NCBI GenBank assembly: GCA_017307375.1
Contig: JAFKFH010000019.1
Coordinates: 62,001-126,000 of the forward strand
Direction: 5' to 3'
Source of the DNA: Alphaproteobacteria bacterium
Lineage (GTDB): Bacteria; Pseudomonadota; Alphaproteobacteria; Ferrovibrionales; Ferrovibrionaceae
Length of the DNA: 64,000 nucleotides
Shown here: positions 1 through 64,000 of the stretch, piece after piece
How the letters are laid out: every line of letters starts with the position of its first letter
Numbering within the stretch: position 1 is the first letter of the stretch
The notes under the pieces: model-generated
What the model was told of the DNA's origin: nothing
Database searches by the model: none
Seen by the model: only the letters and a program-made list of their open reading frames with translations
Made by a program: the position numbers and the translations under genes

Positions 1-409
<409 letters not shown>

Positions 410-410
410 C

Positions 411-1445
411 TTACTTCAGATAGTCCGGATAACCCTGCTCGACGACGTTCCATACCTTGATCCGCCCTTCGATGATGTCGGCCTTCGCCGCCTCGACCTT
501 GGCCAGGATCGCGGCCGGAATCAGAGTCTTCGTGTATTTCATCTCCGACAGGCCGACGCCGTTCTCCTTCAGGCCGAAGGCCATCGTCGTGCCGCCGATC
601 TTCTCGCCGCGGCCATAGGCCTTGACGACGTTCTCGACGGCGACGTCGGTGCGCTTGATCATCGAGGTCAGGACGCTGCCCGGCGCGATGCCGTCCTGGT
701 CGGCGTCGACGCCGATCGCGTAGCGCCCGGCTGCCTTGGCGGCCTGGATGACCCCCATGCCGGTGCCGCCGGCCACGTGGTAGACGATGTCGGCGCCCGA
801 TTCGAACATCGCCTTGGCCATCTGCTGGCCCAGGGCGGGATCGGCGAAGTTGTTCGAATAGGCGACCAGGACCTGGGTGTTGGGGTTGGCGGCCTTGGCC
901 CCGGCGATGTAGCCGGCGATGAACTTGTCGATCCCGGCCGACTTGGTGCCGCCGATGACGCCGATGATCGGCTCGGGGTTGATGCCCTTGATCGAGGTGT
1001 CGGTGGTGACCGACGCCGCCAGCAGGCCGGCGAGATACGAACCTTCCTGCTCCTGGAACAGGACCGAGACAATGTTGGGCGCCTTCCGCACCTGGTTCAG
1101 GATGCCGTAGAGGGTATTGGGATAATCCTTGGCGACTTCCAGCATCGGCGTGCCGTGGGAGTATTCGAGGTCGACGATCAGCCCGAACTCGGCATCCGAG
1201 GCCCGCCGCAGGATGTCGTTGGCCTGGGCCACGACATCCTTGGATTCCACCGTCCGGCCTTTCAGCCCGGCGGCTTCGAGGCCGCGCTTGAACCCGGCAT
1301 TGGCGAGGTCGTTGTAGGATTGATCGCCCAGCCCGCCCTGGGCGATGATCAGGGCTGCCGGCTTCTCAGCGGCCTGCGCCCCGGTCACCCCAAGGGCCGA
1401 GGCGAGGGCCATCATGGCGATCCATTTCATTGGCTGCGTCATCAT
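411..1445 (-). CDS. BMP-family ABC transporter substrate-binding protein
   Basis: A 344-residue periplasmic solute-binding protein of the BMP/PnrA family, which binds nucleosides or related N-heterocycles. Residues about 1-25 form a signal peptide ending at a likely AQA cleavage site, followed by the typical first strand and the GGLGDQSYND loop. I chose the ATG at 1445 because a GGGGAGA ribosome binding site lies about six bases upstream; a second ATG follows directly. Longer in-frame starts would lie inside the upstream regulator gene and add a non-signal-like leader. The first 80 bases overlap the 3' end of the GntR regulator in another frame. It pairs with the partial ATPase immediately downstream and is a paralogue of the binding protein at 6389-7351. 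Confidence 0.92.
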   Translation of the reverse strand: MMTQPMKWIAMMALASALGVTGAQAAEKPAALIIAQGGLGDQSYNDLANAGFKRGLEAAGLKGRTVESKDVVAQANDILRRASDAEFGLIVDLEYSHGTPMLEVAKDYPNTLYGILNQVRKAPNIVSVLFQEQEGSYLAGLLAASVTTDTSIKGINPEPIIGVIGGTKSAGIDKFIAGYIAGAKAANPNTQVLVAYSNNFADPALGQQMAKAMFESGADIVYHVAGGTGMGVIQAAKAAGRYAIGVDADQDGIAPGSVLTSMIKRTDVAVENVVKAYGRGEKIGGTTMAFGLKENGVGLSEMKYTKTLIPAAILAKVEAAKADIIEGRIKVWNVVEQGYPDYLK

Positions 1446-2208
1446 TCGCGGTCTCCCCTGTTGTCTTGTGTGATTTCGGTTCGTGCTGGCGTTCCAGCCG
1501 CGCCGAATAGGAATAGCGGCGGGCGTCGTAGACGGCGTCGACCGCATCGAGCGGCGTGCCGTCGGCGGCGAAGGTATGGCGGCGGACGGCGACCACCACC
1601 GCGTTGCGGGGCAGTTCCAGAAGCCGGCGATCCTCGGTGCCGGCCAGGCAGGCGACCAGCTGTTCCTGAGCGTTCGCCACCTTCAGGCCGTGATCGTCGA
1701 AATGCCGGTAGAGGGAGAAGCCGGGGTCGTCGATGACCGCCCGGGTCAGGCCGAGCCGCGCGACCAGCGCCGCCGACAAGATCGAGGTGTGGCGGGCGAC
1801 CGCCGCCCCGTCGACATAGCGCAGGCGGTCCAGCCGCATCAGCGCCGTGCCCGCCTCATAAGGCAGGCCCGGCACCCATCCTGCGGGTTCGAAGGCCAGC
1901 ACACGGTGGGTCGCCGCATGACCCGCGGCCGCGACCGCCTCGGTGAACGACAGCAGATAGCCGGGTTGGCGGCGCAGCGGTGCCTCGGCCACGAAGGTGC
2001 CGCTGCCCTGGCGGCGGACGATCAGCCCGTCGCGCACCAATTGCTCGACTGCCTTCGCCACCGTGAAGCGGCTGACCCCGAAATCGGCGGCCAGTTGCGG
2101 TTCGCTCGGGATCTTCTCGCCGGCGCGCAGGCCGGCGACGACGGCACGCAGCCGCTCCGCGATCTGAAGGTAGAACGGCTCGTTGCCGGAAAGCAGCCGG
2201 GAGGTCAT
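1366..2208 (-). CDS. GntR-family transcriptional regulator with UTRA ligand domain
   Basis: A 280-residue one-component regulator. A winged helix-turn-helix of the GntR/HutC type covers about residues 10-78 (IPSEPQLAADFGVSRFTVAK is the recognition region) and a UTRA effector domain about 95-235. I chose ATG 2208 because GAGGG lies six bases upstream; a TTG four codons earlier overlaps that site. The last 45 or so residues are rich in polar and charged residues, lie past the usual UTRA end, and their codons overlap the start of the BMP binding protein. It probably controls that importer, and itself, through the palindrome at 2226-2252; both are inference. Confidence 0.93.
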   Translation of the reverse strand: MTSRLLSGNEPFYLQIAERLRAVVAGLRAGEKIPSEPQLAADFGVSRFTVAKAVEQLVRDGLIVRRQGSGTFVAEAPLRRQPGYLLSFTEAVAAAGHAATHRVLAFEPAGWVPGLPYEAGTALMRLDRLRYVDGAAVARHTSILSAALVARLGLTRAVIDDPGFSLYRHFDDHGLKVANAQEQLVACLAGTEDRRLLELPRNAVVVAVRRHTFAADGTPLDAVDAVYDARRYSYSARLERQHEPKSHKTTGETANDDAANEMDRHDGPRLGPWGDRGAGR

Positions 2209-2225
2209 GCGCGCCCTCAAGTTGT

Positions 2226-2252
2226 CCAGTCAACTGTACATATATCGACTGG
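2226..2252. promoter_or_regulatory. Palindrome upstream of GntR gene, candidate operator
   Basis: CCAGTC and GACTGG form perfect 6-bp arms around a 15-bp AT-rich core that holds TGTACA. The dyad begins 18 bases upstream of the regulator start codon, in the only AT-rich stretch nearby. Position and symmetry fit a GntR/UTRA autoregulatory operator. Confidence 0.55.
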
Positions 2253-2291
2253 GCGCGCAATCGCTTTTGTCCGGCTTGGCCGGTGGTCAGG

Positions 2292-2834
2292 TCATGTGGC
2301 TGGCCCGCTTGGCGGGACGGCGGCCGGCATGGCCGGCGGCTCGGGATTCCCACCCCGTGGCATCGCGATCACGTCACGCCAGACCTGCCGGATGCTGCGG
2401 CTGGTCATGCTGGCCACAAGGCAATAGCCGCGTCGGTCAAGCAGATAGCAGGTCGCATGGGCGTCGCCGCGCACCCGCCGCACCGCCTCGTCGATCGCCT
2501 GCAGGCAGGCGGCCAGCTGGTCCAGCGTTTCGAGGCGGGTATGGCGCATCATGTCGGCCAGCGCATGGGCTTCGATACCGTCCTGGCCGGTCGGCTGGCC
2601 CTCGCGGCCCAGTTCGAAGAACAGGTTGGCGACCGGCAGGACATCGCGGATCAGGTCGAACACCGCGGCGGCTTCCTCGACGCGGCAGGCGACGAGATGA
2701 TCGGCGGCACCGGTTTCATCGGCCGAAGGGCGGGCCGGCTGTCCCAGCGCGGCGGCAAGCTGGCCTTCCAGCCAGCGTCGCACCTCGGGCGGGGCGGCGC
2801 GAATCTCGTCGAAAGTCAGCGTGATGCCGGGCAT
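2292..2834 (-). CDS. Unknown 180-residue soluble protein, predicted FNR/FixK target
   Basis: I do not recognise this protein. It is soluble, mostly helical and acidic in the first 150 residues (start MPGITLTFDEIRAAPPEVRR) with a proline/alanine-rich tail. There is a WLEGQL segment near residue 21 and no signal peptide or membrane segment. A GGAGA ribosome binding site lies about nine bases before the ATG. It is separated by 115 bases from the importer genes upstream and has its own likely promoter with a perfect FNR/FixK box centred about 70 bases before the ATG. That points to expression under low oxygen or nitrogen oxides. Codon use is like that of its neighbours, so I take it as a real gene. 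Confidence 0.75.
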   Translation of the reverse strand: MPGITLTFDEIRAAPPEVRRWLEGQLAAALGQPARPSADETGAADHLVACRVEEAAAVFDLIRDVLPVANLFFELGREGQPTGQDGIEAHALADMMRHTRLETLDQLAACLQAIDEAVRRVRGDAHATCYLLDRRGYCLVASMTSRSIRQVWRDVIAMPRGGNPEPPAMPAAVPPSGPAT

Positions 2835-2897
2835 GGCTGCGGTCTCCGTTCCTGGACTGGGCAGGCCGCAGAAAAGCAGCCGGCATCGTGTCCGGCC

Positions 2898-2911
2898 TTG
2901 ATCCTGATCAA
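2898..2911 (-). promoter_or_regulatory. FNR/FixK-type binding site
   Basis: TTGAT-N4-ATCAA, a perfect match to the box used by FNR, FixK, AadR and Dnr proteins in alphaproteobacteria. If used as a class II site (centre near -41.5), transcription would start near 2863, giving a leader of about 29 bases for the gene starting at 2834. The box lies in the loop of a longer inverted repeat with arms GCCGGCATCG and CGATGCCGGC (2879-2936). Confidence 0.6.
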
Positions 2912-2949
2912 CGATCGGCGTCCGACCGCGATGCCGGCGAAGAGGCTGC

Positions 2950-3879
2950 TCAGCGGTCCGGGACGAAGGGACGGCCCAATGCCGCCGGCAGCCTGGTCGA
3001 GCGGGCGACGACGACCAGCGCCGCCACCGCCACGACGTAGGGCATCATCACGAACAGCTGGTAGGGAATATGGGGGGCGATCAGCTGCAGGCGGATCTGC
3101 GCCGCCTCGGCCGCGCCGAACAGAAGGGCGGCACAGAGGACGCGCAGCGGCCGCCACTGGCCGAACACGACGCAGGCGATGGCGATGAAGCCCCGGCCCG
3201 AAACCATGTTCTCGACGAAACCGCCGACCTGCGAGACCGACAGATAGCAGCCGCCCGCCGCCGCCATCGCGCCACCGAACAGCACGCAGCCATAGCGCCG
3301 GGCAAGGACGCCGATGCCGGCCGCATCCGCCGCGGCAGGATTTTCGCCGACCGCGCGGATTTCCAGGCCCCAGGTCGTGCGCCGCAGGAACCAGGCGAGG
3401 GCGAAGGCCAGCGCGATGCCGAGATAGACCATCGGCTGGTGCTGAAACAGGATCTGGCCGACGACCGGCAGGTCGGAGAGACCGGGCAGGTCGAGCCGGG
3501 GAAAGGGGGGCGCCTTGGGCGGCGTGCCGGTGCCGCCGAGGGTCAGGCGCCAGCCGAACCCCGACAGTCCGGTGCCGAGTACGATGAGCGCGATGCCCGA
3601 CAGGATCTGGTCGACCCTGAAGGTCAGGCAGAACAGGGCATGCAGCCCGGCCAGCGCCATGCCGCAGGCCATGGCGATGACGAGGCCGCCCCAGGGCGAG
3701 CCGGTCCAGACCGCGCCGACCATGCCGGCAAAGGCGCCGACCAGCATGATCCCTTCGAGCCCGACGTTCAGCACGCCCGAGCGCTGCGCCATCGTCTCGC
3801 CCAGGGCGGCGAAGAGGATCGGGGTGGCGAAGCGCAGCGCGGAAGCCGCCAGTCCTACCAGGAACAGCGTGTCGATCAT
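2950..3879 (-). CDS. ABC importer permease, BMP/nucleoside family (second subunit)
   Basis: A 309-residue polytopic inner-membrane permease of the COG1079 type, the shorter of the two permeases of BMP-family importers. It starts with a hydrophobic helix (MIDTLFLVGLAA) and has the family sequence RSGVLNVGLEGIMLVGAF near residue 30, then about eight further hydrophobic segments. Its ATGA overlaps the stop of the other permease gene by four bases, so the two are translationally coupled. With 3876-4898, 4883-6382 and 6389-7351 it completes an importer for nucleosides or similar compounds. It is the last gene of the run; a 115-base gap follows. Confidence 0.93.
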   Translation of the reverse strand: MIDTLFLVGLAASALRFATPILFAALGETMAQRSGVLNVGLEGIMLVGAFAGMVGAVWTGSPWGGLVIAMACGMALAGLHALFCLTFRVDQILSGIALIVLGTGLSGFGWRLTLGGTGTPPKAPPFPRLDLPGLSDLPVVGQILFQHQPMVYLGIALAFALAWFLRRTTWGLEIRAVGENPAAADAAGIGVLARRYGCVLFGGAMAAAGGCYLSVSQVGGFVENMVSGRGFIAIACVVFGQWRPLRVLCAALLFGAAEAAQIRLQLIAPHIPYQLFVMMPYVVAVAALVVVARSTRLPAALGRPFVPDR

Positions 3880-4898
3880 GCCGTCACCTTGCGCCGGCCG
3901 ACCGCGGTCACGCCCAGGCAGCCGAAGATCACGATCGCCTCGAAGATCCAGACGACGGGGAAGGGCAGGCCGATCTCGCGCTGGACCGCGCCCGAGCCGA
4001 CATGCAGGATGCCGAACAGCAGCGCGCTGAACGGGACCGCCAGCGGTTCGAGCCGGGCGAGCAGCGCGACGGCGATGGCAAGCAGGCCGAACCCCGGTGC
4101 GAAATCGTCCTGCAGCCGGTGGTGCAGCCCGGCGATTTCGACCGCGCCGGCCAGCCCGGCCAGGCCGCCCGAAACCAGCATGGCAAGCAGCACGATGCGG
4201 CGGTCGCGGATGCCGGCGAAGCGGGCGACCAGCGGATTGCGCCCGACGACCGTCACCTGGAAGCCGAAGCTGGCGTGGCGCATCAGCACATGGATCGCGC
4301 CGGTCGCAGCCAGCGCAATCACGATACCCCAGTGGACCCGCGTGCCCGTGACCAGGATGTCCAGCATTGCCGCGCCGGGAATGGCGTCGGAACGCGGGAA
4401 CATCCCCATCTTCTCCTGCATCGGGCCGCGCACCATCCAGGTCAGCAGCTGGATCGCGATGTAGTTCTGCATGATGGTGACAATGATCTCGCTGACGCCG
4501 AAGCGCGCCTTCAGCCAGCCGGCGATGCCACCATAGGCCGCCCCGCCGATGATGCCGCAGACCAGGAAGCCGACCAGGGCCAGGGCCGGCGGCAGCATGG
4601 CGGCCGCGGCTGTCGCCAGGATGGCGCCGACGACCAGCTGGCCGTCGGCGCCGATATTGAAGACGTTGCAGCGGAACGCGACCGCGACGCCGAGCCCGGC
4701 AAGGCACAGCGGCACGGCCCGCACCATCACTTCGGCAAGGCCGGGGCCGGTCGCGACGGCATGGCCCAGCATCACGCGAAACACGGCCGCCGGGCTCTTG
4801 CCCGCGGCCAGCACGAACAGCGCGGCGATGATCAGGCCGGCTGCCACCACTGCCGCCATGCCGAGGCCGCCGCGCCAATCCGTCACGCGGTCATCCAC
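3876..4898 (-). CDS. ABC importer permease, BMP/nucleoside family (first subunit)
   Basis: A 340-residue polytopic permease of the COG4603 type. It has a short cytoplasmic N-terminus, a first helix at about residues 13-35, the family signature FRCNVFNIGADGQLVVGA around residues 75-92, and further hydrophobic helices to the end. The start overlaps the end of the ATPase gene by 16 bases and its end overlaps the next permease by four bases. The pair forms the membrane channel of a heteromeric BMP importer. Confidence 0.93.
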   Translation of the reverse strand: MDDRVTDWRGGLGMAAVVAAGLIIAALFVLAAGKSPAAVFRVMLGHAVATGPGLAEVMVRAVPLCLAGLGVAVAFRCNVFNIGADGQLVVGAILATAAAAMLPPALALVGFLVCGIIGGAAYGGIAGWLKARFGVSEIIVTIMQNYIAIQLLTWMVRGPMQEKMGMFPRSDAIPGAAMLDILVTGTRVHWGIVIALAATGAIHVLMRHASFGFQVTVVGRNPLVARFAGIRDRRIVLLAMLVSGGLAGLAGAVEIAGLHHRLQDDFAPGFGLLAIAVALLARLEPLAVPFSALLFGILHVGSGAVQREIGLPFPVVWIFEAIVIFGCLGVTAVGRRKVTA

Positions 4899-6382
4899 GA
4901 TCCGACCTCTTCAACCGTCACCTCGTCGATTGCCACCGGCCCGCGCAGGCGCCCCGACGCCGCGACCATCACCCGATCGGCCACCCGCCAGATCTCGGCG
5001 AGGTCCGATGACACCAGCAGCACCGCCCCGCCGCGGTCGCGATGGTCGAGCAACTGGCCCTGCATGAACGCGATGGTGCGCAGATCGAGCCCGCGCGTCG
5101 GATGCGCCGCCAGCAGCACGCGGGTGGCGTGGTTCAACTCGCGCCCGACCACCAGTTTCTGCTGGTTGCCGCCGGACAGCCGGCCGATCGCGGTTGTCGT
5201 ACTTGGCGTACGCACCTCGAAACGCCCGATCAGCCCCTCGGTCAGCGATGCCGCCGGCTGGCGCCGCAACAGGCCGGCCCGTGCAAAGCCCGGCATGTGG
5301 AAATGGGTCAGCATGACATTGGCTTCGAGGCTCAGATCGCCCAGCACCGCCATGCCGTGGCGGTCGCCCGGCACATGGCCGAGGCCGCCCTGGCGCAGGC
5401 GGCGCGCATCGGGCCGGCGGCCGTGCAGGAAACCGTAGTCGATCCGGCCCGTCGCCGGGGGCAAGAGCCCGGCCAGCGCCTCGATCAGCTCGGCCTGGCC
5501 ATTGCCTTCGACGCCGGCCACGGCCAGCACCTCGCCGCCGCGCAGGTCGAAGCTGACATCCTGCAGCACGATCGGCCCACCCGGGCGCCGCAGGGCCAGG
5601 TCGCGCACCGAGACCAGCGGCGCGCCGGGCGCGGCGCCTGTCCGGCGCCGGGGCAGGTCGAGCGTGCCGCCGACCACGAGGCGGACGAGATCGTCGCGTG
5701 CGGTATCGGCGACGCGCCGCTCGCCGACCACCCGGCCGCCGCGCATCACATAGACGCGATCGCAGACGGCGAAGACGTCATCGAGCTTGTGGCTGATCAG
5801 CACGACGGCCACGCCGCGCGCGGCCAGGCGCCGGATGATCTCGTAAAGCTGGTCGCATTCCTGCCGCGACAGGATCGCCGTCGGCTCGTCCAGGATCAGG
5901 ATGCGGGCATCGCGGAACAGGGCCTTCGCGATCTCGACCTTCTGGCGGGCACCGAGGTCGAGATCGCCGACTGGCGTGCCGGGGGCGGCCGCCAGCCCCA
6001 GTTCGGCGCAAAGCCCGTCGATGCGGGCGGCGTTGCGCGCCGGCCGCAGCAGCAGCCGGCCGGCGCGATAGTCGCCCAGCACGATGTTCTCGGCCACCGT
6101 CATCGTCGGCACCAGCTTGAAATGCTGATGGACCATGCCGACGCCCAGGGCCGCCGCCTCGCGCGGCGATCGCGGCCGCACCGGCCGGCCGTCGATCAGC
6201 ATGTCGCCGGCATCGGGGCGGATCAGCCCGGCGATGACGTTCATCACCGTCGACTTGCCCGCCCCGTTCTCGCCCAGCACGGCGACGACCTCGCCGGCCG
6301 CGACCGTCAGGCCGACGTCGTCGTTGGCCAGCACGCCCGGATAGCGCTTGGTGATGCCGCGCAGTTCGAGCAGTGCGGCCAT
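4883..6382 (-). CDS. Fused two-domain ABC importer ATPase, BMP/nucleoside family
   Basis: A 499-residue ATPase with two tandem nucleotide-binding domains, like the NupO/YufO and RbsA families. In the first domain Walker A GENGAGKS is at residues 37-44, the Q-loop GMVHQHF near 82-88, an altered signature (LDLGARQ instead of LSxGQ) near 141-147, and Walker B ILILDEPT at 161-168. In the second domain the P-loop is the family's degenerate GVEGNGQAEL and the signature is the well-formed LSGGNQQK. Such asymmetry is usual in this family. It lies six bases after the binding-protein gene and overlaps the permease gene. Confidence 0.94.
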   Translation of the reverse strand: MAALLELRGITKRYPGVLANDDVGLTVAAGEVVAVLGENGAGKSTVMNVIAGLIRPDAGDMLIDGRPVRPRSPREAAALGVGMVHQHFKLVPTMTVAENIVLGDYRAGRLLLRPARNAARIDGLCAELGLAAAPGTPVGDLDLGARQKVEIAKALFRDARILILDEPTAILSRQECDQLYEIIRRLAARGVAVVLISHKLDDVFAVCDRVYVMRGGRVVGERRVADTARDDLVRLVVGGTLDLPRRRTGAAPGAPLVSVRDLALRRPGGPIVLQDVSFDLRGGEVLAVAGVEGNGQAELIEALAGLLPPATGRIDYGFLHGRRPDARRLRQGGLGHVPGDRHGMAVLGDLSLEANVMLTHFHMPGFARAGLLRRQPAASLTEGLIGRFEVRTPSTTTAIGRLSGGNQQKLVVGRELNHATRVLLAAHPTRGLDLRTIAFMQGQLLDHRDRGGAVLLVSSDLAEIWRVADRVMVAASGRLRGPVAIDEVTVEEVGSWMTA

Positions 6383-6388
6383 CGGCGC

Positions 6389-7351
6389 CTACTGTATGGC
6401 CGGCAGGTCGGTGACCTTGCCGGCCTTGATGTCGGCGATCAGGTCAGTGATCTTCTGCTGGTCGGCTGCCGGGATCTTGTCGGCGAAATTGCGATAGGGC
6501 GCCAGTCCCAGGCCATTCTCGTTGAAGCCCAGCAGATAGTTCTTCGGCTCGATCGTGCCGTCGACGATCTTGCCGATGGCCATGTCGATATTGGTATCCA
6601 TGTTGATCAGCGCGGTGGTCACGACGGTATCCGGCGCGATTGCCGCGGCGTCGAAGGCGGTGCCGATCGCCATCACCTTGGCATCCTTGGCCGCCTGGAT
6701 CGTGCCCAGCACGTTCTCGTTGCCGGTCGAGGTGACGACGTCGGCGCCGCCCTCGATCATCGACGCGGTGATCTCCTTGCCCTTGGCCACGTCCGAGAAC
6801 GAGCCGACATAGGCCGACAGTACCTTCACGTCTGGGCGCATGCGCTTGGCGCCACGGCCGAAGCCGTCGTTGTATTCCTTGATCACCGGCACCGGGATGC
6901 CGCCGACATGGCCGACCGCGCCCTTCTTGGTGACCAGGCCGGCCACGGCGCCGGCGACATAGCCGGCATCGCCCCAGCGGTTGTCGAACGAGGCGAGGTT
7001 GGGTGCCTCGGCGACCTTGGCGGTATTGACGATGAACCAGGTCTTGGGGAACTGCTTGTGAATCTTCATCGCCGGCTCGGCGAACTGGAAGCCGTGGCCG
7101 ATGACGACGTCATAGCCGTCGCGCGCGTAGGACAGCAGCGTCTCCTCGATCTCGGCGAACTGGGTGTTCTCGCGCAGCGAGACCTGGATGTCGTATTTCC
7201 CCTTGGCCTTCTCGATGCCCTGGTTGGCGGCCGAGTTGAAGGTGCCGTCGGTGATCGGCCCGGGCAGGACCAGCGCCACCTTCAGCGTCTTGGCTTCGGC
7301 GGGCAGCGCCGCCAGCAGGGCGGCCATGGCAAGTGCCATCATCGTCTTCAT
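6389..7351 (-). CDS. BMP-family ABC transporter substrate-binding protein
   Basis: A 320-residue periplasmic binding protein. A signal peptide covers residues about 1-20 (MKTMMALAMAALLAALPAEA, cleaved after AEA), followed by the BMP fold with PGPITDGTFNSAANQG near residue 30. It is the first gene of the complete BMP importer and sits 31 bases behind the 2OG oxygenase gene. The protein is clearly diverged from the binding protein at 411-1445 and so probably has a different ligand. Members of this family bind purine or pyrimidine nucleosides, bases or autoinducer-2-like molecules; the ligand here is not decidable by eye. Confidence 0.93.
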   Translation of the reverse strand: MKTMMALAMAALLAALPAEAKTLKVALVLPGPITDGTFNSAANQGIEKAKGKYDIQVSLRENTQFAEIEETLLSYARDGYDVVIGHGFQFAEPAMKIHKQFPKTWFIVNTAKVAEAPNLASFDNRWGDAGYVAGAVAGLVTKKGAVGHVGGIPVPVIKEYNDGFGRGAKRMRPDVKVLSAYVGSFSDVAKGKEITASMIEGGADVVTSTGNENVLGTIQAAKDAKVMAIGTAFDAAAIAPDTVVTTALINMDTNIDMAIGKIVDGTIEPKNYLLGFNENGLGLAPYRNFADKIPAADQQKITDLIADIKAGKVTDLPAIQ

Positions 7352-7382
7352 CGGGCAAGCCTTTCCTGTCTGTCTGTTCTGG

Positions 7383-8363
7383 TTACGCGCCGGTCTGGCG
7401 CTTCTTGCGGTACTCGTAGGTCGAATCGAAACGCTGCTTCAGATAGTCGCCCCAGGTGATCGGCGGATATTTCGGCGCCTCGCCGTCGCGATTGCAGCCG
7501 GGAATGCATTCGACCAGCGTGTGGTAGGTCGGGTCGAAGAAGAACGGGATCGAGTAGCGCTCGCGCCCCGTGGTGTTGATCACCCGGTGCGGCGTCGACG
7601 CCCAGCGGTCGTTGGTCCACCGCTTCAGCATGTCGGCGATGTTGACGACGAAGGTGCCGGGAATGTAGGGGGCGTCGATCCAGCCGCCGCCGCGCCGGCG
7701 CACCTGCAGCCCGCCGACCTCGTCCTGCGCCAGGATGGTGACGAAGCCGTAGTCGGTATGCGGCGCGATGCCGAATTCGTTCTCGGCGCGGGTCGGCGGT
7801 TGCGGCGGATAGTGCAGCAGGCGCACGAACGGCATCGGCTTGCGGAAATAGGGCAGGAAGTAGTTTTCCTCCAGCTCTAGCGCCATGGCGAAGATGCGCA
7901 GCATGGTTTCGCCGACGCCCAGTAGCGCGCCGTAATAGCTCTCGATCTCGGTGCGCAGGGCCGGCATCGCCGCCGGCCACTGGTTGGGCCCATGCAGCGG
8001 CACCCCGGCGCGGACATCGGGGTCGTCGGGGCCGAGGTCCAGGCCGGCCAGGAACGTCTCGTTGAAGTTCGGCTTCAGATCCGCCGTATAAGTAGAATTG
8101 TTGAACGGCATGTAGCCGCGGTGCGACGCGTTGACCTTGACGCTCAGCTTCTCGGCTTCGGGCAGCGCGAAGAACGCCTTGGACGCGGCGAAGGCCCGGT
8201 CGATCAGCGCCTGGTCGACGCCATGGCCGGCGATATAGAGGAAACCGACGGTCTCGGCCGCCTGCTGGACGGCGCGGGCGACACCATCCTTGTCCGACCC
8301 GTCGCGGAATCCGCCGATGTCGATGATCGGGATCTGGTCGATGGCGCTGCTGCTGTCTGACAT
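7383..8363 (-). CDS. 2-oxoglutarate/Fe(II)-dependent dioxygenase, isopenicillin N synthase family
   Basis: A 326-residue cytosolic oxygenase. A DIOX_N-type region (IPIIDIGGF, then GFLYIAGHGV near residue 40) is followed by the jelly-roll core. Iron ligands are H202 and D204 (HTDYG) and H259 (TPHRV); R269-x-S271 (RYS) is the 2-oxoglutarate anchor. I chose ATG 8363 because GGAGG lies eight bases upstream; a GTG eight codons earlier has no ribosome binding site and abuts the previous gene. The gene sits between a Liv-type and a BMP-type importer in one run, so its substrate is probably imported by one of them. Fungal thymine 7-hydroxylase belongs to the same superfamily, which makes a nucleobase substrate conceivable but unproven. 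Confidence 0.92.
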   Translation of the reverse strand: MSDSSSAIDQIPIIDIGGFRDGSDKDGVARAVQQAAETVGFLYIAGHGVDQALIDRAFAASKAFFALPEAEKLSVKVNASHRGYMPFNNSTYTADLKPNFNETFLAGLDLGPDDPDVRAGVPLHGPNQWPAAMPALRTEIESYYGALLGVGETMLRIFAMALELEENYFLPYFRKPMPFVRLLHYPPQPPTRAENEFGIAPHTDYGFVTILAQDEVGGLQVRRRGGGWIDAPYIPGTFVVNIADMLKRWTNDRWASTPHRVINTTGRERYSIPFFFDPTYHTLVECIPGCNRDGEAPKYPPITWGDYLKQRFDSTYEYRKKRQTGA

Positions 8364-8383
8364 CCGGTGTTCCTCCAAGAAGC

Positions 8384-9093
<710 letters not shown>

Positions 9094-9097
<4 letters not shown>

Positions 9098-9813
9098 GCG
9101 TCCTGCCCCAGATAGGCTTCGATCACCCTGGGGTCGCGGGTGACCTCCTCGGGCCGGCCGGCAGCGATCAGCCGCCCGGCCTCCAGCACGATGACGCGGT
9201 CGGAGACCTTCATCACCGAGGGCATGTCGTGCTCGACCAGCAGCACGCCGGCGCCGCGCGCGGCGACGGCCTTCAGGCTGGCCAGGATCTCCTCGCTCTC
9301 CGCCGGCACCAGCCCGGCCAGCGGTTCGTCGGCAAGCAGCAGATAGGGGCGGGCGGCGAAGGCGCGGGCCAGTTCCAGCTTGCGCAGCTGACCGATCGTC
9401 AGCTCGGCCGCCGGGCGATCGGCCAGGTCGGTCAGCCCGGCCAGTTCCAGCGCCTCGTCGATGATGGCCGGGCCGCGCCCGGCCTTGTTGCCGAACAGGG
9501 CGCCGACGCGGACGTTGTCGCGCACGCTGAGGCCGCGGAACGGCCGGGCGATCTGGAAGGCGCGGGCGATGCCGAGCTCGGCGATGTCGCAGGTTTCCAT
9601 GCCGTCGATGCGCTGGCCGCGGAAGGTGACGCTGCCGGCGCTGAGCGGCAGATAGCCGGTCAGCAGATTGAAGATCGTCGACTTGCCGGCGCCGTTGGGG
9701 CCGATCAGGCTGACGATCCTGCCGGCCTCGGCCGCGAAGGTGACGTCCTCGACGGCGGCGAGCTGGCCGAAGCGGCGGCCGATCCCTTCGGCCAGCAGGA
9801 GCGGTCCGGTCAT
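9094..9813 (-). CDS. Liv-type ABC importer ATPase (LivG-like)
   Basis: A 239-residue ATPase with Walker A GPNGAGKS near residue 37, Walker B LLLADEPLAGL and the LLVEHDM switch. The signature is LTIGQLRKLELARA rather than the usual LSxGQQRRLEIARA, so the second signature residue and the QQ pair are changed. The AFQIARPFRGLSV stretch is typical of LivG. It overlaps both neighbours by four bases (LivM-like upstream, LivF-like downstream). Confidence 0.93.
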
Positions 9814-10748
9814 CGCCGGGTCCTCCGCCACAGCCCGGCGACACCGTCGGGCGCGACCAGCACGACAGCGACGATCAGCAGCCCGGTGATGGCGAGGTGA
9901 TATTCCAGCAGGTCGGCCAGCACCAGCTTGGTGACCCCGGTCATGATCGCGGCGCCGATCACCGGGCCGAGCAGCGAGCCCATGCCGCCGACCAGGCTGT
10001 TGACGATCATCTCGAGGCTGAGCGACCCGCGGAACACCGAATCGGTGGTGATGTAGCCGAGATTCAGGGCATAGACCGCGCCCAGCGCGCCGGTCAGGCC
10101 GCCCGACAGCACGAAGGCGACGACCTTGAAGCGGGTGGTGGGCACGCCGAGCATCTGGGCCGCGTCCTCGTCCTCGCGGATGGCGGCAAGGCCATAGCCG
10201 AGGCGGCTGCGCGAAATGATCCAGGCGATGGCCATCACGATGGCGAGCAGCGCCAGGGCGAGCCAGTAGAAGAAGGCCTCGACCCGCATGCCCGAGGGCG
10301 CGATGTTGGGCAGCGACAGGCCGGCCGAGCCGCCGAACACCGGAAACGCCGAGACGGCTTCGCCCAGCACCAGGGCAACGGCAAGCATGGCGATGGTGAA
10401 ATAGTGGCCGCGCAGCCGCAGGATCGGCCAGGCGATCGCCGCGGCGATCACGGCGGCCGTCACCAGCCCGGCGAGCAGCCCGGCGGCGAGTTGCAGGCCG
10501 GGTGCCGCCGCCGCGACCGCGCGCAGCGTCAGCGCCGCGGCGAAGGCCCCGACGCCGACGAACGCGGTGTGGCCGAAGCTGTAATAGGCGGTGAAGCCGG
10601 CCAGCAGCCACCAGCACACCGCAAACCCGGCCGACAGGAAGATCGACAGCCCGACGCGGATGTAGAAGGCCTTCAGGAACAGGGGCAGCGTCGCCAGTGC
10701 GGCGAACAGCAGGAGCGCCAGGACGACGACGAGCAGCGTGCGCGCCAT
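9810..10748 (-). CDS. Liv-type ABC importer permease (LivM-like)
   Basis: A 312-residue inner-membrane permease with about nine hydrophobic segments. The family sequence YYSFGHTAFVGVGAFAAA is near residue 56 and the EAA-like cytoplasmic loop AIREDEDAAQMLGV about midway. I chose ATG 10748, two bases past the stop of the LivH-like gene; a start eight codons earlier would overlap that gene. The end overlaps the LivG-like gene by four bases. Confidence 0.93.
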   Translation of the reverse strand: MARTLLVVVLALLLFAALATLPLFLKAFYIRVGLSIFLSAGFAVCWWLLAGFTAYYSFGHTAFVGVGAFAAALTLRAVAAAAPGLQLAAGLLAGLVTAAVIAAAIAWPILRLRGHYFTIAMLAVALVLGEAVSAFPVFGGSAGLSLPNIAPSGMRVEAFFYWLALALLAIVMAIAWIISRSRLGYGLAAIREDEDAAQMLGVPTTRFKVVAFVLSGGLTGALGAVYALNLGYITTDSVFRGSLSLEMIVNSLVGGMGSLLGPVIGAAIMTGVTKLVLADLLEYHLAITGLLIVAVVLVAPDGVAGLWRRTRR

Positions 10749-10749
10749 T

Positions 10750-11628
10750 TCAGCGGCTCGCCTTGAAGGCACTGCCGAGAATGCCGTTCGGCCGCAGCAG
10801 CAGCGTGCCGAGCAGGATCAGGAACATCACCATGTTGGTGAACACACCGCCGAGATAGGTCTGGGTGAGGGCCGAGACGAGGCCGAGCAGCACGCCGCCG
10901 AGCATCGCGCCGCCGAGGCTGCCGACGCCGCCCAGGGTGACGACGATGAAGGCGTAGACGGTCCAGGTGACTTCCTCGGCCGGGGTGAACGGCAGCATCA
11001 TGCCGATCAGCACGCCGGAGGCCGCGGCGAAGGCCGAGCCGACGGCGAAGGTCAGCGCATAGACGGCACGGGCATCGACCCCGCACAGCCGTGCCCCCAG
11101 TTCCGACAGCGCCGTCGCCCTGATGATGCGGCCCCAGCGCGAAAAGCGCAGGAACGAGCCGAGCCCGCCGATCAGCAGCAGGCCGCAGGCAAAGGCGACC
11201 AGCCGCACCAGGTCGAACGACACGTCGCCGAGCCGGAGGTTGATGAACGAGTACGATGGGCTGATCGAGCGTACCGACGACGAGAACGCCACCGTCAGCA
11301 GGTTGAGCGCGACCAGCGTGAAGCCGAAGGTGACCAGCAGCGCCGCCACCGGGTTGCCGCGCTGGACCGCCGGCTGGATCACCAGCCGCTGGCACAGCCA
11401 GCCCAGGATGAACGCGATCAGCATCAGCGGCGGGATCGAGGCGAGTGGGTCGATGCCGAGGGTGGACCAGGCGACCAGCGCGCCGTAGGCCCCGCCGATG
11501 ACGAAGATGCCGTGGGCCAGGTTGATCACGTTCATCACGCCGAAGATCAACGAGAAGCCGACGGCGGCGATCGACAGGATGCCGCCGTAGAGCACGCCGT
11601 TGACCAGGGTCTGGAGCAGGGTGATCAT
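10750..11628 (-). CDS. Liv-type ABC importer permease (LivH-like)
   Basis: A 292-residue permease beginning with the family N-terminus (QTLVNGVLYGGILSIAAVGF), then GVMNVINLAHG near residue 30, and the ATALSELGARLCGVDARAVY coupling loop. About eight hydrophobic segments follow the LivH pattern. It lies 48 bases after the binding-protein gene. LivH/LivM pairs carry branched-chain amino acids, amides, urea or aromatic acids; here the catabolic neighbours argue for a nitrogen heterocycle or ureide. Confidence 0.94.
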   Translation of the reverse strand: MITLLQTLVNGVLYGGILSIAAVGFSLIFGVMNVINLAHGIFVIGGAYGALVAWSTLGIDPLASIPPLMLIAFILGWLCQRLVIQPAVQRGNPVAALLVTFGFTLVALNLLTVAFSSSVRSISPSYSFINLRLGDVSFDLVRLVAFACGLLLIGGLGSFLRFSRWGRIIRATALSELGARLCGVDARAVYALTFAVGSAFAAASGVLIGMMLPFTPAEEVTWTVYAFIVVTLGGVGSLGGAMLGGVLLGLVSALTQTYLGGVFTNMVMFLILLGTLLLRPNGILGSAFKASR

Positions 11629-11676
11629 GCCCGCCCCGCCGCAACCGATACGGTCATTGCCCGGTGCCCGGCCGGG

Positions 11677-12927
11677 TCAGCGCTTCGACCAGGGCTCGAT
11701 CGGCCAGAGCGGTGCGGCCTCGCGCAGGCGCTCGGGCGAAATCACCTTGATCTCGCCTTTCTGGACCTGGGTGACCGCCGACCCCATCAAGACCGGATCG
11801 CCGTCGCCTTCCGGCGTGAACTTGATGCGGCCGTAGAGCGATTCGATGTCGAGCTTGGCCAGCGCATCGCGCACCGCGATCGGATCGTCGATCCGGCCGA
11901 CCTGCTTCAGGACCTCGACATAGGCGACGATGCAGGCCGCCGCGGTGCCCTGATGGTAGATCAGCGGCAGGGTGTTGTTGGCCCGGTAATATTCGGCGAA
12001 CTTGGCGGTCGAGCCGAAGATCGGATCGGTATAGGGGAAGCTCGGCGACCAGGTCGAGATGCAGGTGATGCCGTCGGCATACTTGCCCAGGGCTTCGCGG
12101 AAGCTCGCCGCCTGCGGCCCGAGCGAGGTGAACAGCATCTTCACGTCGGTGCGGCTTTGCGCCATCTGGCGCGCGATCAGCAGCGAGTTCTGGTCCGAGG
12201 TCAGGCACATCACGACGTCGGGCTGCTCCTCGCGCACCGAGGTCAGCACGGCCGAGACGTCCTGCAGCTGTGCCGGCAGCTCGAACACCTTCACGACCTG
12301 CATGCCCTTTTCCTTCAGGCGCTCGATGACGCCCAGGCCTTGCGGCTTGGAGAAGGGGTCGTTGGTGTAGACCACCATGAAGGTCTTCGGCTTGGGCGTC
12401 AGCGCCTCGAAGGCATCGACCGCCGGGAAGGCCGAGCGCGAGGCGCGCGGATACATCCCGAAGACGAACTTGTAGCCCTGGGTGAAGATCGGATCGCCGC
12501 CGCCGCCGCCGCCGGCCTGCACCATCGGGCGCCGCGCCCGTTCGGTCAGGGCGACTTGCGGCAGGATGATCGGCGTCGAATAGGAACCGAGGAACAGCTG
12601 GACGTCGTCGTCGATCTGCTTTTGCAGCAGCGTCGTCGCGCGCTGCGGGTCGGAGGCGTCGTCGACCAGCTTCAGGTCGAGGCGATGGCGCTTGCCGCCG
12701 ATCTCGACGCCGCCCTGCACCTCGTTGACGTATTTGACGACGGTCTGATAGCCGGCATGGACGCTCTGCCCGATTTCGGCCCAGCGGCCGCTGAACGGGA
12801 TGGTGCCGCCGAATGTGACCGTGGGCTGCGATTGCGCCGCGCTGCGGCCGGCCCGGCCGAGTGCCGCAATGCCGATGGCGCCGGACAACGCCTTGATCGA
12901 TCCGCGCCGCGAGATGCGATACGCCAT
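11677..12927 (-). CDS. Liv-type ABC importer substrate-binding protein
   Basis: A 416-residue periplasmic binding protein of the Peripla_BP_6 family. The N-terminus has a twin-arginine-like export signal (SRRGSIKALSGAIGIAALG), then FGGTIPFSGRWAEIG, the first ligand-binding lobe. A run of six glycines near residue 140 (AGGGGGGDP) is unusual and probably a flexible surface loop. The ribosome binding site GGGGGAG lies about five bases before the ATG. It heads the long minus-strand run, starting 203 bases from the divergent catabolic operon, and presumably sets its substrate range. Confidence 0.93.
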   Translation of the reverse strand: MAYRISRRGSIKALSGAIGIAALGRAGRSAAQSQPTVTFGGTIPFSGRWAEIGQSVHAGYQTVVKYVNEVQGGVEIGGKRHRLDLKLVDDASDPQRATTLLQKQIDDDVQLFLGSYSTPIILPQVALTERARRPMVQAGGGGGGDPIFTQGYKFVFGMYPRASRSAFPAVDAFEALTPKPKTFMVVYTNDPFSKPQGLGVIERLKEKGMQVVKVFELPAQLQDVSAVLTSVREEQPDVVMCLTSDQNSLLIARQMAQSRTDVKMLFTSLGPQAASFREALGKYADGITCISTWSPSFPYTDPIFGSTAKFAEYYRANNTLPLIYHQGTAAACIVAYVEVLKQVGRIDDPIAVRDALAKLDIESLYGRIKFTPEGDGDPVLMGSAVTQVQKGEIKVISPERLREAAPLWPIEPWSKR

Positions 12928-13130
12928 GAGTCTCCCCCTCGTTTGCCAACGCCCCTGAAGCGCTTATCGGCCGATCGCTCATCCGGCGACCTGCTTTGGT
13001 AGTCGGCGTTGTGTTTCAATCACCGCTACGTCGATATTCTATTTGACATGCCGGAACGCGGCAAGGCAAATTTCAAAAAGAATATTGCGGTTCTCGTATA
13101 TGATACGAAGGACCAGACAGGGGGCATCGG
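12928..13130. promoter_or_regulatory. Divergent promoter region between importer and catabolic operon
   Basis: The 203 bases between the Liv-type importer (minus) and the hydantoinase operon (plus) are much richer in A and T than the flanks. For the plus strand a perfect -35 TTGACA (13043-13048) is followed after 17 bases by GCAAAT (13066-13071). ATATTC (13034-13039) and GAATAT (13080-13085) form an inverted repeat that brackets this promoter. A second palindrome lies at 13094-13108. The layout suggests coordinated control of both arms by the XRE-cupin regulator. Confidence 0.6.
13094..13108. promoter_or_regulatory. Palindrome TCGTAT-ATG-ATACGA, candidate XRE-cupin operator
   Basis: Perfect 6-bp arms with a 3-bp spacer, ending 22 bases before the start codon of the first XRE-cupin gene and downstream of the predicted promoter. 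A repressor bound here would block transcription of the catabolic operon. Confidence 0.45.
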
Positions 13131-13766
13131 ATGGCTAGCCAGAAACAGGCGCCGGCTGCGAAGGGGCGACCGCAGGGACGCCCGGCGGGCTTCGGCGAGG
13201 AACAGCTTCGCTCGCTCGGCCGGCGGCTGCGGCAGCTGCGCGAGGCGCGCAACTGGTCGCTGAAGAAACTTGCCGCCGAAAGCGGCGTCAGCGTCGCGGC
13301 AATCCAGAAGATCGAAGTCGGCGACGCGAACCCGAGCCTGCTGACCGTGCTGGCCATCACCGAGGTGCTGGGCGAGCCGGTCGACCGCCTGATCGATGCC
13401 TCGCGCGAGGCGGGACGCACCGTCAACCTGGTGCGCGGCACCCTGCCGATGCGGACCGGCGAGGCCGCGGGGCTGACCGGCGATCTCGCCAAGCCGCTGA
13501 TGGAGGCTTACCTGATCCCGGTCGGCGCGCAGGAAACCGTCGACCTGCGTGGTCGGGGCGTCGAGGGGGCGGCCTTCGCCTATGTGCTGGACGGCACGGT
13601 CGGCATCGCCGACCCGTCCGCCGGACTGCGCACCTTGCGGGCCGGCGATGCCGTGCATCTCGACGAGGATGTCGCCCTCACCCTGACCGGCCAGGTCGCG
13701 CGGCGCAGCCATGTGCTGTGCCTGGCCGATCGTCGCGACCCCACCGAGAGCATGGAGCCGAAATGA
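13131..13766 (+). CDS. XRE-family regulator with C-terminal cupin domain
   Basis: A 211-residue regulator. After a basic, disordered N-terminus (residues 1-22), a helix-turn-helix of the XRE/HipB type covers about 29-90 (SLKKLAAESGVSVAAIQKIE). A cupin-2 barrel follows at about 125-200 and probably senses the pathway substrate. A GGGGG ribosome binding site lies about eight bases upstream of the ATG. Its stop overlaps the hyuA start (ATGA), so it is the first gene of the catabolic operon and likely autoregulated. Confidence 0.92.
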   Translation: MASQKQAPAAKGRPQGRPAGFGEEQLRSLGRRLRQLREARNWSLKKLAAESGVSVAAIQKIEVGDANPSLLTVLAITEVLGEPVDRLIDASREAGRTVNLVRGTLPMRTGEAAGLTGDLAKPLMEAYLIPVGAQETVDLRGRGVEGAAFAYVLDGTVGIADPSAGLRTLRAGDAVHLDEDVALTLTGQVARRSHVLCLADRRDPTESMEPK

Positions 13767-15880
13767 CCGCAGCCGCCAGGAAGTATCTCGTCGCGACCGA
13801 CGTCGGCGGCACCTGCACCGACACCATCGTCTTCGCGGCCGGCGAACCGGTCAGGCTGGGCAAGGCCTTGTCGACACCGCCCGATTTTGCGACCGGCGTG
13901 CTCGATTCGATCCGCTCGGCGGCGACCGGCATGGGCATGACGCTCGAAGCGTTGCTGTCGCAGACCTCGCTGTTCATGCACGGCTCGACCGTGGTGGACA
14001 ACACCGTGCTGACCCGCGACGGCTCGCGCACCGGCCTGCTGACGACCGAGGGCTTCGAGGATACCGTGCTGGTCACCCGCGGCGCCTATGGCCGCTGGGG
14101 CGGGCTGACCGAGGATCGCATCAAGCATCCGGTCAAGACCGAGCGTGCCCCCGCGCTGGTCGATGCCGACGCCATCGTCGGGATCGCCGAACGCGTCGAC
14201 TACAAGGGCGCGATCCTGCGCGAGCTGGACGAGGCGCAGGTCGAGCAGGCGGTGCGCTACCTGATCGATCGCCAGAAGGTCGAGGCGATCGCGGTCTCGT
14301 TCCTGTGGTCGTTCTACAACCCGACCAACGAGCGCCGGGTCAAGGCGCTGATCGAGCGCGTGGCGCCGGGCGTCTACTGCACGCTGTCGAGCGACATCGC
14401 GCCGGTGCCCGGCGAATACGAGCGCAGCTCGACCACGGTGATCAACGCCTATGCCGGCCAGATCACCCGCGCCTATCTGTCCAGCCTGGAAACCTTGCTG
14501 GCCGATACCGGCTATCGCGGCCCGGTGATGGTGATGCAGGGCTATGGCGGCTTGCTACCGGCACAGGAAGCGGCCGAGCGCTCGATCGGCATGCTGGAAT
14601 GCGGCCCCGCCGCCGGCGTCATCGGCAGCCGGGCGCTGGGCCAATTGCTCGACCAGCCCGACGTGATCGCGACCGACATGGGCGGCACCACCTTCAAGGT
14701 GTCGGTGATCCAGGGCGGCACCATCGAATATGCCAGGGAGCCGATGGTCGACCGCTTTCACTATACCCAGCCCAAGATCGAGGTGGTGTCGATCGGGTCG
14801 GGCGGCGGTTCGATCATCTCGCTCGAACCCGGGTCGAACGCGCCGCGCATCGGGCCGCGCTCGGCCGGCTCGCGGCCCGGCCCGGTCTGCTACGGCCTGG
14901 GCGGGACCGAGCCGACGCTGACCGACGTGTTCATGCTGATCGGTTACATGGATCCCGGCATCTTCCTCGGCGGCAGCATGAAGCTCGACCGCGAGCGGGC
15001 GCGTGCGGTGTTCGACGAGAAGATCGCCCGGCCGCTCGGCCTGTCGGTCGAACAGGCCGCGATCGGCGTCTATCGCGTCGCCACCGCCCAGATCACCGAT
15101 TTGATCCGCCAGATCACCGTCGAGCGCGGCCTGGATCCGCGCGACTTCGTGCTGCACTCCTTCGGCGGGTCCTGCGGCATGGTGGCCGGCATGTTCGGCG
15201 CCGAACTCAACGTCCGCCGCATGGTCGTGCCCTATACCGCGTCGGTGAATTGCGCCTTCGGCCTGATTTCGGCCGACATCGTGCACGAATACGCGACGAC
15301 CGCGCTGCTGCCGGTGCCGTCGCCGGCCGATGCGGTCAACCGGCTGTTCGCCCCGATGGCCGAGAAGGCGGTGAAGCAGTTGGCCGAGGAAGGCTTTGCC
15401 GGCGACCGCGTGCGTCTCGACTGGTCGATCGACCTGCGCTATTCCCGCCAGGTGCACGAGGTGACGACGCCGGTGCGCGGGCGCGGGCCGCTCGACGAGG
15501 CGGCGCTGGCCCAGGTCGTCAACGACTTCGAGGCGCTGTACGAACGCAAGTACGGCAAGGGCTCGGCCTATCGCGAGGCCGGGATGGAGATGACCCAGTT
15601 CCGCCTGACCGCGCGCGGGCTGATGGAGCGGCCGCAGATCGAGGCCGAGGCGACCGGCGGCCCCGATGCCGCCGCCGCCCGCATCGGCCGCCGGCCGATC
15701 TTCGTCGAGGCCGCCGGCGCGATGGTCGAATCCGACATCTACGATTTCGAACGGCTGAAGCCCGGCAATGTCGTGACCGGGCCGGCGGTCATCCATACCC
15801 CGATCACCACCATCGTGCTGCAGCAGGGCCAGACCGGCACGCTGGACGGGTACCGCAACGTCATCGTCGACTTCGTCTGA
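13763..15880 (+). CDS. hyuA: Hydantoinase/oxoprolinase subunit A
   Basis: A 705-residue protein of the HyuA/N-methylhydantoinase A family, the ATP-binding subunit of ATP-dependent hydantoin and oxoproline hydrolases and of acetone/acetophenone carboxylases. The actin-like ATPase phosphate loop DVGGT is at residues 13-17, the second phosphate motif DMGGTTFKVS lies in the middle, and GSGGGSI follows. I chose ATG 13763, which overlaps the regulator stop by four bases and has GGAG upstream. It works with HyuB immediately downstream. Length and motifs are complete. Confidence 0.94.
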   Translation: MTAAARKYLVATDVGGTCTDTIVFAAGEPVRLGKALSTPPDFATGVLDSIRSAATGMGMTLEALLSQTSLFMHGSTVVDNTVLTRDGSRTGLLTTEGFEDTVLVTRGAYGRWGGLTEDRIKHPVKTERAPALVDADAIVGIAERVDYKGAILRELDEAQVEQAVRYLIDRQKVEAIAVSFLWSFYNPTNERRVKALIERVAPGVYCTLSSDIAPVPGEYERSSTTVINAYAGQITRAYLSSLETLLADTGYRGPVMVMQGYGGLLPAQEAAERSIGMLECGPAAGVIGSRALGQLLDQPDVIATDMGGTTFKVSVIQGGTIEYAREPMVDRFHYTQPKIEVVSIGSGGGSIISLEPGSNAPRIGPRSAGSRPGPVCYGLGGTEPTLTDVFMLIGYMDPGIFLGGSMKLDRERARAVFDEKIARPLGLSVEQAAIGVYRVATAQITDLIRQITVERGLDPRDFVLHSFGGSCGMVAGMFGAELNVRRMVVPYTASVNCAFGLISADIVHEYATTALLPVPSPADAVNRLFAPMAEKAVKQLAEEGFAGDRVRLDWSIDLRYSRQVHEVTTPVRGRGPLDEAALAQVVNDFEALYERKYGKGSAYREAGMEMTQFRLTARGLMERPQIEAEATGGPDAAAARIGRRPIFVEAAGAMVESDIYDFERLKPGNVVTGPAVIHTPITTIVLQQGQTGTLDGYRNVIVDFV

Positions 15881-15894
15881 CCGGAGGACAGCCC

Positions 15895-17706
15895 ATGGAT
15901 CCGATCACCTTCTCGATCATCCGCCATCGCCTGTTCCGCGTCGTGGAAGAAGCGGTGATGACGCTCAAGCACGTGTCGGGCAGCGCCATCACCAACGAAG
16001 GGCACGACCTGATGGTCTCGCTCTATCGTGCCGACGGCTCGCTGCTGATGGGCGGCGTCGGGTTCCTGCACCACCTGACCAGTGCTGCCGAAGCCTGCAA
16101 GGCGATCATCCGCCGCTTCCAGGGGCAGATCCACGAAGGCGACCTGTTCCTGCTGAACGATCCCTATACCGCGGCGCTGCATACCTCGGACATCTACCTG
16201 ATCGCGCCGATCCACTATCAGGGCAGGCTGGTCGCCTGGAGCGCCTGTTTCGTCCATGTCTTCGACATCGGGGCGATGAACCCCGGCGGCTTCGCCCCGG
16301 ACGCGCAGGACATCTTCACCGAGGGGTTCTCGTCGCCCGGCCTGAAGCTGATCGATCGCGGCGAGATGCGCCAGGACGTCTGGGACACCATCCTGAACAT
16401 GGTGCGCGGGCCGGAAATGGTCGCCCTCGACCTGCGCTCGATGATCGCCTGCAACAATGTCGCGGGCGAGCGGCTGGTCGCGCTGTTCGAGAAATACGGT
16501 ACCGACACGGTCGACGAGGCCTGCCGGATGCTGATCGAACAGTCCGAGCAGCGCCTGCGCGAACGGCTGCGCGAGCTGCCGGACGGCCAGTGGCAGTCGC
16601 GGCAGTATCTCGAGGTCAAGGGCGAGACCTACAAGGTCTGCCTGACCATGCGCAAGCAGGGCGACGAACTGGTCTTCGACTTCACCGGCTCGTCGCCGCA
16701 GTCGAAATACTCGGTCAACTGTTCGAAGTGGGCGTCGCTCGGCGGGTTGTTCGCGCCGCTGTTCCCGCTGCTCTGCTATGACATCACCTGGAACGAAGGG
16801 GTGATCCGGCCGATCCGGATGATCGCGCCCGAGGGAACGATCGTGAACTGCACCCGGCCGGCGCCGGTCTCGGTCGCCACCGTCGGCGCGATCCAGTCGG
16901 TCAACAATGCCGCCTGCGCCACCATCGGCAAGATGCTGGCGGCCAGCGAGCGTTACGCCGAGGAATCCACCGCGGTCTGGCATGCCAATCATTTCGCCAT
17001 CTTCATGTTCGGCACCAACCAGCGCGGCGGGCTGTCGATCGGCATCCTGACCGAAACCTTCGCCGGCGCCGGCGGCGCCCGCCATGTCGGCGACGGCGTC
17101 GACATCGGCGGTGAAGTGCCGAACCCGATCTCGCGCATGGCCAATGTCGAGACGATCGAGGCGACCTTCCCGATCCGCTATCTGTTCCGCCGCCGCCTGA
17201 AGGATTCGGGCGGGCCGGGGCGGCATCGCGGCGGCACCGGCGGCGAGATGATGATCGTCGCCCATGACGCGCCCGACGGCGGCATCGACTACGTCGTCTC
17301 GGGCAAGGGCACCAGGTTCCCGCAGAGCGACGGGCTGGCCGGCGGCTATCCCGGCGCGCTGAACGACTATGTCTGGGTCCATGCCGACGACGAGGCGGGC
17401 GCGCCGCTGTTCGCGCGCGATCTCGGCGGTGCCGGCGGCCGGCAGGAACCGATCTCCTGGGGGGTGTTTCCGCTGCGTGGCCGCGACGGCCTTTATGTCC
17501 GCTGGAACGGCGGTGGCGGCCTGGGCGATCCGCTCGACCGCCCGGCCGATCAGGTCGCGCGTGACGTCGCGGCCGGGGTGGTCTCGCGCGAGGCCGCGGC
17601 CGAGGTCTATGGCGTGGTGCTGGCCGATGGCCTGGCCGACGCGGATGCCACCGGGGCGCGGCGGGCGCAATTGCGCCAGGCCCGCCTGGCGCGGGAGGTC
17701 GCGTGA
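15895..17706 (+). CDS. hyuB: Hydantoinase/oxoprolinase subunit B
   Basis: A 603-residue protein of the HyuB family. The N-terminus DPITFSIIRHRLF, the metal-site region FLLNDPYTAALHTSDI near residue 85, and the glycine-rich C-terminal part GGPGRHRGGTGGE are as in known HyuB subunits. A perfect GGAGG lies nine bases before the ATG, 14 bases after the hyuA stop. HyuA and HyuB together hydrolyse or carboxylate cyclic amides or ketones in an ATP-dependent manner. The next, small gene overlaps its stop (TGATG). Confidence 0.94.
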   Translation: MDPITFSIIRHRLFRVVEEAVMTLKHVSGSAITNEGHDLMVSLYRADGSLLMGGVGFLHHLTSAAEACKAIIRRFQGQIHEGDLFLLNDPYTAALHTSDIYLIAPIHYQGRLVAWSACFVHVFDIGAMNPGGFAPDAQDIFTEGFSSPGLKLIDRGEMRQDVWDTILNMVRGPEMVALDLRSMIACNNVAGERLVALFEKYGTDTVDEACRMLIEQSEQRLRERLRELPDGQWQSRQYLEVKGETYKVCLTMRKQGDELVFDFTGSSPQSKYSVNCSKWASLGGLFAPLFPLLCYDITWNEGVIRPIRMIAPEGTIVNCTRPAPVSVATVGAIQSVNNAACATIGKMLAASERYAEESTAVWHANHFAIFMFGTNQRGGLSIGILTETFAGAGGARHVGDGVDIGGEVPNPISRMANVETIEATFPIRYLFRRRLKDSGGPGRHRGGTGGEMMIVAHDAPDGGIDYVVSGKGTRFPQSDGLAGGYPGALNDYVWVHADDEAGAPLFARDLGGAGGRQEPISWGVFPLRGRDGLYVRWNGGGGLGDPLDRPADQVARDVAAGVVSREAAAEVYGVVLADGLADADATGARRAQLRQARLAREVA

Positions 17707-17984
17707 TGTCGCGCCGGCGTTTCTCCGACACCCTGGTCCTGGTCGACGGCCAGATCTGCTGCCGGGCCTGCGACCGCGCCGTCGCGCCGGCCGCCGGCTC
17801 GTGGAAGGAGGCCGCGGCGCTGACCACCGTGCCGGTCGCCTCGCTGCCCGGCGCCGGCCTCGGCACGGACAGCCGGATCGTGCTGCGCCGCTTCGCCTGC
17901 CGGGGGTGCGGGGCGCTGCTTGAAACCGAGGTTGCCCTGCCCGAGGATCCGTTCCTCGAAGATCGAATCGACCTGGTGGGGTAG
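17706..17984 (+). CDS. Small four-cysteine protein resembling acetone carboxylase gamma subunit
   Basis: A 92-residue protein with two cysteine pairs, CCRAC near residue 19-23 and CRGC near 67-70, spaced like a zinc ribbon. The second pair and the following GALLETEVALP resemble the C-terminal metal site of acetone carboxylase gamma subunits (AcxC type). The ATG shares one base with the hyuB stop, so it is coupled to HyuAB and is probably its third subunit. I infer the similarity from motif and position only. The next gene starts four bases after its stop. Confidence 0.8.
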   Translation: MSRRRFSDTLVLVDGQICCRACDRAVAPAAGSWKEAAALTTVPVASLPGAGLGTDSRIVLRRFACRGCGALLETEVALPEDPFLEDRIDLVG

Positions 17985-17988
17985 GCTT

Positions 17989-18597
17989 ATGGTACGGCGC
18001 AAGGCGGGGCAGGCGGCAGAGGCGCTGTCGCCCTATGAGACCGAGCAGGTCGGCGAACGGCTGCGCGCGTTGCGGCTGGGCCGGGCGCTGACCATCAGCG
18101 CGCTTTCCGAGCTGTCGGGCGTGCCGTCCTCGACCATTTCCAAGATCGAGAACGGCCAGTTGCGCCCGAGCCTCGTGCACGCGATCAACCTGGCCGAGGC
18201 GCTCGAGGAGAATCTGGGCTTTCTGATCAGCCGCTATCGCGACCGGCCCGAGCCGGTCGTGGTGGTGCGGGCCCGCGAGCGGTCGACGATCCATTACGGC
18301 GACATGGGCCTGACGCTGCAGGACCTGAACGGCCACTTCAAGCCGGGCGTGCTCGAATCCCGCGTCGGCATCCTCGAGCCCGGCGCCCATTCCGGTATCG
18401 ACGCGATGACCCATCAGGGCGAGGAATTCTGCTACGTGATCGCCGGGGCCATCCGCTATCGCGTCGCCGACGAGATCGTCGAGCTGACGGCCGGCGACTA
18501 TCTGCAATTCAAGAGCGACATCCGTCATTCCTGGGAAAACGCCCATGCCGGCGAAACCCGGGTGCTGTGGGTGTTCTCCAACGGCCTATCGTTCTGA
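17989..18597 (+). CDS. Second XRE-family regulator with cupin domain
   Basis: A 202-residue regulator with an N-terminal helix-turn-helix (residues about 18-72, ISALSELSGVPSSTISKIEN) and a C-terminal cupin-2 domain (about 105-200, with SGIDAMTHQGEEFCYVI and the ending HSWENAHAGETRVLWVFS). It has the same architecture as the first regulator of the operon but is strongly diverged. GGGG lies about eight bases before the ATG. In related families the cupin binds a small amine or acid. Its place inside the operon suggests it senses an intermediate. Confidence 0.92.
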   Translation: MVRRKAGQAAEALSPYETEQVGERLRALRLGRALTISALSELSGVPSSTISKIENGQLRPSLVHAINLAEALEENLGFLISRYRDRPEPVVVVRARERSTIHYGDMGLTLQDLNGHFKPGVLESRVGILEPGAHSGIDAMTHQGEEFCYVIAGAIRYRVADEIVELTAGDYLQFKSDIRHSWENAHAGETRVLWVFSNGLSF

Positions 18598-18609
18598 GGA
18601 ATCCCTCTC

Positions 18610-19293
18610 ATGCACAATGTTTCCATCCGACCGGAAATCGTCGCGCGCGTCATGGCCCGCCGCGGCCGGGTCCACTGGTTCGACACCCTCGATCCGGCCA
18701 GCACCGCGCTGGTCGTCATCGACATGCAGAGCACCTTCTGCGCCCCGGGCGGCCCGGCCGAGGTGCCGACCTCGCGCGGGATCGTCGACAACATCAACCG
18801 CCTGTCCGCGGCGGCGCGCCAGCGCGGCATGCCGGTCATCTGGGTCCTGCACGCCAACACCCACTGGCAGGGGCGCAGCGACTGGGAACTGTTCTTCAAC
18901 AACGTCGTCGCCGACGAGGTGAAGGCCCGCACGATCGAAAGCCTGGCCGCCAATCGCCAGGACGTGTGGTCCGGTCTGGTCACCGAATCGCACGACCTCG
19001 TGGTGATGAAGAACCGCTACAGCGCGCTGATCCAGGGCGCCTCGACGCTGGAGCGCCAGTTGCGCAACATCGGCATCGACACCGTGCTGATCGCCGGCAC
19101 CAAGACCAATGTCTGCTGCGAGGCGACGGCGCGCGACGCGATGATGCTCGACTTCCGCACCGTCATGGTGTCCGACTGCTGCGCCGCGCTGTCGGACGAC
19201 GAGCACCGCGCCACGCTCGAAACCTTCATCCAGCAGTTCGGCGACGTGATGACGGCCGACGAGGTCATCGCCTGTCTCGACCGCAAGCCATGA
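18610..19293 (+). CDS. Isochorismatase-family cysteine amidohydrolase
   Basis: A 227-residue cytosolic hydrolase of the isochorismatase/N-carbamoylsarcosine amidase/RutB fold. The catalytic triad is visible: D38 (VVIDMQSTF), K134 (VMKNRYSA) and C169 (GTKTNVCCEATARDA). The cis-peptide region GTKTN precedes the nucleophile. In an operon with HyuAB, it fits an enzyme that cleaves an N-carbamoyl or ureido product to CO2, ammonia and an amino acid or acid. The start is 12 bases after the regulator, and its stop overlaps the FAD subunit start (ATGA). Confidence 0.93.
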   Translation: MHNVSIRPEIVARVMARRGRVHWFDTLDPASTALVVIDMQSTFCAPGGPAEVPTSRGIVDNINRLSAAARQRGMPVIWVLHANTHWQGRSDWELFFNNVVADEVKARTIESLAANRQDVWSGLVTESHDLVVMKNRYSALIQGASTLERQLRNIGIDTVLIAGTKTNVCCEATARDAMMLDFRTVMVSDCCAALSDDEHRATLETFIQQFGDVMTADEVIACLDRKP

Positions 19294-20129
19294 CCGCGGT
19301 CGCCTACCACCGCCCGGCCTGCCTCGACGACGCGCTGGCGCTGCTGGCCGCCGACGAGGATGCCCGGCCGCTGGCGGGCGGCCAGACGCTGGTGCCGATG
19401 CTGAATCTCGATCTGCTGGCGCCGACGGCCATCGTCTCGCTGGCCGATCTCGCCGATCTGCGCGGCATCGCCGCCCTGGCCGACGGCAGCATCCGCATCG
19501 GCGCGATGGAAACCCATGCGCGTATTGCCGCAAGCCGCATCTTTGCCGCCGGGCAGGCGCTGGTGCCGCGTGCCGCCGGCCATATCGCCAGCCCGGCGAT
19601 CCGCAATTTCGGCACGATCGGCGGTGCCTGCGCCCATGGCGATCCGGTCTCCGACTGGCCGGTGGCGCTGGTCGCCGCCGATGCGCGGATCGAGATTGCC
19701 GGCCCGGCCGGCCGGCGCGGCGTGGCGGCCGCCGATTTTTTCCTCGGTTTCCTCACCACCGCCCTCGAACCGGGCGAGATCGTCACCGCGATCGTCGTTC
19801 CGCCCGTGCCCGGCCGGGCGATCCATCTGCGCTATTCGCGCATCGATTCGGACTACGCCACCGTGATCGTGGCCGGCGCCGCCGATATCCGCGACGGCAT
19901 TTGCCGTTCGGTGCGACTGGCGGTCGGCGCCTGCGGCCCGGTGCCGGTGCGCCTCGCCGCGGTCGAGGACTTGCTGACCGGCCGCCCGCTCGAACCGGCC
20001 CTGGTCGCCGCGGCCGGCAGGATGCTGGCCGAGGCCATCGATCCGCTGGACGACGTGCGCGGCAGTGCCGCCTATCGCCGGCGCATCCTGCCGGGCCTGG
20101 TCGCCCGCGCGCTGGCCGGCGTGGCATGA
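19290..20129 (+). CDS. Molybdenum hydroxylase FAD-binding subunit (CoxM/XdhB type)
   Basis: A 279-residue subunit with the FAD_binding_5 fold (PLAGGQTLVPMLNLDLL near residue 27, then GHIASPAIRNFGTIGGAC near 97-114) and the CO-dehydrogenase flavoprotein C-terminal domain. The TIGG motif contacts the FAD pyrophosphate. It passes electrons from the 2Fe-2S subunit to an acceptor. It overlaps the amidohydrolase and the 2Fe-2S gene by four bases each, so all three hydroxylase subunits are translationally coupled. Confidence 0.94.
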   Translation: MTAVAYHRPACLDDALALLAADEDARPLAGGQTLVPMLNLDLLAPTAIVSLADLADLRGIAALADGSIRIGAMETHARIAASRIFAAGQALVPRAAGHIASPAIRNFGTIGGACAHGDPVSDWPVALVAADARIEIAGPAGRRGVAAADFFLGFLTTALEPGEIVTAIVVPPVPGRAIHLRYSRIDSDYATVIVAGAADIRDGICRSVRLAVGACGPVPVRLAAVEDLLTGRPLEPALVAAAGRMLAEAIDPLDDVRGSAAYRRRILPGLVARALAGVA

Positions 20130-20581
20130 CCGCGCGCCTGACCGTCAACGGCCGGCCTTGCGACCTGCCCGAACAGGGCACCGCCACCTTGCTCGACCTC
20201 TTGCGTGACCAGCTGATGCTGACCGGGGCCAAGCGCGGCTGCAATTATGGTGTCTGCGGCACCTGCAGCGTCCTGATCGACGGGATGCTGGGGCGCGCCT
20301 GCCTGACGCTTGCCGCCGATTGCGCGGGGCGATCGGTGACGACGGTCGAAGCCCTCGACGCCGATGGCAGCCCCGATCCGATCCAGCGCTGCCTGGTCGA
20401 GGCCGGGGCGGTGCAATGCGGCTTCTGCACCCCGGCGATGGTGCTGGCGGCCCGGGCGCTGCTCGATGCCAATCCGCGGCCCAGCCGGGCGGAGATCGTC
20501 GCGGCCATCTCGGGCAATATCTGCCGCTGCTCGGGTTATGGCGCGATCGTCGAGGCGATCGCGGCGGCCGCCCATGGCTGA
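20126..20581 (+). CDS. Molybdenum hydroxylase 2Fe-2S subunit (CoxS/XdhC type)
   Basis: A 151-residue electron-transfer subunit with all eight cluster cysteines. C39, C44, C47 and C59 form the plant-ferredoxin-type cluster (RGCNYGVCGTC). C98, C101, C133 and C135 form the second cluster (CGFC and CRC) next to the molybdopterin. Length and spacing are standard for the three-subunit xanthine dehydrogenase family. It overlaps the Mo subunit gene by eight bases. Confidence 0.95.
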   Translation: MTARLTVNGRPCDLPEQGTATLLDLLRDQLMLTGAKRGCNYGVCGTCSVLIDGMLGRACLTLAADCAGRSVTTVEALDADGSPDPIQRCLVEAGAVQCGFCTPAMVLAARALLDANPRPSRAEIVAAISGNICRCSGYGAIVEAIAAAAHG

Positions 20582-22844
20582 GTTCGCGGTCGTCGGCAGT
20601 TCGGCCCCGCGGCTCGACGGGCTGGAGAAGGCGACCGGGCGCGCCGTCTATGTCGACGACATGACGCGGCCGGGCCTGCTGCACGGCGCGGTGCTGCGCT
20701 CGGCCTACGCCCATGCCCGGATCGTCGCGATCGATACCGCGGCGGCGCTGGCCCTGCCCGGCGTGCATTGCGTGCTGACCGGCGAGGATTTCCCGCATCG
20801 CTATGGCGCCTTCGTGCAGGACGAGGTCGCGCTGGCCCGCGACCGCGTACGCTATGTCGGCGAGCCGGTCGCGGTGCTGGCCGCCGAAACCCCGGCCCTG
20901 GCCCGCCAGGCCGCCGCGCTGATCGCGGTCGACTACGAGGAACTGCCGGCGGTGATGACGCCGGAGGAGGCGCTGGCCCCCGATGCCCCGCTGGTGCACG
21001 CGGATTTTGCCGGCTATGCCCGGCGTGTCGCCGTGCCGCTGCCGCCCAATGTCTGCGCAGCGACGACGATCAGCGAAGGGGATGTCGACGCGGCCTTCGC
21101 CGGATGCGACGTGGTGGTCGAGGGCACCTACCGGACGCAGGCGCAGGTGCATTGCTATCTCGAACCCTGCGGGGCGCTGGCCGAGGCCGATGCCGCCGGC
21201 AAGGTGACGATCTGGTCGTCCTGCCAGTCGGTCTTCCGGGTCCAGGCGACGGTGGCCGAGATCCTGGGCCTGCCGATGGCGCGCATCCGCGCCGTCGCCG
21301 CCAAGGTCGGCGGCGCCTTCGGCGGCAAGTCCGACGTCACGGTCCAGCCCTTGGCCGCAGCCCTTGCCCTGCGCACCCGCCGGCCGGTCAGGCTGGTGCT
21401 GACCCGCGACGACGATTTCATGATGATGCGCACCCGCCATCCGGCCACGGTCTGGATGAAGACGGGCGCGATGGCCGACGGGCGCCTCGTCGCCCGCGCC
21501 GCGCGGCTGACCCTGGACGGCGGTGCCTATGCCGAGGATTCGTCGGCGGTGCTGGGCTTTGCGCTGCTGATCGCCCGCGGCCCCTATCGCATCGAGCATG
21601 TGCGGATGGAAGGCCGGGTCGCCTACACCAACCGGCTGCGTGCCGCCGGTTTCCGCGGCTATGGCAATCCCCAGGTGACGTTTGCCGGGGAATGCCAGAT
21701 CGACGAGATCGCCGCCCGGCTCGGCCGCGATCCGCTCGACCTGCGCCTGCAGAACGCGGTGCGCGCCGGCGACGACTGGGTCGGCGGCCAGCGCATCGAG
21801 GCCTGCGGCCTGGTCGACTGCCTGGAACGGCTGCGCGCGGCATTGCCGCCGGCCGCGCCCGGGCGCGGGATCGGGGTTGCCTGCGTCGCCCATATCTCCG
21901 GCATTCTCTCGACCAGTGCGATCGTGCGGGTGCTGGAGGATGGCACGGTGACGCTGTCGACCGGCGCGGTCGACCTGGGCGAAGGCGCCGATACCGTGCT
22001 GGCCCAGATCTGTGCCGAAACCCTCGGCCTGCCGCTCGACCGCATCAACTATGCCGTGCCCGACACCGACGGTTCGCCCTACAACTGGTCGACCGGCGGG
22101 TCGCGCGTGACCTACATGGTCGGGCGCGCGGTCACGGCGGCGGCGGGCCAGGCCCGCGACCGGCTGTTCGGCCATGCCGCCGAGATGCTGGAATGCGCGG
22201 CCGGCGACCTCGAGCTGCGGCCGGGCGGCCGCGTCGGCATCGCCGGGGTTCCGGGGCCCGAGATCACCTTCCGCGACATTTCGGCCCGCGCCCATTGGGC
22301 GGTCGGCGGCCCGATCATCGGCAGTGCCTCGGTGATGTTCGAGGGCGGCGGCTTCGACCCGAAGCGCAGCGCGGTGACCGGCAACGGCATCGGCAAGCTC
22401 GGCGCCTTCGTCTTCGGTGCCCAGGCCGCCGAGGTCGAGGTCGACGCGGTGACCGGCCGGATCGCGGTCAGCCGGCTGTGGGCCGCCCACGATGTCGGCC
22501 GTGCCATCAACCCGACCGCGGTCGCCGGCCAGATCGCCGGCGGCGTCGCCCAGGGCCTGGGCTATGCCCTCTACGAGGATCTCCGCTTCGACGGGCCGAA
22601 CCCGGCCAACCCGACCCTGATGGACTACAAGGTTCCCGGTGCGACCGAGATGCCGGAGATCATCCCGATCATCGTCGAGCATCCGGAACCCTCGGGCCCG
22701 TTCGGCGCCAAGGGCATCGGCGAACCGCCGCTCGTGCCGGTGGCGCCGGCGATCGCCAATGCGGTGGCCGCCCTGCACGGCGTCAGGCTGCGGACCCTGC
22801 CGCTGACGCCCGAGCGCGTGCTGGCCGCGCTGGACGAGGCCTGA
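20574..22844 (+). CDS. Molybdenum hydroxylase Mo-cofactor subunit (CoxL/XdhA type)
   Basis: A 756-residue catalytic subunit of the xanthine dehydrogenase superfamily. Ald_Xan_dh_C-type N-terminus (RLDGLEKATGRAVYVDDM), cofactor-binding motifs GGAFGGKSD and AAGFRGYGNPQ, and the catalytic glutamate in GAKGIGEPPLVP near the C-terminus are all present. The active-site loop of CO dehydrogenase (AYRCSFR) is absent, so it is a hydroxylase, not a CO dehydrogenase. The substrate is likely an N-heterocycle given the HyuAB and amidohydrolase genes upstream. It is the last gene of the operon; no maturation (XdhC/MobA-like) gene is in the window. Confidence 0.93.
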   Translation: MAEFAVVGSSAPRLDGLEKATGRAVYVDDMTRPGLLHGAVLRSAYAHARIVAIDTAAALALPGVHCVLTGEDFPHRYGAFVQDEVALARDRVRYVGEPVAVLAAETPALARQAAALIAVDYEELPAVMTPEEALAPDAPLVHADFAGYARRVAVPLPPNVCAATTISEGDVDAAFAGCDVVVEGTYRTQAQVHCYLEPCGALAEADAAGKVTIWSSCQSVFRVQATVAEILGLPMARIRAVAAKVGGAFGGKSDVTVQPLAAALALRTRRPVRLVLTRDDDFMMMRTRHPATVWMKTGAMADGRLVARAARLTLDGGAYAEDSSAVLGFALLIARGPYRIEHVRMEGRVAYTNRLRAAGFRGYGNPQVTFAGECQIDEIAARLGRDPLDLRLQNAVRAGDDWVGGQRIEACGLVDCLERLRAALPPAAPGRGIGVACVAHISGILSTSAIVRVLEDGTVTLSTGAVDLGEGADTVLAQICAETLGLPLDRINYAVPDTDGSPYNWSTGGSRVTYMVGRAVTAAAGQARDRLFGHAAEMLECAAGDLELRPGGRVGIAGVPGPEITFRDISARAHWAVGGPIIGSASVMFEGGGFDPKRSAVTGNGIGKLGAFVFGAQAAEVEVDAVTGRIAVSRLWAAHDVGRAINPTAVAGQIAGGVAQGLGYALYEDLRFDGPNPANPTLMDYKVPGATEMPEIIPIIVEHPEPSGPFGAKGIGEPPLVPVAPAIANAVAALHGVRLRTLPLTPERVLAALDEA

Positions 22845-23039
22845 ACCGGACCTTCGCCCCGGGGCGGCCCCCGCATTAACAGGTGTTATGGCGGCGCCGC
22901 CGGGCATCGTGCATGATACCGGGTTGGCCACCGGCCGGCAGGAATTTCATCTCATATTTGCAGGGTTCCGCCAGGAACATCGCGCCCCCGGCGGAGTTCG
23001 CCTTCCGCAGACATCGTGGTCGGCGACACCGGAGGTTTC
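22845..23039. other. Intergenic region before the zinc dehydrogenase
   Basis: It separates the catabolic operon from the dehydrogenase. It contains the GGAGG ribosome binding site of the latter at 23031-23035 and a modestly AT-rich stretch near 22875-22970 that likely carries its promoter. I see no strong terminator. Confidence 0.4.
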
Positions 23040-24209
23040 ATGAGAGCGCTATGCTGGCACGGCAAGACCGACATCCGTTGCGACAACGTCCCCGATCCGG
23101 TCATCGAACATCCGCGCGACGCCATCATCAGGATGACCAGCTGCGCGATCTGCGGCTCGGACCTTCACCTTTATGACGGTTTCATCCCCGGCATGAAGAC
23201 CGGCGACATCATGGGCCATGAATTCATGGGCGAGGTGGTCGAGGTCGGGGCCGAGAACAAACGTCTGAAGGTCGGCGACCGGGTCGTCGTGCCGTTCACC
23301 ATCATCTGCGGCGAATGCGACCAGTGCCGGCGCGGCAATTTCTCGGTCTGCGAGCGCACCAACCGCAACAAGGAAGTTGCCGACAAGACCTTCGGCCATT
23401 CGGGGGCGGGGCTGTTCGGCTATACCCATCTGACCGGCGGCTATCCCGGCGGCCAGGCCGAATATGTCCGCGTGCCCTATGCCGATGTCGCGCCGGTGAA
23501 GGTGCCCGATGGCATGACCGACGAGCAGGTGCTGTTCCTGGGCGACATCCTGCCGACCGGGTGGCAGGCCGCGGTGCAATGCGAGATCGAGCCGACCGAT
23601 ACCGTCGCCGTCTGGGGGGCGGGCCCGGTGGGGCAGTTCTGCATCCGCAGCGCCATCCTGCTGGGCGCCCGCCAGGTCGTCGCGATCGACAACGTGCCCG
23701 AGCGTCTCGCGATGGCGGCGGCCGGGGGCGCGGTCACGATCAATTTCGACGAGGAAAGCGTCGTCGAGCGGCTGAACGACCTGACCGGCGGCAAGGGCCC
23801 CGAGAAATGCATCGACGCCGTCGGGCTCGAGGCGCATGCGACCAGTTCGCTCGACGCGATCTACGATCGGGCCAAGCAGGCGCTGATGCTGGAAAGCGAC
23901 CGGCCGCATGTGCTGCGCGAGATGATCTATGTCTGCCGGCCGGCCGGCATCCTGTCGGTACCGGGCGTCTATGGCGGCTTGGCCGACAAGCTGCCGATCG
24001 GCGCGCTGATGAACAAGGGCCTGACGATCCGCACCGGCCAGACCCACGTCAACCGCTGGACCGACGACCTGCTGCGCCGGATCCAGGACGGCCAGATCGA
24101 TCCTTCCTTCGTCATCACCCATACCGTGGCGCTCGATCAGGGACCGGAGATGTACAAGGTGTTTCGCGACAAGCAGGACAGCTGCATCAAGGTCGTGCTG
24201 AAGCCGTAG
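23040..24209 (+). CDS. Zinc-dependent alcohol dehydrogenase (formaldehyde dehydrogenase-like)
   Basis: A 389-residue medium-chain dehydrogenase/reductase. Catalytic zinc ligands are C38, H60 and E61 ([16 protein letters not shown]); structural zinc cysteines are C90, C93, C96 and C104. The nucleotide-binding GAGPVG lies near residue 196. The long insertion and the C-terminal part ([18 protein letters not shown]) match the glutathione-independent formaldehyde dehydrogenase-like branch that is common in stress gene clusters. I chose ATG 23040 because GGAGG lies five bases upstream. Next to the catalase, a detoxification role is likely. Confidence 0.92.
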
Positions 24210-24219
24210 CCGCCGGCGT

Positions 24220-24411
24220 TCACCGCTGGCGGCGGCGCCCCTGGCGTTTGTCGTCCAGTGCGCAGGGCGTCTTCTTTCCGGGCGGCGCGCCGGCGACGGC
24301 GACCGACCCCATGAAGCATGGCGGATCGCTCGCCGGGAACGACAGGGCCGAGGCGTCGTCGAGGCGGTCTTCCGCCTGCTGCCGGTCCTGTGAGTCGTCG
24401 GTGAACTTCAT
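24220..24411 (-). CDS. Small SFPASDPP-motif protein
   Basis: A 63-residue soluble acidic-to-basic protein carrying LDDASALSFPASDPP near residue 17. The SFPASDPP motif marks a widespread family of tiny proteobacterial proteins of unknown function, often near stress genes. GAGG lies about nine bases before the ATG. It converges on the dehydrogenase and diverges from the catalase, fitting a small stress module. Confidence 0.65.
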   Translation of the reverse strand: MKFTDDSQDRQQAEDRLDDASALSFPASDPPCFMGSVAVAGAPPGKKTPCALDDKRQGRRRQR

Positions 24412-24572
24412 CGGGCATCCTCGCGCTGACGGGGCTGTCGGTGCGCGGTCAACCCGGTGGCCTCGGGCATGTTCCGGCTTAGCCGGCCCCGGTCGAGGAA
24501 TTCGTTCAAGGCGGCATCGGTCACGCCGCCGATCGGGAACGTCACGGCTGCGGTCACGTTGGCCTGCACCAT
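24408..24572 (-). CDS. Possible 54-residue ORF coupled to the SFPASDPP gene
   Basis: An in-frame ORF (start MVQANVTAAVTFPIGG) whose stop overlaps the start of the next gene by four bases (ATGA). No homologue is recognised, and the purine-rich stretch before the ATG sits too close for a good ribosome binding site. It may be real through coupling, or the region may simply be the leader of the downstream gene. Confidence 0.3.
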   Translation of the reverse strand: MVQANVTAAVTFPIGGVTDAALNEFLDRGRLSRNMPEATGLTAHRQPRQREDAR

Positions 24573-24604
24573 CCCCTCAGCGAACGACAGACAGGAACCA
24601 GCCG

Positions 24605-25522
24605 ATGTTCATGCACAACAAGCGTCTGATGTATACCGTGCGGGTGGCCGAGCCGAACCCGGTTCTGGCCAATTTCATGCTGGAGCAGTTCGGCGGGCCG
24701 CAGGGCGAACTGGCGGCGGCGATGCGCTATTTCACCCAGGCGGTGGCCGAACTCGATCCCGGCCGCAAGGACATGCTCTACGACATCGCGACCGAGGAGT
24801 TGAGCCATCTCGAAGTGATCGGCTCGATCGTCTGCATGCTGACCCAGGGCGTCAAGGGCCGCCTGGCCGAGGGCACGCAGGCCGAGGGCGAACTGTTCAT
24901 GAGCCTGAACCAGGGCGGCGACAGCCATACCACCGCGCTGCTCTACGGCGGCGGGCCGGCCCTGACCAATTCGGCCGGAGTGCCGTGGACGTCCGCCTAT
25001 ATCGACACGATCGGCGAGCCGACCGCCGACCTGCGCTCCAACATCGCCGCCGAGGCGCGGGCCAAGATCGTCTACGAGCGGCTGATCAACACCACCGACG
25101 ATCCCGGCATCAAGGAGGCGCTGGGCTTCCTGATGACCCGCGAGGTCGCCCATCAGAAGGCCTTCGAGAAGGCGCTCTATTCGATCGAGCCGAATTTCCC
25201 GCCCGGCAAGCTGCCGGGCATGCCGGAGTTTGCCGACAAGTTCTACGACATGTCCCAGGGCGACGAGCCGACGCCGCGCGGCCCGTGGAACAAGGGCCCG
25301 CAATGGGAACTGGTCGACGACCGCGAGCAGCAGTCGGCCGTCGACGGCGGCGACGGCATGGCGAGCGTCATGCTCACCCGGGACGAGGTCTCGGCGCTGG
25401 CGGCGCTCAAGGCGCGGGGCGCCTCGCGCACCGACATCGACCCGACGACCGGGGCCGATCTCGGGGCCGGGCCGGGCGCCGGCAGCACCAAGGCCGTGGA
25501 CAAGCCGGCCGATCCGGTCTGA
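24605..25522 (+). CDS. Manganese catalase
   Basis: A 305-residue non-haem dimanganese catalase that dismutates hydrogen peroxide. The metal ligands line up with the characterised enzymes: E35, E65 and H68 (TEELSHLE), E150 (EARAKIVYERL) and H183 (REVAHQKAF). The C-terminal 60 residues are a low-complexity tail (GADLGAGPGAGSTKAVDKP). I chose ATG 24605 with AGGAA about nine bases upstream; longer frames lack a ribosome binding site. It sits beside a zinc dehydrogenase and a stress-type small gene. Confidence 0.94.
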   Translation: MFMHNKRLMYTVRVAEPNPVLANFMLEQFGGPQGELAAAMRYFTQAVAELDPGRKDMLYDIATEELSHLEVIGSIVCMLTQGVKGRLAEGTQAEGELFMSLNQGGDSHTTALLYGGGPALTNSAGVPWTSAYIDTIGEPTADLRSNIAAEARAKIVYERLINTTDDPGIKEALGFLMTREVAHQKAFEKALYSIEPNFPPGKLPGMPEFADKFYDMSQGDEPTPRGPWNKGPQWELVDDREQQSAVDGGDGMASVMLTRDEVSALAALKARGASRTDIDPTTGADLGAGPGAGSTKAVDKPADPV

Positions 25523-25559
25523 ACCACCAGGCGGCAGGGGCGCGCCTGCGCCCCTGCCG

Positions 25560-25883
25560 TCAACGCGCGGGCGCGCCCGGTGGGGCCGCCCAGCCGTCGG
25601 CCTCGGCAATGAACGCGGAGCGGCTCGCCTTGTCGTAGAGACAGAGCTGGCTGCGACCCTTGGTGCGGTCCGAGATCAGGATGGCGGCCTTGCCCGCGCG
25701 GTCGTCGAAATCGAGCACGGCGGAGGCTCGCGGCTCCTTGATATCGCTGGCCGCGAGGCAACTCTCCGTCGCCCGCCGATGGAACTCGGCCCAGGCTTCG
25801 TCGCTCGATGCCGCGGCGGAGGTGGCAACGGCCAGGATCGCGGCGATCGACCCGGCCGCGATGATCGATGAAAATGCGTGCAT
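25560..25883 (-). CDS. Small secreted protein of unknown function
   Basis: A 107-residue protein with a signal peptide at about residues 1-26 (MHAFSSIIAAGSIAAILAVA, cleaved near ASA or AAA). The mature part has two cysteines (ATESCLAA and SQLCLYD), which probably form one disulfide, and a repeated ALIS-like hydrophobic strand. GGAGAA lies five bases before the ATG. I recognise no family. It converges on the catalase gene. Confidence 0.65.
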   Translation of the reverse strand: MHAFSSIIAAGSIAAILAVATSAAASSDEAWAEFHRRATESCLAASDIKEPRASAVLDFDDRAGKAAILISDRTKGRSQLCLYDKASRSAFIAEADGWAAPPGAPAR

Positions 25884-26320
25884 GAACTTCTCCGTCCCTG
25901 TCGAGCCGACGGCTTAACTGCCGGGCTGCAGGATCGGATGCGATCGCTGGCCTGAAAATGTCGGTGGACGCCCATTTCCGCCCCGCGCGCGTCGCTGCCG
26001 ACCTTGATAACTTCTGATGGGCTGCAAACTCTTCGGCAGTCATGATCACGCCGGGAAAGGCCGCTCTGACGGTAATACTGTCCGCGTCGCCGGTGATCGG
26101 CGTGGCAAGCCTGAACCTGGGGTAGGCGAGGACTCGCAGCAGCTCACCCGCCGTCTCCCGGCAGACCAGTGGCTGCAATTGCTGGCGCTGCCAGGCATGG
26201 CGGATCCAGGCCAGGCGAACGGAGGTGCTTCGGCCTATCCGTTTGGCCAAGAAACATGTTACCGGCGGCTTCGATATGCCCGAAAGGTCTGATCTTGTGG
26301 GGAAGTGGCACCGGAGGATT
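25884..26320. other. Gene-poor 437-base stretch with a toxin remnant
   Basis: Between the secreted protein and the tRNA gene. The only recognisable content is the PIN-domain fragment at 26010-26250. The open frames elsewhere here have no ribosome binding site and no family resemblance. It looks like decayed accessory DNA next to a tRNA gene. Confidence 0.5.
26010..26250 (-). pseudogene. Remnant of a PIN-domain toxin with internal deletion
   Basis: The minus-strand frame reads RLAWIRHAWQRQQLQPLV then GELLRVLAYPRFRL, which matches the middle of COG1569-type PIN toxins. It then jumps straight to TPITGDADSI and FPGVIMTAEEFAA, the end of the same domain. About 50 residues in between are missing, as is the N-terminal DTN aspartate strand; two of the acidic active-site residues are therefore lost. 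No ribosome binding site or partner antitoxin is seen. It is a dead toxin gene by inspection, although the frame stays open past its normal end. Confidence 0.6.
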
Positions 26321-26394
26321 TGGAGCGGGTGAAGGGAATCGAACCCTCGTCGTAAGCTTGGGAAGCTTCTGCTCTACCATTGAGCTACACCCGC
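26321..26394 (-). tRNA. tRNA-Gly (anticodon CCC)
   Basis: A 74-base minus-strand cloverleaf with encoded CCA. Acceptor stem GCGGGTG pairs with CACCCGC; the D-arm is GCTC-AATGGTA-GAGC; the anticodon loop is TTCCCAA with CCC at the anticodon; the T-arm is AGGGTTCGATTCCCT. The CCA end is at 26321. Confidence 0.95.
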
Positions 26395-26488
26395 GCCGGG
26401 CGACTGGCGCGCGCACGGTTTGTAGCCGGTTTCGCTGCGCGCTGCAACCCTGGCGAAGGGCGCCGATCCGGGCTAGAAAGCATCCGCC

Positions 26489-26968
26489 ATGCTCGACGAC
26501 GCGCTGTTTGCCATCGACCTGCCCGACCTTGCCGCGACCGAACGTTTCGCCGCGCGGCTGGCCGGCTGTCTGCGCCCGGGCGACGTCGTCGCCCTGGAGG
26601 GTCCGCTGGGCGCCGGCAAGTCGGCGCTGGCGCGGGCGGCGATCCGCCGGCTTGCCGGGGCCGAGATCGAGGTGCCCAGCCCCACCTTCACCATCGTCCA
26701 GACCTACGAGACCCCGGCCGGCGAGGTCTGGCATGTCGATCTCTACCGGCTGGGCGATCCGGCGGAAACCGACGAACTCGGCCTCGACGAGGCGTTCGAG
26801 CATGCGATCTGCCTGGTCGAATGGCCGGGCATCCTGGGTTCGATGCTGCCGCGAGATGCCTTGACCATCCGGCTCGAGGCCGGTGACACTGGCGAGTCGC
26901 GCCGCGCCATCCTCAACGGCGGCGGCGACTGGCGCGCCCGGCTCGGCGATTTCGACCCGGCCGCCTAG
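26489..26968 (+). CDS. tsaE: tRNA threonylcarbamoyladenosine ATPase TsaE
   Basis: A 159-residue P-loop ATPase that supports t6A37 formation in tRNA with TsaB and TsaD. Walker A GPLGAGKS is at residues 38-45, then VPSPTFTIVQTYE, WHVDLYRLGDP and LVEWPGILG, the family signature. It starts the housekeeping run tsaE-amgK-murU-addB-addA and is 94 bases from the divergent tRNA gene. Confidence 0.95.
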   Translation: MLDDALFAIDLPDLAATERFAARLAGCLRPGDVVALEGPLGAGKSALARAAIRRLAGAEIEVPSPTFTIVQTYETPAGEVWHVDLYRLGDPAETDELGLDEAFEHAICLVEWPGILGSMLPRDALTIRLEAGDTGESRRAILNGGGDWRARLGDFDPAA

Positions 26969-27003
26969 CGAGACAGACGGAACAGGGGCGGAGACGAGGG
27001 CAG

Positions 27004-28032
27004 ATGGCTGAGCGCAGCCAGGCGATCGCGGGATTCATGGAAGCAAGCGGCTGGGGCGCGGCGCGGCGGGCCAATCTGGCCGGCGATGCCTCGTTCCGCC
27101 GCTACGAGCGGCTGACCGCGCCGGACGGGCGCGTCGCCGTGCTGATGGATGCCCCGCCGCCGCACGAGGATGTCAGGCCGTTCCGCCGCGTCGCCGGCAT
27201 CCTGACCGGGCTGGGCCTGTCGGCGCCGCGGGTGATGGCGGCCGACGACGAGGCCGGGCTGTTGCTGCTCGAGGATCTCGGCGACGATACCTACAATCGC
27301 GTCATCGCCGCCCGGCCCGAGCTGGAAGCGCCGCTCTACGACCTGGCGACCGACGCGCTGATCATGCTGCATCGCCGCTTTCGCCCGGCGCTGCACCAGC
27401 AGGTCGCCCGGCTGGACGACGCGCGCGCCCTGGCCGAGGGCGAGCGGCTGCTGGACTGGACCTGGCCGGCGCTGAAGGGCGGGCCGGCCCCGGCCGGGGC
27501 GCGGGCCGAATTCCGCGAAAGCCTCGCCGCCGCGCTGCCGGCGATGCGGGCGGTGCCGGAAACCCTGGTGCTGTTCGACTACCACCAGGACAACCTGCTG
27601 TGGCTGCCCGGCCGCGACGGGGCGGCAGCCTGCGGCCTGCTCGATTTCCAGGATGCGGTGCTGGGGCCGGTGCCGTTCGACCTGATGTCGCTGATCCAGG
27701 ATGTGCGCCGGGTGGTGCCGCCCGCCTTGGGCGAGCGGCTGATCCGCCGCTATCTCGATGCCTTCCCGCGGCTCGACGAGGCCGAATTCCGCGCCGCCTA
27801 CGCGGTCGCCGGGGCGCAGCGCAACATCCGCATCCTCGGCACCTTCGTGCGCCTTGCGCATCGCGACGGCAAACCTACCTATCTCGGCTGGATGGATCGC
27901 ACCTGGGCGATCGTCGAGGAAAACCTCGCCCATCCAGCGCTCGACGATCTGCGCCGGTGGTTCGACCACTACCTGCCGGCCGATCTGCGCCGGCGGGCGA
28001 TCGACCCCGTCCGGCTGGTGACGACGGAGTAG
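27004..28032 (+). CDS. amgK: Amino-sugar kinase AmgK
   Basis: A 342-residue kinase of the aminoglycoside phosphotransferase fold. It phosphorylates N-acetylmuramate or N-acetylglucosamine at the anomeric position in peptidoglycan recycling. The catalytic loop FDYHQDNLL and the metal motif LLDFQDA are present, as is LLLLEDLGD near residue 80. Position directly before murU (6-base gap) matches the AmgK-MurU salvage pathway that bypasses the fosfomycin target. Confidence 0.9.
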   Translation: MAERSQAIAGFMEASGWGAARRANLAGDASFRRYERLTAPDGRVAVLMDAPPPHEDVRPFRRVAGILTGLGLSAPRVMAADDEAGLLLLEDLGDDTYNRVIAARPELEAPLYDLATDALIMLHRRFRPALHQQVARLDDARALAEGERLLDWTWPALKGGPAPAGARAEFRESLAAALPAMRAVPETLVLFDYHQDNLLWLPGRDGAAACGLLDFQDAVLGPVPFDLMSLIQDVRRVVPPALGERLIRRYLDAFPRLDEAEFRAAYAVAGAQRNIRILGTFVRLAHRDGKPTYLGWMDRTWAIVEENLAHPALDDLRRWFDHYLPADLRRRAIDPVRLVTTE

Positions 28033-28038
28033 CCTGCA

Positions 28039-28752
28039 ATGACCAAGATCGATACCGCCATGGTTCTGGCCGCCGGCCTCGGCCTGCGCCTGCGTCCGCT
28101 GACCGAGCGCACGCCCAAGCCGCTGATCCCGGTGGCGGGCAAGCCGCTGATCGACTACGTGCTGGACCGGCTGGCCGGGGTCGGCGTCGAGAAGGCCGTG
28201 GTCAACGTCCACTGGCAGGCCGACAAGCTGCGCGCCTATCTGAGCGGGCGGACCAAGCCCAGGATCGAATTCTCCGACGAGACGGCGGAACTGCTGGAAA
28301 CCGGCGGCGGCGTCGCCAAGGCCCTGCCGCAGCTGGGGCCGGGGCCGTTCTTCGTGCTGAACTCCGACATGATCTGGCGCGACGCCTACGAGGATTCGCT
28401 GAAGCGCCTGGCCGCCGCCTGGGACGGCGAGCGGATGGACGCGCTGCTGCTGGTGGTGCAGACGATCAACGCCATCGGCTATGACGGCCTGGGCGATTTC
28501 ACGATGGACCCGGACGGGCGGCTGACCCGCCGCGACGAACGTTTCGTCGCCCCCTATCTCTATGCCGGGGTGCAGATCCTGCATCCCCGGCTGTTCGAGG
28601 GGGCGCCGGCCGGCCGCTTCTCGCTGAACCGCCTCTACGACAAGGCGGCCGAGAACGGGCGTCTCTACGCCATCCTGCACGAGGGCGACTGGATGGATGT
28701 CGGCCACCCCGAGGGGCTGGCCGCGGCGGAGCGGGCCCTTGGCCCCGGCTGA
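28039..28752 (+). CDS. murU: N-acetylmuramate 1-phosphate uridylyltransferase MurU
   Basis: A 237-residue nucleotidyltransferase. The signature MVLAAGLGLRLRPLTERTPK, the acceptor motif KPLIPVAGKPL, the metal aspartate in LNSDMIW and the C-terminal EGDWMDVGHPEGL are complete. It produces UDP-N-acetylmuramate from the AmgK product. Its 3' end overlaps the start of addB. Confidence 0.92.
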   Translation: MTKIDTAMVLAAGLGLRLRPLTERTPKPLIPVAGKPLIDYVLDRLAGVGVEKAVVNVHWQADKLRAYLSGRTKPRIEFSDETAELLETGGGVAKALPQLGPGPFFVLNSDMIWRDAYEDSLKRLAAAWDGERMDALLLVVQTINAIGYDGLGDFTMDPDGRLTRRDERFVAPYLYAGVQILHPRLFEGAPAGRFSLNRLYDKAAENGRLYAILHEGDWMDVGHPEGLAAAERALGPG

Positions 28753-31711
28753 GCGCCGGCCGACCGTTTCCTACATCCCCGCCGGCCGGCCCTTCGTCGA
28801 CCGGCTCGCCGCCGGGCTGCTGGCCCGTCACGGCGACGACCCGCTGGCCTTCGCCCGCGTCACCGTGCTGCTGCCGACGCGGCGGGCCGTGCGCTCGCTG
28901 CGCGAAGCCTTTCTCCGGGTGGCCGACGGCCGCGCCCTGATCCTGCCGCGGCTGACCCCGCTGGGCGATGTCGACGAGGACGAGCTGACCCTGACGGCCG
29001 CGCCGGGCGACGCCGCGCTCGACCTGGCCCCGGCGATGGCCGAGCTGCGCCGGCAATTGCTGCTGACGCGGCTGCTGCTCGGCCGGCCCGACCTGGTGCC
29101 GCAGCCAGCCCATGCGGCGCGGCTGGCCCGCGACCTCGCCGGCCTGCTCGACGAGGTCGAGACCGAGGGCCTCGACCTCGCCCGGCTCGACCGACTGGTG
29201 CCCGACGAATTCGCCGGCCACTGGCAGGAGACGCTGACCTTCCTGGCGATCATCCGCGAAACCTGGCCGACCCTGCTGGCGGCGGAAGGCGCGCTGGACC
29301 CGGTCGACCGCCGCAACCGGCTGATCGCCGCCCTGGCCGCGCGCTGGGCGGCGCAGCCGCCGCCCGACCCGGTCTATGCCGCCGGCTCGACCGGTTCGAT
29401 CCCCGCCACCGCCGCGCTGCTGGCGATCATCGCCCGCGCCCCGCGGGGCGAGGTGGTGCTGCCCGGTTTCGACCCCGACTTTCCCGCCGCGGCGCTGGCG
29501 GCGCTGCGCGACGATCCCTGCCATCCGCAGGCCGGCATGCAGCGCCTGCTCGACCGCCTCGGCGTCGGCCGCGACGAGGTCGTGGCCTGGCAGGGCGAGG
29601 CCGGCGAAAGCCCGCGGGCGCGGCTGCTGAACGAGGCGCTGGCCCCGGCCTCGGAAACCCATCGCTGGCGCGAACTCGCCCCCGTGCCGGCGGCGGCGCT
29701 GGCCGGGCTTTCCCGGCTCGAGGCCGCCGGCCCGCGCGAGGAGGCGACGGCGATCGCGCTGATGCTGCGCGAAGCCCTCGAAACCGCCGGGCAGACCGCC
29801 GCGCTGATCACCCCGGACCGCGCGCTGGCCCGTCGGGTCGCCGCCGAACTGCGCCGCTGGGACGTCACGATCGACGATTCGGCCGGCCGGCCGCTGGCCC
29901 ATTCGCCGCCCGGCCTGTTCCTGCGCCTGCTGATCGAGGCCTGCGCCGAGGATCTGGCGCCGGTGCCGCTGCTGGCGCTGCTCAAGCATCCGCTGACCGC
30001 CGCCGGGCTCGACCGCGCGGCCTGCCGGCGCCTGGCCCGCCGGCTGGAGCGCAAGGTGCTGCGCGGCCCGCGCCCCGCGCCGGGCATCCACGGCCTGCGC
30101 GTCGCGGTGGCGCGGCTCGGCGACGAGGCCGAGCTGCCCGCCTTCGTCGACCGGCTGGAAGCGGCGCTGAAGCCGCTGCTGGACCTGATGGCGCTGGCGG
30201 CGCCGCCGCTGAAACAGCTGGTCGAGGCGACCACCGCGGCCGCCGAGGCGCTGGCGGGCGAAGCCGGGGAAAAGGGCGAGGCGCGGCTCTGGGCCGGCGA
30301 TGCCGGCGAGGCGCTGTCGGGTTTCCTGCAGGAACTGGGCGAAGCCGCCGACGTGCTGCCCGAACTGCCCGGCCTGTCCTGGCCGCCGCTGCTGACCGAA
30401 CTCCTGAGCCGCCAGATGGTGCGGCCGCGCCAGGGCGCCCATCCGCGGCTGGCGATCTACGGCCTGCTCGAAGCCCGGCTGCAGCAGGCCGACCTGCTGA
30501 TCCTCGGCGGCCTCAACGAGGGGACCTGGCCGCCGGAGGCCGAGGTCGATCCCTGGCTGTCGCGGCCGATGCGCGCCCGCTTCGGCCTGCCGCCGCTGGA
30601 ACGCCGCGTCGGGCTGACCGCGCATGATTTCGTGCAGGCGGCTGCGGCCGGGCGGGTGGTGCTGTCGCGCGCGATCAAGGTCGGCGGCACGCCGACCGTG
30701 CCGTCGCGCTGGCTGGCCCGGCTGGAAACCCGCCTGGCCGATGCCGCGCGCTGGAAGGCGACGCTGCTGGCCGAACCGCCGGCCTGGGTCGAGGCGCTGG
30801 ACCGCCCGGCGGCGGTCGCCGCCAGCCCGCCGCCGCGGCCGCGCCCGCCGCTGGCCGCGCGGCCGCGCGAACTCTCGGTCACCCGGATCGAGACGCTGCG
30901 CCGCGACCCCTATGCGATCTTCGCGGAATATATTCTGAAGCTGCGCGCGCTGCGCCCGCTGGACGAGGATGCCGGCGCGGCCGAGCGCGGCACCCGCATC
31001 CACAAGGCGCTGGACGACTGGGCCCGCGCCCATCCCGGCGACGCCCTGCCGGCCGATGCGCTGCCCCGGCTGATCGCGGCCGGCGAGGAGGCGCTGGCCG
31101 ACATCGTCGACCGCCCGACCGTGCGCGCCTTCTGGCTGCCGCGCTTTCGCCGGATCGCGGCCTGGTTCCTCGAGTTCGAGCGCGGCCGGCGCCAGCACGC
31201 CCGCACCCTGGCGACCGAGCTGAAGGGCACCGTCACGATCGCGGCCCCGGCCGGCCCCTTCGTGCTGAAGGGCACCGCCGACCGCATCGACCGGCTGGCC
31301 GACGGGCGGCTCAGCATCGTCGACTACAAGACCGGCCGGGTGCCGAGCGTCAAGGAAGTCGAAAGCTTCCTGGCCCCGCAATTGCCGCTGGAAGCGGCGA
31401 TGGCCCGGCGCGGCGCCTTTCCCGGCATCGCCCCGGCCGACGTGGCCGAGCTGCTCTATGTCCGGATGACCGGCGGCGACCCGCCGGGCGAGGCGCTGCC
31501 GGTGCAGCGCACGCGCGAGCCGATCGACGTCACCGCCCTGGCCGAGGAAGCCTTCGCCCGCTGCGAGGCGCTGATCGCCGAATACGATGCCGAGGCGACC
31601 GCCTATCTCAGCCGGCCGATCCCCGAGCTGGTCAAGGCCGTCGGCGATTACGACCATCTCGCCCGCGTCGCCGAATGGGGCGGCTTCGCCGGCTGGGACG
31701 AAGACGCATGA
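28739..31711 (+). CDS. addB: Double-strand break repair protein AddB
   Basis: A 990-residue subunit of the AddAB helicase-nuclease. The N-terminus TVSYIPAGRPFVDRLAAGL matches alphaproteobacterial AddB, and the C-terminal PD-(D/E)XK nuclease has RGTRIHKALDDW and SIVDYKTGRVPSV. I chose a TTG start at 28739, with GGAG eight bases upstream and a 14-base overlap with murU. An ATG at 28697 deeper inside murU is the alternative and adds 14 residues unlike the family. The TTG and overlap suggest low, coupled expression. Confidence 0.93.
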   Translation: MAPAERRPTVSYIPAGRPFVDRLAAGLLARHGDDPLAFARVTVLLPTRRAVRSLREAFLRVADGRALILPRLTPLGDVDEDELTLTAAPGDAALDLAPAMAELRRQLLLTRLLLGRPDLVPQPAHAARLARDLAGLLDEVETEGLDLARLDRLVPDEFAGHWQETLTFLAIIRETWPTLLAAEGALDPVDRRNRLIAALAARWAAQPPPDPVYAAGSTGSIPATAALLAIIARAPRGEVVLPGFDPDFPAAALAALRDDPCHPQAGMQRLLDRLGVGRDEVVAWQGEAGESPRARLLNEALAPASETHRWRELAPVPAAALAGLSRLEAAGPREEATAIALMLREALETAGQTAALITPDRALARRVAAELRRWDVTIDDSAGRPLAHSPPGLFLRLLIEACAEDLAPVPLLALLKHPLTAAGLDRAACRRLARRLERKVLRGPRPAPGIHGLRVAVARLGDEAELPAFVDRLEAALKPLLDLMALAAPPLKQLVEATTAAAEALAGEAGEKGEARLWAGDAGEALSGFLQELGEAADVLPELPGLSWPPLLTELLSRQMVRPRQGAHPRLAIYGLLEARLQQADLLILGGLNEGTWPPEAEVDPWLSRPMRARFGLPPLERRVGLTAHDFVQAAAAGRVVLSRAIKVGGTPTVPSRWLARLETRLADAARWKATLLAEPPAWVEALDRPAAVAASPPPRPRPPLAARPRELSVTRIETLRRDPYAIFAEYILKLRALRPLDEDAGAAERGTRIHKALDDWARAHPGDALPADALPRLIAAGEEALADIVDRPTVRAFWLPRFRRIAAWFLEFERGRRQHARTLATELKGTVTIAAPAGPFVLKGTADRIDRLADGRLSIVDYKTGRVPSVKEVESFLAPQLPLEAAMARRGAFPGIAPADVAELLYVRMTGGDPPGEALPVQRTREPIDVTALAEEAFARCEALIAEYDAEATAYLSRPIPELVKAVGDYDHLARVAEWGGFAGWDEDA

Positions 31712-34700
31712 CCGGGATCGAGGTCACCCGGGGCCTCGCCGCCCAGCGCGTCGCCGCCGACCCCGCGCTGTCGGCCTGGGTCGCGGCCAATGCCGGGGCC
31801 GGCAAGACCAAGGTGCTGACCGACCGGGTGCTGCGCCTGCTGCTGGCCGACGTGCGGCCCTCGGCGATCCTGTGCCTGACCTATACCAAGGCGGCGGCGG
31901 CCGAGATGAAGCTGCGCCTGGCCCATCGCCTCGGCGCCTGGGCGATGATGCCCGACGCGGAACTGGGCCGCGAGATGGCGCAGCTGAACGGCGCCATCGC
32001 CGACCGCGCACTGATGCAGAAGGCCCGGCAGCTGTTCGCCACGCTGCTCGACGCGCCCGGCGGCCTCGCCATCCAGACCATCCATTCGTTCTGCGGCGCG
32101 CTGCTGCAGCGCTTTCCGCTGGAGGCGGGCATCGCCCCCGATTTCGCCATCGCCGACGACCAGGCCGCCGCCGAGCTGGCCGAGGCGGCGCGGGCCGGGG
32201 TGTTGTCCGACCCCGATCCCGATCTGGCCCGGGCGCGGGCCGACATCGTCGCGCTGCTGGAAGAGACCGGCTTCGCCAGCCTGCTCGACGGCCTGATCCG
32301 CGAGCGCAAGAAGCTGAAGGGGCTGGTCGCCCGCCATGGCGACGACCCCGCCGCGCTGATCGCGGCGACCGCGGCCGTCCTGGGGATCGATCCCGGCGAC
32401 AGCGAGGCGGCGGCCCGCCAGGCCTTCGCCGCGGCGACCGATCCGGTCGATCTCGGCCGTATCGCCGCGGCGCTCGACTGCGGCAACGACAACGACCGCG
32501 GCCGCTGCGCGGTGCTGCGCCAGTGGCTGAAGGCCGACGGCGCCGGCCGGCTGGCCGGCTGGGCCGACTACCAGTCGCTGTTCCTGCGCGCCGACGGCGA
32601 ACCGAAGGCGCTGAAGAGCATCGCGACGAAGAAGGCCGTCGATGCCGAACCGGGGCTGGAGGCGCTGGTGGCGGCCGAGCAGGCGCGGCTGGCCGCGGTG
32701 CTGGAGCGGATCCGCGCCGCCCGCACCCTGGCGCGGTCGGCGCTGCTGATCCGGCTGGGCCTGGCCTTCCTGGCGCGCTACGAGACGGGCAAGGCCGCCC
32801 GCGGCCTGCTCGACTACGACGATCTGATCCTGCGCACCCGCGACCTCCTGCAGAAGCCGGGCATCGCGCCCTGGGTGCTCTACAAGCTCGACGGCGGCAT
32901 CGATCACCTGCTGGTCGACGAGGCGCAGGACACCGCCCCCGAGCAATGGGAGGTGGTCGCGGCGCTGGTCGAGGAATTCTTCGCCGGCAGCGGCGCCCGC
33001 GAGGCGGTGCGCACGGTCTTCGCCGTCGGCGACCGCAAGCAGTCGATCTATTCGTTCCAGGGCGCGGTGCCCGCCCGGTTCGAGGAGATGCGCCAGGTCT
33101 TCGAACTGAAGGCGCGCGCGGCCGAACTGGCCTTCGAGGACGTGGCGCTGGCCATCTCGTTCCGCTCGGCCCCGCCGGTGCTGGACCTGGTCGACCGCGT
33201 CTTCGCGCAGCCCGCCGCGCGCGGCGGCGTGGCCGAGCACGAGACGGTGCGCCATATTCCGTTCCGCGTCGACCAGCCCGGCCGGGCCGAGATCTGGCCG
33301 CTGCTGGAACCGGTGGTCCGCGAGGCGGCGACCGACTGGCGGGCGCCCACCGAATATCTGCCGGAAGACAACCCCAAGGTGCGGCTGGCCCGCGATATCG
33401 GCCGCCAGGTGGCGATGTGGGTCGCCGGCGGCACCGATCCTGGCGACGTGCTGATCCTGGTGCGCCGGCGCGGCCAGCTTGCCGCCGCGATCGTCACCGA
33501 ACTGAAGCTGCTGGGCGTGCCGGTCGCCGGTGCCGACCGCCTGGTGCTGACCGAACAGCTCGCGGTGATGGACCTGATCGCGCTGGGCCGGTTCTGCCTG
33601 CTGGCCGACGACGACCTGACGCTGGCGACGGTGCTGAAAAGCCCGCTCTACGGTTTCGACGACGACGACCTGTTCGCGCTGTGCCATGACCGGGCCAAGG
33701 CGCGGCTGTGGCCGACCCTGCGCCGGCGCGCGGGCGAGCAGCCGAAATGGACGCGCGCCGCCGCGGAACTGGCCGAATTGCTGGCCCGCGCCGATTTCGT
33801 CGCGCCCTACGAGTTCTACGCCGACCTGTTGTCGGCCCGGCGTGGCCGCGATCGCCTGGTGGCGCGGCTGGGGACCGAGGCGCTGGACCCGATCGAGGAG
33901 ATGCTGGAACAGGCGCTGGTCTTCGAGCAGACCCACGCCCCGTCGCTGGAAAGCTTCCTGCACTGGCTGGAACACCAGGCGATCGAGGTCAAGCGCGACC
34001 TGGACCAGGCGCGAGGCGAGGTGCGCATCATGACGGTGCACGGCGCCAAGGGGCTGGAGGCGCCGATCGTCATCCTGCCCGATTCGCTGTCGGCGCCCGA
34101 CCATACCCACGACCCCCGCCTGCTCTGGCCCGGCGGCAACGAGCCGCGGGCGCTGATCTGGCGCGGCCCCAAGGCCGAATCGCCCCGCCTGGTCGGCGAG
34201 CTGATCGCCGCGGCGCGCGACGAGCAGATGCAGGAATACCGCCGGCTGCTCTATGTCGCGCTGACCCGGGCGCGCGACCGGCTGCTGGTCGCCGGCGCCA
34301 AGGGCGCCCGCCCGCCGGCCGAGGGATGCTGGTACAACCTGGTCGCCGGTGTCGCCCCGGAACTGGTGGTCGACCCGCCGGAACTGGCGGCGGTGCGGCT
34401 GGCCGCCACGCCCGAAACCCCGGCGGTCGGCGTCCCCGCCTGGAGCCGCCGCCCGCCGCCGGAGGAGCCGGTGCCGTCGCGGCCCCTGGCCCCCTCGCGC
34501 GAGACCGAGGCCGATCCCCCGGCGCTCAGCCCGCGGCTGGGTGCCCAGGCCCGCTTTCGCCGCGGCCGCATCGTCCACGACCTGCTGCAGGTGCTGCCCG
34601 ACCTGCCGGCGGCCGACCGGGCGGCGGCGGCGCGGCGGCATCTGGCCAAGCCCGGCCTGGCGCTGGCCCCGCCCGACCAGGCGGCGCTGGCGGGCGAGGT

Positions 34701-35055
34701 GCTGGCGGTGCTGGAAAACCCGCGCTTTGCCGCCGTCTTCGGCCCGGGCAGCCGCGCCGAACTGCCGATCGTCGGCCGTGTCGGCCCCCAGGTGGTGTCG
34801 GGCCAGGTCGACCGGCTGGTGGTGACCGAATCGCGGGTGCTGGTGGTCGATTTCAAGACCAACCGGCCGCCCCCGGCGGTGCCCGAGGCGGTGGCGCGGG
34901 TCTATCTGCGGCAGATGGCGCTCTATCGCGCGGTGCTGGCCCAGGTCTTCCCGGGCCTGCCGGTCGAGTGCGCGCTGATCTGGACCGACGGCGCCCGGCT
35001 GATGGAATTGCCGGCCGACCTGCTCGACCGGGTCTTGCAGGCGTCCTTGACCTGA
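31708..35055 (+). CDS. addA: Double-strand break repair helicase-nuclease AddA
   Basis: A 1115-residue UvrD-type helicase fused to a RecB-like nuclease. Walker A (ANAGAGKT) is at residues 28-35, motif Ia [13 protein letters not shown] near 55, Walker [10 protein letters not shown] near 410, motif [17 protein letters not shown], and motif [17 protein letters not shown] and [13 protein letters not shown]. The nuclease motif [10 protein letters not shown] is near the C-terminus. It overlaps addB by four bases. With AddB it resects DNA ends for RecA loading. Confidence 0.95.
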
Positions 35056-35075
35056 CCTTCCCGGGTTCCTACCTT
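35047..35075 (+). promoter_or_regulatory. Predicted sigma-70 promoter of trxA
   Basis: TTGACC (-35) and TACCTT (-10) separated by 17 bases, straddling the addA stop codon. The start would fall near 35082, about 29 bases before the trxA ATG. Thioredoxin would thus be expressed independently of the long upstream run. Confidence 0.5.
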
Positions 35076-35110
35076 TAGCCCAACCAGCAGTGATACGAAC
35101 GAGGAACCAA

Positions 35111-35431
35111 ATGGCGACCAATCCCGTGACCGATGCGTCGTTCGACAGCGACGTTCTCAAGGCGACCGGCCCGGTCCTGGTCGATTTCTGGGCCGAATGG
35201 TGCGGGCCGTGCAAGCAGATCGCCCCGGCGCTCGAGGAAATCGCCAAGGAGATGGGCGGCAACCTGACGGTCGCCAAGATCAACATCGACGAGAACCCGA
35301 CGGTGCCGACCAAGTACGGCGTGCGCGGCATCCCGACGCTGATGCTGTTCAAGAACGGCCAGGTCGCGGCGACCAAGGTCGGCGCCCTGCCGAAGAGCCG
35401 TATCGTCGAATGGATCAATTCGTCGATCTGA
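35111..35431 (+). CDS. trxA: Thioredoxin
   Basis: A 106-residue classical thioredoxin with the WCGPC active site (C31 and C34), the cis-proline loop GIPTLMLF and the conserved DFWAEW strand. GAGGAA lies six bases before ATG 35111; an upstream in-frame ATG seven codons earlier overlaps this ribosome binding site. It reduces cytosolic disulfides. The addA-trxA order is typical of alphaproteobacteria. Confidence 0.96.
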
Positions 35432-35454
35432 CGACGGGTTTCCCGCGTTGACGG

Positions 35455-35480
35455 GCGGCGGCCGGGCAACCGGCCGCCGC
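35455..35480 (+). terminator. Terminator hairpin after trxA
   Basis: A perfect 11-bp GC-only stem (GCGGCGGCCGG) with a GCAA tetraloop, 23 bases after the trxA stop. The trailing tract is only weakly T-rich (TTCGCATTTC), so it may act from both sides or need Rho. Confidence 0.7.
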
Positions 35481-35518
35481 TTCGCATTTCAGCCAGCTTA
35501 TATTTAAGGCCCGGCGCT

Positions 35519-35884
35519 TCAGCCCTGGAACAGGGCGCTGACCACCAGCCCGGTGCCGACCATGCCGGCCAGCCAGGCCGGCGGGCGCAGCCAGCCGGCC
35601 CCGGCCAGCGTGACGGCGGCATGGGCAAGCCTTGCCGCCAGGAACAGCTGCGCGCCCATCGCCGACAGCATGGTGGCCTCGCCGGTCGCCGCCACCGCCA
35701 GCACGCAGAGCGCGAAGGGGATCATCGCCTCGGCCAGGCTGGCCCGGGCCTCGCCGGCCCGCCCGACCCAGCCGCCCGGTGCCGGCCCGCCGGCCGGAAC
35801 CGCCGCCGCCATCGATCGCGACGGCATCATCAGCGCGGCATACAGCACGCCGGTCGCCATCAGCATCGCCAGTTCGGTCTTCAT
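35519..35884 (-). CDS. MAPEG-like membrane protein
   Basis: A 121-residue protein with about four hydrophobic segments. The signature GRAGEARASLAEAMIPFA about residues 41-58 resembles the substrate/glutathione helix of MAPEG proteins (usually RxxRAHxNxxE). Length is standard for bacterial members. A GGGGGAG ribosome binding site lies about nine bases before the ATG. The function in bacteria is mostly unknown. Confidence 0.75.
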   Translation of the reverse strand: MKTELAMLMATGVLYAALMMPSRSMAAAVPAGGPAPGGWVGRAGEARASLAEAMIPFALCVLAVAATGEATMLSAMGAQLFLAARLAHAAVTLAGAGWLRPPAWLAGMVGTGLVVSALFQG

Positions 35885-35943
35885 CGCGCGTCACTCCCCC
35901 GTTCGGTCGTCGCGGCAGTTGTGGGATCGTGTCTTCTGGGCGT

Positions 35944-36135
35944 TCAGGGCTGGCTGGCGACGATGCGGATGCGGGTGCCCGCCGGCCTGTCCGCCGGGCC
36001 GGCATCCAGCGCGCGGATCGCCTTGTCGCTCATCTGCCGCCAGATATCGGCGATCACCTGGTGCAGATCATTGCGGCCGCCACCGCTGACCGCGGTGCGG
36101 ATGGCATCGTCGAGGCGCTGGTCGTGGGCGGGCAT
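35944..36135 (-). CDS. Small unknown protein, 63 residues
   Basis: A soluble, helical 63-residue protein (MPAHDQRLDDAIRTAVSGGG start) with a basic, proline-containing tail. A perfect GGAGG lies about eight bases before the ATG, which supports it as a real gene. No family is recognised. It lies between the MAPEG-like gene and the efflux pump on the same strand. Confidence 0.55.
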   Translation of the reverse strand: MPAHDQRLDDAIRTAVSGGGRNDLHQVIADIWRQMSDKAIRALDAGPADRPAGTRIRIVASQP

Positions 36136-36210
36136 GGCTTGATCCTCCAGTCGGTGACCGGAGTGTCGCGCGGACCCGGGCGGCCGGACATGCCGGCCGT
36201 CACATCCCGG

Positions 36211-37731
36211 TCATTCCGCCGGCTTGCCCGACCGCAGCGGCAGTTCGGGCAGCAGGAAGACCAGCAGGAAGGCCAGTCCGATGATGCCGATGCCCATCAG
36301 GAAGGTGGTCGAGATCGCATCGCGATAGGCGGCGACGACGGCCAGCCGCTCGGGCTCGGCCAGCGCGCGGATCTGGTCGATGCCGCCGGCCAGCGCCGCC
36401 TCGCCATGGCCGCCGAGGCCGGCCAGCTGGCCGTGCAGCTTGCCCGACAGCACCGCGCCCGAGGCGGCGACGCCGACGACCCCGCCCAGCGAGCGGAAGA
36501 AGGCCAGCGTCGCGGTGGCCGCGCCCATGTCGCGCAGCGGCACGGCGTTCTGCACCGCCGTCGTCATGTTCGGCATGACCAGGCCGAGGCCGAGGCCCAC
36601 GGCCAGCAGCGCCGGCTCGATCACCCACAGCCCCTTGCCGGTCAGCGCCCCCCAGCTCAGCCCGACGAAGGCCAGCGAGGCGGCGCCCAGCCCGACGATC
36701 TGCGCCGGCTTGTAGCGGCCGGTCCGCTGCATGACGCGGCCGTTGGTGAACGACGAGATGACGATGCCGAACATCAGCGCGCTGATCAGCAGGCCGGACG
36801 AGGCGGCATCGACCCCCAGCACCACCTGGAAGAACAGCGGGAAGAAGACGCTCGCCCCCATCAGCCCCATGAAGGTCAGCGCCAGCACGATGCAGGCGAC
36901 GACGAACAGCCGGTTGCCGAACAGCGTCATCGGCAGGATCGGCTCGGGCGCCGCCTGCTCGCGCCACACGAACAGCACGGCCAGCACCAGGGTGGCGGCG
37001 GCAAAGCCGAAGATCTCGGGCGACAGCCAGGGCAGGGTGGCGCCGCCCAGGCTCAGCACCAGCAGCAGCGCGGTGGTGGCGGCCGCCAGCAGGATGGCGC
37101 CGGCATAGTCGATCTGGCGCCGGGTTTCCTGGTGGCGGCGGCGCAGCGCCGTGCCGATCATCACGATCGCGATCAGCCCGACCGGCAGGTTGATGTAGAA
37201 GATCCAGTGCCAGGACAGCGCATCGGTGATGATGCCGCCGACGATCGGCCCGGCGACGCTCGAGACGGCGAAGACCATGCCGATCAGCCCTTGGCGCCGG
37301 CCGCGCTGGCGCGGCGGCACCAGGTCGCCGATGATGATCTGGGCCAGCGGCAGCAGCCCGCCGGCGCCCAGGCCCTGGATGGCGCGGAAGACGATCAGCT
37401 GGGTCATGCTCTGGGCCAGGCCGCACAGCGCCGAACCGGCCAGGAAGATCAGGATCGCCGCATAGATCATCGGCTTGCGGCCGTACTGGTCGGACAGCTT
37501 GCCGTACAGCGGCATCGTCGCCGTGGTGGTCAGCACATAGGCGGTGACGACCCAGGACAGATGGGTGACCCCGCCCAGGTCGCCGACGATGCGGGGCAGG
37601 GCGGTGGCGACGATCGACTGGTCCAGCGCCGACAGCGCCAGGGTGATCATCAGCCCGTAATAGACCCGGCGGATCTCGCGCCGGCGGACCAGGGCTTCCG
37701 GGCTGTCGTCGGTCTCGTCGGGCGCGCTCAT
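36211..37731 (-). CDS. MFS drug efflux transporter, EmrB/QacA (DHA2) type
   Basis: A 506-residue, 14-helix major facilitator. Motif A variant LYGKLSDQYGRKPMIY near residue 75, motif C-like SSVAGPIVGGIITD near 157, and the DQSIVATALPRI start of helix 1 mark a DHA2 proton antiporter. Its ATG overlaps the MarR gene stop by four bases, so the pump is expressed with its regulator. Confidence 0.93.
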   Translation of the reverse strand: MSAPDETDDSPEALVRRREIRRVYYGLMITLALSALDQSIVATALPRIVGDLGGVTHLSWVVTAYVLTTTATMPLYGKLSDQYGRKPMIYAAILIFLAGSALCGLAQSMTQLIVFRAIQGLGAGGLLPLAQIIIGDLVPPRQRGRRQGLIGMVFAVSSVAGPIVGGIITDALSWHWIFYINLPVGLIAIVMIGTALRRRHQETRRQIDYAGAILLAAATTALLLVLSLGGATLPWLSPEIFGFAAATLVLAVLFVWREQAAPEPILPMTLFGNRLFVVACIVLALTFMGLMGASVFFPLFFQVVLGVDAASSGLLISALMFGIVISSFTNGRVMQRTGRYKPAQIVGLGAASLAFVGLSWGALTGKGLWVIEPALLAVGLGLGLVMPNMTTAVQNAVPLRDMGAATATLAFFRSLGGVVGVAASGAVLSGKLHGQLAGLGGHGEAALAGGIDQIRALAEPERLAVVAAYRDAISTTFLMGIGIIGLAFLLVFLLPELPLRSGKPAE

Positions 37732-38153
37732 TCACTCAACCTTGCAAGGGGGGCGATGGCGGCGGCCAGCGCGCTGCGTTCGGCGTCGGACAGATGGGCG
37801 ATGCGGCGGGCCAGCCAGTCGACGCGGCGGCGCTGCATCTCGTCGATGACCGCCTGGCCCTTCGCCGTGACGGTCAGCCCGACGCGGCGCCGGTCCTCAT
37901 GCTCGCCGGCGCTGCGCACGATCAGCCCGGCGGCCTCCATCAGCCGCACATGGCCCGAAATCGTCGGGCCGCGCAGCCGTTCCATCCGCGCCAGCTCGGC
38001 GGTGCCGATGCCCGGGTTCTTGCCGATGATCGCCAGCAGCAGGAATTGCAGCCCCGTGACCCCCAACCCCTCGCTCTCCCGCCGCAGCAGGCGATAGAGG
38101 CGATAGAGGGCCGGGCGCAGGGCTTCGGCGAGGTCGTGGGCGGTATCGGGCAT
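37728..38153 (-). CDS. MarR-family transcriptional regulator
   Basis: A 141-residue regulator with a winged helix-turn-helix (NPGIGTAELARMERLRGPTI recognition region near residues 45-66) and the EDRRRVGLTVTAKG wing. It forms a two-gene operon with the efflux pump and probably represses both through the dyad at 38168-38186 until a toxic ligand binds. Confidence 0.92.
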   Translation of the reverse strand: MPDTAHDLAEALRPALYRLYRLLRRESEGLGVTGLQFLLLAIIGKNPGIGTAELARMERLRGPTISGHVRLMEAAGLIVRSAGEHEDRRRVGLTVTAKGQAVIDEMQRRRVDWLARRIAHLSDAERSALAAAIAPLARLSE

Positions 38154-38167
38154 GGAGACTCGGAAAG

Positions 38168-38186
38168 TAGGTAGGCTTTCTATCTA
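38168..38186. promoter_or_regulatory. MarR-type operator candidate
   Basis: TAGGTAG and CTATCTA form 7-bp arms with one mismatch around a 5-bp spacer, starting 15 bases upstream of the marR start codon. A nested GAAAG/CTTTC repeat overlaps it (38163-38180). The size fits a MarR dimer site over the promoter. Confidence 0.55.
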
Positions 38187-38256
38187 TATTGTGCCAGTTG
38201 CCCTCGCGTCGAGGCACAAAAATTGTTTTCTCAGTCACCACCAACCGAAAGACAAT

Positions 38257-38277
38257 GGGATGCCAGCGAGGCATCCC
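38257..38277 (+). repeat. Perfect hairpin before truncated regulator-like ORF
   Basis: GGGATGCC-AGCGA-GGCATCCC, an 8-bp perfect stem with a 5-base loop. The loop-side GAGG overlaps the ribosome binding site of the ORF at 38279, so folding could hide that site. It could also be a small terminator without a T tract. Confidence 0.5.
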
Positions 38278-38278
38278 G

Positions 38279-38467
38279 ATGAAACCCGTCATCATGAAAC
38301 CGGCAGATCTGCGCGCGGAAATGCGCGCCGTCGCCCATGGGGAGGCGACCGCGCCCGTCGGACGCTCAAACTTGATCTTCGAATCAGAAGAAGCGGTGTT
38401 CGCCTATCTGCGCCGGCGGCAGCATGGTGCTCAGCCGTTCTCGCTGAGCACTGTCCCGGCCAGATAA
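38279..38467 (+). pseudogene. Possible truncated HTH-regulator/antitoxin-like ORF
   Basis: A 62-residue ORF. Its first 45 residues (from MKPADLRAEMRAVAHGEA to FESEEAVFAYL) resemble the N-terminal segment of small helix-turn-helix proteins found in toxin-antitoxin-like loci, where the next part would be the DNA-binding domain. Here the frame instead runs antisense into the 3' end of folC (37-base overlap). GAGG is seven bases from the ATG. I rate it a decayed gene; the family link is inference from pattern. Confidence 0.35.
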
Positions 38468-39696
38468 AGCGACCCGCAGATCAGCACCCGCGACGGCCCG
38501 TGCGGGATGGCGGCCATCGCCGCCTCGACCGACGGAGCGACGCGGGCCTCGAGCCCGGCCGCGCGGGCGAAGCCGGCCAGGACGTCCGGGGGCAGGCTGT
38601 TCGCCTCTTCCGGAATCGCCACCGTCTGCACGTCGGTGGCGATGCCCTTCAGCGGGCGGAAGAAGCCGGTGGCGTCCTTGGTGTTCAGCATGCCGGCGAT
38701 CAGATGCAGCTTCCGGTCGCCGCCGCCCGCGAAATGGGCGGCGAGAATCTCGCCGGCTGCCGGGTTGTGGCCGCCGTCGAGCCAGAGTTCGGCGCCGGGG
38801 CCGAGGCGTTCGACCAGCGGGCCGCGGGTCAGGCGCTGCAGCCGGGCGGGCCATTCGACGCGGGCGATGCCTGCCGCGATCGCCCTGTCGTCGAGCGTGC
38901 CCAGCGTGCGGGCGCAGGCCACCGCGCTGCCGGCATTCTCGATCTGGTGATGGCCGGGCAAAGCGGGGCGGGGCAGATCCAGGGCGCCGCCCGGGCCGTC
39001 CCAGCGGAAGCCGGCAGCGGTCGGGGTCACCGTCCAGTCATGGCCGTGGCGCACCAACGGGGCGCCGAGTTTCGCCGCTTCCGCCGCGATCACCCCGGCG
39101 GCGGCGGGCAGCTGCGGCCCGACCACGCAGGGCACGCCGGGCTTGATGATGCCGGCCTTCTCGGCGGCGATCAGTTCGACGGTGTCGCCCAGGAACTGCT
39201 GGTGGTCGAGCGAGACCGGGGTGATCGCGGTCAGCACCGGCCGGTCGACCACGTTGGTGGCGTCGAGCCGGCCGCCCAAGCCCACCTCGAGCAGCAGCAT
39301 GTCGGCCGGCGTCTCGGCGAAGGCGAGGAAGGCCGCGGCCGTCGTCGCCTCGAAGAAGGTGATGTTCTGGCCTTCGTTCAGCGCCTCGCAGCGCGTCAGC
39401 AGGTCGGACAGCGCGTCCTCGGCGATGAGTTTGCCGGCGACGCGGATGCGTTCGTGGAAGCGCACCAGATGCGGCGAGGTGTAGACATGCACCGACTTGC
39501 CGGCTGCCTCGTGCATCGCGCGGAGATAGGCGACCAGCGAACCCTTGCCGTTGGTGCCGGCCACATGGATCACCGGCGGCAGCCGCCGCTCCGGGTTGCC
39601 CAGCGCATCGAGGAGCCGGCGCAGGCGATCGAGCGACAGGTCGATCACCTTGGGGTGCAGCGCCAGCAGGCGCCGCAGGATCGCGTCGCTGGGCAT
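38431..39696 (-). CDS. folC: Folylpolyglutamate/dihydrofolate synthase
   Basis: A 421-residue Mur-ligase-fold enzyme that adds glutamate to (dihydro)folate. The P-loop AGTNGKGS is near residue 46, then TSPHLVRFHERI, the FFEATTAAAF and LEVGLGGRLDATN motifs, and DGGHNPAA in the C-terminal domain. The accD-folC pairing on one strand (22-base gap) is the common alphaproteobacterial order. Confidence 0.95.
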   Translation of the reverse strand: MPSDAILRRLLALHPKVIDLSLDRLRRLLDALGNPERRLPPVIHVAGTNGKGSLVAYLRAMHEAAGKSVHVYTSPHLVRFHERIRVAGKLIAEDALSDLLTRCEALNEGQNITFFEATTAAAFLAFAETPADMLLLEVGLGGRLDATNVVDRPVLTAITPVSLDHQQFLGDTVELIAAEKAGIIKPGVPCVVGPQLPAAAGVIAAEAAKLGAPLVRHGHDWTVTPTAAGFRWDGPGGALDLPRPALPGHHQIENAGSAVACARTLGTLDDRAIAAGIARVEWPARLQRLTRGPLVERLGPGAELWLDGGHNPAAGEILAAHFAGGGDRKLHLIAGMLNTKDATGFFRPLKGIATDVQTVAIPEEANSLPPDVLAGFARAAGLEARVAPSVEAAMAAIPHGPSRVLICGSLYLAGTVLSENG

Positions 39697-39718
39697 CAGG
39701 CTACCGGGGCCGACGGGA

Positions 39719-40639
39719 TCAGGGCAGGGCGGCGCCGTGCGGGATCTCGCCCGGCGGCGGGATCTCGACCTCGGGTCCCGGATGCAGCGTGCCTTCCCGG
39801 TTGATGATCTGGTCGATCAGCCGGGCCAGCGTCTCCTTCAGCTTCTTGCGGTGCACGACCATGTCGATCATGCCGTGCTGCAGCAGGAATTCGGCGCGCT
39901 GGAAGCCGGGGGGCAGGGTTTCGCGGATGGTCTGCTCGATCACCCGCTGGCCGGCAAAGCCGATCAGCGCGCCGGGCTCGGCGATCTGGATGTCGCCCAG
40001 CATCGCGTAGGAGGCGGTGACGCCGCCGGTGGTCGGGTCGGTCAGCACGCAGATATAGGGCAGGCCCTTGTCGCGCACCCGTTCGACCGCCACGATCGAG
40101 CGCGGCATCTGCATCAGGCTGAGAATGCCTTCCTGCATGCGCGCGCCGCCGGCGGCGGCCACGACGATCAGCGGCAGATGCTCGGCCACCGCGCGGTCGG
40201 AGGCCACGACCAGCGCCTCGCCGGTCGCCATGCCCATCGAGCCGCCCATGAAGGCGAAGTTCTGCACCGCGACCACGGCGCGGTTGCCGCCGATGCGGCC
40301 TTCGGCCACCTGCACCGCGTCACGCTCGCCGGTCTTGGCGCGCGCCTCCTTGATGCGGTCGGTGTAGCGCTTGGAATCCTTGAACTTCAGCGGGTCGGCC
40401 GCGACCTCGGGCACTTCGAGGCGGGTGTAGTCGCCGTCGAACAGGATCTCGAACCGCGCCGCCGGCCCGATGCGCAGATGGTGGTCGCATTTCGGGCAGA
40501 CATGGGCGTTCTCGGCCATCTCCTTGTTGAAGACCATCTGGCCGCAATTCGGGCACTTGACCCAGAGGTTGTCGGGCGTGTCCGACTTCCGCGCGAACGA
40601 ACGGATCTTCGGCAGGACGGTTTCGGTAAGCCAGCTCAT
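39719..40639 (-). CDS. accD: Acetyl-CoA carboxylase carboxyltransferase subunit beta
   Basis: A 306-residue beta subunit that, with AccA, transfers carboxyl from carboxybiotin to acetyl-CoA. The N-terminal zinc ribbon has C29, C32, C48 and C51 (CPNC and CPKC). The crotonase fold carries MGGSMG near residue 132 and GGARMQEG near 164. It lies 15 bases after trpA. Confidence 0.96.
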
Positions 40640-40654
40640 GCTTTGTGCAACCCT

Positions 40655-41463
40655 TTATGCGCGGGCGCCGCGAACGCCGGTGGCCAGCGCCTTGACGCGG
40701 TCGAGCACCAGGGCGACGGCATTGCCCTGGCCGGCCTCGGCCTGGGCGACCAGGTCGACCAGCGCCGAACCGACCACGGCGGCATCGGCGAAACGGGCGA
40801 CCGCCGCGGCCTGTTCCGGCTCGCGGATGCCGAAGCCGACCGCGACCGGCAGGTCGGAGGCGGCGCGGATGCGCTTGAGCGCGCCTTCCACGGCGGTGAA
40901 GTCGGGCGCCCGGGTGCCGGTGATTCCGGCGATCGAGACGTAGTAGACGAAGCCCGAGGAATTGCCGAGCACGGCGGGCAGCCGCTTGTCATCGGTGGTC
41001 GGCGTCGCCAGGCGGACGAAGTCGATGCCGACCTCGCGCGCCGGCAGGCAGAGATAGTCGTCTTCCTCCGGCGGCAGGTCGACGACGATCAGCCCGTCGA
41101 CGCCGTGGGCCTTGGCGTCGCGCAGGAAGCGTTCGACGCCATAGGCGTGGATCGGGTTGAAATAGCCCATCAGCACGATGGGGGTTTCCTGGTCGTCGTC
41201 GCGGAAGGTGCGGACCAGTTCCAGCGTGCGCGGCAGGGTCATGCCCTTGTTCAGCGCGCGCAGGCCGGCGGCCTGGATCGCCGGGCCGTCGGCCATCGGG
41301 TCGGTGAACGGCATGCCGACCTCGATGACGTCGGCGCCGGCCGCGGGCAGGCCCTTGAGGATCTGCAGCGAGCGGTCGAAATCGGGGTCGCCGGCGGTGA
41401 TGAAGGTGACGAGGCCGGCGCGGCCTTCCGCCTTCAGCCTGGCGAAGCGCTCGGTAATGCGGC

Positions 41464-41467
<4 letters not shown>
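40655..41467 (-). CDS. trpA: Tryptophan synthase alpha subunit
   Basis: A 270-residue TIM-barrel enzyme that cleaves indoleglycerol phosphate. Catalytic E49 ([12 protein letters not shown]) and D60 (ADGP) are present, as are [12 protein letters not shown] and the GFGI phosphate loop. The start is a GTG at 41467 that overlaps the trpB stop by four bases (GTGA). Order trpF-trpB-trpA-accD is conserved in alphaproteobacteria. Confidence 0.95.
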
Positions 41468-42675
<1,208 letters not shown>

Positions 42676-42689
42676 GGGTGTCACATAGA

Positions 42690-43334
42690 TCAAAGAGTGC
42701 GCAGCGCGTCAAGAAAGGCGGAAATCCGGGCCGGCGACTTGTGGCCGGGCCGGTCCTCGACGCCCGAGGAGACGTCGACCGCCGTGGCCCCGGTCGCCCG
42801 GACCGCGGCCACGACGTTTTCGGGGGTCAGGCCGCCGGCCAGCATCCACGGCCGGGCAAAGCGCCTTCCGGCCAGCAGCGTCCAGTCGAACTGCAGCCCG
42901 TTGCCGCCGGGCAGGCCCAGCACGCCGGGCGGCAGCTTGGCGTCGAACAGCAGCCGGTCGGCCACCGCCTCGTAGCCCGGTACCTCGGCCAGGTCGTCGG
43001 CGGTGGCGAGGCTGATCGCCTTCATCACCGGGATGTTCCAGCGGGCGCGGATCGCCGCGACCCGGGCCGGCGTCTCCTTGCCGTGCAGTTGCAGGATGTT
43101 GAGCGGCACCTGCGAGACGATGTCGTCGAGAAAGGCATCGGTCGGGTCGACGAACAGCCCGACGACGCTGGTGGTGGTCGAGGCCAGGCGCGAGAGATTG
43201 GCGGCGGCTTCGGCACCGAGGTTGCGCGGGCTTTTCGGGAAGAAGACGAGGCCGATATGGCGCGCCCCCCCGGCCATCGCGGTCTCGACCGCGACCGGAT
43301 CGGTCAGGCCGCAGATCTTGGCCTCGACCCTCAT
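42690..43334 (-). CDS. trpF: Phosphoribosylanthranilate isomerase
   Basis: A 214-residue TIM barrel that isomerises PRA to CdRP in tryptophan synthesis. The catalytic cysteine and start are in KICGLTDP near residue 6, the general acid aspartate in [15 protein letters not shown] near the C-terminus, with LQLHGKE in between. The ATG overlaps the pyrF stop by four bases. Confidence 0.95.
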
Positions 43335-44035
43335 CGGTTGGCCTCGGCGACGAGGATGTGCTGGGCAATCGCGCGTGCCGCGGCCGCGGGATCCGCCGCG
43401 CCGGTGATCGGCCGGCCGATCACCAGCCAATCGGCCCCGGCGGCCAGCGCATCGCGCGGTGTCATCGTGCGCTTCTGGTCGCCTGTGGCAGCGCCCGCCG
43501 GGCGAATGCCTGGCACCACCAGCAGGGTGTCGCGGCCCAGCCGCGCCTTCAGCACCGCGATCTCGGTGGCGGCGCAGACGAGGCCGTGGGCGCCGGCACC
43601 GCGCGCCAGCGCGGCCAGCCGGGCCACCTGATCCTCGACCGTGCCGGCAACCCCCGCCGCCGCGAGATCGTCCTGGTCGAGCGAGGTCAGCACGGTCACC
43701 GCCAGGATCCTGGTATCGCCGGCATTGGCCACCGCCGCCTCGACCATCGCCCGGCCGCCCGAGGCATGGATGGTCAGGAAATCCGGTCGCATCGCGCCGA
43801 CGGCGCCGCGTACCGCGCCGGCCACCGTATTCGGGATGTCGTGGCACTTGAGGTCGAGAAACAGCGGTACGCCCGACGGGACCAGCGGGCGCAGCGCCGC
43901 CGGGCCATGGGCGTTGAAGATTTCCAGCCCCAGCTTGACGCCCATGCCGGCCGCCGCCGCTGCGGCGACGGCGCGGTGGGCCTGATCGAGATCGACGGTA
44001 TCGACGGCGACGAAGACGGGAATGGAAGCGGTCAT
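43331..44035 (-). CDS. pyrF: Orotidine 5'-phosphate decarboxylase
   Basis: A 234-residue barrel that forms UMP. The active-site residues D12 (AVDTVD), K34 (VKLGLE) and the D61-x-K63-x-x-D66 triad (DLKCHD) are all present, and the phosphate site is VPGIRP. I chose ATG 44035; an upstream ATG would add 13 unlike residues. Fusion of pyrimidine and tryptophan genes in one run is common in this class. Confidence 0.95.
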   Translation of the reverse strand: MTASIPVFVAVDTVDLDQAHRAVAAAAAAGMGVKLGLEIFNAHGPAALRPLVPSGVPLFLDLKCHDIPNTVAGAVRGAVGAMRPDFLTIHASGGRAMVEAAVANAGDTRILAVTVLTSLDQDDLAAAGVAGTVEDQVARLAALARGAGAHGLVCAATEIAVLKARLGRDTLLVVPGIRPAGAATGDQKRTMTPRDALAAGADWLVIGRPITGAADPAAAARAIAQHILVAEANR

Positions 44036-44121
44036 GGCGCCGCCGCTTATACCCCTTCCATGCCCGTCATGCAAAACGCCGGATCGTCAGGTCGCTTGTC
44101 TCCGGGCGACGACCGGCATTT

Positions 44122-45021
44122 TCAGGACCAGCGGTCCATCGCCCGGTCCAGCCGCATCGCCAACGCCGGCGTGACCGCCTGCATCGGCAGGCGCATCTCC
44201 GGGCTGTCGATCAGCCCGGCGCGGTGCAGCCAGTACTTGATCGGGGCTGGGCTCGGCTCGGCAAACAACAGCCGCGGCAGCTCGGCGATCGCGTTCCAGG
44301 CGGCGAGCGCCGCGGGCTGGTCGCCGGCCGCCAGCAGGCCGGCCACCCCGGCAAACCGCGCGGTGGCGATATGGGCCGAGGCGAGGATCGCCCCGTCGGC
44401 GCCATGCACCAGCGCCTGGTAGTAGCCGGCATCCTCGCCGGTCAGCACCGCGAAGCCCGGCGGGCGGTCGCGCAGCAGCTCCGCCGATTGCGCGGCATCG
44501 GCGGCGCAATCCTTCAGCCCGACGATGTTGGGGCAGGCCGCGGCCAGCCGCCGCATCGTCTCGTTGGTGATGTTGACGCCGGTGCGGTAGGGAATGTTGT
44601 AGAGCGCGATCGGCCGCCCGGTGCCGCCGGCGATGGCGGCGAAATGCCGGAAGATGCCTTCCTGCGACGGGCGGACGTAGAACGGGCTCGAAATCAGATA
44701 GCCGTCGACCGGCCAGTCGGCGGTGCGGCCGATCATCCGCTGCACCTTGCGGGTATCGGCGCCGGCCAGGCCCAGCAGCACCGGCAGGCGCCGCGCGCCC
44801 TCGGCCATCGCCGCGGCGACGATGGCGGCGATGTCGGCGGCCTCGTCCTCGTCGATCGTCAGGCCCTCGCCGGTGGTGGCGCCGAGGATCAGCCCGTCGA
44901 TCGGCTGGGCCGCATAGTGGCGCACCAGCCGGCGCAGCGAGACGGCATCGAGCTGGCCGTCGGCGAACGGCGTGATCAGCGGCAGCCACAGGCCGGCAAG
45001 CGGGGTGGAAAGGGTGGTCAT
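44122..45021 (-). CDS. DapA-family lyase/synthase (dihydrodipicolinate synthase-like)
   Basis: A 299-residue class I aldolase-type enzyme. The pyruvate-binding loop GATTGEG is at residues 48-54, Y141 and Y145 in LYNIPYRTG, and the Schiff-base lysine is K170 (IVGLKDC). It can be DapA, which makes HTPA for lysine and cell wall, or a related keto-acid aldolase. The arginine that binds the semialdehyde carboxylate is not clearly identified, so I give no symbol. GGGAG lies eight bases before ATG 45021. Two opposed hairpins precede it. Confidence 0.88.
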   Translation of the reverse strand: MTTLSTPLAGLWLPLITPFADGQLDAVSLRRLVRHYAAQPIDGLILGATTGEGLTIDEDEAADIAAIVAAAMAEGARRLPVLLGLAGADTRKVQRMIGRTADWPVDGYLISSPFYVRPSQEGIFRHFAAIAGGTGRPIALYNIPYRTGVNITNETMRRLAAACPNIVGLKDCAADAAQSAELLRDRPPGFAVLTGEDAGYYQALVHGADGAILASAHIATARFAGVAGLLAAGDQPAALAAWNAIAELPRLLFAEPSPAPIKYWLHRAGLIDSPEMRLPMQAVTPALAMRLDRAMDRWS

Positions 45022-45076
45022 CGCGTCGTCTCCCTCTGGGGTTGGGGCCGGCGACGGGATGGCGCACAAAAAGAAA

Positions 45077-45100
45077 GACCCCGTCCGAACCGGCGGGGTC
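45077..45100 (-). terminator. Rho-independent terminator in the DapA-family leader
   Basis: GACCCCG pairs with CGGGGTC and, inside that, CCG pairs with CGG across an AAC loop, with one bulged base. On the minus strand it is followed by TTTCTTTTT. It lies 55 bases before the start codon of the downstream gene, so it could end the TetR transcript or act as an attenuator. Confidence 0.75.
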
Positions 45101-45124
45101 CTGATCGATCAATGGCGCAAAGGC

Positions 45125-45199
45125 CTAGCGCGCGCGACGATCTCCGGTCCCCGTGAAGGGACCTTTTTTGGCTTTCGCGTGGGCGCTGTGACCGAACAT
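45125..45199 (-). CDS. Possible 24-residue leader peptide upstream of the DapA-family gene
   Basis: MFGHSAHAKAKKGPFTGTG start, with AGGA eight bases upstream. Three lysine codons (AAA, AAA, AAA) lie just before the first hairpin, which overlaps the peptide's codons. The arrangement (peptide, hairpin, terminator) is like an amino-acid attenuator, here for lysine. No comparative evidence is available, so confidence is low. Confidence 0.25.
   Translation of the reverse strand: MFGHSAHAKAKKGPFTGTGDRRAR
45146..45169 (+). terminator. Opposed hairpin with T6 tract on the plus strand
   Basis: GGTCCC and GGGACC flank CGTGAA, followed by TTTTTT on the plus strand. It faces away from the terminator at 45077-45100, and no plus-strand gene precedes it. 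It could end an unannotated plus-strand small RNA or be the first hairpin of a minus-strand attenuator. Confidence 0.6.
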
Positions 45200-45230
45200 G
45201 GCGCGATCCTGGGCGCGGCCCGCGGTCCTG

Positions 45231-45839
45231 TCAAGCCTTGCCGCAGATCAGGTCGAGCCCGGCGGCCACGATTGCCTCCAGTTGCGCGCGCGTCTCGCCG
45301 GCCCGCGCGCGGATCGCCAGCGTGTGCAGCAGCGCCGCCGCCATCCAGGCCAGCGCCGCCGGATCGGCCGCGGCGGGCAATTCGCCGGTCTCGACCGCCC
45401 GGCGCAGGCGCGCCTCCAGGCCGGCATCGAGCTCGTGCAGGCCGTCGGCCAGCGCGGCGCGCACCTCGGGCCGGGTCACCGCCTCGGCCGCGCCGGTGCC
45501 GATCATGAAGCAGCCGCGGCCCCCGGCCTCGCCCGACAGGTAGAGCGACAGCGCGGCCTGGTAGACCCGCCCCAGCCCCTCGCGCAGCGGCCGGTCGGGG
45601 GCCAGGGCGCGGGCCATCGCTTCCCGCGCCGCCGCGCGATAGCGGTCGAACACCGTCAGGTACAGGGCCTGCTTGTCGCCGAAGGCACCATAGAGGCTCG
45701 GGCGGTTCATGCCGGTCGCCGCGCTCAGTTCGTCGAGCGAGGTGGCGGCGAAGCCCTGGTCCCAGAACGTGTCGCGGGCGCGGGCCAGCGCGGTATCGGC
45801 GTCATAGGCGCGCGGCCGCCCGCGGCGTCGGCTGTCCAT
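45231..45839 (-). CDS. TetR/AcrR-family transcriptional regulator
   Basis: A 202-residue repressor. The helix-turn-helix covers residues about 10-55 (TSLDELSAATGMNRPSLYGA is the recognition region), and the C-terminal part is the ligand-binding all-helical domain. I chose ATG 45839 (MDSRRRGRPRAYD); a GTG 11 codons earlier lies in the operator region. It is divergent from the GST gene and probably controls it. Confidence 0.92.
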   Translation of the reverse strand: MDSRRRGRPRAYDADTALARARDTFWDQGFAATSLDELSAATGMNRPSLYGAFGDKQALYLTVFDRYRAAAREAMARALAPDRPLREGLGRVYQAALSLYLSGEAGGRGCFMIGTGAAEAVTRPEVRAALADGLHELDAGLEARLRRAVETGELPAAADPAALAWMAAALLHTLAIRARAGETRAQLEAIVAAGLDLICGKA

Positions 45840-45844
45840 TTTTA

Positions 45845-45894
45845 TACCACTTCGCAAAAAATTCTTGACCACCTTAATTTATTGCGAGACGGTA
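45845..45894. promoter_or_regulatory. Divergent operator region between tetR and the GST gene
   Basis: TACC-x3-TCGCAA (45845-45857) and TTGCGA-x3-GGTA (45882-45894) form an inverted repeat with a long AT-rich centre that includes TTGACC. Each half may bind one TetR dimer and so cover the promoters of both divergent genes. Confidence 0.5.
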
Positions 45895-45924
45895 CAAAAA
45901 TCAAACGATGGAGGATGCGACCCG

Positions 45925-46563
45925 ATGGAACTCTTTTTTTCGCCGCTCGCCTGCTCGATGGCATCCCGCATCGCCTGTTACGAGGCCGGGGCCGAACCGC
46001 GCTTCGTCCAGGTCGATCCCCGGCGCAAGCGCACCGCCGACGATGTCGACTTCCACAGCGTCAACCCGATGGGCCAGGTACCGGCGCTGCGTCTCGACGA
46101 CGGCGCGGTGCTGACCGAGAATGCGGTGGTGCTGCAATATCTCGGCGATCGCTTCCCGGCTTCGGGCCTGGTGCCGCCGCCCGGCAGCCTCGCGCGCTAC
46201 CGCCTGCAGGAATGGCTGAACTTCATCGCCACCGAACTGCACAAGGCGATCTTCATCCCGCTGCTCGACCCGAAGGCCCCGGCCGGCGCCCGCGAGTTTG
46301 CCTTGGCCAAGGTCGAGCGCAGCTTCGGCCGGCTCGATGCCGCGCTGGCCGGGCGCGAGACGCTGCTGGACGGTTTTACCGTCGCCGATGCCTATCTGGT
46401 CACCGTGCTCAACTGGGGTGCCCATTCCGGCATCGACCTCGCCCGGTGGCCCGCCGTGCAGGCGTTCTATGCCCGGACGCTCAGGCGACCGGCCGTCGCC
46501 CGCGCGCTGGGCGAGGAATTCCGCCTCTACAAGGAAGAACTCGCCCGCCACCAGGCGGCCTGA
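45925..46563 (+). CDS. Glutathione S-transferase
   Basis: A 212-residue protein with a thioredoxin-like N-terminal domain (MELFFSPLACSMASRIACYE, GSH site QVPALRLDDG and LTENAVVLQYL) and an all-helical C-terminal domain (GFTVADAYLVTVLNW). The serine/cysteine in SPLACS is the likely catalytic region, as in beta-class GSTs. GGAGG lies about ten bases before ATG 45925. It likely detoxifies electrophiles under TetR control. Confidence 0.93.
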   Translation: MELFFSPLACSMASRIACYEAGAEPRFVQVDPRRKRTADDVDFHSVNPMGQVPALRLDDGAVLTENAVVLQYLGDRFPASGLVPPPGSLARYRLQEWLNFIATELHKAIFIPLLDPKAPAGAREFALAKVERSFGRLDAALAGRETLLDGFTVADAYLVTVLNWGAHSGIDLARWPAVQAFYARTLRRPAVARALGEEFRLYKEELARHQAA

Positions 46564-46641
46564 CGATGGCGCCGCCATGACGGTGGCGGCGACAAACTCC
46601 AAAATGCTAGCGTGGATTCACTCAGGGAAGGGGACAGCCCG

Positions 46642-47895
46642 GTGAATCCAGAACGTGGTGTCGCTGCCGGCCGTTGGGCCGGCGGCGCCGACAGTGCCTA
46701 TGCGTGGATGCGGCTTGCCGTCGCCGTGATCCTGTCGACCATCGGCGGTGTCGGCATGTGGTCGGTGGTCGTGGTGCTGCCGGCGGTGCAGGCCGAGTTC
46801 GGCGCGGGACGGGGTGAAGCCTCGCTGCCCTATACGCTCGCGATGATCGGCTTTGCCTTCGGCGGCATCGCCATGGGGCGGATGGCCGACAGGCTCGGCA
46901 TCGTGCTGCCGGTCGCCATTTCCGGCGCGGCGCTGGGCCTCGGCTATATCGGGACCGGCCTTGCCACCGCGCTGTGGCAGTTCGCCGCGATCTATGGCCT
47001 GGTCATCGGGCTGGGATCGTCGGCGACCTTCGGCCCGCTGATGGCCGATACCTCGCACTGGTTCGTCCGGCGCCGCGGCATCGCCGTGGCGATCTGCGCC
47101 TCGGGCAACTACATCTCCGGCACCATCTGGCCGCCGGTCGTGCGCTACCTCGTCGATACCGTCGGCTGGCGCGACACCCAGATCGGCATCGGCATCTTCT
47201 GTGCCGCCACCATCATTCCGCTGGCCCTGATCCTGCGCCGCCCGTCGCCGATCCATCGCCTGGCGCCGGGTTCGGCCCCGGCCGCGATCGGCCGGGGCAC
47301 GCTCGGCCTCAAGCCCGCGGCGCTGCAGTGGCTGCTGGCGGTGGCGGGGCTGGCCTGCTGCATGGCGATGTCGATGCCGCAGGTCCATATCGTCGCCTAT
47401 TGCGGCGATCTCGGCTATGGCGTCGCCCGCGGGGCCGAGATGTTGTCGCTGATGCTCGGCTTCGGCATCGTCAGCCGGGTGGCCTCGGGCTTCATCGCCG
47501 ACCGGATCGGCGGCCTGCGCACGCTCTTGCTCGGCTCGGCGCTGCAGGGCGTGGCGCTGCTGCTCTATCTCGGTTTCGACGGCCTCACCTCGCTCTACAT
47601 CATCTCGGCGCTGTTCGGCCTGTTCCAGGGCGGGATCGTGCCGTCCTACGCGATCATCGTGCGGGAATATTTTCCGCCGGCCGAGGCCGGGGCGCGGGTC
47701 GGCGTCGCCTTGATGTCGACGCTGTTCGGCATGGCGCTGGGCGGCTGGATGTCGGGCGCGATCTTCGACCTGACGCTGTCCTACCATGCCGCCTTCCTCA
47801 ACGGCGTGGCCTGGAACCTGGTCAACCTGTCGATCGTCGGCTGGCTGCTGTGGCGGCTGCGCGGGCGGCGCGGTGGGGCGCTGGCGGCCGCCTGA
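46642..47895 (+). CDS. Major facilitator superfamily transporter
   Basis: A 417-residue, 12-helix MFS protein. GRMADRLG near residue 80 is loop 2-3 motif A, and RHGIG-like YFPPAEAGARVG lies in the second half. The pattern is that of the monocarboxylate/oxalate-type (YnfM/OxlT-like) MFS with long FGPLMADTSHWF near residue 134. I chose GTG 46642 with AGGGAAGGGG just upstream; another GTG ten codons earlier lacks a ribosome binding site. The substrate is unknown. Confidence 0.88.
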   Translation: MNPERGVAAGRWAGGADSAYAWMRLAVAVILSTIGGVGMWSVVVVLPAVQAEFGAGRGEASLPYTLAMIGFAFGGIAMGRMADRLGIVLPVAISGAALGLGYIGTGLATALWQFAAIYGLVIGLGSSATFGPLMADTSHWFVRRRGIAVAICASGNYISGTIWPPVVRYLVDTVGWRDTQIGIGIFCAATIIPLALILRRPSPIHRLAPGSAPAAIGRGTLGLKPAALQWLLAVAGLACCMAMSMPQVHIVAYCGDLGYGVARGAEMLSLMLGFGIVSRVASGFIADRIGGLRTLLLGSALQGVALLLYLGFDGLTSLYIISALFGLFQGGIVPSYAIIVREYFPPAEAGARVGVALMSTLFGMALGGWMSGAIFDLTLSYHAAFLNGVAWNLVNLSIVGWLLWRLRGRRGGALAAA

Positions 47896-47901
47896 TCGGT
47901 C

Positions 47902-49635
47902 TCACGGCGCGATGGTCAGCCGGTTGCGGCCGGCATCCTTCGACTGGTACAGCGCCTCGTCGGCGCGGGCCAGGATGTCGTCCAGCGTGTCGCTTGCCGC
48001 CTGCCGGGTCGCCAGCCCCATCGATACGGTGACCGAGGGCAGGGCGGCGCCGTTCCCGGTGATCTTCAGCCGGGCGATGCCCTTGCGCAGGTCCTCGCAG
48101 CGCCGGGCGGCGTCGTCGGGTTCGGTTTCGCGCAGCAGCAGGACGAATTCCTCGCCGCCCAGACGGAACAGCCAGTCCGATTCGCGGATGGCGCCGTGGA
48201 CATGGTCGCAGATCGCCACCAGCGCCAGGTCGCCGGCGGCGTGGCCGTGCATGTCGTTGTAGCGCTTGAAGTGGTCGACATCGATCATGACCAGGGCGAA
48301 ATCGCGCCCCAGCCGGTGGCATTGCGCCAGTTCCTTGCGCCCGACGATGTCGAAATGCCGCCGGTTGAAGGTGCCGGTCAGCGGGTCGCGGATCGACTGT
48401 TCCTTCAGCGTGTCGCGCAATTGCAGGTTGGCGATCGCCAGCGCCAGATGGCGGGCCGCGCCGTCCGCCACCCGGCGCACGCCGACATCGGCGGCGGCCG
48501 TGCCGGTCAGGGTCAGCAGCCCGATGGTCTCGCCATGCGCGATCAGCGGCAGGCAAAGTGCGGCGCGCTCGCCGCTGCCCGCATGGTGTGCGCACTGAGG
48601 CACGCCCGCGGCCACGCGATGCGCATGTGGCCCGCCGCGACGCAGGCCCCAGCATTGCTCGGGTGTCAGCCGCGGCAGCAGCGAGCCGCCGCCGAAGGCT
48701 GCCGCAAGCTGCAGGTCGTTGCGCGACGGCGCGAAAATGTACAGCCCGCCGGCCAGCGACGGGAACGAGCGTTCGAGGAAGGCGCCGACGGTCTTGCCGA
48801 GTTCGGCGGCCGAGTGGCAGCTTTGCAGAAAGCTCGCCATCTCGTTGACGTCGGCGACCTCGTTGCGCTCGTGCTCGATCTGGGTGACCGTCCGCGTGAT
48901 TTCCTCGATATACCGTGCGTGATCGGCCGCCGCCTGGATACGCTGCCGCTCGGCCCGGCGGATCATGGCCAGCAAGGCCGCGACCAGCGCGATGCTGGTC
49001 GCGACGAAGACGCCGAGCGACAGCATGGTGATCTCGCGCGTGCGGTTGTAGCTCGCTTCCAGCGCGGCCAGCCGCCGGGTCTTGTCGCCGGCCATCGACT
49101 GCAGGACCGCACGGATCTCGTCCATGTCGGCAACCCCGGCATTGCCGGCGACGAACGCGCGTGCGGCTTCGGGGCCGTCGCGCAGGCGGATCGCAATCGA
49201 TTCCGCCATCTCGTCCAGCTTGCGCCGGACCAGCGGTGCCAGGGTCTCCACCCTGGCCAATTGGATGGGGTCGTCGGCAAAGTCTTCGCCAAGTTGGTCC
49301 AGCTGCTCGTCGACCAGGCCGACCGCGCGCAGATAGGGTCGAAGATACTGGCCATCGGCGGTAAGCACGTAGCCGCGCTGTCCGGTTTCGGCGTTCAGCA
49401 GGGTTTCGAGGAAGACCCCGATGCGCCGCTCCGTATGCTGCACGGCCCGGACGGCATTGCCGGCGTCGAGCAGGGCGTTCAGGTAACTGTAGAAGACCCA
49501 GGCGTTGACCAGCACAGCGGCCATGCCGGCTGCCAGCAGGATGTAGGCTGTCGTGTCACGCCAACGCCACCTGCGCCCCGGCGACGAGGCCGGGGTTGCC
49601 GGAGACCCACTGTGCTGTTCGTCGGGGGCGTGCAT
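47902..49635 (-). CDS. Membrane diguanylate cyclase, CHASE3-GAF-GGDEF
   Basis: A 577-residue c-di-GMP synthase. Membrane helices lie at about residues 28-50 and 203-225, with a CHASE3 periplasmic sensor between (NAETGQRGYVLTADGQYLRP). A GAF-like domain covers about 260-405, and the GGDEF domain about 415-577. The active site is GGEEF (493-497), and the product-inhibition I-site RESD (484-487) is intact, five residues before it. It therefore should be active and feedback-inhibited. Confidence 0.92.
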   Translation of the reverse strand: MHAPDEQHSGSPATPASSPGRRWRWRDTTAYILLAAGMAAVLVNAWVFYSYLNALLDAGNAVRAVQHTERRIGVFLETLLNAETGQRGYVLTADGQYLRPYLRAVGLVDEQLDQLGEDFADDPIQLARVETLAPLVRRKLDEMAESIAIRLRDGPEAARAFVAGNAGVADMDEIRAVLQSMAGDKTRRLAALEASYNRTREITMLSLGVFVATSIALVAALLAMIRRAERQRIQAAADHARYIEEITRTVTQIEHERNEVADVNEMASFLQSCHSAAELGKTVGAFLERSFPSLAGGLYIFAPSRNDLQLAAAFGGGSLLPRLTPEQCWGLRRGGPHAHRVAAGVPQCAHHAGSGERAALCLPLIAHGETIGLLTLTGTAAADVGVRRVADGAARHLALAIANLQLRDTLKEQSIRDPLTGTFNRRHFDIVGRKELAQCHRLGRDFALVMIDVDHFKRYNDMHGHAAGDLALVAICDHVHGAIRESDWLFRLGGEEFVLLLRETEPDDAARRCEDLRKGIARLKITGNGAALPSVTVSMGLATRQAASDTLDDILARADEALYQSKDAGRNRLTIAP

Positions 49636-49645
49636 GGCTGACCGA

Positions 49646-49660
49646 AAGTCTAAGAGACTT
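49646..49660. promoter_or_regulatory. Palindrome before the diguanylate cyclase gene
   Basis: AAGTCT-AAG-AGACTT, a perfect 15-bp dyad 10 bases upstream of the start codon. It could be an operator or a hairpin that affects translation. Confidence 0.4.
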
Positions 49661-49750
49661 GTACAATCGTCCCGAGCGCTTCAGGTTCCAAGGAAATTTA
49701 GCTGACAGTTCAGTAGGCTATGGCGCAGCGTGCGCGGTCGGCGGCCTTGC

Positions 49751-50833
49751 CTAGCCCGCCGCCGGCGCCTGGACGATGCAGCCGTACCAGCCGAGGCCGC
49801 GATAGGTTTCATAACCCGGGGTCGCCGCGAAGGCGATCGTCCGGCCATCGGCTTCCTGATAGGCGCCGTGGCTTCTGCCCTGGGTCTTGAGCGGGACGCG
49901 GTCGGTCAGGATGCCGCGGCCGTCGGACGCCGCGATGACCCGATGCTGGGCGTCGAGCAGCAGCACGCGCGTGCGCCCGGCCTCCTCGGCGGTCAGGCGC
50001 ACGCCCTTGACGATGGTTTCCGCCTGCGGGCCCCAGTCGAAATGGATGCCGAGCACGCCCAGCGGCGTGCCGCGCTTTTCGGCGCCGGCCCGGATCGCGG
50101 TGGCGTAGGTCGCGACCAGCGCATTGTTCAGGGCGCGCGACGGTGCGATATCGGCGACCGCGTAGTCGTCGCCGGTCTTGGTCGCCATCGCCTGGCGGAA
50201 CCAGCTTTCACCCGACACGTCGGTGCCGATCACCTGGCCATAGCGCTGCGGGCGCCCGCCGGCGATGACGCGGCCGTTCGCATCGGCGATCCACAGGTCG
50301 AGATAGACGGTATAGGCGTCGAGAATCACGCCCAGCCGCGACGCCGCATGGCGGCAGCGTTCCGGCGTCGGATCGGCGACCGCGTCGACCACGGCCGAGT
50401 CGGTCGCCCACCAGCGGACGTCGCAGGTCCGCTCGTAGAGATTGCGGTCCATGATCTCGATGCCGTTCAGCGCCAGGTCGGCGAGGCGGGTGCCACGGTC
50501 GCGGTCGACCATGCGCGCTATGCGTGTGCCGAAGCGATCGAGTTCCTGGATCTTGCCGTCGAGGTCCGCCTGCAGTTCGCGCGTCACCTGCTCGATCGTC
50601 GCCGACACCTCCTTGACCTCGCCGGCCACCACCGAGAAGCCGCGGCCGGCTTCGCCGGCCCGCGCCGCCTCGATCAGCGCGTTCAGGGCCAGGATCCGGG
50701 TGCGGTTGGTGATGTCCTGGATGGCTGCGACGCGGGTCGCGACGGTCTGCGAGACCGCTGCCGCCAGGTCGACGATCAGGGCGGGTGACAGGTTTTCGTC
50801 CTGATCGTCGGTTCGCACGGTATCGGCGGTCAT
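49751..50833 (-). CDS. Soluble chemoreceptor, short MCP signalling segment followed by Cache-like sensor
   Basis: A 360-residue cytoplasmic protein without signal peptide or membrane helix. Residues 41-77 carry the MCP hairpin-tip segment ([20 protein letters not shown], then [11 protein letters not shown]). This is followed by a sensor part with [20 protein letters not shown] near residue 130 and a PAS/Cache-like fold to the end (GLGWYGCIVQ). The signal segment is thus N-terminal and much shorter than normal, with only part of the methylation region. It is highly similar to the gene upstream at 50971-52059. Confidence 0.88.
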   Translation of the reverse strand: MTADTVRTDDQDENLSPALIVDLAAAVSQTVATRVAAIQDITNRTRILALNALIEAARAGEAGRGFSVVAGEVKEVSATIEQVTRELQADLDGKIQELDRFGTRIARMVDRDRGTRLADLALNGIEIMDRNLYERTCDVRWWATDSAVVDAVADPTPERCRHAASRLGVILDAYTVYLDLWIADANGRVIAGGRPQRYGQVIGTDVSGESWFRQAMATKTGDDYAVADIAPSRALNNALVATYATAIRAGAEKRGTPLGVLGIHFDWGPQAETIVKGVRLTAEEAGRTRVLLLDAQHRVIAASDGRGILTDRVPLKTQGRSHGAYQEADGRTIAFAATPGYETYRGLGWYGCIVQAPAAG

Positions 50834-50970
50834 TTCGCTCTCCAGTTGGCGGGGACGCTTTGTCTGCCTGAAAACTAGGCGTTCCGCAACCTTGATATTT
50901 AATGACTAAATTTTGTGCATTGGGCGTTTCCTTCGGCATCCGGCAATCGAGCGGCGTCGACGCGATGGTG
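50834..50970. other. AT-rich spacer between the two chemoreceptors
   Basis: The 137-base gap contains ATTTA-ATGAC-TAAAT (50897-50911), a perfect dyad in a strongly AT-rich island. It likely holds a separate promoter for the downstream chemoreceptor. Confidence 0.4.
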
Positions 50971-52059
50971 CTATTGTCCCGACCGGTGCTGCATCAGGCA
51001 GCCGTACCAGCCGAGGCCGCGATAGGTTTCGTAGCCGGGTGTGGCCGCGAAGCCGATGCTGCAGCCGGTCGGATCGACATAGGCGCCCATCTTGCGGCCC
51101 TGGGTGGTCAACGGCACCTGTTCGGTCAGGATGCCCTGGCCGTCGGACGCCGCGATCACCCGGAAGCCGGCGTCGAGCAGCAGGACACGGGTGCGCAGCG
51201 CCTCGTCGGGCGTCAGCCGCACGCCCTTGACGATGGTCTCGGCCTGCGGCCCCCAGTCGAAATGGATGCCGAGCACCCCCAGCGCCCGGCCGTGCTTGGC
51301 CGCGCCCTCGCGAATCGCCGCCGAATAGGTCGCCACCAGGGCGCCGTTCAACGCTCGGACCGGCGTGATATCGGCTACCGCGTAGTCGTCGCCCGATGCC
51401 GTGGCCAGGGCCTGGGTAAACCAGGGCTCGCCGGAGACGTCGAGCCCGGCGACCTGGGGGTAGCGGTCCGGCCGCCCCGAGGCGACGACCCGCCCCTGCA
51501 GGTCGCAGATCCAGAGGTCGAGATAGACGGTGTAGGCATCGAGGATGACGGCGAGGCGCGAGGAAGCGAAGTGCGCCCGCTGGGCTGAAGGCGCGGCCAG
51601 CGCGTCGACGACGGCGGAATCGGTCGCCCACCAGCGGACGTCGCAGGTCCGTTCGTACAGATTGCGGTCGATGATCTCGACGCCGTTCAGCGCCAGGTCG
51701 GTCAGCCGCTTGCCGCGGACCTCGTCGACCATGCGGGCGCCCAGACGGTCGAGCGCTGCGGCCTTGCCCGCCAGTTCGGTCTCGAGGTCGCGGGCGACCT
51801 GCTCGATCTGGCTCGAGACCTCCTTCACTTCGCCGGCCACGACCGAGAAGCCGCGGCCGGCCTCGCCCGCCCGCGCCGCCTCGATCAGCGCGTTCAGGGC
51901 CAGGATCTTGGTCCGGCTGGTGATGCCGCGGATGGCGGCAACGCGGCTGGCCACGGCTTGGGACACTTCGGCCGCGAGGTCGACGATCCGTTCAGGGGCG
52001 GCGGAATCGGCCGCCGCGACGCTGGTTTCCGTCTGGCGCTTCAGGTTCTGCACATACAT
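50971..52059 (-). CDS. Soluble chemoreceptor, tandem paralogue
   Basis: A 362-residue protein with the same architecture as its neighbour: N-terminal MCP tip segment ([20 protein letters not shown]), then the [20 protein letters not shown] motif and a Cache-like sensor ending [10 protein letters not shown]. The two are clearly a recent tandem duplication, with most changes in the ligand part and the N- and C-termini. No membrane segment. It presumably couples to a CheA/CheW array or acts as a soluble partner. Confidence 0.88.
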
Positions 52060-52282
52060 CGGCGCTCTCCCGTTTGCTTGTTGTCATGACGGGATTTTCA
52101 AGAAGCATGCCAGGCGAGGTACCAGTATACGTGGGGATATTCATTATGTTGCAGCGCACAAAATCGTCTTATTGTCCAAATGCTAGGCGATGACTCGCCG
52201 ATCATATCGGCAGATGCTGTTCGTATATCTTTGATAGTGTCGCTTTTGTGCGTCTATATCGGCTATTTACGACAAATTTTGC
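52060..52282. other. AT-rich intergenic island with inverted repeats
   Basis: A 223-base stretch far richer in A and T than the rest of the window. Two adjacent perfect dyads lie in it: GGCGA-TGAC-TCGCC (52186-52199) and CCGAT-CAT-ATCGG (52198-52210). It holds the upstream chemoreceptor promoter and possibly a foreign insertion border. No gene is seen. Confidence 0.45.
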
Positions 52283-52480
52283 TCAATATTGATTGCGCGA
52301 GGTAATCCAGGCCCCCCAGAACAGGCTGGAAAAGAAACGCTGCGGCGTGTCGAACCCGGCATCGGCGAGCAGTTCGCCGATCGCACTCTCGCCTTGCGGT
52401 GGATCGGCGGCGCGCAAAATGGTGTTCAGGCGTGCCTCGACGACGATCAGAGTACGTTCGTGCCGGCCGCCGACCGCGAT
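52283..52480 (-). pseudogene. C-terminal fragment of a SAM-dependent methyltransferase
   Basis: The minus-strand frame reads RHERTLIVVEARLNTILRAA, then GELLADAGFDTPQRFFSS and LFWGAWITSRNQY before a stop at 52283. That pattern (GF-x-x-P-x-x-F-F, then a short aromatic tail) is the usual end of class I methyltransferases. No start codon or methyltransferase core precedes it in frame; it directly abuts the alpha/beta hydrolase stop. I take it as the stump of a deleted gene. Confidence 0.45.
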
Positions 52481-52490
52481 GGCAAACGGG

Positions 52491-53189
52491 TCATGCTGCT
52501 GGCCGCTTGACGAAGCCGTCGATCAGCGCCGCGATCTCGCCGGGGCGCTCGAGGCTGGGCAGGTGGGCTGTGCCGGGCAGTTCGTGGCCGACGGCCTGCG
52601 GGATCGCGTCGACGACATGGCGGGCCCGATCCTGGATATGGGGAAAGTCGAGATCGCCCCAGATCACCAGCGTCGGCACCCTGATTTCATGGAGCCTGGC
52701 GTAGCAGGAAACGGTGTCGGTGTTCACCGCCGGGGCGGTGCGCAGGATCCGGCCGTTCATCTCGAGAAAAAGCCGTCGGGCGTCGCCCCCGACCCGGCCT
52801 TCCGGTGCGAGCGGGCCGTCGAGCCACAGGCGGGCCTTGATCGCGTTGAGGCGGTCCAGGTCGACGGTCGCCTGCTGCAGGGCGAGCAGCGCGGCGATGG
52901 CCGGGGGATGGACCGGATCGGGTGCGCCGCTGATCGTCGGGGCGATCAGTACCAGGCCCCGGACCCGTGCGGGATGCAGTACCGCCGCATCGAGCGCGAT
53001 GCGCCCGCCGGCCGAGCAGCCGACGAGAATCGCGGGCTCGGCCACCATGTCCATCAACTCGGCGACGGCCGAGCCGGAGCCTCGGCGGTCATAGGCGACG
53101 GCCCGGTCGCCGACGGCCGTGATCTGGGCCTGCCACATGCGGCTGTCGCAGACGGCGGCATGGAGGAAGACGACGGGAGCATCTGTCAT
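52491..53189 (-). CDS. Alpha/beta-fold hydrolase
   Basis: A 232-residue hydrolase. The nucleophile elbow GCSAGG is near residue 60, the oxyanion strand VVFLHAAVCD at the start, the acid in VIWGDLDFPH and the catalytic histidine in GTAHLPSLERP. The substrate is unknown. Its ATG overlaps the stop of the EamA transporter gene by four bases. Confidence 0.9.
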   Translation of the reverse strand: MTDAPVVFLHAAVCDSRMWQAQITAVGDRAVAYDRRGSGSAVAELMDMVAEPAILVGCSAGGRIALDAAVLHPARVRGLVLIAPTISGAPDPVHPPAIAALLALQQATVDLDRLNAIKARLWLDGPLAPEGRVGGDARRLFLEMNGRILRTAPAVNTDTVSCYARLHEIRVPTLVIWGDLDFPHIQDRARHVVDAIPQAVGHELPGTAHLPSLERPGEIAALIDGFVKRPAA

Positions 53190-54109
53190 CGGCCGATGAT
53201 AGCCCGGGTTCGGCGCGGCGGCATCCGCACCGAACCGACCGCGGCGAGGATCAGCAGCGCGCCCAGCGCCTGCAGCCAGCCCGGCACTTCGCCGAGCAGC
53301 GGCCAGGCGATCAGCGCCGAGATCGCCGGCTGCAGCAGCAGCACGGGCGACGAGCCGCCGACCGGCAGGCGGCCGAGGGCCGCGGCGGTCAGGCCCTGTC
53401 CGACGACGTGTACCGCAAGCCCGAGGCCGAGCAGGGCCGACCAGCCGCCGAGGCCGGCGGGCAGCAGCGTCTCGCCCCGCGCCAGGGCAAGCAGGGCCAG
53501 CATCGCCGCGCCGCTGGCGCTGCTCCACAACATGACGGTCGCGGCATCGAAGCGGCGGCGCAGCCGGGCCACCAGCAGCAGATAGCCGGCAAAACAGGCC
53601 GCCCCGCCCAGCGCCCAGAGGTCGCCGAGGTGGCTGGCGCCCGGCCTGGCCGCACTGTCCTGCGCCATCAGCCCGACGCCGGCACCGGCAACGGCCAGGA
53701 TCGCCAGCGTCCGCCCGTGCGGCCGTTCGCCCAGCAGCGGCCAGGCCAGCAGGACGACCAGCGCCGGGGCCAGATTGCAGATGAAGGTCGCGTTGGCGAC
53801 CGATGTGAGCCCGACAGCGGCGTGATAGCAGGCGAGGTCGCCGGCGAAGGCGGCGCCGGCGGCGACCAGCATCCAGCTGTCGGCGCGGCTGCGCCGCGCC
53901 CCGCCGGTCGCCCCGGCCCCGGCGACAGCCGCCCAGGCCCACAAGGCCGGCACCGCGATCGCCAGGCGCCAGGCGGCGCTCGCCACCGGTCCGACTTCGG
54001 TGAAGCGCACCAGGATCGGCGAGGCAGCCACGATCAAGGTGCCCGCGATCAAGGCGATCCAGGCCTGGCTGGAGGCCGGGGCGGCGGGGTGGAAGGCAGC
54101 TGTCGTCAT
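53186..54109 (-). CDS. EamA/DMT-family exporter
   Basis: A 307-residue, ten-helix drug/metabolite transporter with two EamA repeats (about residues 18-150 and 162-300). GERPHGRTLAILAVAGAGVG and LQPAISALIAWPLLGE are typical. It is divergent from the LysR regulator and coupled to the hydrolase downstream, so an exported or processed metabolite is likely. Confidence 0.92.
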   Translation of the reverse strand: MTTAAFHPAAPASSQAWIALIAGTLIVAASPILVRFTEVGPVASAAWRLAIAVPALWAWAAVAGAGATGGARRSRADSWMLVAAGAAFAGDLACYHAAVGLTSVANATFICNLAPALVVLLAWPLLGERPHGRTLAILAVAGAGVGLMAQDSAARPGASHLGDLWALGGAACFAGYLLLVARLRRRFDAATVMLWSSASGAAMLALLALARGETLLPAGLGGWSALLGLGLAVHVVGQGLTAAALGRLPVGGSSPVLLLQPAISALIAWPLLGEVPGWLQALGALLILAAVGSVRMPPRRTRAIIGR

Positions 54110-54124
54110 GGCGGATATCCCTCG

Positions 54125-54156
54125 GGCAAGCCATTGCGGGAATGATCCCGCTTGCC
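54125..54156. repeat. Inverted repeat between the EamA and LysR genes
   Basis: GCGGGA-ATGA-TCCCGC (54136-54151) is flanked by GGCAAG and TTGCC, giving an extended imperfect dyad in the divergent promoter region. Confidence 0.4.
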
Positions 54157-54180
54157 TGACGATCAGGGAAACGAATAGAG

Positions 54181-54196
54181 TTGATCAAATCATCAA
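54181..54196. promoter_or_regulatory. LysR-type box
   Basis: TTGAT-N6-ATCAA contains the T-N11-A core of LysR sites. It lies 15 bases upstream of the LysR start codon in the divergent region to the EamA gene. The 6-base spacer excludes an FNR box. Confidence 0.5.
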
Positions 54197-54210
54197 GGAT
54201 TTTGATATTG

Positions 54211-55077
54211 ATGAGTCCGACGCTCGATCTCGACTGTCTGCGGGCGCTCGTCGCGGTCGTCGAGGAAGGCGGCTTCACGGCCGCGGCCGCCCGTCTCAAC
54301 CGCACGCAGTCGGCCGTGTCGATGCAGATTCGCCGGCTGGAGGACCAGTTGGGCCAACGTCTGCTGGCGCGCGACCGCAAGCCCGTCGGCGCGACCCCGG
54401 TCGGCAGTGATCTGCTCGGCTATGCCCGGCGGATGCTGGCGCTGAACGACGATGCGATGGCCTCGCTTGCTGCTACCGGGCTTGCCGGCCGGCTGCGCCT
54501 CGGCACGCCCGACGACTACGCCCTGACCTTGCTGCCGCCGCTGATCGCCCGCTTTGCCGCATCGCACCCGCGCGTCGAGATCGAAATCGTCTGCGGCATG
54601 TCCAACGACCTGGAACATCGGGTACAGACCGGCCGGCTCGACATCGCGCTGCTGACCCGCCGGCCGGGTTCGCCGCCGGGCGATCTGCTGCGCCGCGAAC
54701 AGCTTGTCTGGGTGGCGGCCGCCGACCATCGCCCGGAATGGCTCGATCCGCTGCCACTGGCCCTGTTTCCCGAGGACTGCACGTTCCGGCCGCTGACGAC
54801 GGCGGCGCTCGATCGCGCCGGCCGGGCCTGGCGGGTCGCCTATACCGCCGCCTCGATCACCGGGGTCCTCTCGGCGGTCGCCTCCGGCCTTGCCATCACC
54901 CCGCTCGCCGCGGCGACCGTGCCGCCCGGCTATCGCCGCCTGGGACCGGCCGAGGGGCTGCCGCCGCTGCCGGTGATCGAGATCGCCCTGCGCCGGGCCG
55001 ACGGCGCCGGGCCTGCCGCCCGCTTGCTGGCCGACCAGTTGCTCGACTCGCTGCGCGCCACGGATCGCGCCGCATGA
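54211..55077 (+). CDS. LysR-family transcriptional regulator
   Basis: A 288-residue regulator. The winged helix-turn-helix covers residues about 5-62 (GGFTAAAARLNRTQSAVSMQ recognition region) and the periplasmic-binding-like effector domain about 85-285. I chose ATG 54211; a TTG ten codons earlier lies inside the presumed operator. It is divergent from the EamA exporter, and its stop overlaps the RgpF-like gene by four bases. Confidence 0.92.
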   Translation: MSPTLDLDCLRALVAVVEEGGFTAAAARLNRTQSAVSMQIRRLEDQLGQRLLARDRKPVGATPVGSDLLGYARRMLALNDDAMASLAATGLAGRLRLGTPDDYALTLLPPLIARFAASHPRVEIEIVCGMSNDLEHRVQTGRLDIALLTRRPGSPPGDLLRREQLVWVAAADHRPEWLDPLPLALFPEDCTFRPLTTAALDRAGRAWRVAYTAASITGVLSAVASGLAITPLAAATVPPGYRRLGPAEGLPPLPVIEIALRRADGAGPAARLLADQLLDSLRATDRAA

Positions 55078-55976
55078 TCCGCCGCCTTGCCGCCAGGCTG
55101 GCGACGATGGCCGGCGACGTCGCCGACTGGGTGGCCTATCGCCGCGCCGCCGATACCAGCGCGATCGAGGAGGTCGTCTCCGGCAGGCTCGACGCCGGCG
55201 GCGTCGCGCGGCTGGCGATCTTCATGCATTTCGATCGCGACGGCGCCATTGCCGGCTATGTTCGCCACTACCTGCGGGCATTGCGTGCGGCCGGGTTCGA
55301 GATCGTGTTCGTGTCGAATGCGCCGCGCCTCGACGCCACGGACATCGCCCCGCTGTGCCGGGCTGTCGTCCGGCGGCGCAATATCGGGCTCGACTTCGGC
55401 GCGTGGAAGGATTGCTGGCTGGCGCTGGAGGGGCGCGACGGTCTCGACCTGCTGCTGCTCGCCAACGACAGCGTCTATGGCCCGCTGCACGACCTGGCGC
55501 CGCTCGTCGCCCGTGCCGATCCCGCCGTCGCCGATGTCTGGGGAGCCACCGACAATTGGGAGGGCGGCCCGCATCTGCAGAGCTATTTTCTGCTGATCCA
55601 TGCCAGGGCGTTGCGCCATCCGGCCTTCGCGGCGTTCTGGCGCGGGGTGCGCCATGTCGCGTCCAAGCGCTGGATCGTGCGCCGCTACGAGATCGGCCTG
55701 ACCCGCGGGCTCGCCGCCGCCGGGCTCAGATGCGCGGCCCTGTTTCCCTACGATCGCGTAGCCGCGGCGGCGCCGGTCCGGCATGACCGACCGGTGAATC
55801 CGACCCACTTCTTCTGGGACACGCTGATCGCCCGGGCGGGGTTTCCCTTCCTCAAGCGCGATCTGCTGGCCCGCAATCAGCATGGCCTGCCCGTCGAAAA
55901 CTGGCGCGCCGTGGTGGCGGCGGCGAGCCCCTATGACGCCGGGCTGATCGACCGCCACCTGGCGGAGAACCGTTAG
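55074..55976 (+). CDS. RgpF-like rhamnan synthesis protein
   Basis: A 300-residue protein of the rhamnan synthesis F family, found in surface polysaccharide loci. The signatures ARLAIFMHFDRDGAIAGYV, RRRNIGLDFGAWKDC, LLANDSVYGPLHDL and NPTHFFWDTLI are all present. It overlaps the LysR gene (ATGA) and converges tail to tail with the methyltransferase gene, overlapping by four bases. It is probably a glycosyltransferase-associated enzyme. Confidence 0.88.
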   Translation: MIRRLAARLATMAGDVADWVAYRRAADTSAIEEVVSGRLDAGGVARLAIFMHFDRDGAIAGYVRHYLRALRAAGFEIVFVSNAPRLDATDIAPLCRAVVRRRNIGLDFGAWKDCWLALEGRDGLDLLLLANDSVYGPLHDLAPLVARADPAVADVWGATDNWEGGPHLQSYFLLIHARALRHPAFAAFWRGVRHVASKRWIVRRYEIGLTRGLAAAGLRCAALFPYDRVAAAAPVRHDRPVNPTHFFWDTLIARAGFPFLKRDLLARNQHGLPVENWRAVVAAASPYDAGLIDRHLAENR

Positions 55977-57898
55977 GCCGGCGGGATCGCGGCCTTGCCC
56001 GCCTTCAGCGTCGCGATCACCTGCGCAGCCTGGTCGCCGACGACGCCGGGCCGGGTCTCGACCGCAGCGATCAGCATGTCGTAGATCCGCTGCGCCTCGG
56101 CATGGCGCTGCTGGTGATGGCCACGATAGGCGGCCAGCGCGCTGAGGAACGACAGCGCATCGAGGTCGAAGGCCAGGCGCACGGCGTCGCCGGCCAGGGC
56201 GCGCACGGCGGTATGGCCGGCCAGGGCCGGCTCGAAGCGGGCCGCGTCGGCCATGTTCCCTTCGGCGACGTGCCGGACGAATTGCGGCCAGGCAACCGCG
56301 GCCTTCATCGCGGCATCGTCGCTGGCGTCGAGCCAGGCGAGGCCGGCGGCCGGGTCGTGGCGGACGAGGAAGCGGCGCAACTGCACCAGCCGGTCGCGCA
56401 GGGCGGGGGTGGCTGATCCGGCGCTTGCCGCCCAATCCTCGGCCAGTGCGGCCAGTTCGGGGGCAGCCTCGATGTGTCCTGTATTGATCGCATCGGCGGC
56501 CAGGTCGCAGGCCAGCAGGCTGAAGGCTTCAAGATCGGCTGCGACCCCAGGGCCGAGGTTTGCAGGGCCGTCGGCCGTCGCCAGCAGATCGTCCAGCGTG
56601 GCGGCGGCGAGCGGCAGGGCATCGCGCGCCGGTCCGGCTGGCAGGCTGCGCAAGGCGTGGACCATCAGGTTGATGCAGGTCCCCACGGTCGCCTCGAGCT
56701 CGCCATCGGCCACCCGGTGGGCCTGGAGGATGTCGCAGGTGGCGCGGGCGAGACGGGCGGCGGCGGCGAAGTGCTCCAATGCCGTCCTCCCGTCCTGGCG
56801 ATGCAGCAATGCGGCCAGCCCGCGGAAATGGAGGTGGCTTGCAAGATTGAGCGGCAGCCGTTCCAGCACCGTCGCGAGATCCGCCCCGGCCAGCGCCGGC
56901 AGGGCCAGGTTGCCGGGCGTCGAAAGGTCGAGGCCATAGCCGTCCCGGAACTGCGCATCCACGGCATCGCGCAGCGCCTCGACCTCGACGAACCGGCCGG
57001 CAATGGCGAGGTGCTTGACCAGGCGGAACAGGAAACCGTTTCGCAGCATTGCGTCATCCGACGCGGCTTCGTAGCGGCCCCGGAAGTAGTCGATCAGGCT
57101 GTCGGCCGGGATCGTCGCGTCGGCGGCGGGCAGGCGGCCGTCGCGGGTCGCGTAGGCGATCAGGCTGTTGGCATCACGTACCACCCGCACCTCGGCGAAC
57201 CCATGGCGGCGCAGCAGCGATTCCAGCGCGCCGGCGGTATAGAGCGTCAGGTGGAACCCGGGGCTGAGCGTGCCGAACAGCATGCCGGCCGGCGCCGCGG
57301 GATCGACCGCTTCCATCGCCGGCGTCGTCAGCATCAGCAGGCCGCCCGGTGCCAGCGCCGCACCGATATCGGCAAGCAGCGTCGCCGGATCGGCCACATG
57401 CTCGATCAGTTCGGAGCAGTAGACCACGTCCTGCGGACCGATCCGCGCCGCCATGGCGCGATCGAAATAGCCGTCGACGATGTCGAGACCGAGCCGCCGG
57501 CCCCCGTCGGCGGCCAGCGGCGAGGGATCGATGCCGCGCACCGTGGCGCCATGCCGGCGCGCGACGAAATCGAGCGAGAAACCGAAGCCGCAGCCGATTT
57601 CGAGATAGCGGCTGGCGGCGCTGAACGGGATCCCCGCCAGCGGCTGCAGCATCGTATCGATGCCTGCGCCTTTCTCGACGTAGAACTTGACCGAATAATG
57701 GGCGACGTCGTCGTCGCCGTAGCCGTGCGGGCTGCGGTCGTCATAGAAGCCGCTGCCGCAGGTCTCGCAGGCCAGCAGCGTCAGCCGCTTTTCCGGTTGC
57801 GCGGCGCTCGGCACCGCCAGGACGCGGCGATGGTTGCCGGTATGCCCGCAGGCGGGACAGGTCGTGGTGCCGGCCTGGCCATCAAGCCACTCGATCAT
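55973..57898 (-). CDS. SAM-dependent methyltransferase with zinc ribbon and long helical tail
   Basis: A 641-residue protein. A zinc ribbon lies at the N-terminus (CPAC near residue 14 and CETC near 44), followed by a class I methyltransferase core (YLEIGCGFGFSLDFV near 95-110, ELIEHVADP near 165). From about residue 300 to the end it is all-helical and alanine-rich, with repeat-like hydrophobic patterns that suggest TPR-like packing. Such fusions occur in polysaccharide and O-antigen clusters. The target is unknown. Confidence 0.85.
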   Translation of the reverse strand: MIEWLDGQAGTTTCPACGHTGNHRRVLAVPSAAQPEKRLTLLACETCGSGFYDDRSPHGYGDDDVAHYSVKFYVEKGAGIDTMLQPLAGIPFSAASRYLEIGCGFGFSLDFVARRHGATVRGIDPSPLAADGGRRLGLDIVDGYFDRAMAARIGPQDVVYCSELIEHVADPATLLADIGAALAPGGLLMLTTPAMEAVDPAAPAGMLFGTLSPGFHLTLYTAGALESLLRRHGFAEVRVVRDANSLIAYATRDGRLPAADATIPADSLIDYFRGRYEAASDDAMLRNGFLFRLVKHLAIAGRFVEVEALRDAVDAQFRDGYGLDLSTPGNLALPALAGADLATVLERLPLNLASHLHFRGLAALLHRQDGRTALEHFAAAARLARATCDILQAHRVADGELEATVGTCINLMVHALRSLPAGPARDALPLAAATLDDLLATADGPANLGPGVAADLEAFSLLACDLAADAINTGHIEAAPELAALAEDWAASAGSATPALRDRLVQLRRFLVRHDPAAGLAWLDASDDAAMKAAVAWPQFVRHVAEGNMADAARFEPALAGHTAVRALAGDAVRLAFDLDALSFLSALAAYRGHHQQRHAEAQRIYDMLIAAVETRPGVVGDQAAQVIATLKAGKAAIPPA

Positions 57899-58041
57899 CG
57901 GACGGTCTTTCCCTTGCCGGCCGCGGATTCGGTGCGGCCGGCGCTGTTATAAACCGGCGCAGGCCCGAAACAAGATCCGGTGGCTGCCGGCCGGCTTTCA
58001 TATCATTGTGCTGATCCGCAGCCATACCCGTGATCGGTCCG
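57899..58041. other. Divergent promoter region of methyltransferase and glycosyltransferase
   Basis: The 143-base gap contains TTATAA at 57946-57951 and dyads of GCCGG/CCGGC. It must carry promoters for both divergent genes. No strong operator is recognised. Confidence 0.35.
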
Positions 58042-59280
58042 ATGAATTACCTGTTCCTTCACCAGAATTTTCCCGGACAGTACAAGAATATCGCCCGCCA
58101 CCTCGCCGCTGACCCGGCCAACAGGGTGGTGTTCGTGACGCAGCCCAATCCCAACCGGTTGCAGGGCGTTATCCGGGTCGAGTACCAGCCCGCCCGTCCC
58201 CCGACGAAGGACGTCCACCACTATGTCCGCGACCTCGAAGGCGCCGTCCTCAACGGCCAGGCGGTCTGGCGGGCCTGCAAGCGCCTCGCCGCGGGTGGCT
58301 TTCGCCCCGATATCGTCGTCGGCCACAATGGCTGGGGCGAAACCCTGTTCGTCAAGGATGTCTGGCCGGACGTGCCGCTGGTCGGCTATTTCGAGTTCTT
58401 CTACGGCGTCGATGGCGCCGATGTCGGCTTCGATCCGGTCTACCCGGTTCGCGATGACGACGCGCCGCGTCTCAGGATCAAGAATTCGATCAATCTGCTC
58501 GGCCTGACCGCCTGCGACTGGGGGCATACCCCGACCGAATGGCAGCGCCGTCAGTTTCCGGCGCTCTACCGGCCCCGCATCTTCTGCATTCACGAAGGTA
58601 TCGACACGGCGGTCGCGGCACCTCGCGACGATGCCGTCGTCGCGCTGGACGACACGACCCGGTTGACCCGCGCCGACGAGATCGTGACCTACGTGTCGCG
58701 CAGCCTCGAACCCTATCGGGGCTTCCACGTCTTCATGCGGGCCTTGCCCGCGCTGCTGGCGCGGCGACCGCATGCCCGCGTGCTGATCGTCGGGGCCGAT
58801 GACGTGTCCTATGGCGGCCGCCATCCTTCCGGTCGTTCGTTCCGCGAGGTGATGCTGGAGGAACTGGGCGATCGCCTCGACCTGTCGCGTGTCCACTTCC
58901 TCGGACGGGTGCGCTACGAAACCTATCTTGCCGTCTTGCAGATCTCGTCGGTGCACGTCTATCTGACGTTCCCCTTCGTGCTGTCCTGGTCGATGCTCGA
59001 GGCCATGTCGGCCGGCTGCATCGTCGTCGGCTCGGACACGGCGCCGGTGCGCGAGGTGCTGGCCGACGGGCAAAATGGCCTGCTGGTCGATTTTCACGAT
59101 GCCGAGGCGCTGGCGGCCAAGGTAGCCGGCGTCCTGGCCGAGCGTGGCGACCACGCCGCGCTGGGACGAAATGCGCGCAAGTCAGTGCAGGAACGCTTCG
59201 ATTTCAACCGGGTCGTGCGGCCGGCCTTTACCGACCTGCTTGCCGGCATAGCGCGGGGCCGCGTGGCCGCGGCCCCGTGA
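58042..59280 (+). CDS. GT4-family glycosyltransferase
   Basis: A 412-residue GT-B-fold transferase. The N-terminal domain begins NYLFLHQNFPGQYKNIARHL. The C-terminal donor domain has VTYVSRSLEPYRGFHVFMRA, then SWSMLEAMSAGC with the family E-x7-E glutamates near residue 320. I chose ATG 58042; a GTG four codons earlier is possible. With RgpF and the methyltransferase it points to surface glycan synthesis. Confidence 0.9.
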   Translation: MNYLFLHQNFPGQYKNIARHLAADPANRVVFVTQPNPNRLQGVIRVEYQPARPPTKDVHHYVRDLEGAVLNGQAVWRACKRLAAGGFRPDIVVGHNGWGETLFVKDVWPDVPLVGYFEFFYGVDGADVGFDPVYPVRDDDAPRLRIKNSINLLGLTACDWGHTPTEWQRRQFPALYRPRIFCIHEGIDTAVAAPRDDAVVALDDTTRLTRADEIVTYVSRSLEPYRGFHVFMRALPALLARRPHARVLIVGADDVSYGGRHPSGRSFREVMLEELGDRLDLSRVHFLGRVRYETYLAVLQISSVHVYLTFPFVLSWSMLEAMSAGCIVVGSDTAPVREVLADGQNGLLVDFHDAEALAAKVAGVLAERGDHAALGRNARKSVQERFDFNRVVRPAFTDLLAGIARGRVAAAP

Positions 59281-59287
59281 AAAGCCT

Positions 59288-59338
59288 CCGCACCGGCGGG
59301 CCTGGAGTTGGGGACTTGCCCCAGGTCCGCCGGTGCGG
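59288..59338. terminator. Bidirectional terminator hairpin between convergent genes
   Basis: CCGCACCGGCGG pairs with CCGCCGGTGCGG, continuing through CCTGG/CCAGG and AGT/ACT. It lies between the glycosyltransferase (plus) and YccA (minus) stops. The minus strand is followed by TTTT after AGGC; the plus side has no T tract. Confidence 0.65.
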
Positions 59339-59393
59339 TGCTCAGCCGGTGCGGCGGCCGCGTCCGCCCGCCGCACCAGGAGGGAGCCGAGCG

Positions 59394-60113
59394 TTACTCT
59401 TCGCGCTGGCCGGTGAAGCTCAGCAGGATCTGGAACAGGTTGATGAAGTTCAGGTACAGCGACAATGCGCCGAACACCGCCATCTTCTGGGTCGATTCGG
59501 CATCGTAGTTCTCGGCGTACTGCTCCTTGATCGACTGGGTGTCGTAGGCGGTCAGGCCGGTGAACACGATCACGCCGATCACCGAAATGACAAACTGCAG
59601 CATCGTCGAGCCGAGGAAGATGTTGACCAGGCTGGCGATGACGATGCCGATCAGGCCCATCATCAGGAACGAACCCATCTTCGACAGGTCGCGCTTGGTC
59701 GTGTAGCCGTACAGGCTGGTCGCGCCGAACATCACCGCGGTGATGAAGAAGGTCCGCGCGATCGACACGCCGGTATAGATCAGGAAGACCGACGCCAGCG
59801 ACAGGCCCATCACCGCGCAGAACACCCAGAACAGGGTCTGGGCCGTGGCGGCCGAGATCGCGTGGATGCGGAAGGACAGGAAGAAGACGAAGGCCAGCGG
59901 CGCCAGCATCACGACCCATTTCAGCGGGGTCGAGAAGATCGGCACGAACAGCGCCGGGGTGGTGCCGACGACGAACGCCACGAGGCCCGTCAGCGCGAGG
60001 CCCAGGCCCATGTAGTTGTAGACCCGCAGCATATGCCGCCGCAGCCCTTCGTCGAACAGCGCGCGGTCGGTGCCCGCGGCGCTCGTGTTCCAGGCGTAGT
60101 GGGGGGAGTTCAT
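59394..60113 (-). CDS. Bax inhibitor-1/YccA-family membrane protein
   Basis: A 239-residue protein with seven membrane segments between about residues 30 and 232. The family signature is TAYDTQSIKEQY near the C-terminus, and the N-terminus is cytoplasmic. YccA-type members modulate FtsH proteolysis of membrane proteins, and others leak calcium. GGAGG lies about 10 bases before the ATG. It is the third gene of the sigma/anti-sigma run, 24 bases after the anti-sigma gene. Confidence 0.93.
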   Translation of the reverse strand: MNSPHYAWNTSAAGTDRALFDEGLRRHMLRVYNYMGLGLALTGLVAFVVGTTPALFVPIFSTPLKWVVMLAPLAFVFFLSFRIHAISAATAQTLFWVFCAVMGLSLASVFLIYTGVSIARTFFITAVMFGATSLYGYTTKRDLSKMGSFLMMGLIGIVIASLVNIFLGSTMLQFVISVIGVIVFTGLTAYDTQSIKEQYAENYDAESTQKMAVFGALSLYLNFINLFQILLSFTGQREE

Positions 60114-60137
60114 GACGCTTCAAATCCTCCGTTATGC

Positions 60138-60914
60138 TCAGTGCAGGCTGGCGGCAAGCTGCTCGGCGGCCTGCGCGATGGTCTCCGCGGCGGTGCTGCC
60201 GCCGGTCAGCGCGTAGGCATGTTCGCCCATCTGCCAGTAGACGACGGCTTCGTCACCCTTGCGCAGCGGCGTCGGGTTGATCACCCGAAACGCGTCCGAC
60301 CGGACGGCATAGAGCGACATGCTGCCGGCGCGGCCGGCAGCGAGCTCGACCTCGACGCTCGGCCCCGAGCTGGCGGGTACGAGCTGAACGTCGCGGATCG
60401 TCCAGTCGCGCGGCAGGTCGGGCAGGGCAATGCCCGTCGCCGTGCCCAGTTCCTCGCGATCGTAATCGACAACGGCATGGAACGAGTGCAGCCCGGCACG
60501 CAGCTGGGCGGTGCGATGCGACATCAGCGCGTCGTCGACGAAGGCAGGCGGCTTGGGCGAGGCGATCGAATTGCCTACCCCGAGCGGGGCCAGTTCCGCA
60601 TGCGCAAACCAGCCGATGGCAAGGAACGCCGCTACCGCCGCCACCCGTCGAAATCGCGCGAACAGGCGCTGGCCGGCCAAGGCGCGCGCCAAACGACGGC
60701 CGGCGGCCACGGTCAACTCCGGTGCCGGGCTGGCCGGTGCCGGCATGGCCAGGCGCAGCGCGTCGCGGCTGCGCAGATCGGCCATCACCTCGGCCGCCCG
60801 CGCCGGGTGCCGGGCCAGGAAATCCTCGACCTCGATCCGGCGTGCCGGGTCGAGCTGGTCGTCGACATAGGCATGCAGGTCGAACTCGGAAATCGGTTCA
60901 TCAGGCTGGTTCAT
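60138..60914 (-). CDS. Anti-sigma factor, single membrane helix
   Basis: A 258-residue protein. The N-terminal zinc-finger-like region (DLHAYVDDQLDPARRIEVE near residue 12, without the second His-x3-C-x2-C) is followed by a membrane helix near 89-104 (VAAVAAFLAIGWFAHA) and a periplasmic domain to the end. It overlaps the ECF sigma gene by 14 bases. It presumably holds that sigma factor at the membrane until a signal arrives. Confidence 0.88.
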   Translation of the reverse strand: MNQPDEPISEFDLHAYVDDQLDPARRIEVEDFLARHPARAAEVMADLRSRDALRLAMPAPASPAPELTVAAGRRLARALAGQRLFARFRRVAAVAAFLAIGWFAHAELAPLGVGNSIASPKPPAFVDDALMSHRTAQLRAGLHSFHAVVDYDREELGTATGIALPDLPRDWTIRDVQLVPASSGPSVEVELAAGRAGSMSLYAVRSDAFRVINPTPLRKGDEAVVYWQMGEHAYALTGGSTAAETIAQAAEQLAASLH

Positions 60915-61443
60915 CGGACCCTCCGACGATGCGCAGGCGAACCGGGGCCGTCCCCGATCCCTGCTCCTCCATCATCCTCAGCGCCGCGCGGGCCCGGCCC
61001 AGCCGCGACATCAGCGTGCCGAGCGGCACCCCCAGCGAATCGGCGGCTTCCTGGTAGGACAGCCCCTCGATGGCCACGAGATGCAAGGCGGCGCGCTGTT
61101 CGTCGGACAAGGCCAGGAAGGCTTCGCGGATCTGGCTCAGCCGCACCGCATGGTCCTGGGCCGGGGCGGCGGCGGGTTCGGCCATCGCCTGGACATGGGC
61201 CAGCCTCGAGGCCTCGACCTTGCCGCGACGCCACTGGCTGACGAACAGGTTGTGCAGGATCGACATCAGCCAGACCTTGAGGTTCTGGCCGGCGTGGAAC
61301 GTGCCGCGCTTTTCGTAGGCGCGGAGCAGCGCGTCCTGGACGAGATCCTCCGCATCCGCCTCGCTGCGGGCAAGCGACCGGGCATATCGGCGCAAGGGGC
61401 CGATCTGGGCCAGGACGTCGAAAGGGGCGGCACGATTGGTCAT
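60901..61443 (-). CDS. ECF-type RNA polymerase sigma factor
   Basis: A 180-residue sigma-70 family member with only regions 2 and 4. Region 2 has SEADAEDLVQDALLRAYE near residue 27; region 4 has AIEGLSYQEAADSLGVPLGT near residue 135, the -35-binding helix-turn-helix. I chose ATG 61443. It precedes and overlaps its anti-sigma factor. Confidence 0.93.
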   Translation of the reverse strand: MTNRAAPFDVLAQIGPLRRYARSLARSEADAEDLVQDALLRAYEKRGTFHAGQNLKVWLMSILHNLFVSQWRRGKVEASRLAHVQAMAEPAAAPAQDHAVRLSQIREAFLALSDEQRAALHLVAIEGLSYQEAADSLGVPLGTLMSRLGRARAALRMMEEQGSGTAPVRLRIVGGSDEPA

Positions 61444-61512
61444 GACCAGTATACGCCCGCCGGATCCCAATTCATCCCCGACCGCCGAAAAAAATCTTCC
61501 GGCGTCGATCGA

Positions 61513-62370
61513 TCAATGCGCGCCGGTCGGGTTGCGCCCTTCCCGCGCCTCCATGCGCATGGCCAGGATGGTCTGGGCCAGCAGCCCGACCAGGGCAAAC
61601 AGCGTCAGCACGGTCGCCGCAGCGAAGGCGCCGACCACGTTATAGTCGTGATAGAGCACCTCGATGTGAAGGGGCAGGGTGTTGGTCTCGCCGCGCACGT
61701 TGCCCGATACCACCGAGACGGCGCCGAATTCGCCGATGGCCCTGGCGGCACAGAGTACCGCGCCATAAAGCAGCGCCCAGCGCACATTGGGCAGGGTGAC
61801 CCGCCACAGGATGGCCAGGCCGCGGGCGCCGAGCACCGCAGCGGCTTCCTCCTCCTCGCGGCCCTGCGCTTCCATCAGCGGCAGCAACTCGCGCGCGACG
61901 AAAGGCGAGGTGACGAAGATCGTCACCAGCACGATTCCCGCCGGCTGGAACATCAGGCTGATGCCGTGGGCCTCGAGCCAGGCGCCGATCGGGCTCTGCC
62001 CCCCGTACATCATCAGATAGGACACGCCGGCGACGATCGGCGATACCGAGAACGGCAGTTCGATGATCGAGACCAGCAGGCGCTTGAGCGGAAAGTCGAA
62101 CTTGGCGATGGTCCAGGCTGCGGCGATGCCGAAGGCGATGTTGACCGGCACGGCGACGGCCGCGACGATCAGGGTCAGGATCATCGCGTGCAGCGTGTCG
62201 GGGTTGGTCAGCGAGGCGGCGTAGACCGCGACGCCCTTGGCGAAGGCCTGCTCGAAGACGATGACGACCGGCAGGCCGATCATCAGCGCGGTCATGGCCA
62301 GCGCCAGGCCGATCAGCATCCGGCGGGCGAGCGGGCTTTCGCTGCGGCCGGGTCGATAGAGGGCGGTCAT
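61513..62370 (-). CDS. cysW: Sulfate/thiosulfate ABC importer permease CysW
   Basis: A 285-residue polytopic permease. The EAA loop EEEEAAAVLGARGLAILWRV is near residue 173, then ALLYGAVLCAARAIGEFGAV, the CysW signature. Its ATG overlaps the cysT stop by four bases. With CysT it forms the membrane channel of the sulfate importer. CysA is not in the window. Confidence 0.94.
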   Translation of the reverse strand: MTALYRPGRSESPLARRMLIGLALAMTALMIGLPVVIVFEQAFAKGVAVYAASLTNPDTLHAMILTLIVAAVAVPVNIAFGIAAAWTIAKFDFPLKRLLVSIIELPFSVSPIVAGVSYLMMYGGQSPIGAWLEAHGISLMFQPAGIVLVTIFVTSPFVARELLPLMEAQGREEEEAAAVLGARGLAILWRVTLPNVRWALLYGAVLCAARAIGEFGAVSVVSGNVRGETNTLPLHIEVLYHDYNVVGAFAAATVLTLFALVGLLAQTILAMRMEAREGRNPTGAH

Positions 62371-63230
62371 GACCGCGGCTCCGCCCAGCGGCGGTTCAGC
62401 CCCTGCAGCGTGTTGATCACCAGCAGCATGGCCAGCGCCGAGGCCAGCACGACCAGGGCGATCGCGGCCGCTGCCGGATAGTCGTATTCCTCGAGCCGGA
62501 TGAAGATCAGCAGCGCGGTGATCTCGGTCTTGAACGGCAGGTTGCCGGCGATGAAGATCACCCCCCCGAACTCGCCCAGGCAGCGGGCGAAGGCCAGCGA
62601 TCCCCCCGCCATCAGCGCCGGGGTGATCGCCGGCAGGATCACGCGGGCGAAGACCTGCCAGTCGGTCGCGCCGAGCGAGCGGGCCGCCTCCTCGACCTCG
62701 GGGTCGAGGTCTTCCAGCACCGGTTGCACCGTGCGGACCACGAACGGGACGCTGACGAAAGCCATCGCGATCGACACGCCGACCTGGGTGTAGGCGACGC
62801 TGATGCCGAGATCCGCCAGCGGCTGGCCGAGCCAGCCGTTCTTGGCATAGAGCGCGGTCAGGGCGATGCCGGCGACCGCGGTCGGCAGCGCGAAGGGCAG
62901 GTCCATCGCCGCATCGACCAGCCGGCGCCCGGGAAAGCGGTAGCGCACCAGCACCCAGGCCATCAGCAGGCCGTAGAGAACGGTCAGGATGGTGGCGAAG
63001 AACGCGGCGCGCAGCGTCAGCAGGTACGAGGCGACCGCGCGCGGGCCGGACACGATGCGCCAGAAATCGTCGAGGCCCAGCCCTGCCGCCCGCCAGCTCA
63101 GCGCGGCGAGCGGCAACAGCACGACGAGCCCGACATAGCCGAGGGTGATGCCCATGGCCAGGGAGAAACCAGGCAGCACCGAGCGCTGCCGCGCCCCGGT
63201 CCCCTGCCGTGCCGGGGCGCTAGCGTTCAT
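62367..63230 (-). CDS. cysT: Sulfate/thiosulfate ABC importer permease CysT
   Basis: A 287-residue permease with about six hydrophobic helices. LPFALPTAVAGIALTALY near residue 112, the EAA loop EVEEAARSLGATDWQVFARV near 178, and FARCLGEFGGVIFIAGNLP are characteristic of CysT/CysU. It lies nine bases after the sulfate-binding protein gene. Confidence 0.94.
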   Translation of the reverse strand: MNASAPARQGTGARQRSVLPGFSLAMGITLGYVGLVVLLPLAALSWRAAGLGLDDFWRIVSGPRAVASYLLTLRAAFFATILTVLYGLLMAWVLVRYRFPGRRLVDAAMDLPFALPTAVAGIALTALYAKNGWLGQPLADLGISVAYTQVGVSIAMAFVSVPFVVRTVQPVLEDLDPEVEEAARSLGATDWQVFARVILPAITPALMAGGSLAFARCLGEFGGVIFIAGNLPFKTEITALLIFIRLEEYDYPAAAAIALVVLASALAMLLVINTLQGLNRRWAEPRS

Positions 63231-63239
63231 GCGATGGGG

Positions 63240-64000
63240 TTAGCGCTTGGCGTAGATCTGGTCAAGCACCCCGCCGTCGCCGAAATGCACCTTCTGGATC
63301 TCTTCCCACGATCCGAAGACGTCTTCGACGCGCAGCAGCTTGACCGCCGGGAACAGCGCGGCGTTGCGTTCCATCACCGCCTTGTCGTTCACGCGGTTGA
63401 AGTTCTTGGCCAGCATATCCTGGGCCTCGGGGCTGTAGAGCCATTCGAGATAGGCGGTGGCGACGGCCTTGGTGCCGCGCTGGTCGGCGACCTTGTCGAC
63501 CACGGCGACCGGGAATTCGGCCAGCAGCGAGGTCGAAGGGGTGACGAGATCGAACTTGTCGTTGCCGTACTCACGGCGGATGCCGTTGGTTTCGGCCTCG
63601 AAGGTGATCAGCACGTCGCCGATCTCGCGCTCGACGAAGGTCGTGGTCGCCGCCCGCCCGCCGGTGTCGAAGACCGGGACGTTGGCGAACAGTTGGCGCA
63701 CGAATTCCTTGGCCTTCTCCTGCTCGCGCCCGTTGGTTTCCAGCGCGTAGGCATAGGCGGCGAGGTAGGTGTAGCGCGAATTGCCCGAGGTCTTCGGGTT
63801 CGGGAACACCGACTGGACATCCTTGCGGATCAGGTCGTTCCAGTCCTTGACGTTCTTCGGGTTGCCCTTGCGCACCAGGAACGAGGGCAGCGAGTAGTAG
63901 GGCGAGGCATTGTTGGGCAGCCGCTTCTTCCAGTCGGCGGCGACGAAGCCGCGCTGGGCCAGCACGTCGATGTCGAGCACCTGGTTGAAGGTGACGACGT
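63240..64000 (-). CDS. Periplasmic sulfate/thiosulfate-binding protein, C-terminal part
   Basis: The last 252 residues of an Sbp/CysP-type binding protein; the N-terminus is beyond position 64000. The frame is open to the edge (VVTFNQVLDIDVLAQRG), with DWKKRLPNNASPYYS, RKGNPKNVKDWNDL, GNSRYTYLAAYAYA and EIGDVLITFEAE typical of the family. It binds sulfate or thiosulfate for the CysTW channel. The first 90 or so residues are missing here. Confidence 0.93.
   Translation of the reverse strand, partial: VVTFNQVLDIDVLAQRGFVAADWKKRLPNNASPYYSLPSFLVRKGNPKNVKDWNDLIRKDVQSVFPNPKTSGNSRYTYLAAYAYALETNGREQEKAKEFVRQLFANVPVFDTGGRAATTTFVEREIGDVLITFEAETNGIRREYGNDKFDLVTPSTSLLAEFPVAVVDKVADQRGTKAVATAYLEWLYSPEAQDMLAKNFNRVNDKAVMERNAALFPAVKLLRVEDVFGSWEEIQKVHFGDGGVLDQIYAKR

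What the first reader, a model, noticed from the sequence alone, without database searches (positions are those of the whole stretch)
7383..22844. Candidate new ureide/N-heterocycle catabolic system with its own importers
A divergent locus joins, on one side, Liv-type and BMP-type importers around a 2-oxoglutarate oxygenase and, on the other, a coupled operon XRE-cupin, HyuA, HyuB, small cysteine protein, XRE-cupin, isochorismatase-type amidohydrolase and a three-subunit Mo hydroxylase. Seen directly: the gene order, four-base overlaps and intact catalytic residues. Known: HyuAB open cyclic amides with ATP; isochorismatase-fold amidases cleave N-carbamoyl products; Mo hydroxylases add oxygen to heterocycles; fungal thymine 7-hydroxylase is an IPNS-like oxygenase. 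Inference: import, hydroxylation, ring opening and ureido cleavage form one pathway. Creatinine/methylhydantoin, oxidative pyrimidine (barbiturate-type) and purine substrates are all possible.
Basis: partly seen in the sequence, partly recalled or inferred. Interest (0 to 1): 0.75.

Follow-up and report, generated by a model that had tools for sequence, protein, structure and literature searches.

The report
Three-subunit hydantoinase-like enzyme with amidase
A bacterial gene cluster that probably imports, oxidises and opens nitrogen-containing ring compounds; its core is a widespread but uncharacterised enzyme that looks like a hydantoinase yet carries a small subunit so far known from carbon-dioxide-adding enzymes.

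Summary
The genes are real and placed as described. The 93-residue 'small cysteine protein' is a homologue of the gamma subunit of acetone/acetophenone carboxylase. It accompanies this HyuAB subfamily in 78 of 80 related loci (the other two are cut by contig ends) and is fused to HyuB in two haloarchaea and two actinomycete MAGs. Published family criteria give hydantoinases only alpha and beta. In trees HyuA and HyuB form their own branch, apart from caprolactamase/N-methylhydantoinase and from the carboxylases. The conserved module is HyuA-HyuB-gamma plus an isochorismatase-type cysteine amidase (62 of 80 at 50% identity or more). The BMP importer is a probable orthologue of the one downstream of the module in 25 of 80 loci. 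The Mo hydroxylase and the 2OG oxygenase are optional extras (8 of 80 each, 7 together). The Mo subunit lacks the xanthine-dehydrogenase specificity residues. The likeliest role is catabolism of an N-heterocycle: oxidation to a cyclic imide or ureide, ATP-driven opening, amide cleavage. A carboxylase function is not excluded; the substrate is unknown. I rate it a new variant of a known kind.

The parts
13131..13766 (+). XC1, XRE-type regulator (cupin half visible in relatives)
   Evidence: HTH_3 8e-15; Cupin_2 in 14 of 19 aligned members; relatives in 19 of 80 loci
13763..15880 (+). HyuA-type alpha subunit, 705 aa, ASKHA-type ATPase
   Evidence: PF01968 8e-82; best model caprolactamase alpha 519 bits, cut-off 1000, not met; own clade with the other alphas of this subfamily
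15895..17706 (+). HyuB-type beta subunit, 603 aa, metal site D38/H96/D99/H121
   Evidence: PF02538 2e-124; own clade
17703..17984 (+). gamma subunit, 93 aa, four cysteines, of the acetone/acetophenone-carboxylase type
17989..18597 (+). XC2, XRE-cupin regulator
   Evidence: Cupin_2 2e-15 and HTH_3 2e-10; relatives in 23 of 80 loci
18610..19293 (+). isochorismatase-fold cysteine amidohydrolase, triad D38-K134-C169
19290..20129 (+). Mo hydroxylase FAD subunit
   Evidence: PF00941 2e-46
20126..20581 (+). Mo hydroxylase [2Fe-2S] subunit
   Evidence: PF01799 3e-27
20574..22844 (+). Mo hydroxylase Mo subunit; base Glu kept, xanthine-specific Glu/Arg absent
7383..8387 (-). 2-oxoglutarate/Fe(II) oxygenase, IPNS/thymine-7-hydroxylase superfamily
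8384..12927 (-). Liv-type ABC importer (livK, H, M, G, F)
   Evidence: livK 70-90% identical beside the module in L010, L011, L013, L074
2950..7351 (-). BMP-type ABC importer (SBP, ATPase, two permeases), probable orthologue of the importer downstream of the module elsewhere
   Evidence: SBP at 60% identity or more in 25 of 80 loci
13034..13085 (.). promoter/operator candidate between the two divergent operons: 16-nt inverted repeat (88%), TTGACA-like box
   Evidence: one arm kept in L010 and L074, TTGACA by eye also in L011 and L013; no control for chance

Best explanation
The locus is a catabolic island for an N-heterocyclic compound (pyridine, pyrimidine or cyclic imide/ureide type). Shown: the genes, the alpha-beta-gamma make-up and its conservation, the link to the cysteine amidase and to the BMP importer. 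Inferred: the compound is taken up by the BMP and Liv importers, hydroxylated beside the ring nitrogen by the Mo enzyme (and, for some precursors, trimmed or hydroxylated by the 2OG oxygenase) until the ring is a lactam, cyclic imide or ureide. HyuA phosphorylates the carbonyl oxygen with ATP, the activated ring passes to the metal site of HyuB and is opened by water, with gamma as a structural or gating zinc-ribbon subunit. The primary amide or carbamoyl group set free is hydrolysed by the cysteine amidase, giving ammonia and an acid. In some relatives the acid is then made a CoA thioester (AMP-forming ligase) and handled by a crotonase. XC1 and XC2 would sense an intermediate.
For: Core module: gamma in 78/80 and amidase at 50% identity or more in 62/80 loci, by record titles mostly Alpha-, Beta- and Gammaproteobacteria; gamma also in a Bacillus and fused to HyuB in haloarchaea and actinomycetes. 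HyuB metal tetrad and HyuA ATP motifs intact. Amidase model closest to an uncharacterised cysteine hydrolase, then RutB, triuret/biuret hydrolase and maleamate amidase, with N-carbamoylsarcosine amidase lower. Importer link. N-heterocycle-like neighbours: NCS1 symporter over cut-off, TRZ/ATZ-type aminohydrolase below cut-offs, deaminase fold. Relatives of the Liv genes and oxygenase in two genomes with an allantoinase/cyclic-imidase-type gene and no HyuAB in the stretch read (L158, L161; model scan of L158 only). A crotonase of 54% or more in 8 of 80 loci and L151, next to an AMP ligase in L011, L022, L024, L025, L026, L151. The fungal nicotinate pathway joins a Mo hydroxylase, a T7H-like oxygenase, cyclic-imide opening and an amidase (PMC9304392, passages and section 15).
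Against: Gamma is published as absent from every hydrolase complex, which speaks for a carboxylase. Mo hydroxylase and oxygenase were not found in 72 of 80 loci each (partly because contigs end). 13 of 80 loci show no isochorismatase-type gene (L063, L075 and L083 end early). The window's genome has no close crotonase (best 37%) and its best ligase match is 50% over part of the protein, both unlinked. No substrate evidence of any kind.
Confidence: 0.5

Rival explanations
1. HyuAB-gamma is an ATP-dependent carboxylase, a third type beside acetone and acetophenone carboxylase. It adds CO2 to a ketone, enol or amide of the substrate; CoA ligase and crotonase process the carboxylated acid; the amidase acts on an amide elsewhere in the molecule.
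For: Gamma subunit of carboxylase type, gene order alpha-beta-gamma as in acxABC; beta separated from caprolactamase and N-methylhydantoinase; best Foldseek match of the fused beta-gamma model is acetophenone carboxylase, narrowly; an AMP-ligase-like gene (30-36% to the ligases of other loci) between HyuB-gamma and HyuA in both actinomycete loci; a beta-keto-acid cleavage enzyme in 5 of 80 loci (the one copy scanned is over its cut-off).
Against: The amidase partner in most loci fits hydrolysis better; HyuB length (603 aa) and the best profile scores (caprolactamase, below cut-off) are hydrolase-like; the trees are unrooted, so they do not join the branch to the carboxylases.
Confidence: 0.27
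2. Two pathways side by side: HyuAB-gamma plus amidase plus BMP importer is one; Liv, oxygenase and Mo hydroxylase serve another compound.
For: Liv plus oxygenase relatives occur without HyuAB in the stretches read (L158, L161); Mo relatives (51-58%) form another group (93/89) in an operon with a protein that may be NicX-like, an alpha/beta hydrolase and Liv genes; 72 of 80 HyuB loci show no Mo and 72 no oxygenase relative.
Against: Mo genes overlap the amidase gene and sit in one operon; Mo and oxygenase occur together in 7 of 80 HyuB loci, by record titles from four or more lineages (Fisher 2e-8, not corrected for kinship); 8 of 10 HyuB-positive against 6 of 374 HyuB-negative alphaproteobacterial genomes have a Mo relative (see the caveat in the full report).
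Confidence: 0.18
3. An ordinary hydantoinase (alpha-beta) pathway for hydantoin, methylhydantoin or creatinine, with the small protein of no importance.
For: HyuA/HyuB domains; N-carbamoylsarcosine amidase among the fold relatives.
Against: Gamma is kept in all uncut relatives and fused to HyuB in four; joining the branch with N-methylhydantoinase or caprolactamase is rejected (AU p 0.0003 and 0.004).
Confidence: 0.05

Closest known systems
ATP-dependent caprolactamase CapAB / N-methylhydantoinase (PMC8453981, passages; PDB 6yra, 7hk5)
   Same: alpha ATPase with the same motifs, beta with the same four metal ligands, similar beta length
   Different: hydrolase complexes are described without gamma; separate branch
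Acetone carboxylase (alpha-beta-gamma) and acetophenone carboxylase (PMC5214803, passages and section 7; PDB 5m45, 5svb, 5l9w)
   Same: gamma subunit with four cysteines; gene order alpha-beta-gamma as in acxABC
   Different: gamma only 93 aa (129 and 168 in the PDB chains); beta shorter and 21-22% identical in the Foldseek alignment; no amidase is named in the operon description read
Fungal hxn nicotinate pathway (PMC9304392, passages and section 15)
   Same: combination of Mo hydroxylase, T7H-like 2OG oxygenase, ring opening of a cyclic imide, amidase
   Different: ring opener is related to a deacetylase-fold cyclic imidase, amidase resembles FAAH; no sequence comparison made here; analogy only
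RutB, biuret/triuret hydrolase, maleamate amidase, N-carbamoylsarcosine amidase
   Same: fold and Asp-Lys-Cys triad
   Different: 20-29% identity in the alignments; no curated cut-off met

Membership tests
ATP-dependent hydantoinase/oxoprolinase (Hyd branch) | only alpha and beta subunits | tested here: not met
   gamma in 78 of 80 loci, 2 cut; fused in four; criterion
ATP-dependent hydantoinase/oxoprolinase (Hyd branch) | falls in the Hyd branch of the family tree | tested here: not met
   AU rejects a clade with CapB or N-methylhydantoinase; long branches present, two characterised hydrolases only
ATP-dependent hydantoinase/oxoprolinase (Hyd branch) | ring-amide hydrolysis with ATP | not testable with these tools
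   needs enzyme
Acetone/acetophenone carboxylase | gamma subunit with four cysteines | tested here: met
Acetone/acetophenone carboxylase | subunit lengths and equivalog models of Apc/Acx | tested here: not met
   HyuA 390 of 1500 bits (ApcC model), HyuB 194 of 1500 (ApcD model); no Acx model listed; gamma 93 aa against 129 and 168 in PDB
Acetone/acetophenone carboxylase | bicarbonate carbon enters the product | not testable with these tools
   needs enzyme
Xanthine dehydrogenase | Glu802/Arg880/Glu1261 equivalents (bovine numbering and roles recalled) | tested here: not met
   first two absent, base Glu present; the genome's true XdhB (1259 bits, cut-off 849.5) has all three
RutB / biuret hydrolase | curated model cut-off | tested here: not met
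   79 of 378 and 61 of 370 bits
RutB / biuret hydrolase | cysteine-hydrolase triad and fold | tested here: met

The most novel reading that the evidence does not exclude
[quoted passage not shown] It would be a CO2-using entry to N-heterocycle catabolism spread over Proteobacteria, Bacillota, Actinomycetes and haloarchaea.
Probability: 0.2. Interest if true: 0.85.

Novelty: new variant of a known kind. Interest (0 to 1): 0.55.

Why it matters
Databases name these proteins 'hydantoinase', and published rules tell carboxylase from hydrolase partly by the gamma subunit. A widespread branch that keeps gamma but travels with an amidase breaks that rule. It gives a direct test of what gamma does and of how lactam hydrolysis and ketone carboxylation evolved from each other. 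It also points to a bacterial route for nitrogen heterocycles that my literature searches did not find described.

Tried and rejected
Xanthine/purine role for the Mo enzyme: rejected on active-site residues. BMP importer as the putative vitamin B6 importer: 115 of 400 bits, not met. Neighbourhoods of 4 of the 794 plasmid records with a relative of the amidase (H1, H2, H3, H5) held ABC or tripartite tricarboxylate transporter genes and no HyuAB-gamma module by annotation; L008 has an acetone carboxylase operon several kb away and L009 a HyuA-type gene with DUF917; they did not name the substrate. Oxygenase relatives were in 27 of 385 genomes; the 17 loci read had mixed neighbourhoods and no single theme. 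The genome-level Mo association (8/10 against 6/374) is partly carried by Mo paralogues of other groups, so it shows a shared lifestyle more than one operon. Riboflavin/lumichrome route: in PMC12746152 'hydantoin' and 'isochorismatase' do not occur in the main text. Isonicotinate: one search listed 9 papers, none with such genes by title and abstract start. The fused beta-gamma model is weak (pLDDT 66.5) and is used only as support. VIA-align listing: the rows are isochorismatase-fold proteins of several activities; no finer function can be read from it. PMC4016543: outline and abstract only, not used.

Literature searches for this gene set, open-licence PMC only: searches found no paper; 9 listed; 15; 15 of 31; 3; 6; 9; 15 of 16. 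Judged from titles and abstract starts, and from passages where said, none describes a gamma-containing hydantoinase branch.
Full report
What is there. It lies in a 7.5-Mb genome of 41 contigs; the nearest named HyuB relatives are in Vineibacter terrae and Reyranella sp. CPCC 100927, 91% identical. Reading-frame overlaps and catalytic residues are as stated in the observation check.

The core module. One scan for HyuB gave 94 relatives; the tool kept the best 80 as loci L010-L089. I mapped all window genes on them (tblastn matches over 45 bits). HyuA at 40% or more: 78 of 80. Amidase at 50% or more: 62 of 80; any isochorismatase-type gene: 67 of 80. BMP SBP at 60% or more: 25 of 80. livK at 60% or more: 4 of 80 (L010, L011, L013, L074). 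Mo genes: 8 of 80. Oxygenase: 8 of 80. Mo and oxygenase together: 7 of 80. Many loci end early, so the misses are upper bounds; in the Liv-type loci the held DNA stops close beyond the oxygenase or lacks room, so a BMP importer there could not be judged.

The small protein is a gamma subunit. Pfam gives Acetone_carb_G just over its cut-off (21.3 against 21), and in 25 of 26 aligned members. The profile of these 26 finds the gamma-type subunits of acetophenone carboxylase (2e-7) and acetone carboxylase (7e-7) in the PDB, aligning the cysteine pairs. Four cysteines, W34, K35, F64, E76 and L85 are invariant in the 26. Searching the 161 sequences held at that time, the window included (HyuB matches under 350 residues dropped), a gamma was within 6 kb of 87 of 89 HyuB homologues of 60% or more (the two without, L075 and L083, are cut by contig ends), and in 4 of 4 at 40-60%, where it lies in the same ORF as HyuB (two haloarchaea, two actinomycete MAGs). 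Of 12 homologues under 40%, 10 had none; the other two are an annotated acetone carboxylase (L008) and a second HyuB in L048, whose hit is the main module's gamma. These rows are not independent; several come from the same genome or contig under two names. A model of the fused chain, weak at mean pLDDT 66.5, matches the beta-type subunits of acetophenone carboxylase, N-methylhydantoinase, acetone carboxylase and caprolactamase, and separately the gamma chains.

Where the branch lies. Published criteria (PMC5214803, section 7 read): hydantoinases have alpha and beta only, gamma is absent 'in any Hyd complex', acetone carboxylase is alpha-beta-gamma. The window's enzyme has the gamma and gene order of acetone carboxylase and a beta length nearer the hydrolases. 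In a 37-row beta tree the gamma-bearing rows are one clade (100/99), the carboxylases another (95/88), and hydrolases plus background a third side (100/99). The alpha tree agrees: 98/97 for the subfamily, 96/93 for the background (only L008 stands for the carboxylases there). With three groups and no root this shows a separate branch, not kinship to carboxylases. In a 23-row set, forcing the subfamily together with CapB or N-methylhydantoinase is rejected (p 0.004 and 0.0003), with the caution that long branches are present and the question was put after seeing the first tree.

The amidase. Triad D38-K134-C169 invariant in 65 of 65 rows, the window and 64 locus copies within 5 kb of HyuB. The confident model (pLDDT 91.7) is closest to an uncharacterised cysteine hydrolase, then RutB, triuret and biuret hydrolase and maleamate amidase; N-carbamoylsarcosine amidase and nicotinamidases follow. 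No curated model is met.

The Mo hydroxylase. Against the genome's own true xanthine dehydrogenase the Mo subunit lacks the Glu and Arg that hold xanthine and keeps the base Glu (residue roles recalled). In a 35-row tree the HyuB-linked Mo subunits group together (91/92, with one row from an oxygenase-TRAP locus), except that of G024, which is also L076. Another group (93/89) sits in a recurrent operon with a protein that may be NicX-like (by eye; the L141 copy has no NCBIfam hit), an SRPBCC protein, an alpha/beta hydrolase and often Liv genes. Among 385 alphaproteobacterial genomes, HyuB of this subfamily is in 11 and a Mo relative in 15 at E 1e-180 or better; leaving out the window's own genome, 8 of 10 HyuB-positive and 6 of 374 HyuB-negative genomes have a Mo relative (Fisher 1e-11). 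Several of those Mo copies are of other groups and unlinked, and some genomes are congeners.

Hints to the substrate. NCS1 nucleobase symporter (371 bits, cut-off 353) and a Rieske-domain protein beside the module in Pandoraea terrae; a cytidine-deaminase-fold protein after the amidase in 5 gammaproteobacterial loci (one copy scanned); a TRZ/ATZ-type aminohydrolase in L032, below every cut-off, and amidohydrolases and amidases in haloarchaea (by eye); creatininase-like genes upstream in the actinomycete loci (by eye). A crotonase recurs in L011, L018, L022, L024-L026, L038, L042 and L151, next to an AMP-forming ligase in L011, L022, L024-L026 and L151. The window's genome has neither close by. 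Two genomes have relatives of the Liv genes and oxygenase with a gene like allantoinase PuuE between them (L158: 88 bits, cut-off 425; L161 by its likeness). The A. nidulans nicotinate pathway has a Mo hydroxylase, a T7H-like 2OG oxygenase of unsettled role, a cyclic imidase related to PuuE and an amidase (PMC9304392). This is why I favour imide or ureide opening of an oxidised N-heterocycle, and why pyridines belong on the list as much as ureides.

What is shown and what is not. Shown by calls: gene content, conservation, gamma homology, separate branch, importer link. Inferred: every reaction and the order of steps. Caprolactamase itself needs bicarbonate (PMC8453981, passages), so hydrolase and carboxylase are not far apart and the rival stays serious.

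Regulation. Between the operons lies a 16-nt inverted repeat (88%) around a TTGACA-like box, partly kept in L010 and L074; no test of function and no control for chance.

Noticed in passing
L085, L087, L088, L089 (HyuB ORFs): HyuB and gamma share one ORF in two haloarchaea and two actinomycete MAGs; in both actinomycete loci an AMP-ligase-like gene lies between HyuB-gamma and HyuA.
   Followed up: partly
L141 (G000:C28:116001-136000), L143-L147, L149, L153, L156, L159: A recurrent operon of a Mo hydroxylase (51-58% to the window's), an SRPBCC protein, a family possibly NicX-like, an alpha/beta hydrolase and often Liv genes, also in the window's genome; probably another heteroaromatic pathway. 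L144, L156 and L159 carry further HyuAB genes nearby.
   Followed up: partly
L158, L161: Liv importer and oxygenase relatives with a PuuE/cyclic-imidase-type gene between livK and livH.
   Followed up: partly
window 411-2834 (-): A second BMP-type binding protein (411-1547) with a GntR-type ORF overlapping it (1366-2220) and a 180-aa ORF, next to the BMP permeases (by eye).
   Followed up: no
window 13034-13085: Inverted repeat ATATTCTATTTGACAT/ATTTCAAAAAGAATAT in the divergent promoter region; TTTCAAA-type boxes upstream of XC1 in L022, L026, L065, L076 with up to 4 mismatches, no control for chance.
   Followed up: partly
window 26321-26394 (-): Lone tRNA-Gly(CCC) downstream of the island; could be checked as an integration site.
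   Followed up: no
window 28697-35055 (+): Two large ORFs that look by eye like an AddB/AddA double-strand-break repair pair.
   Followed up: no
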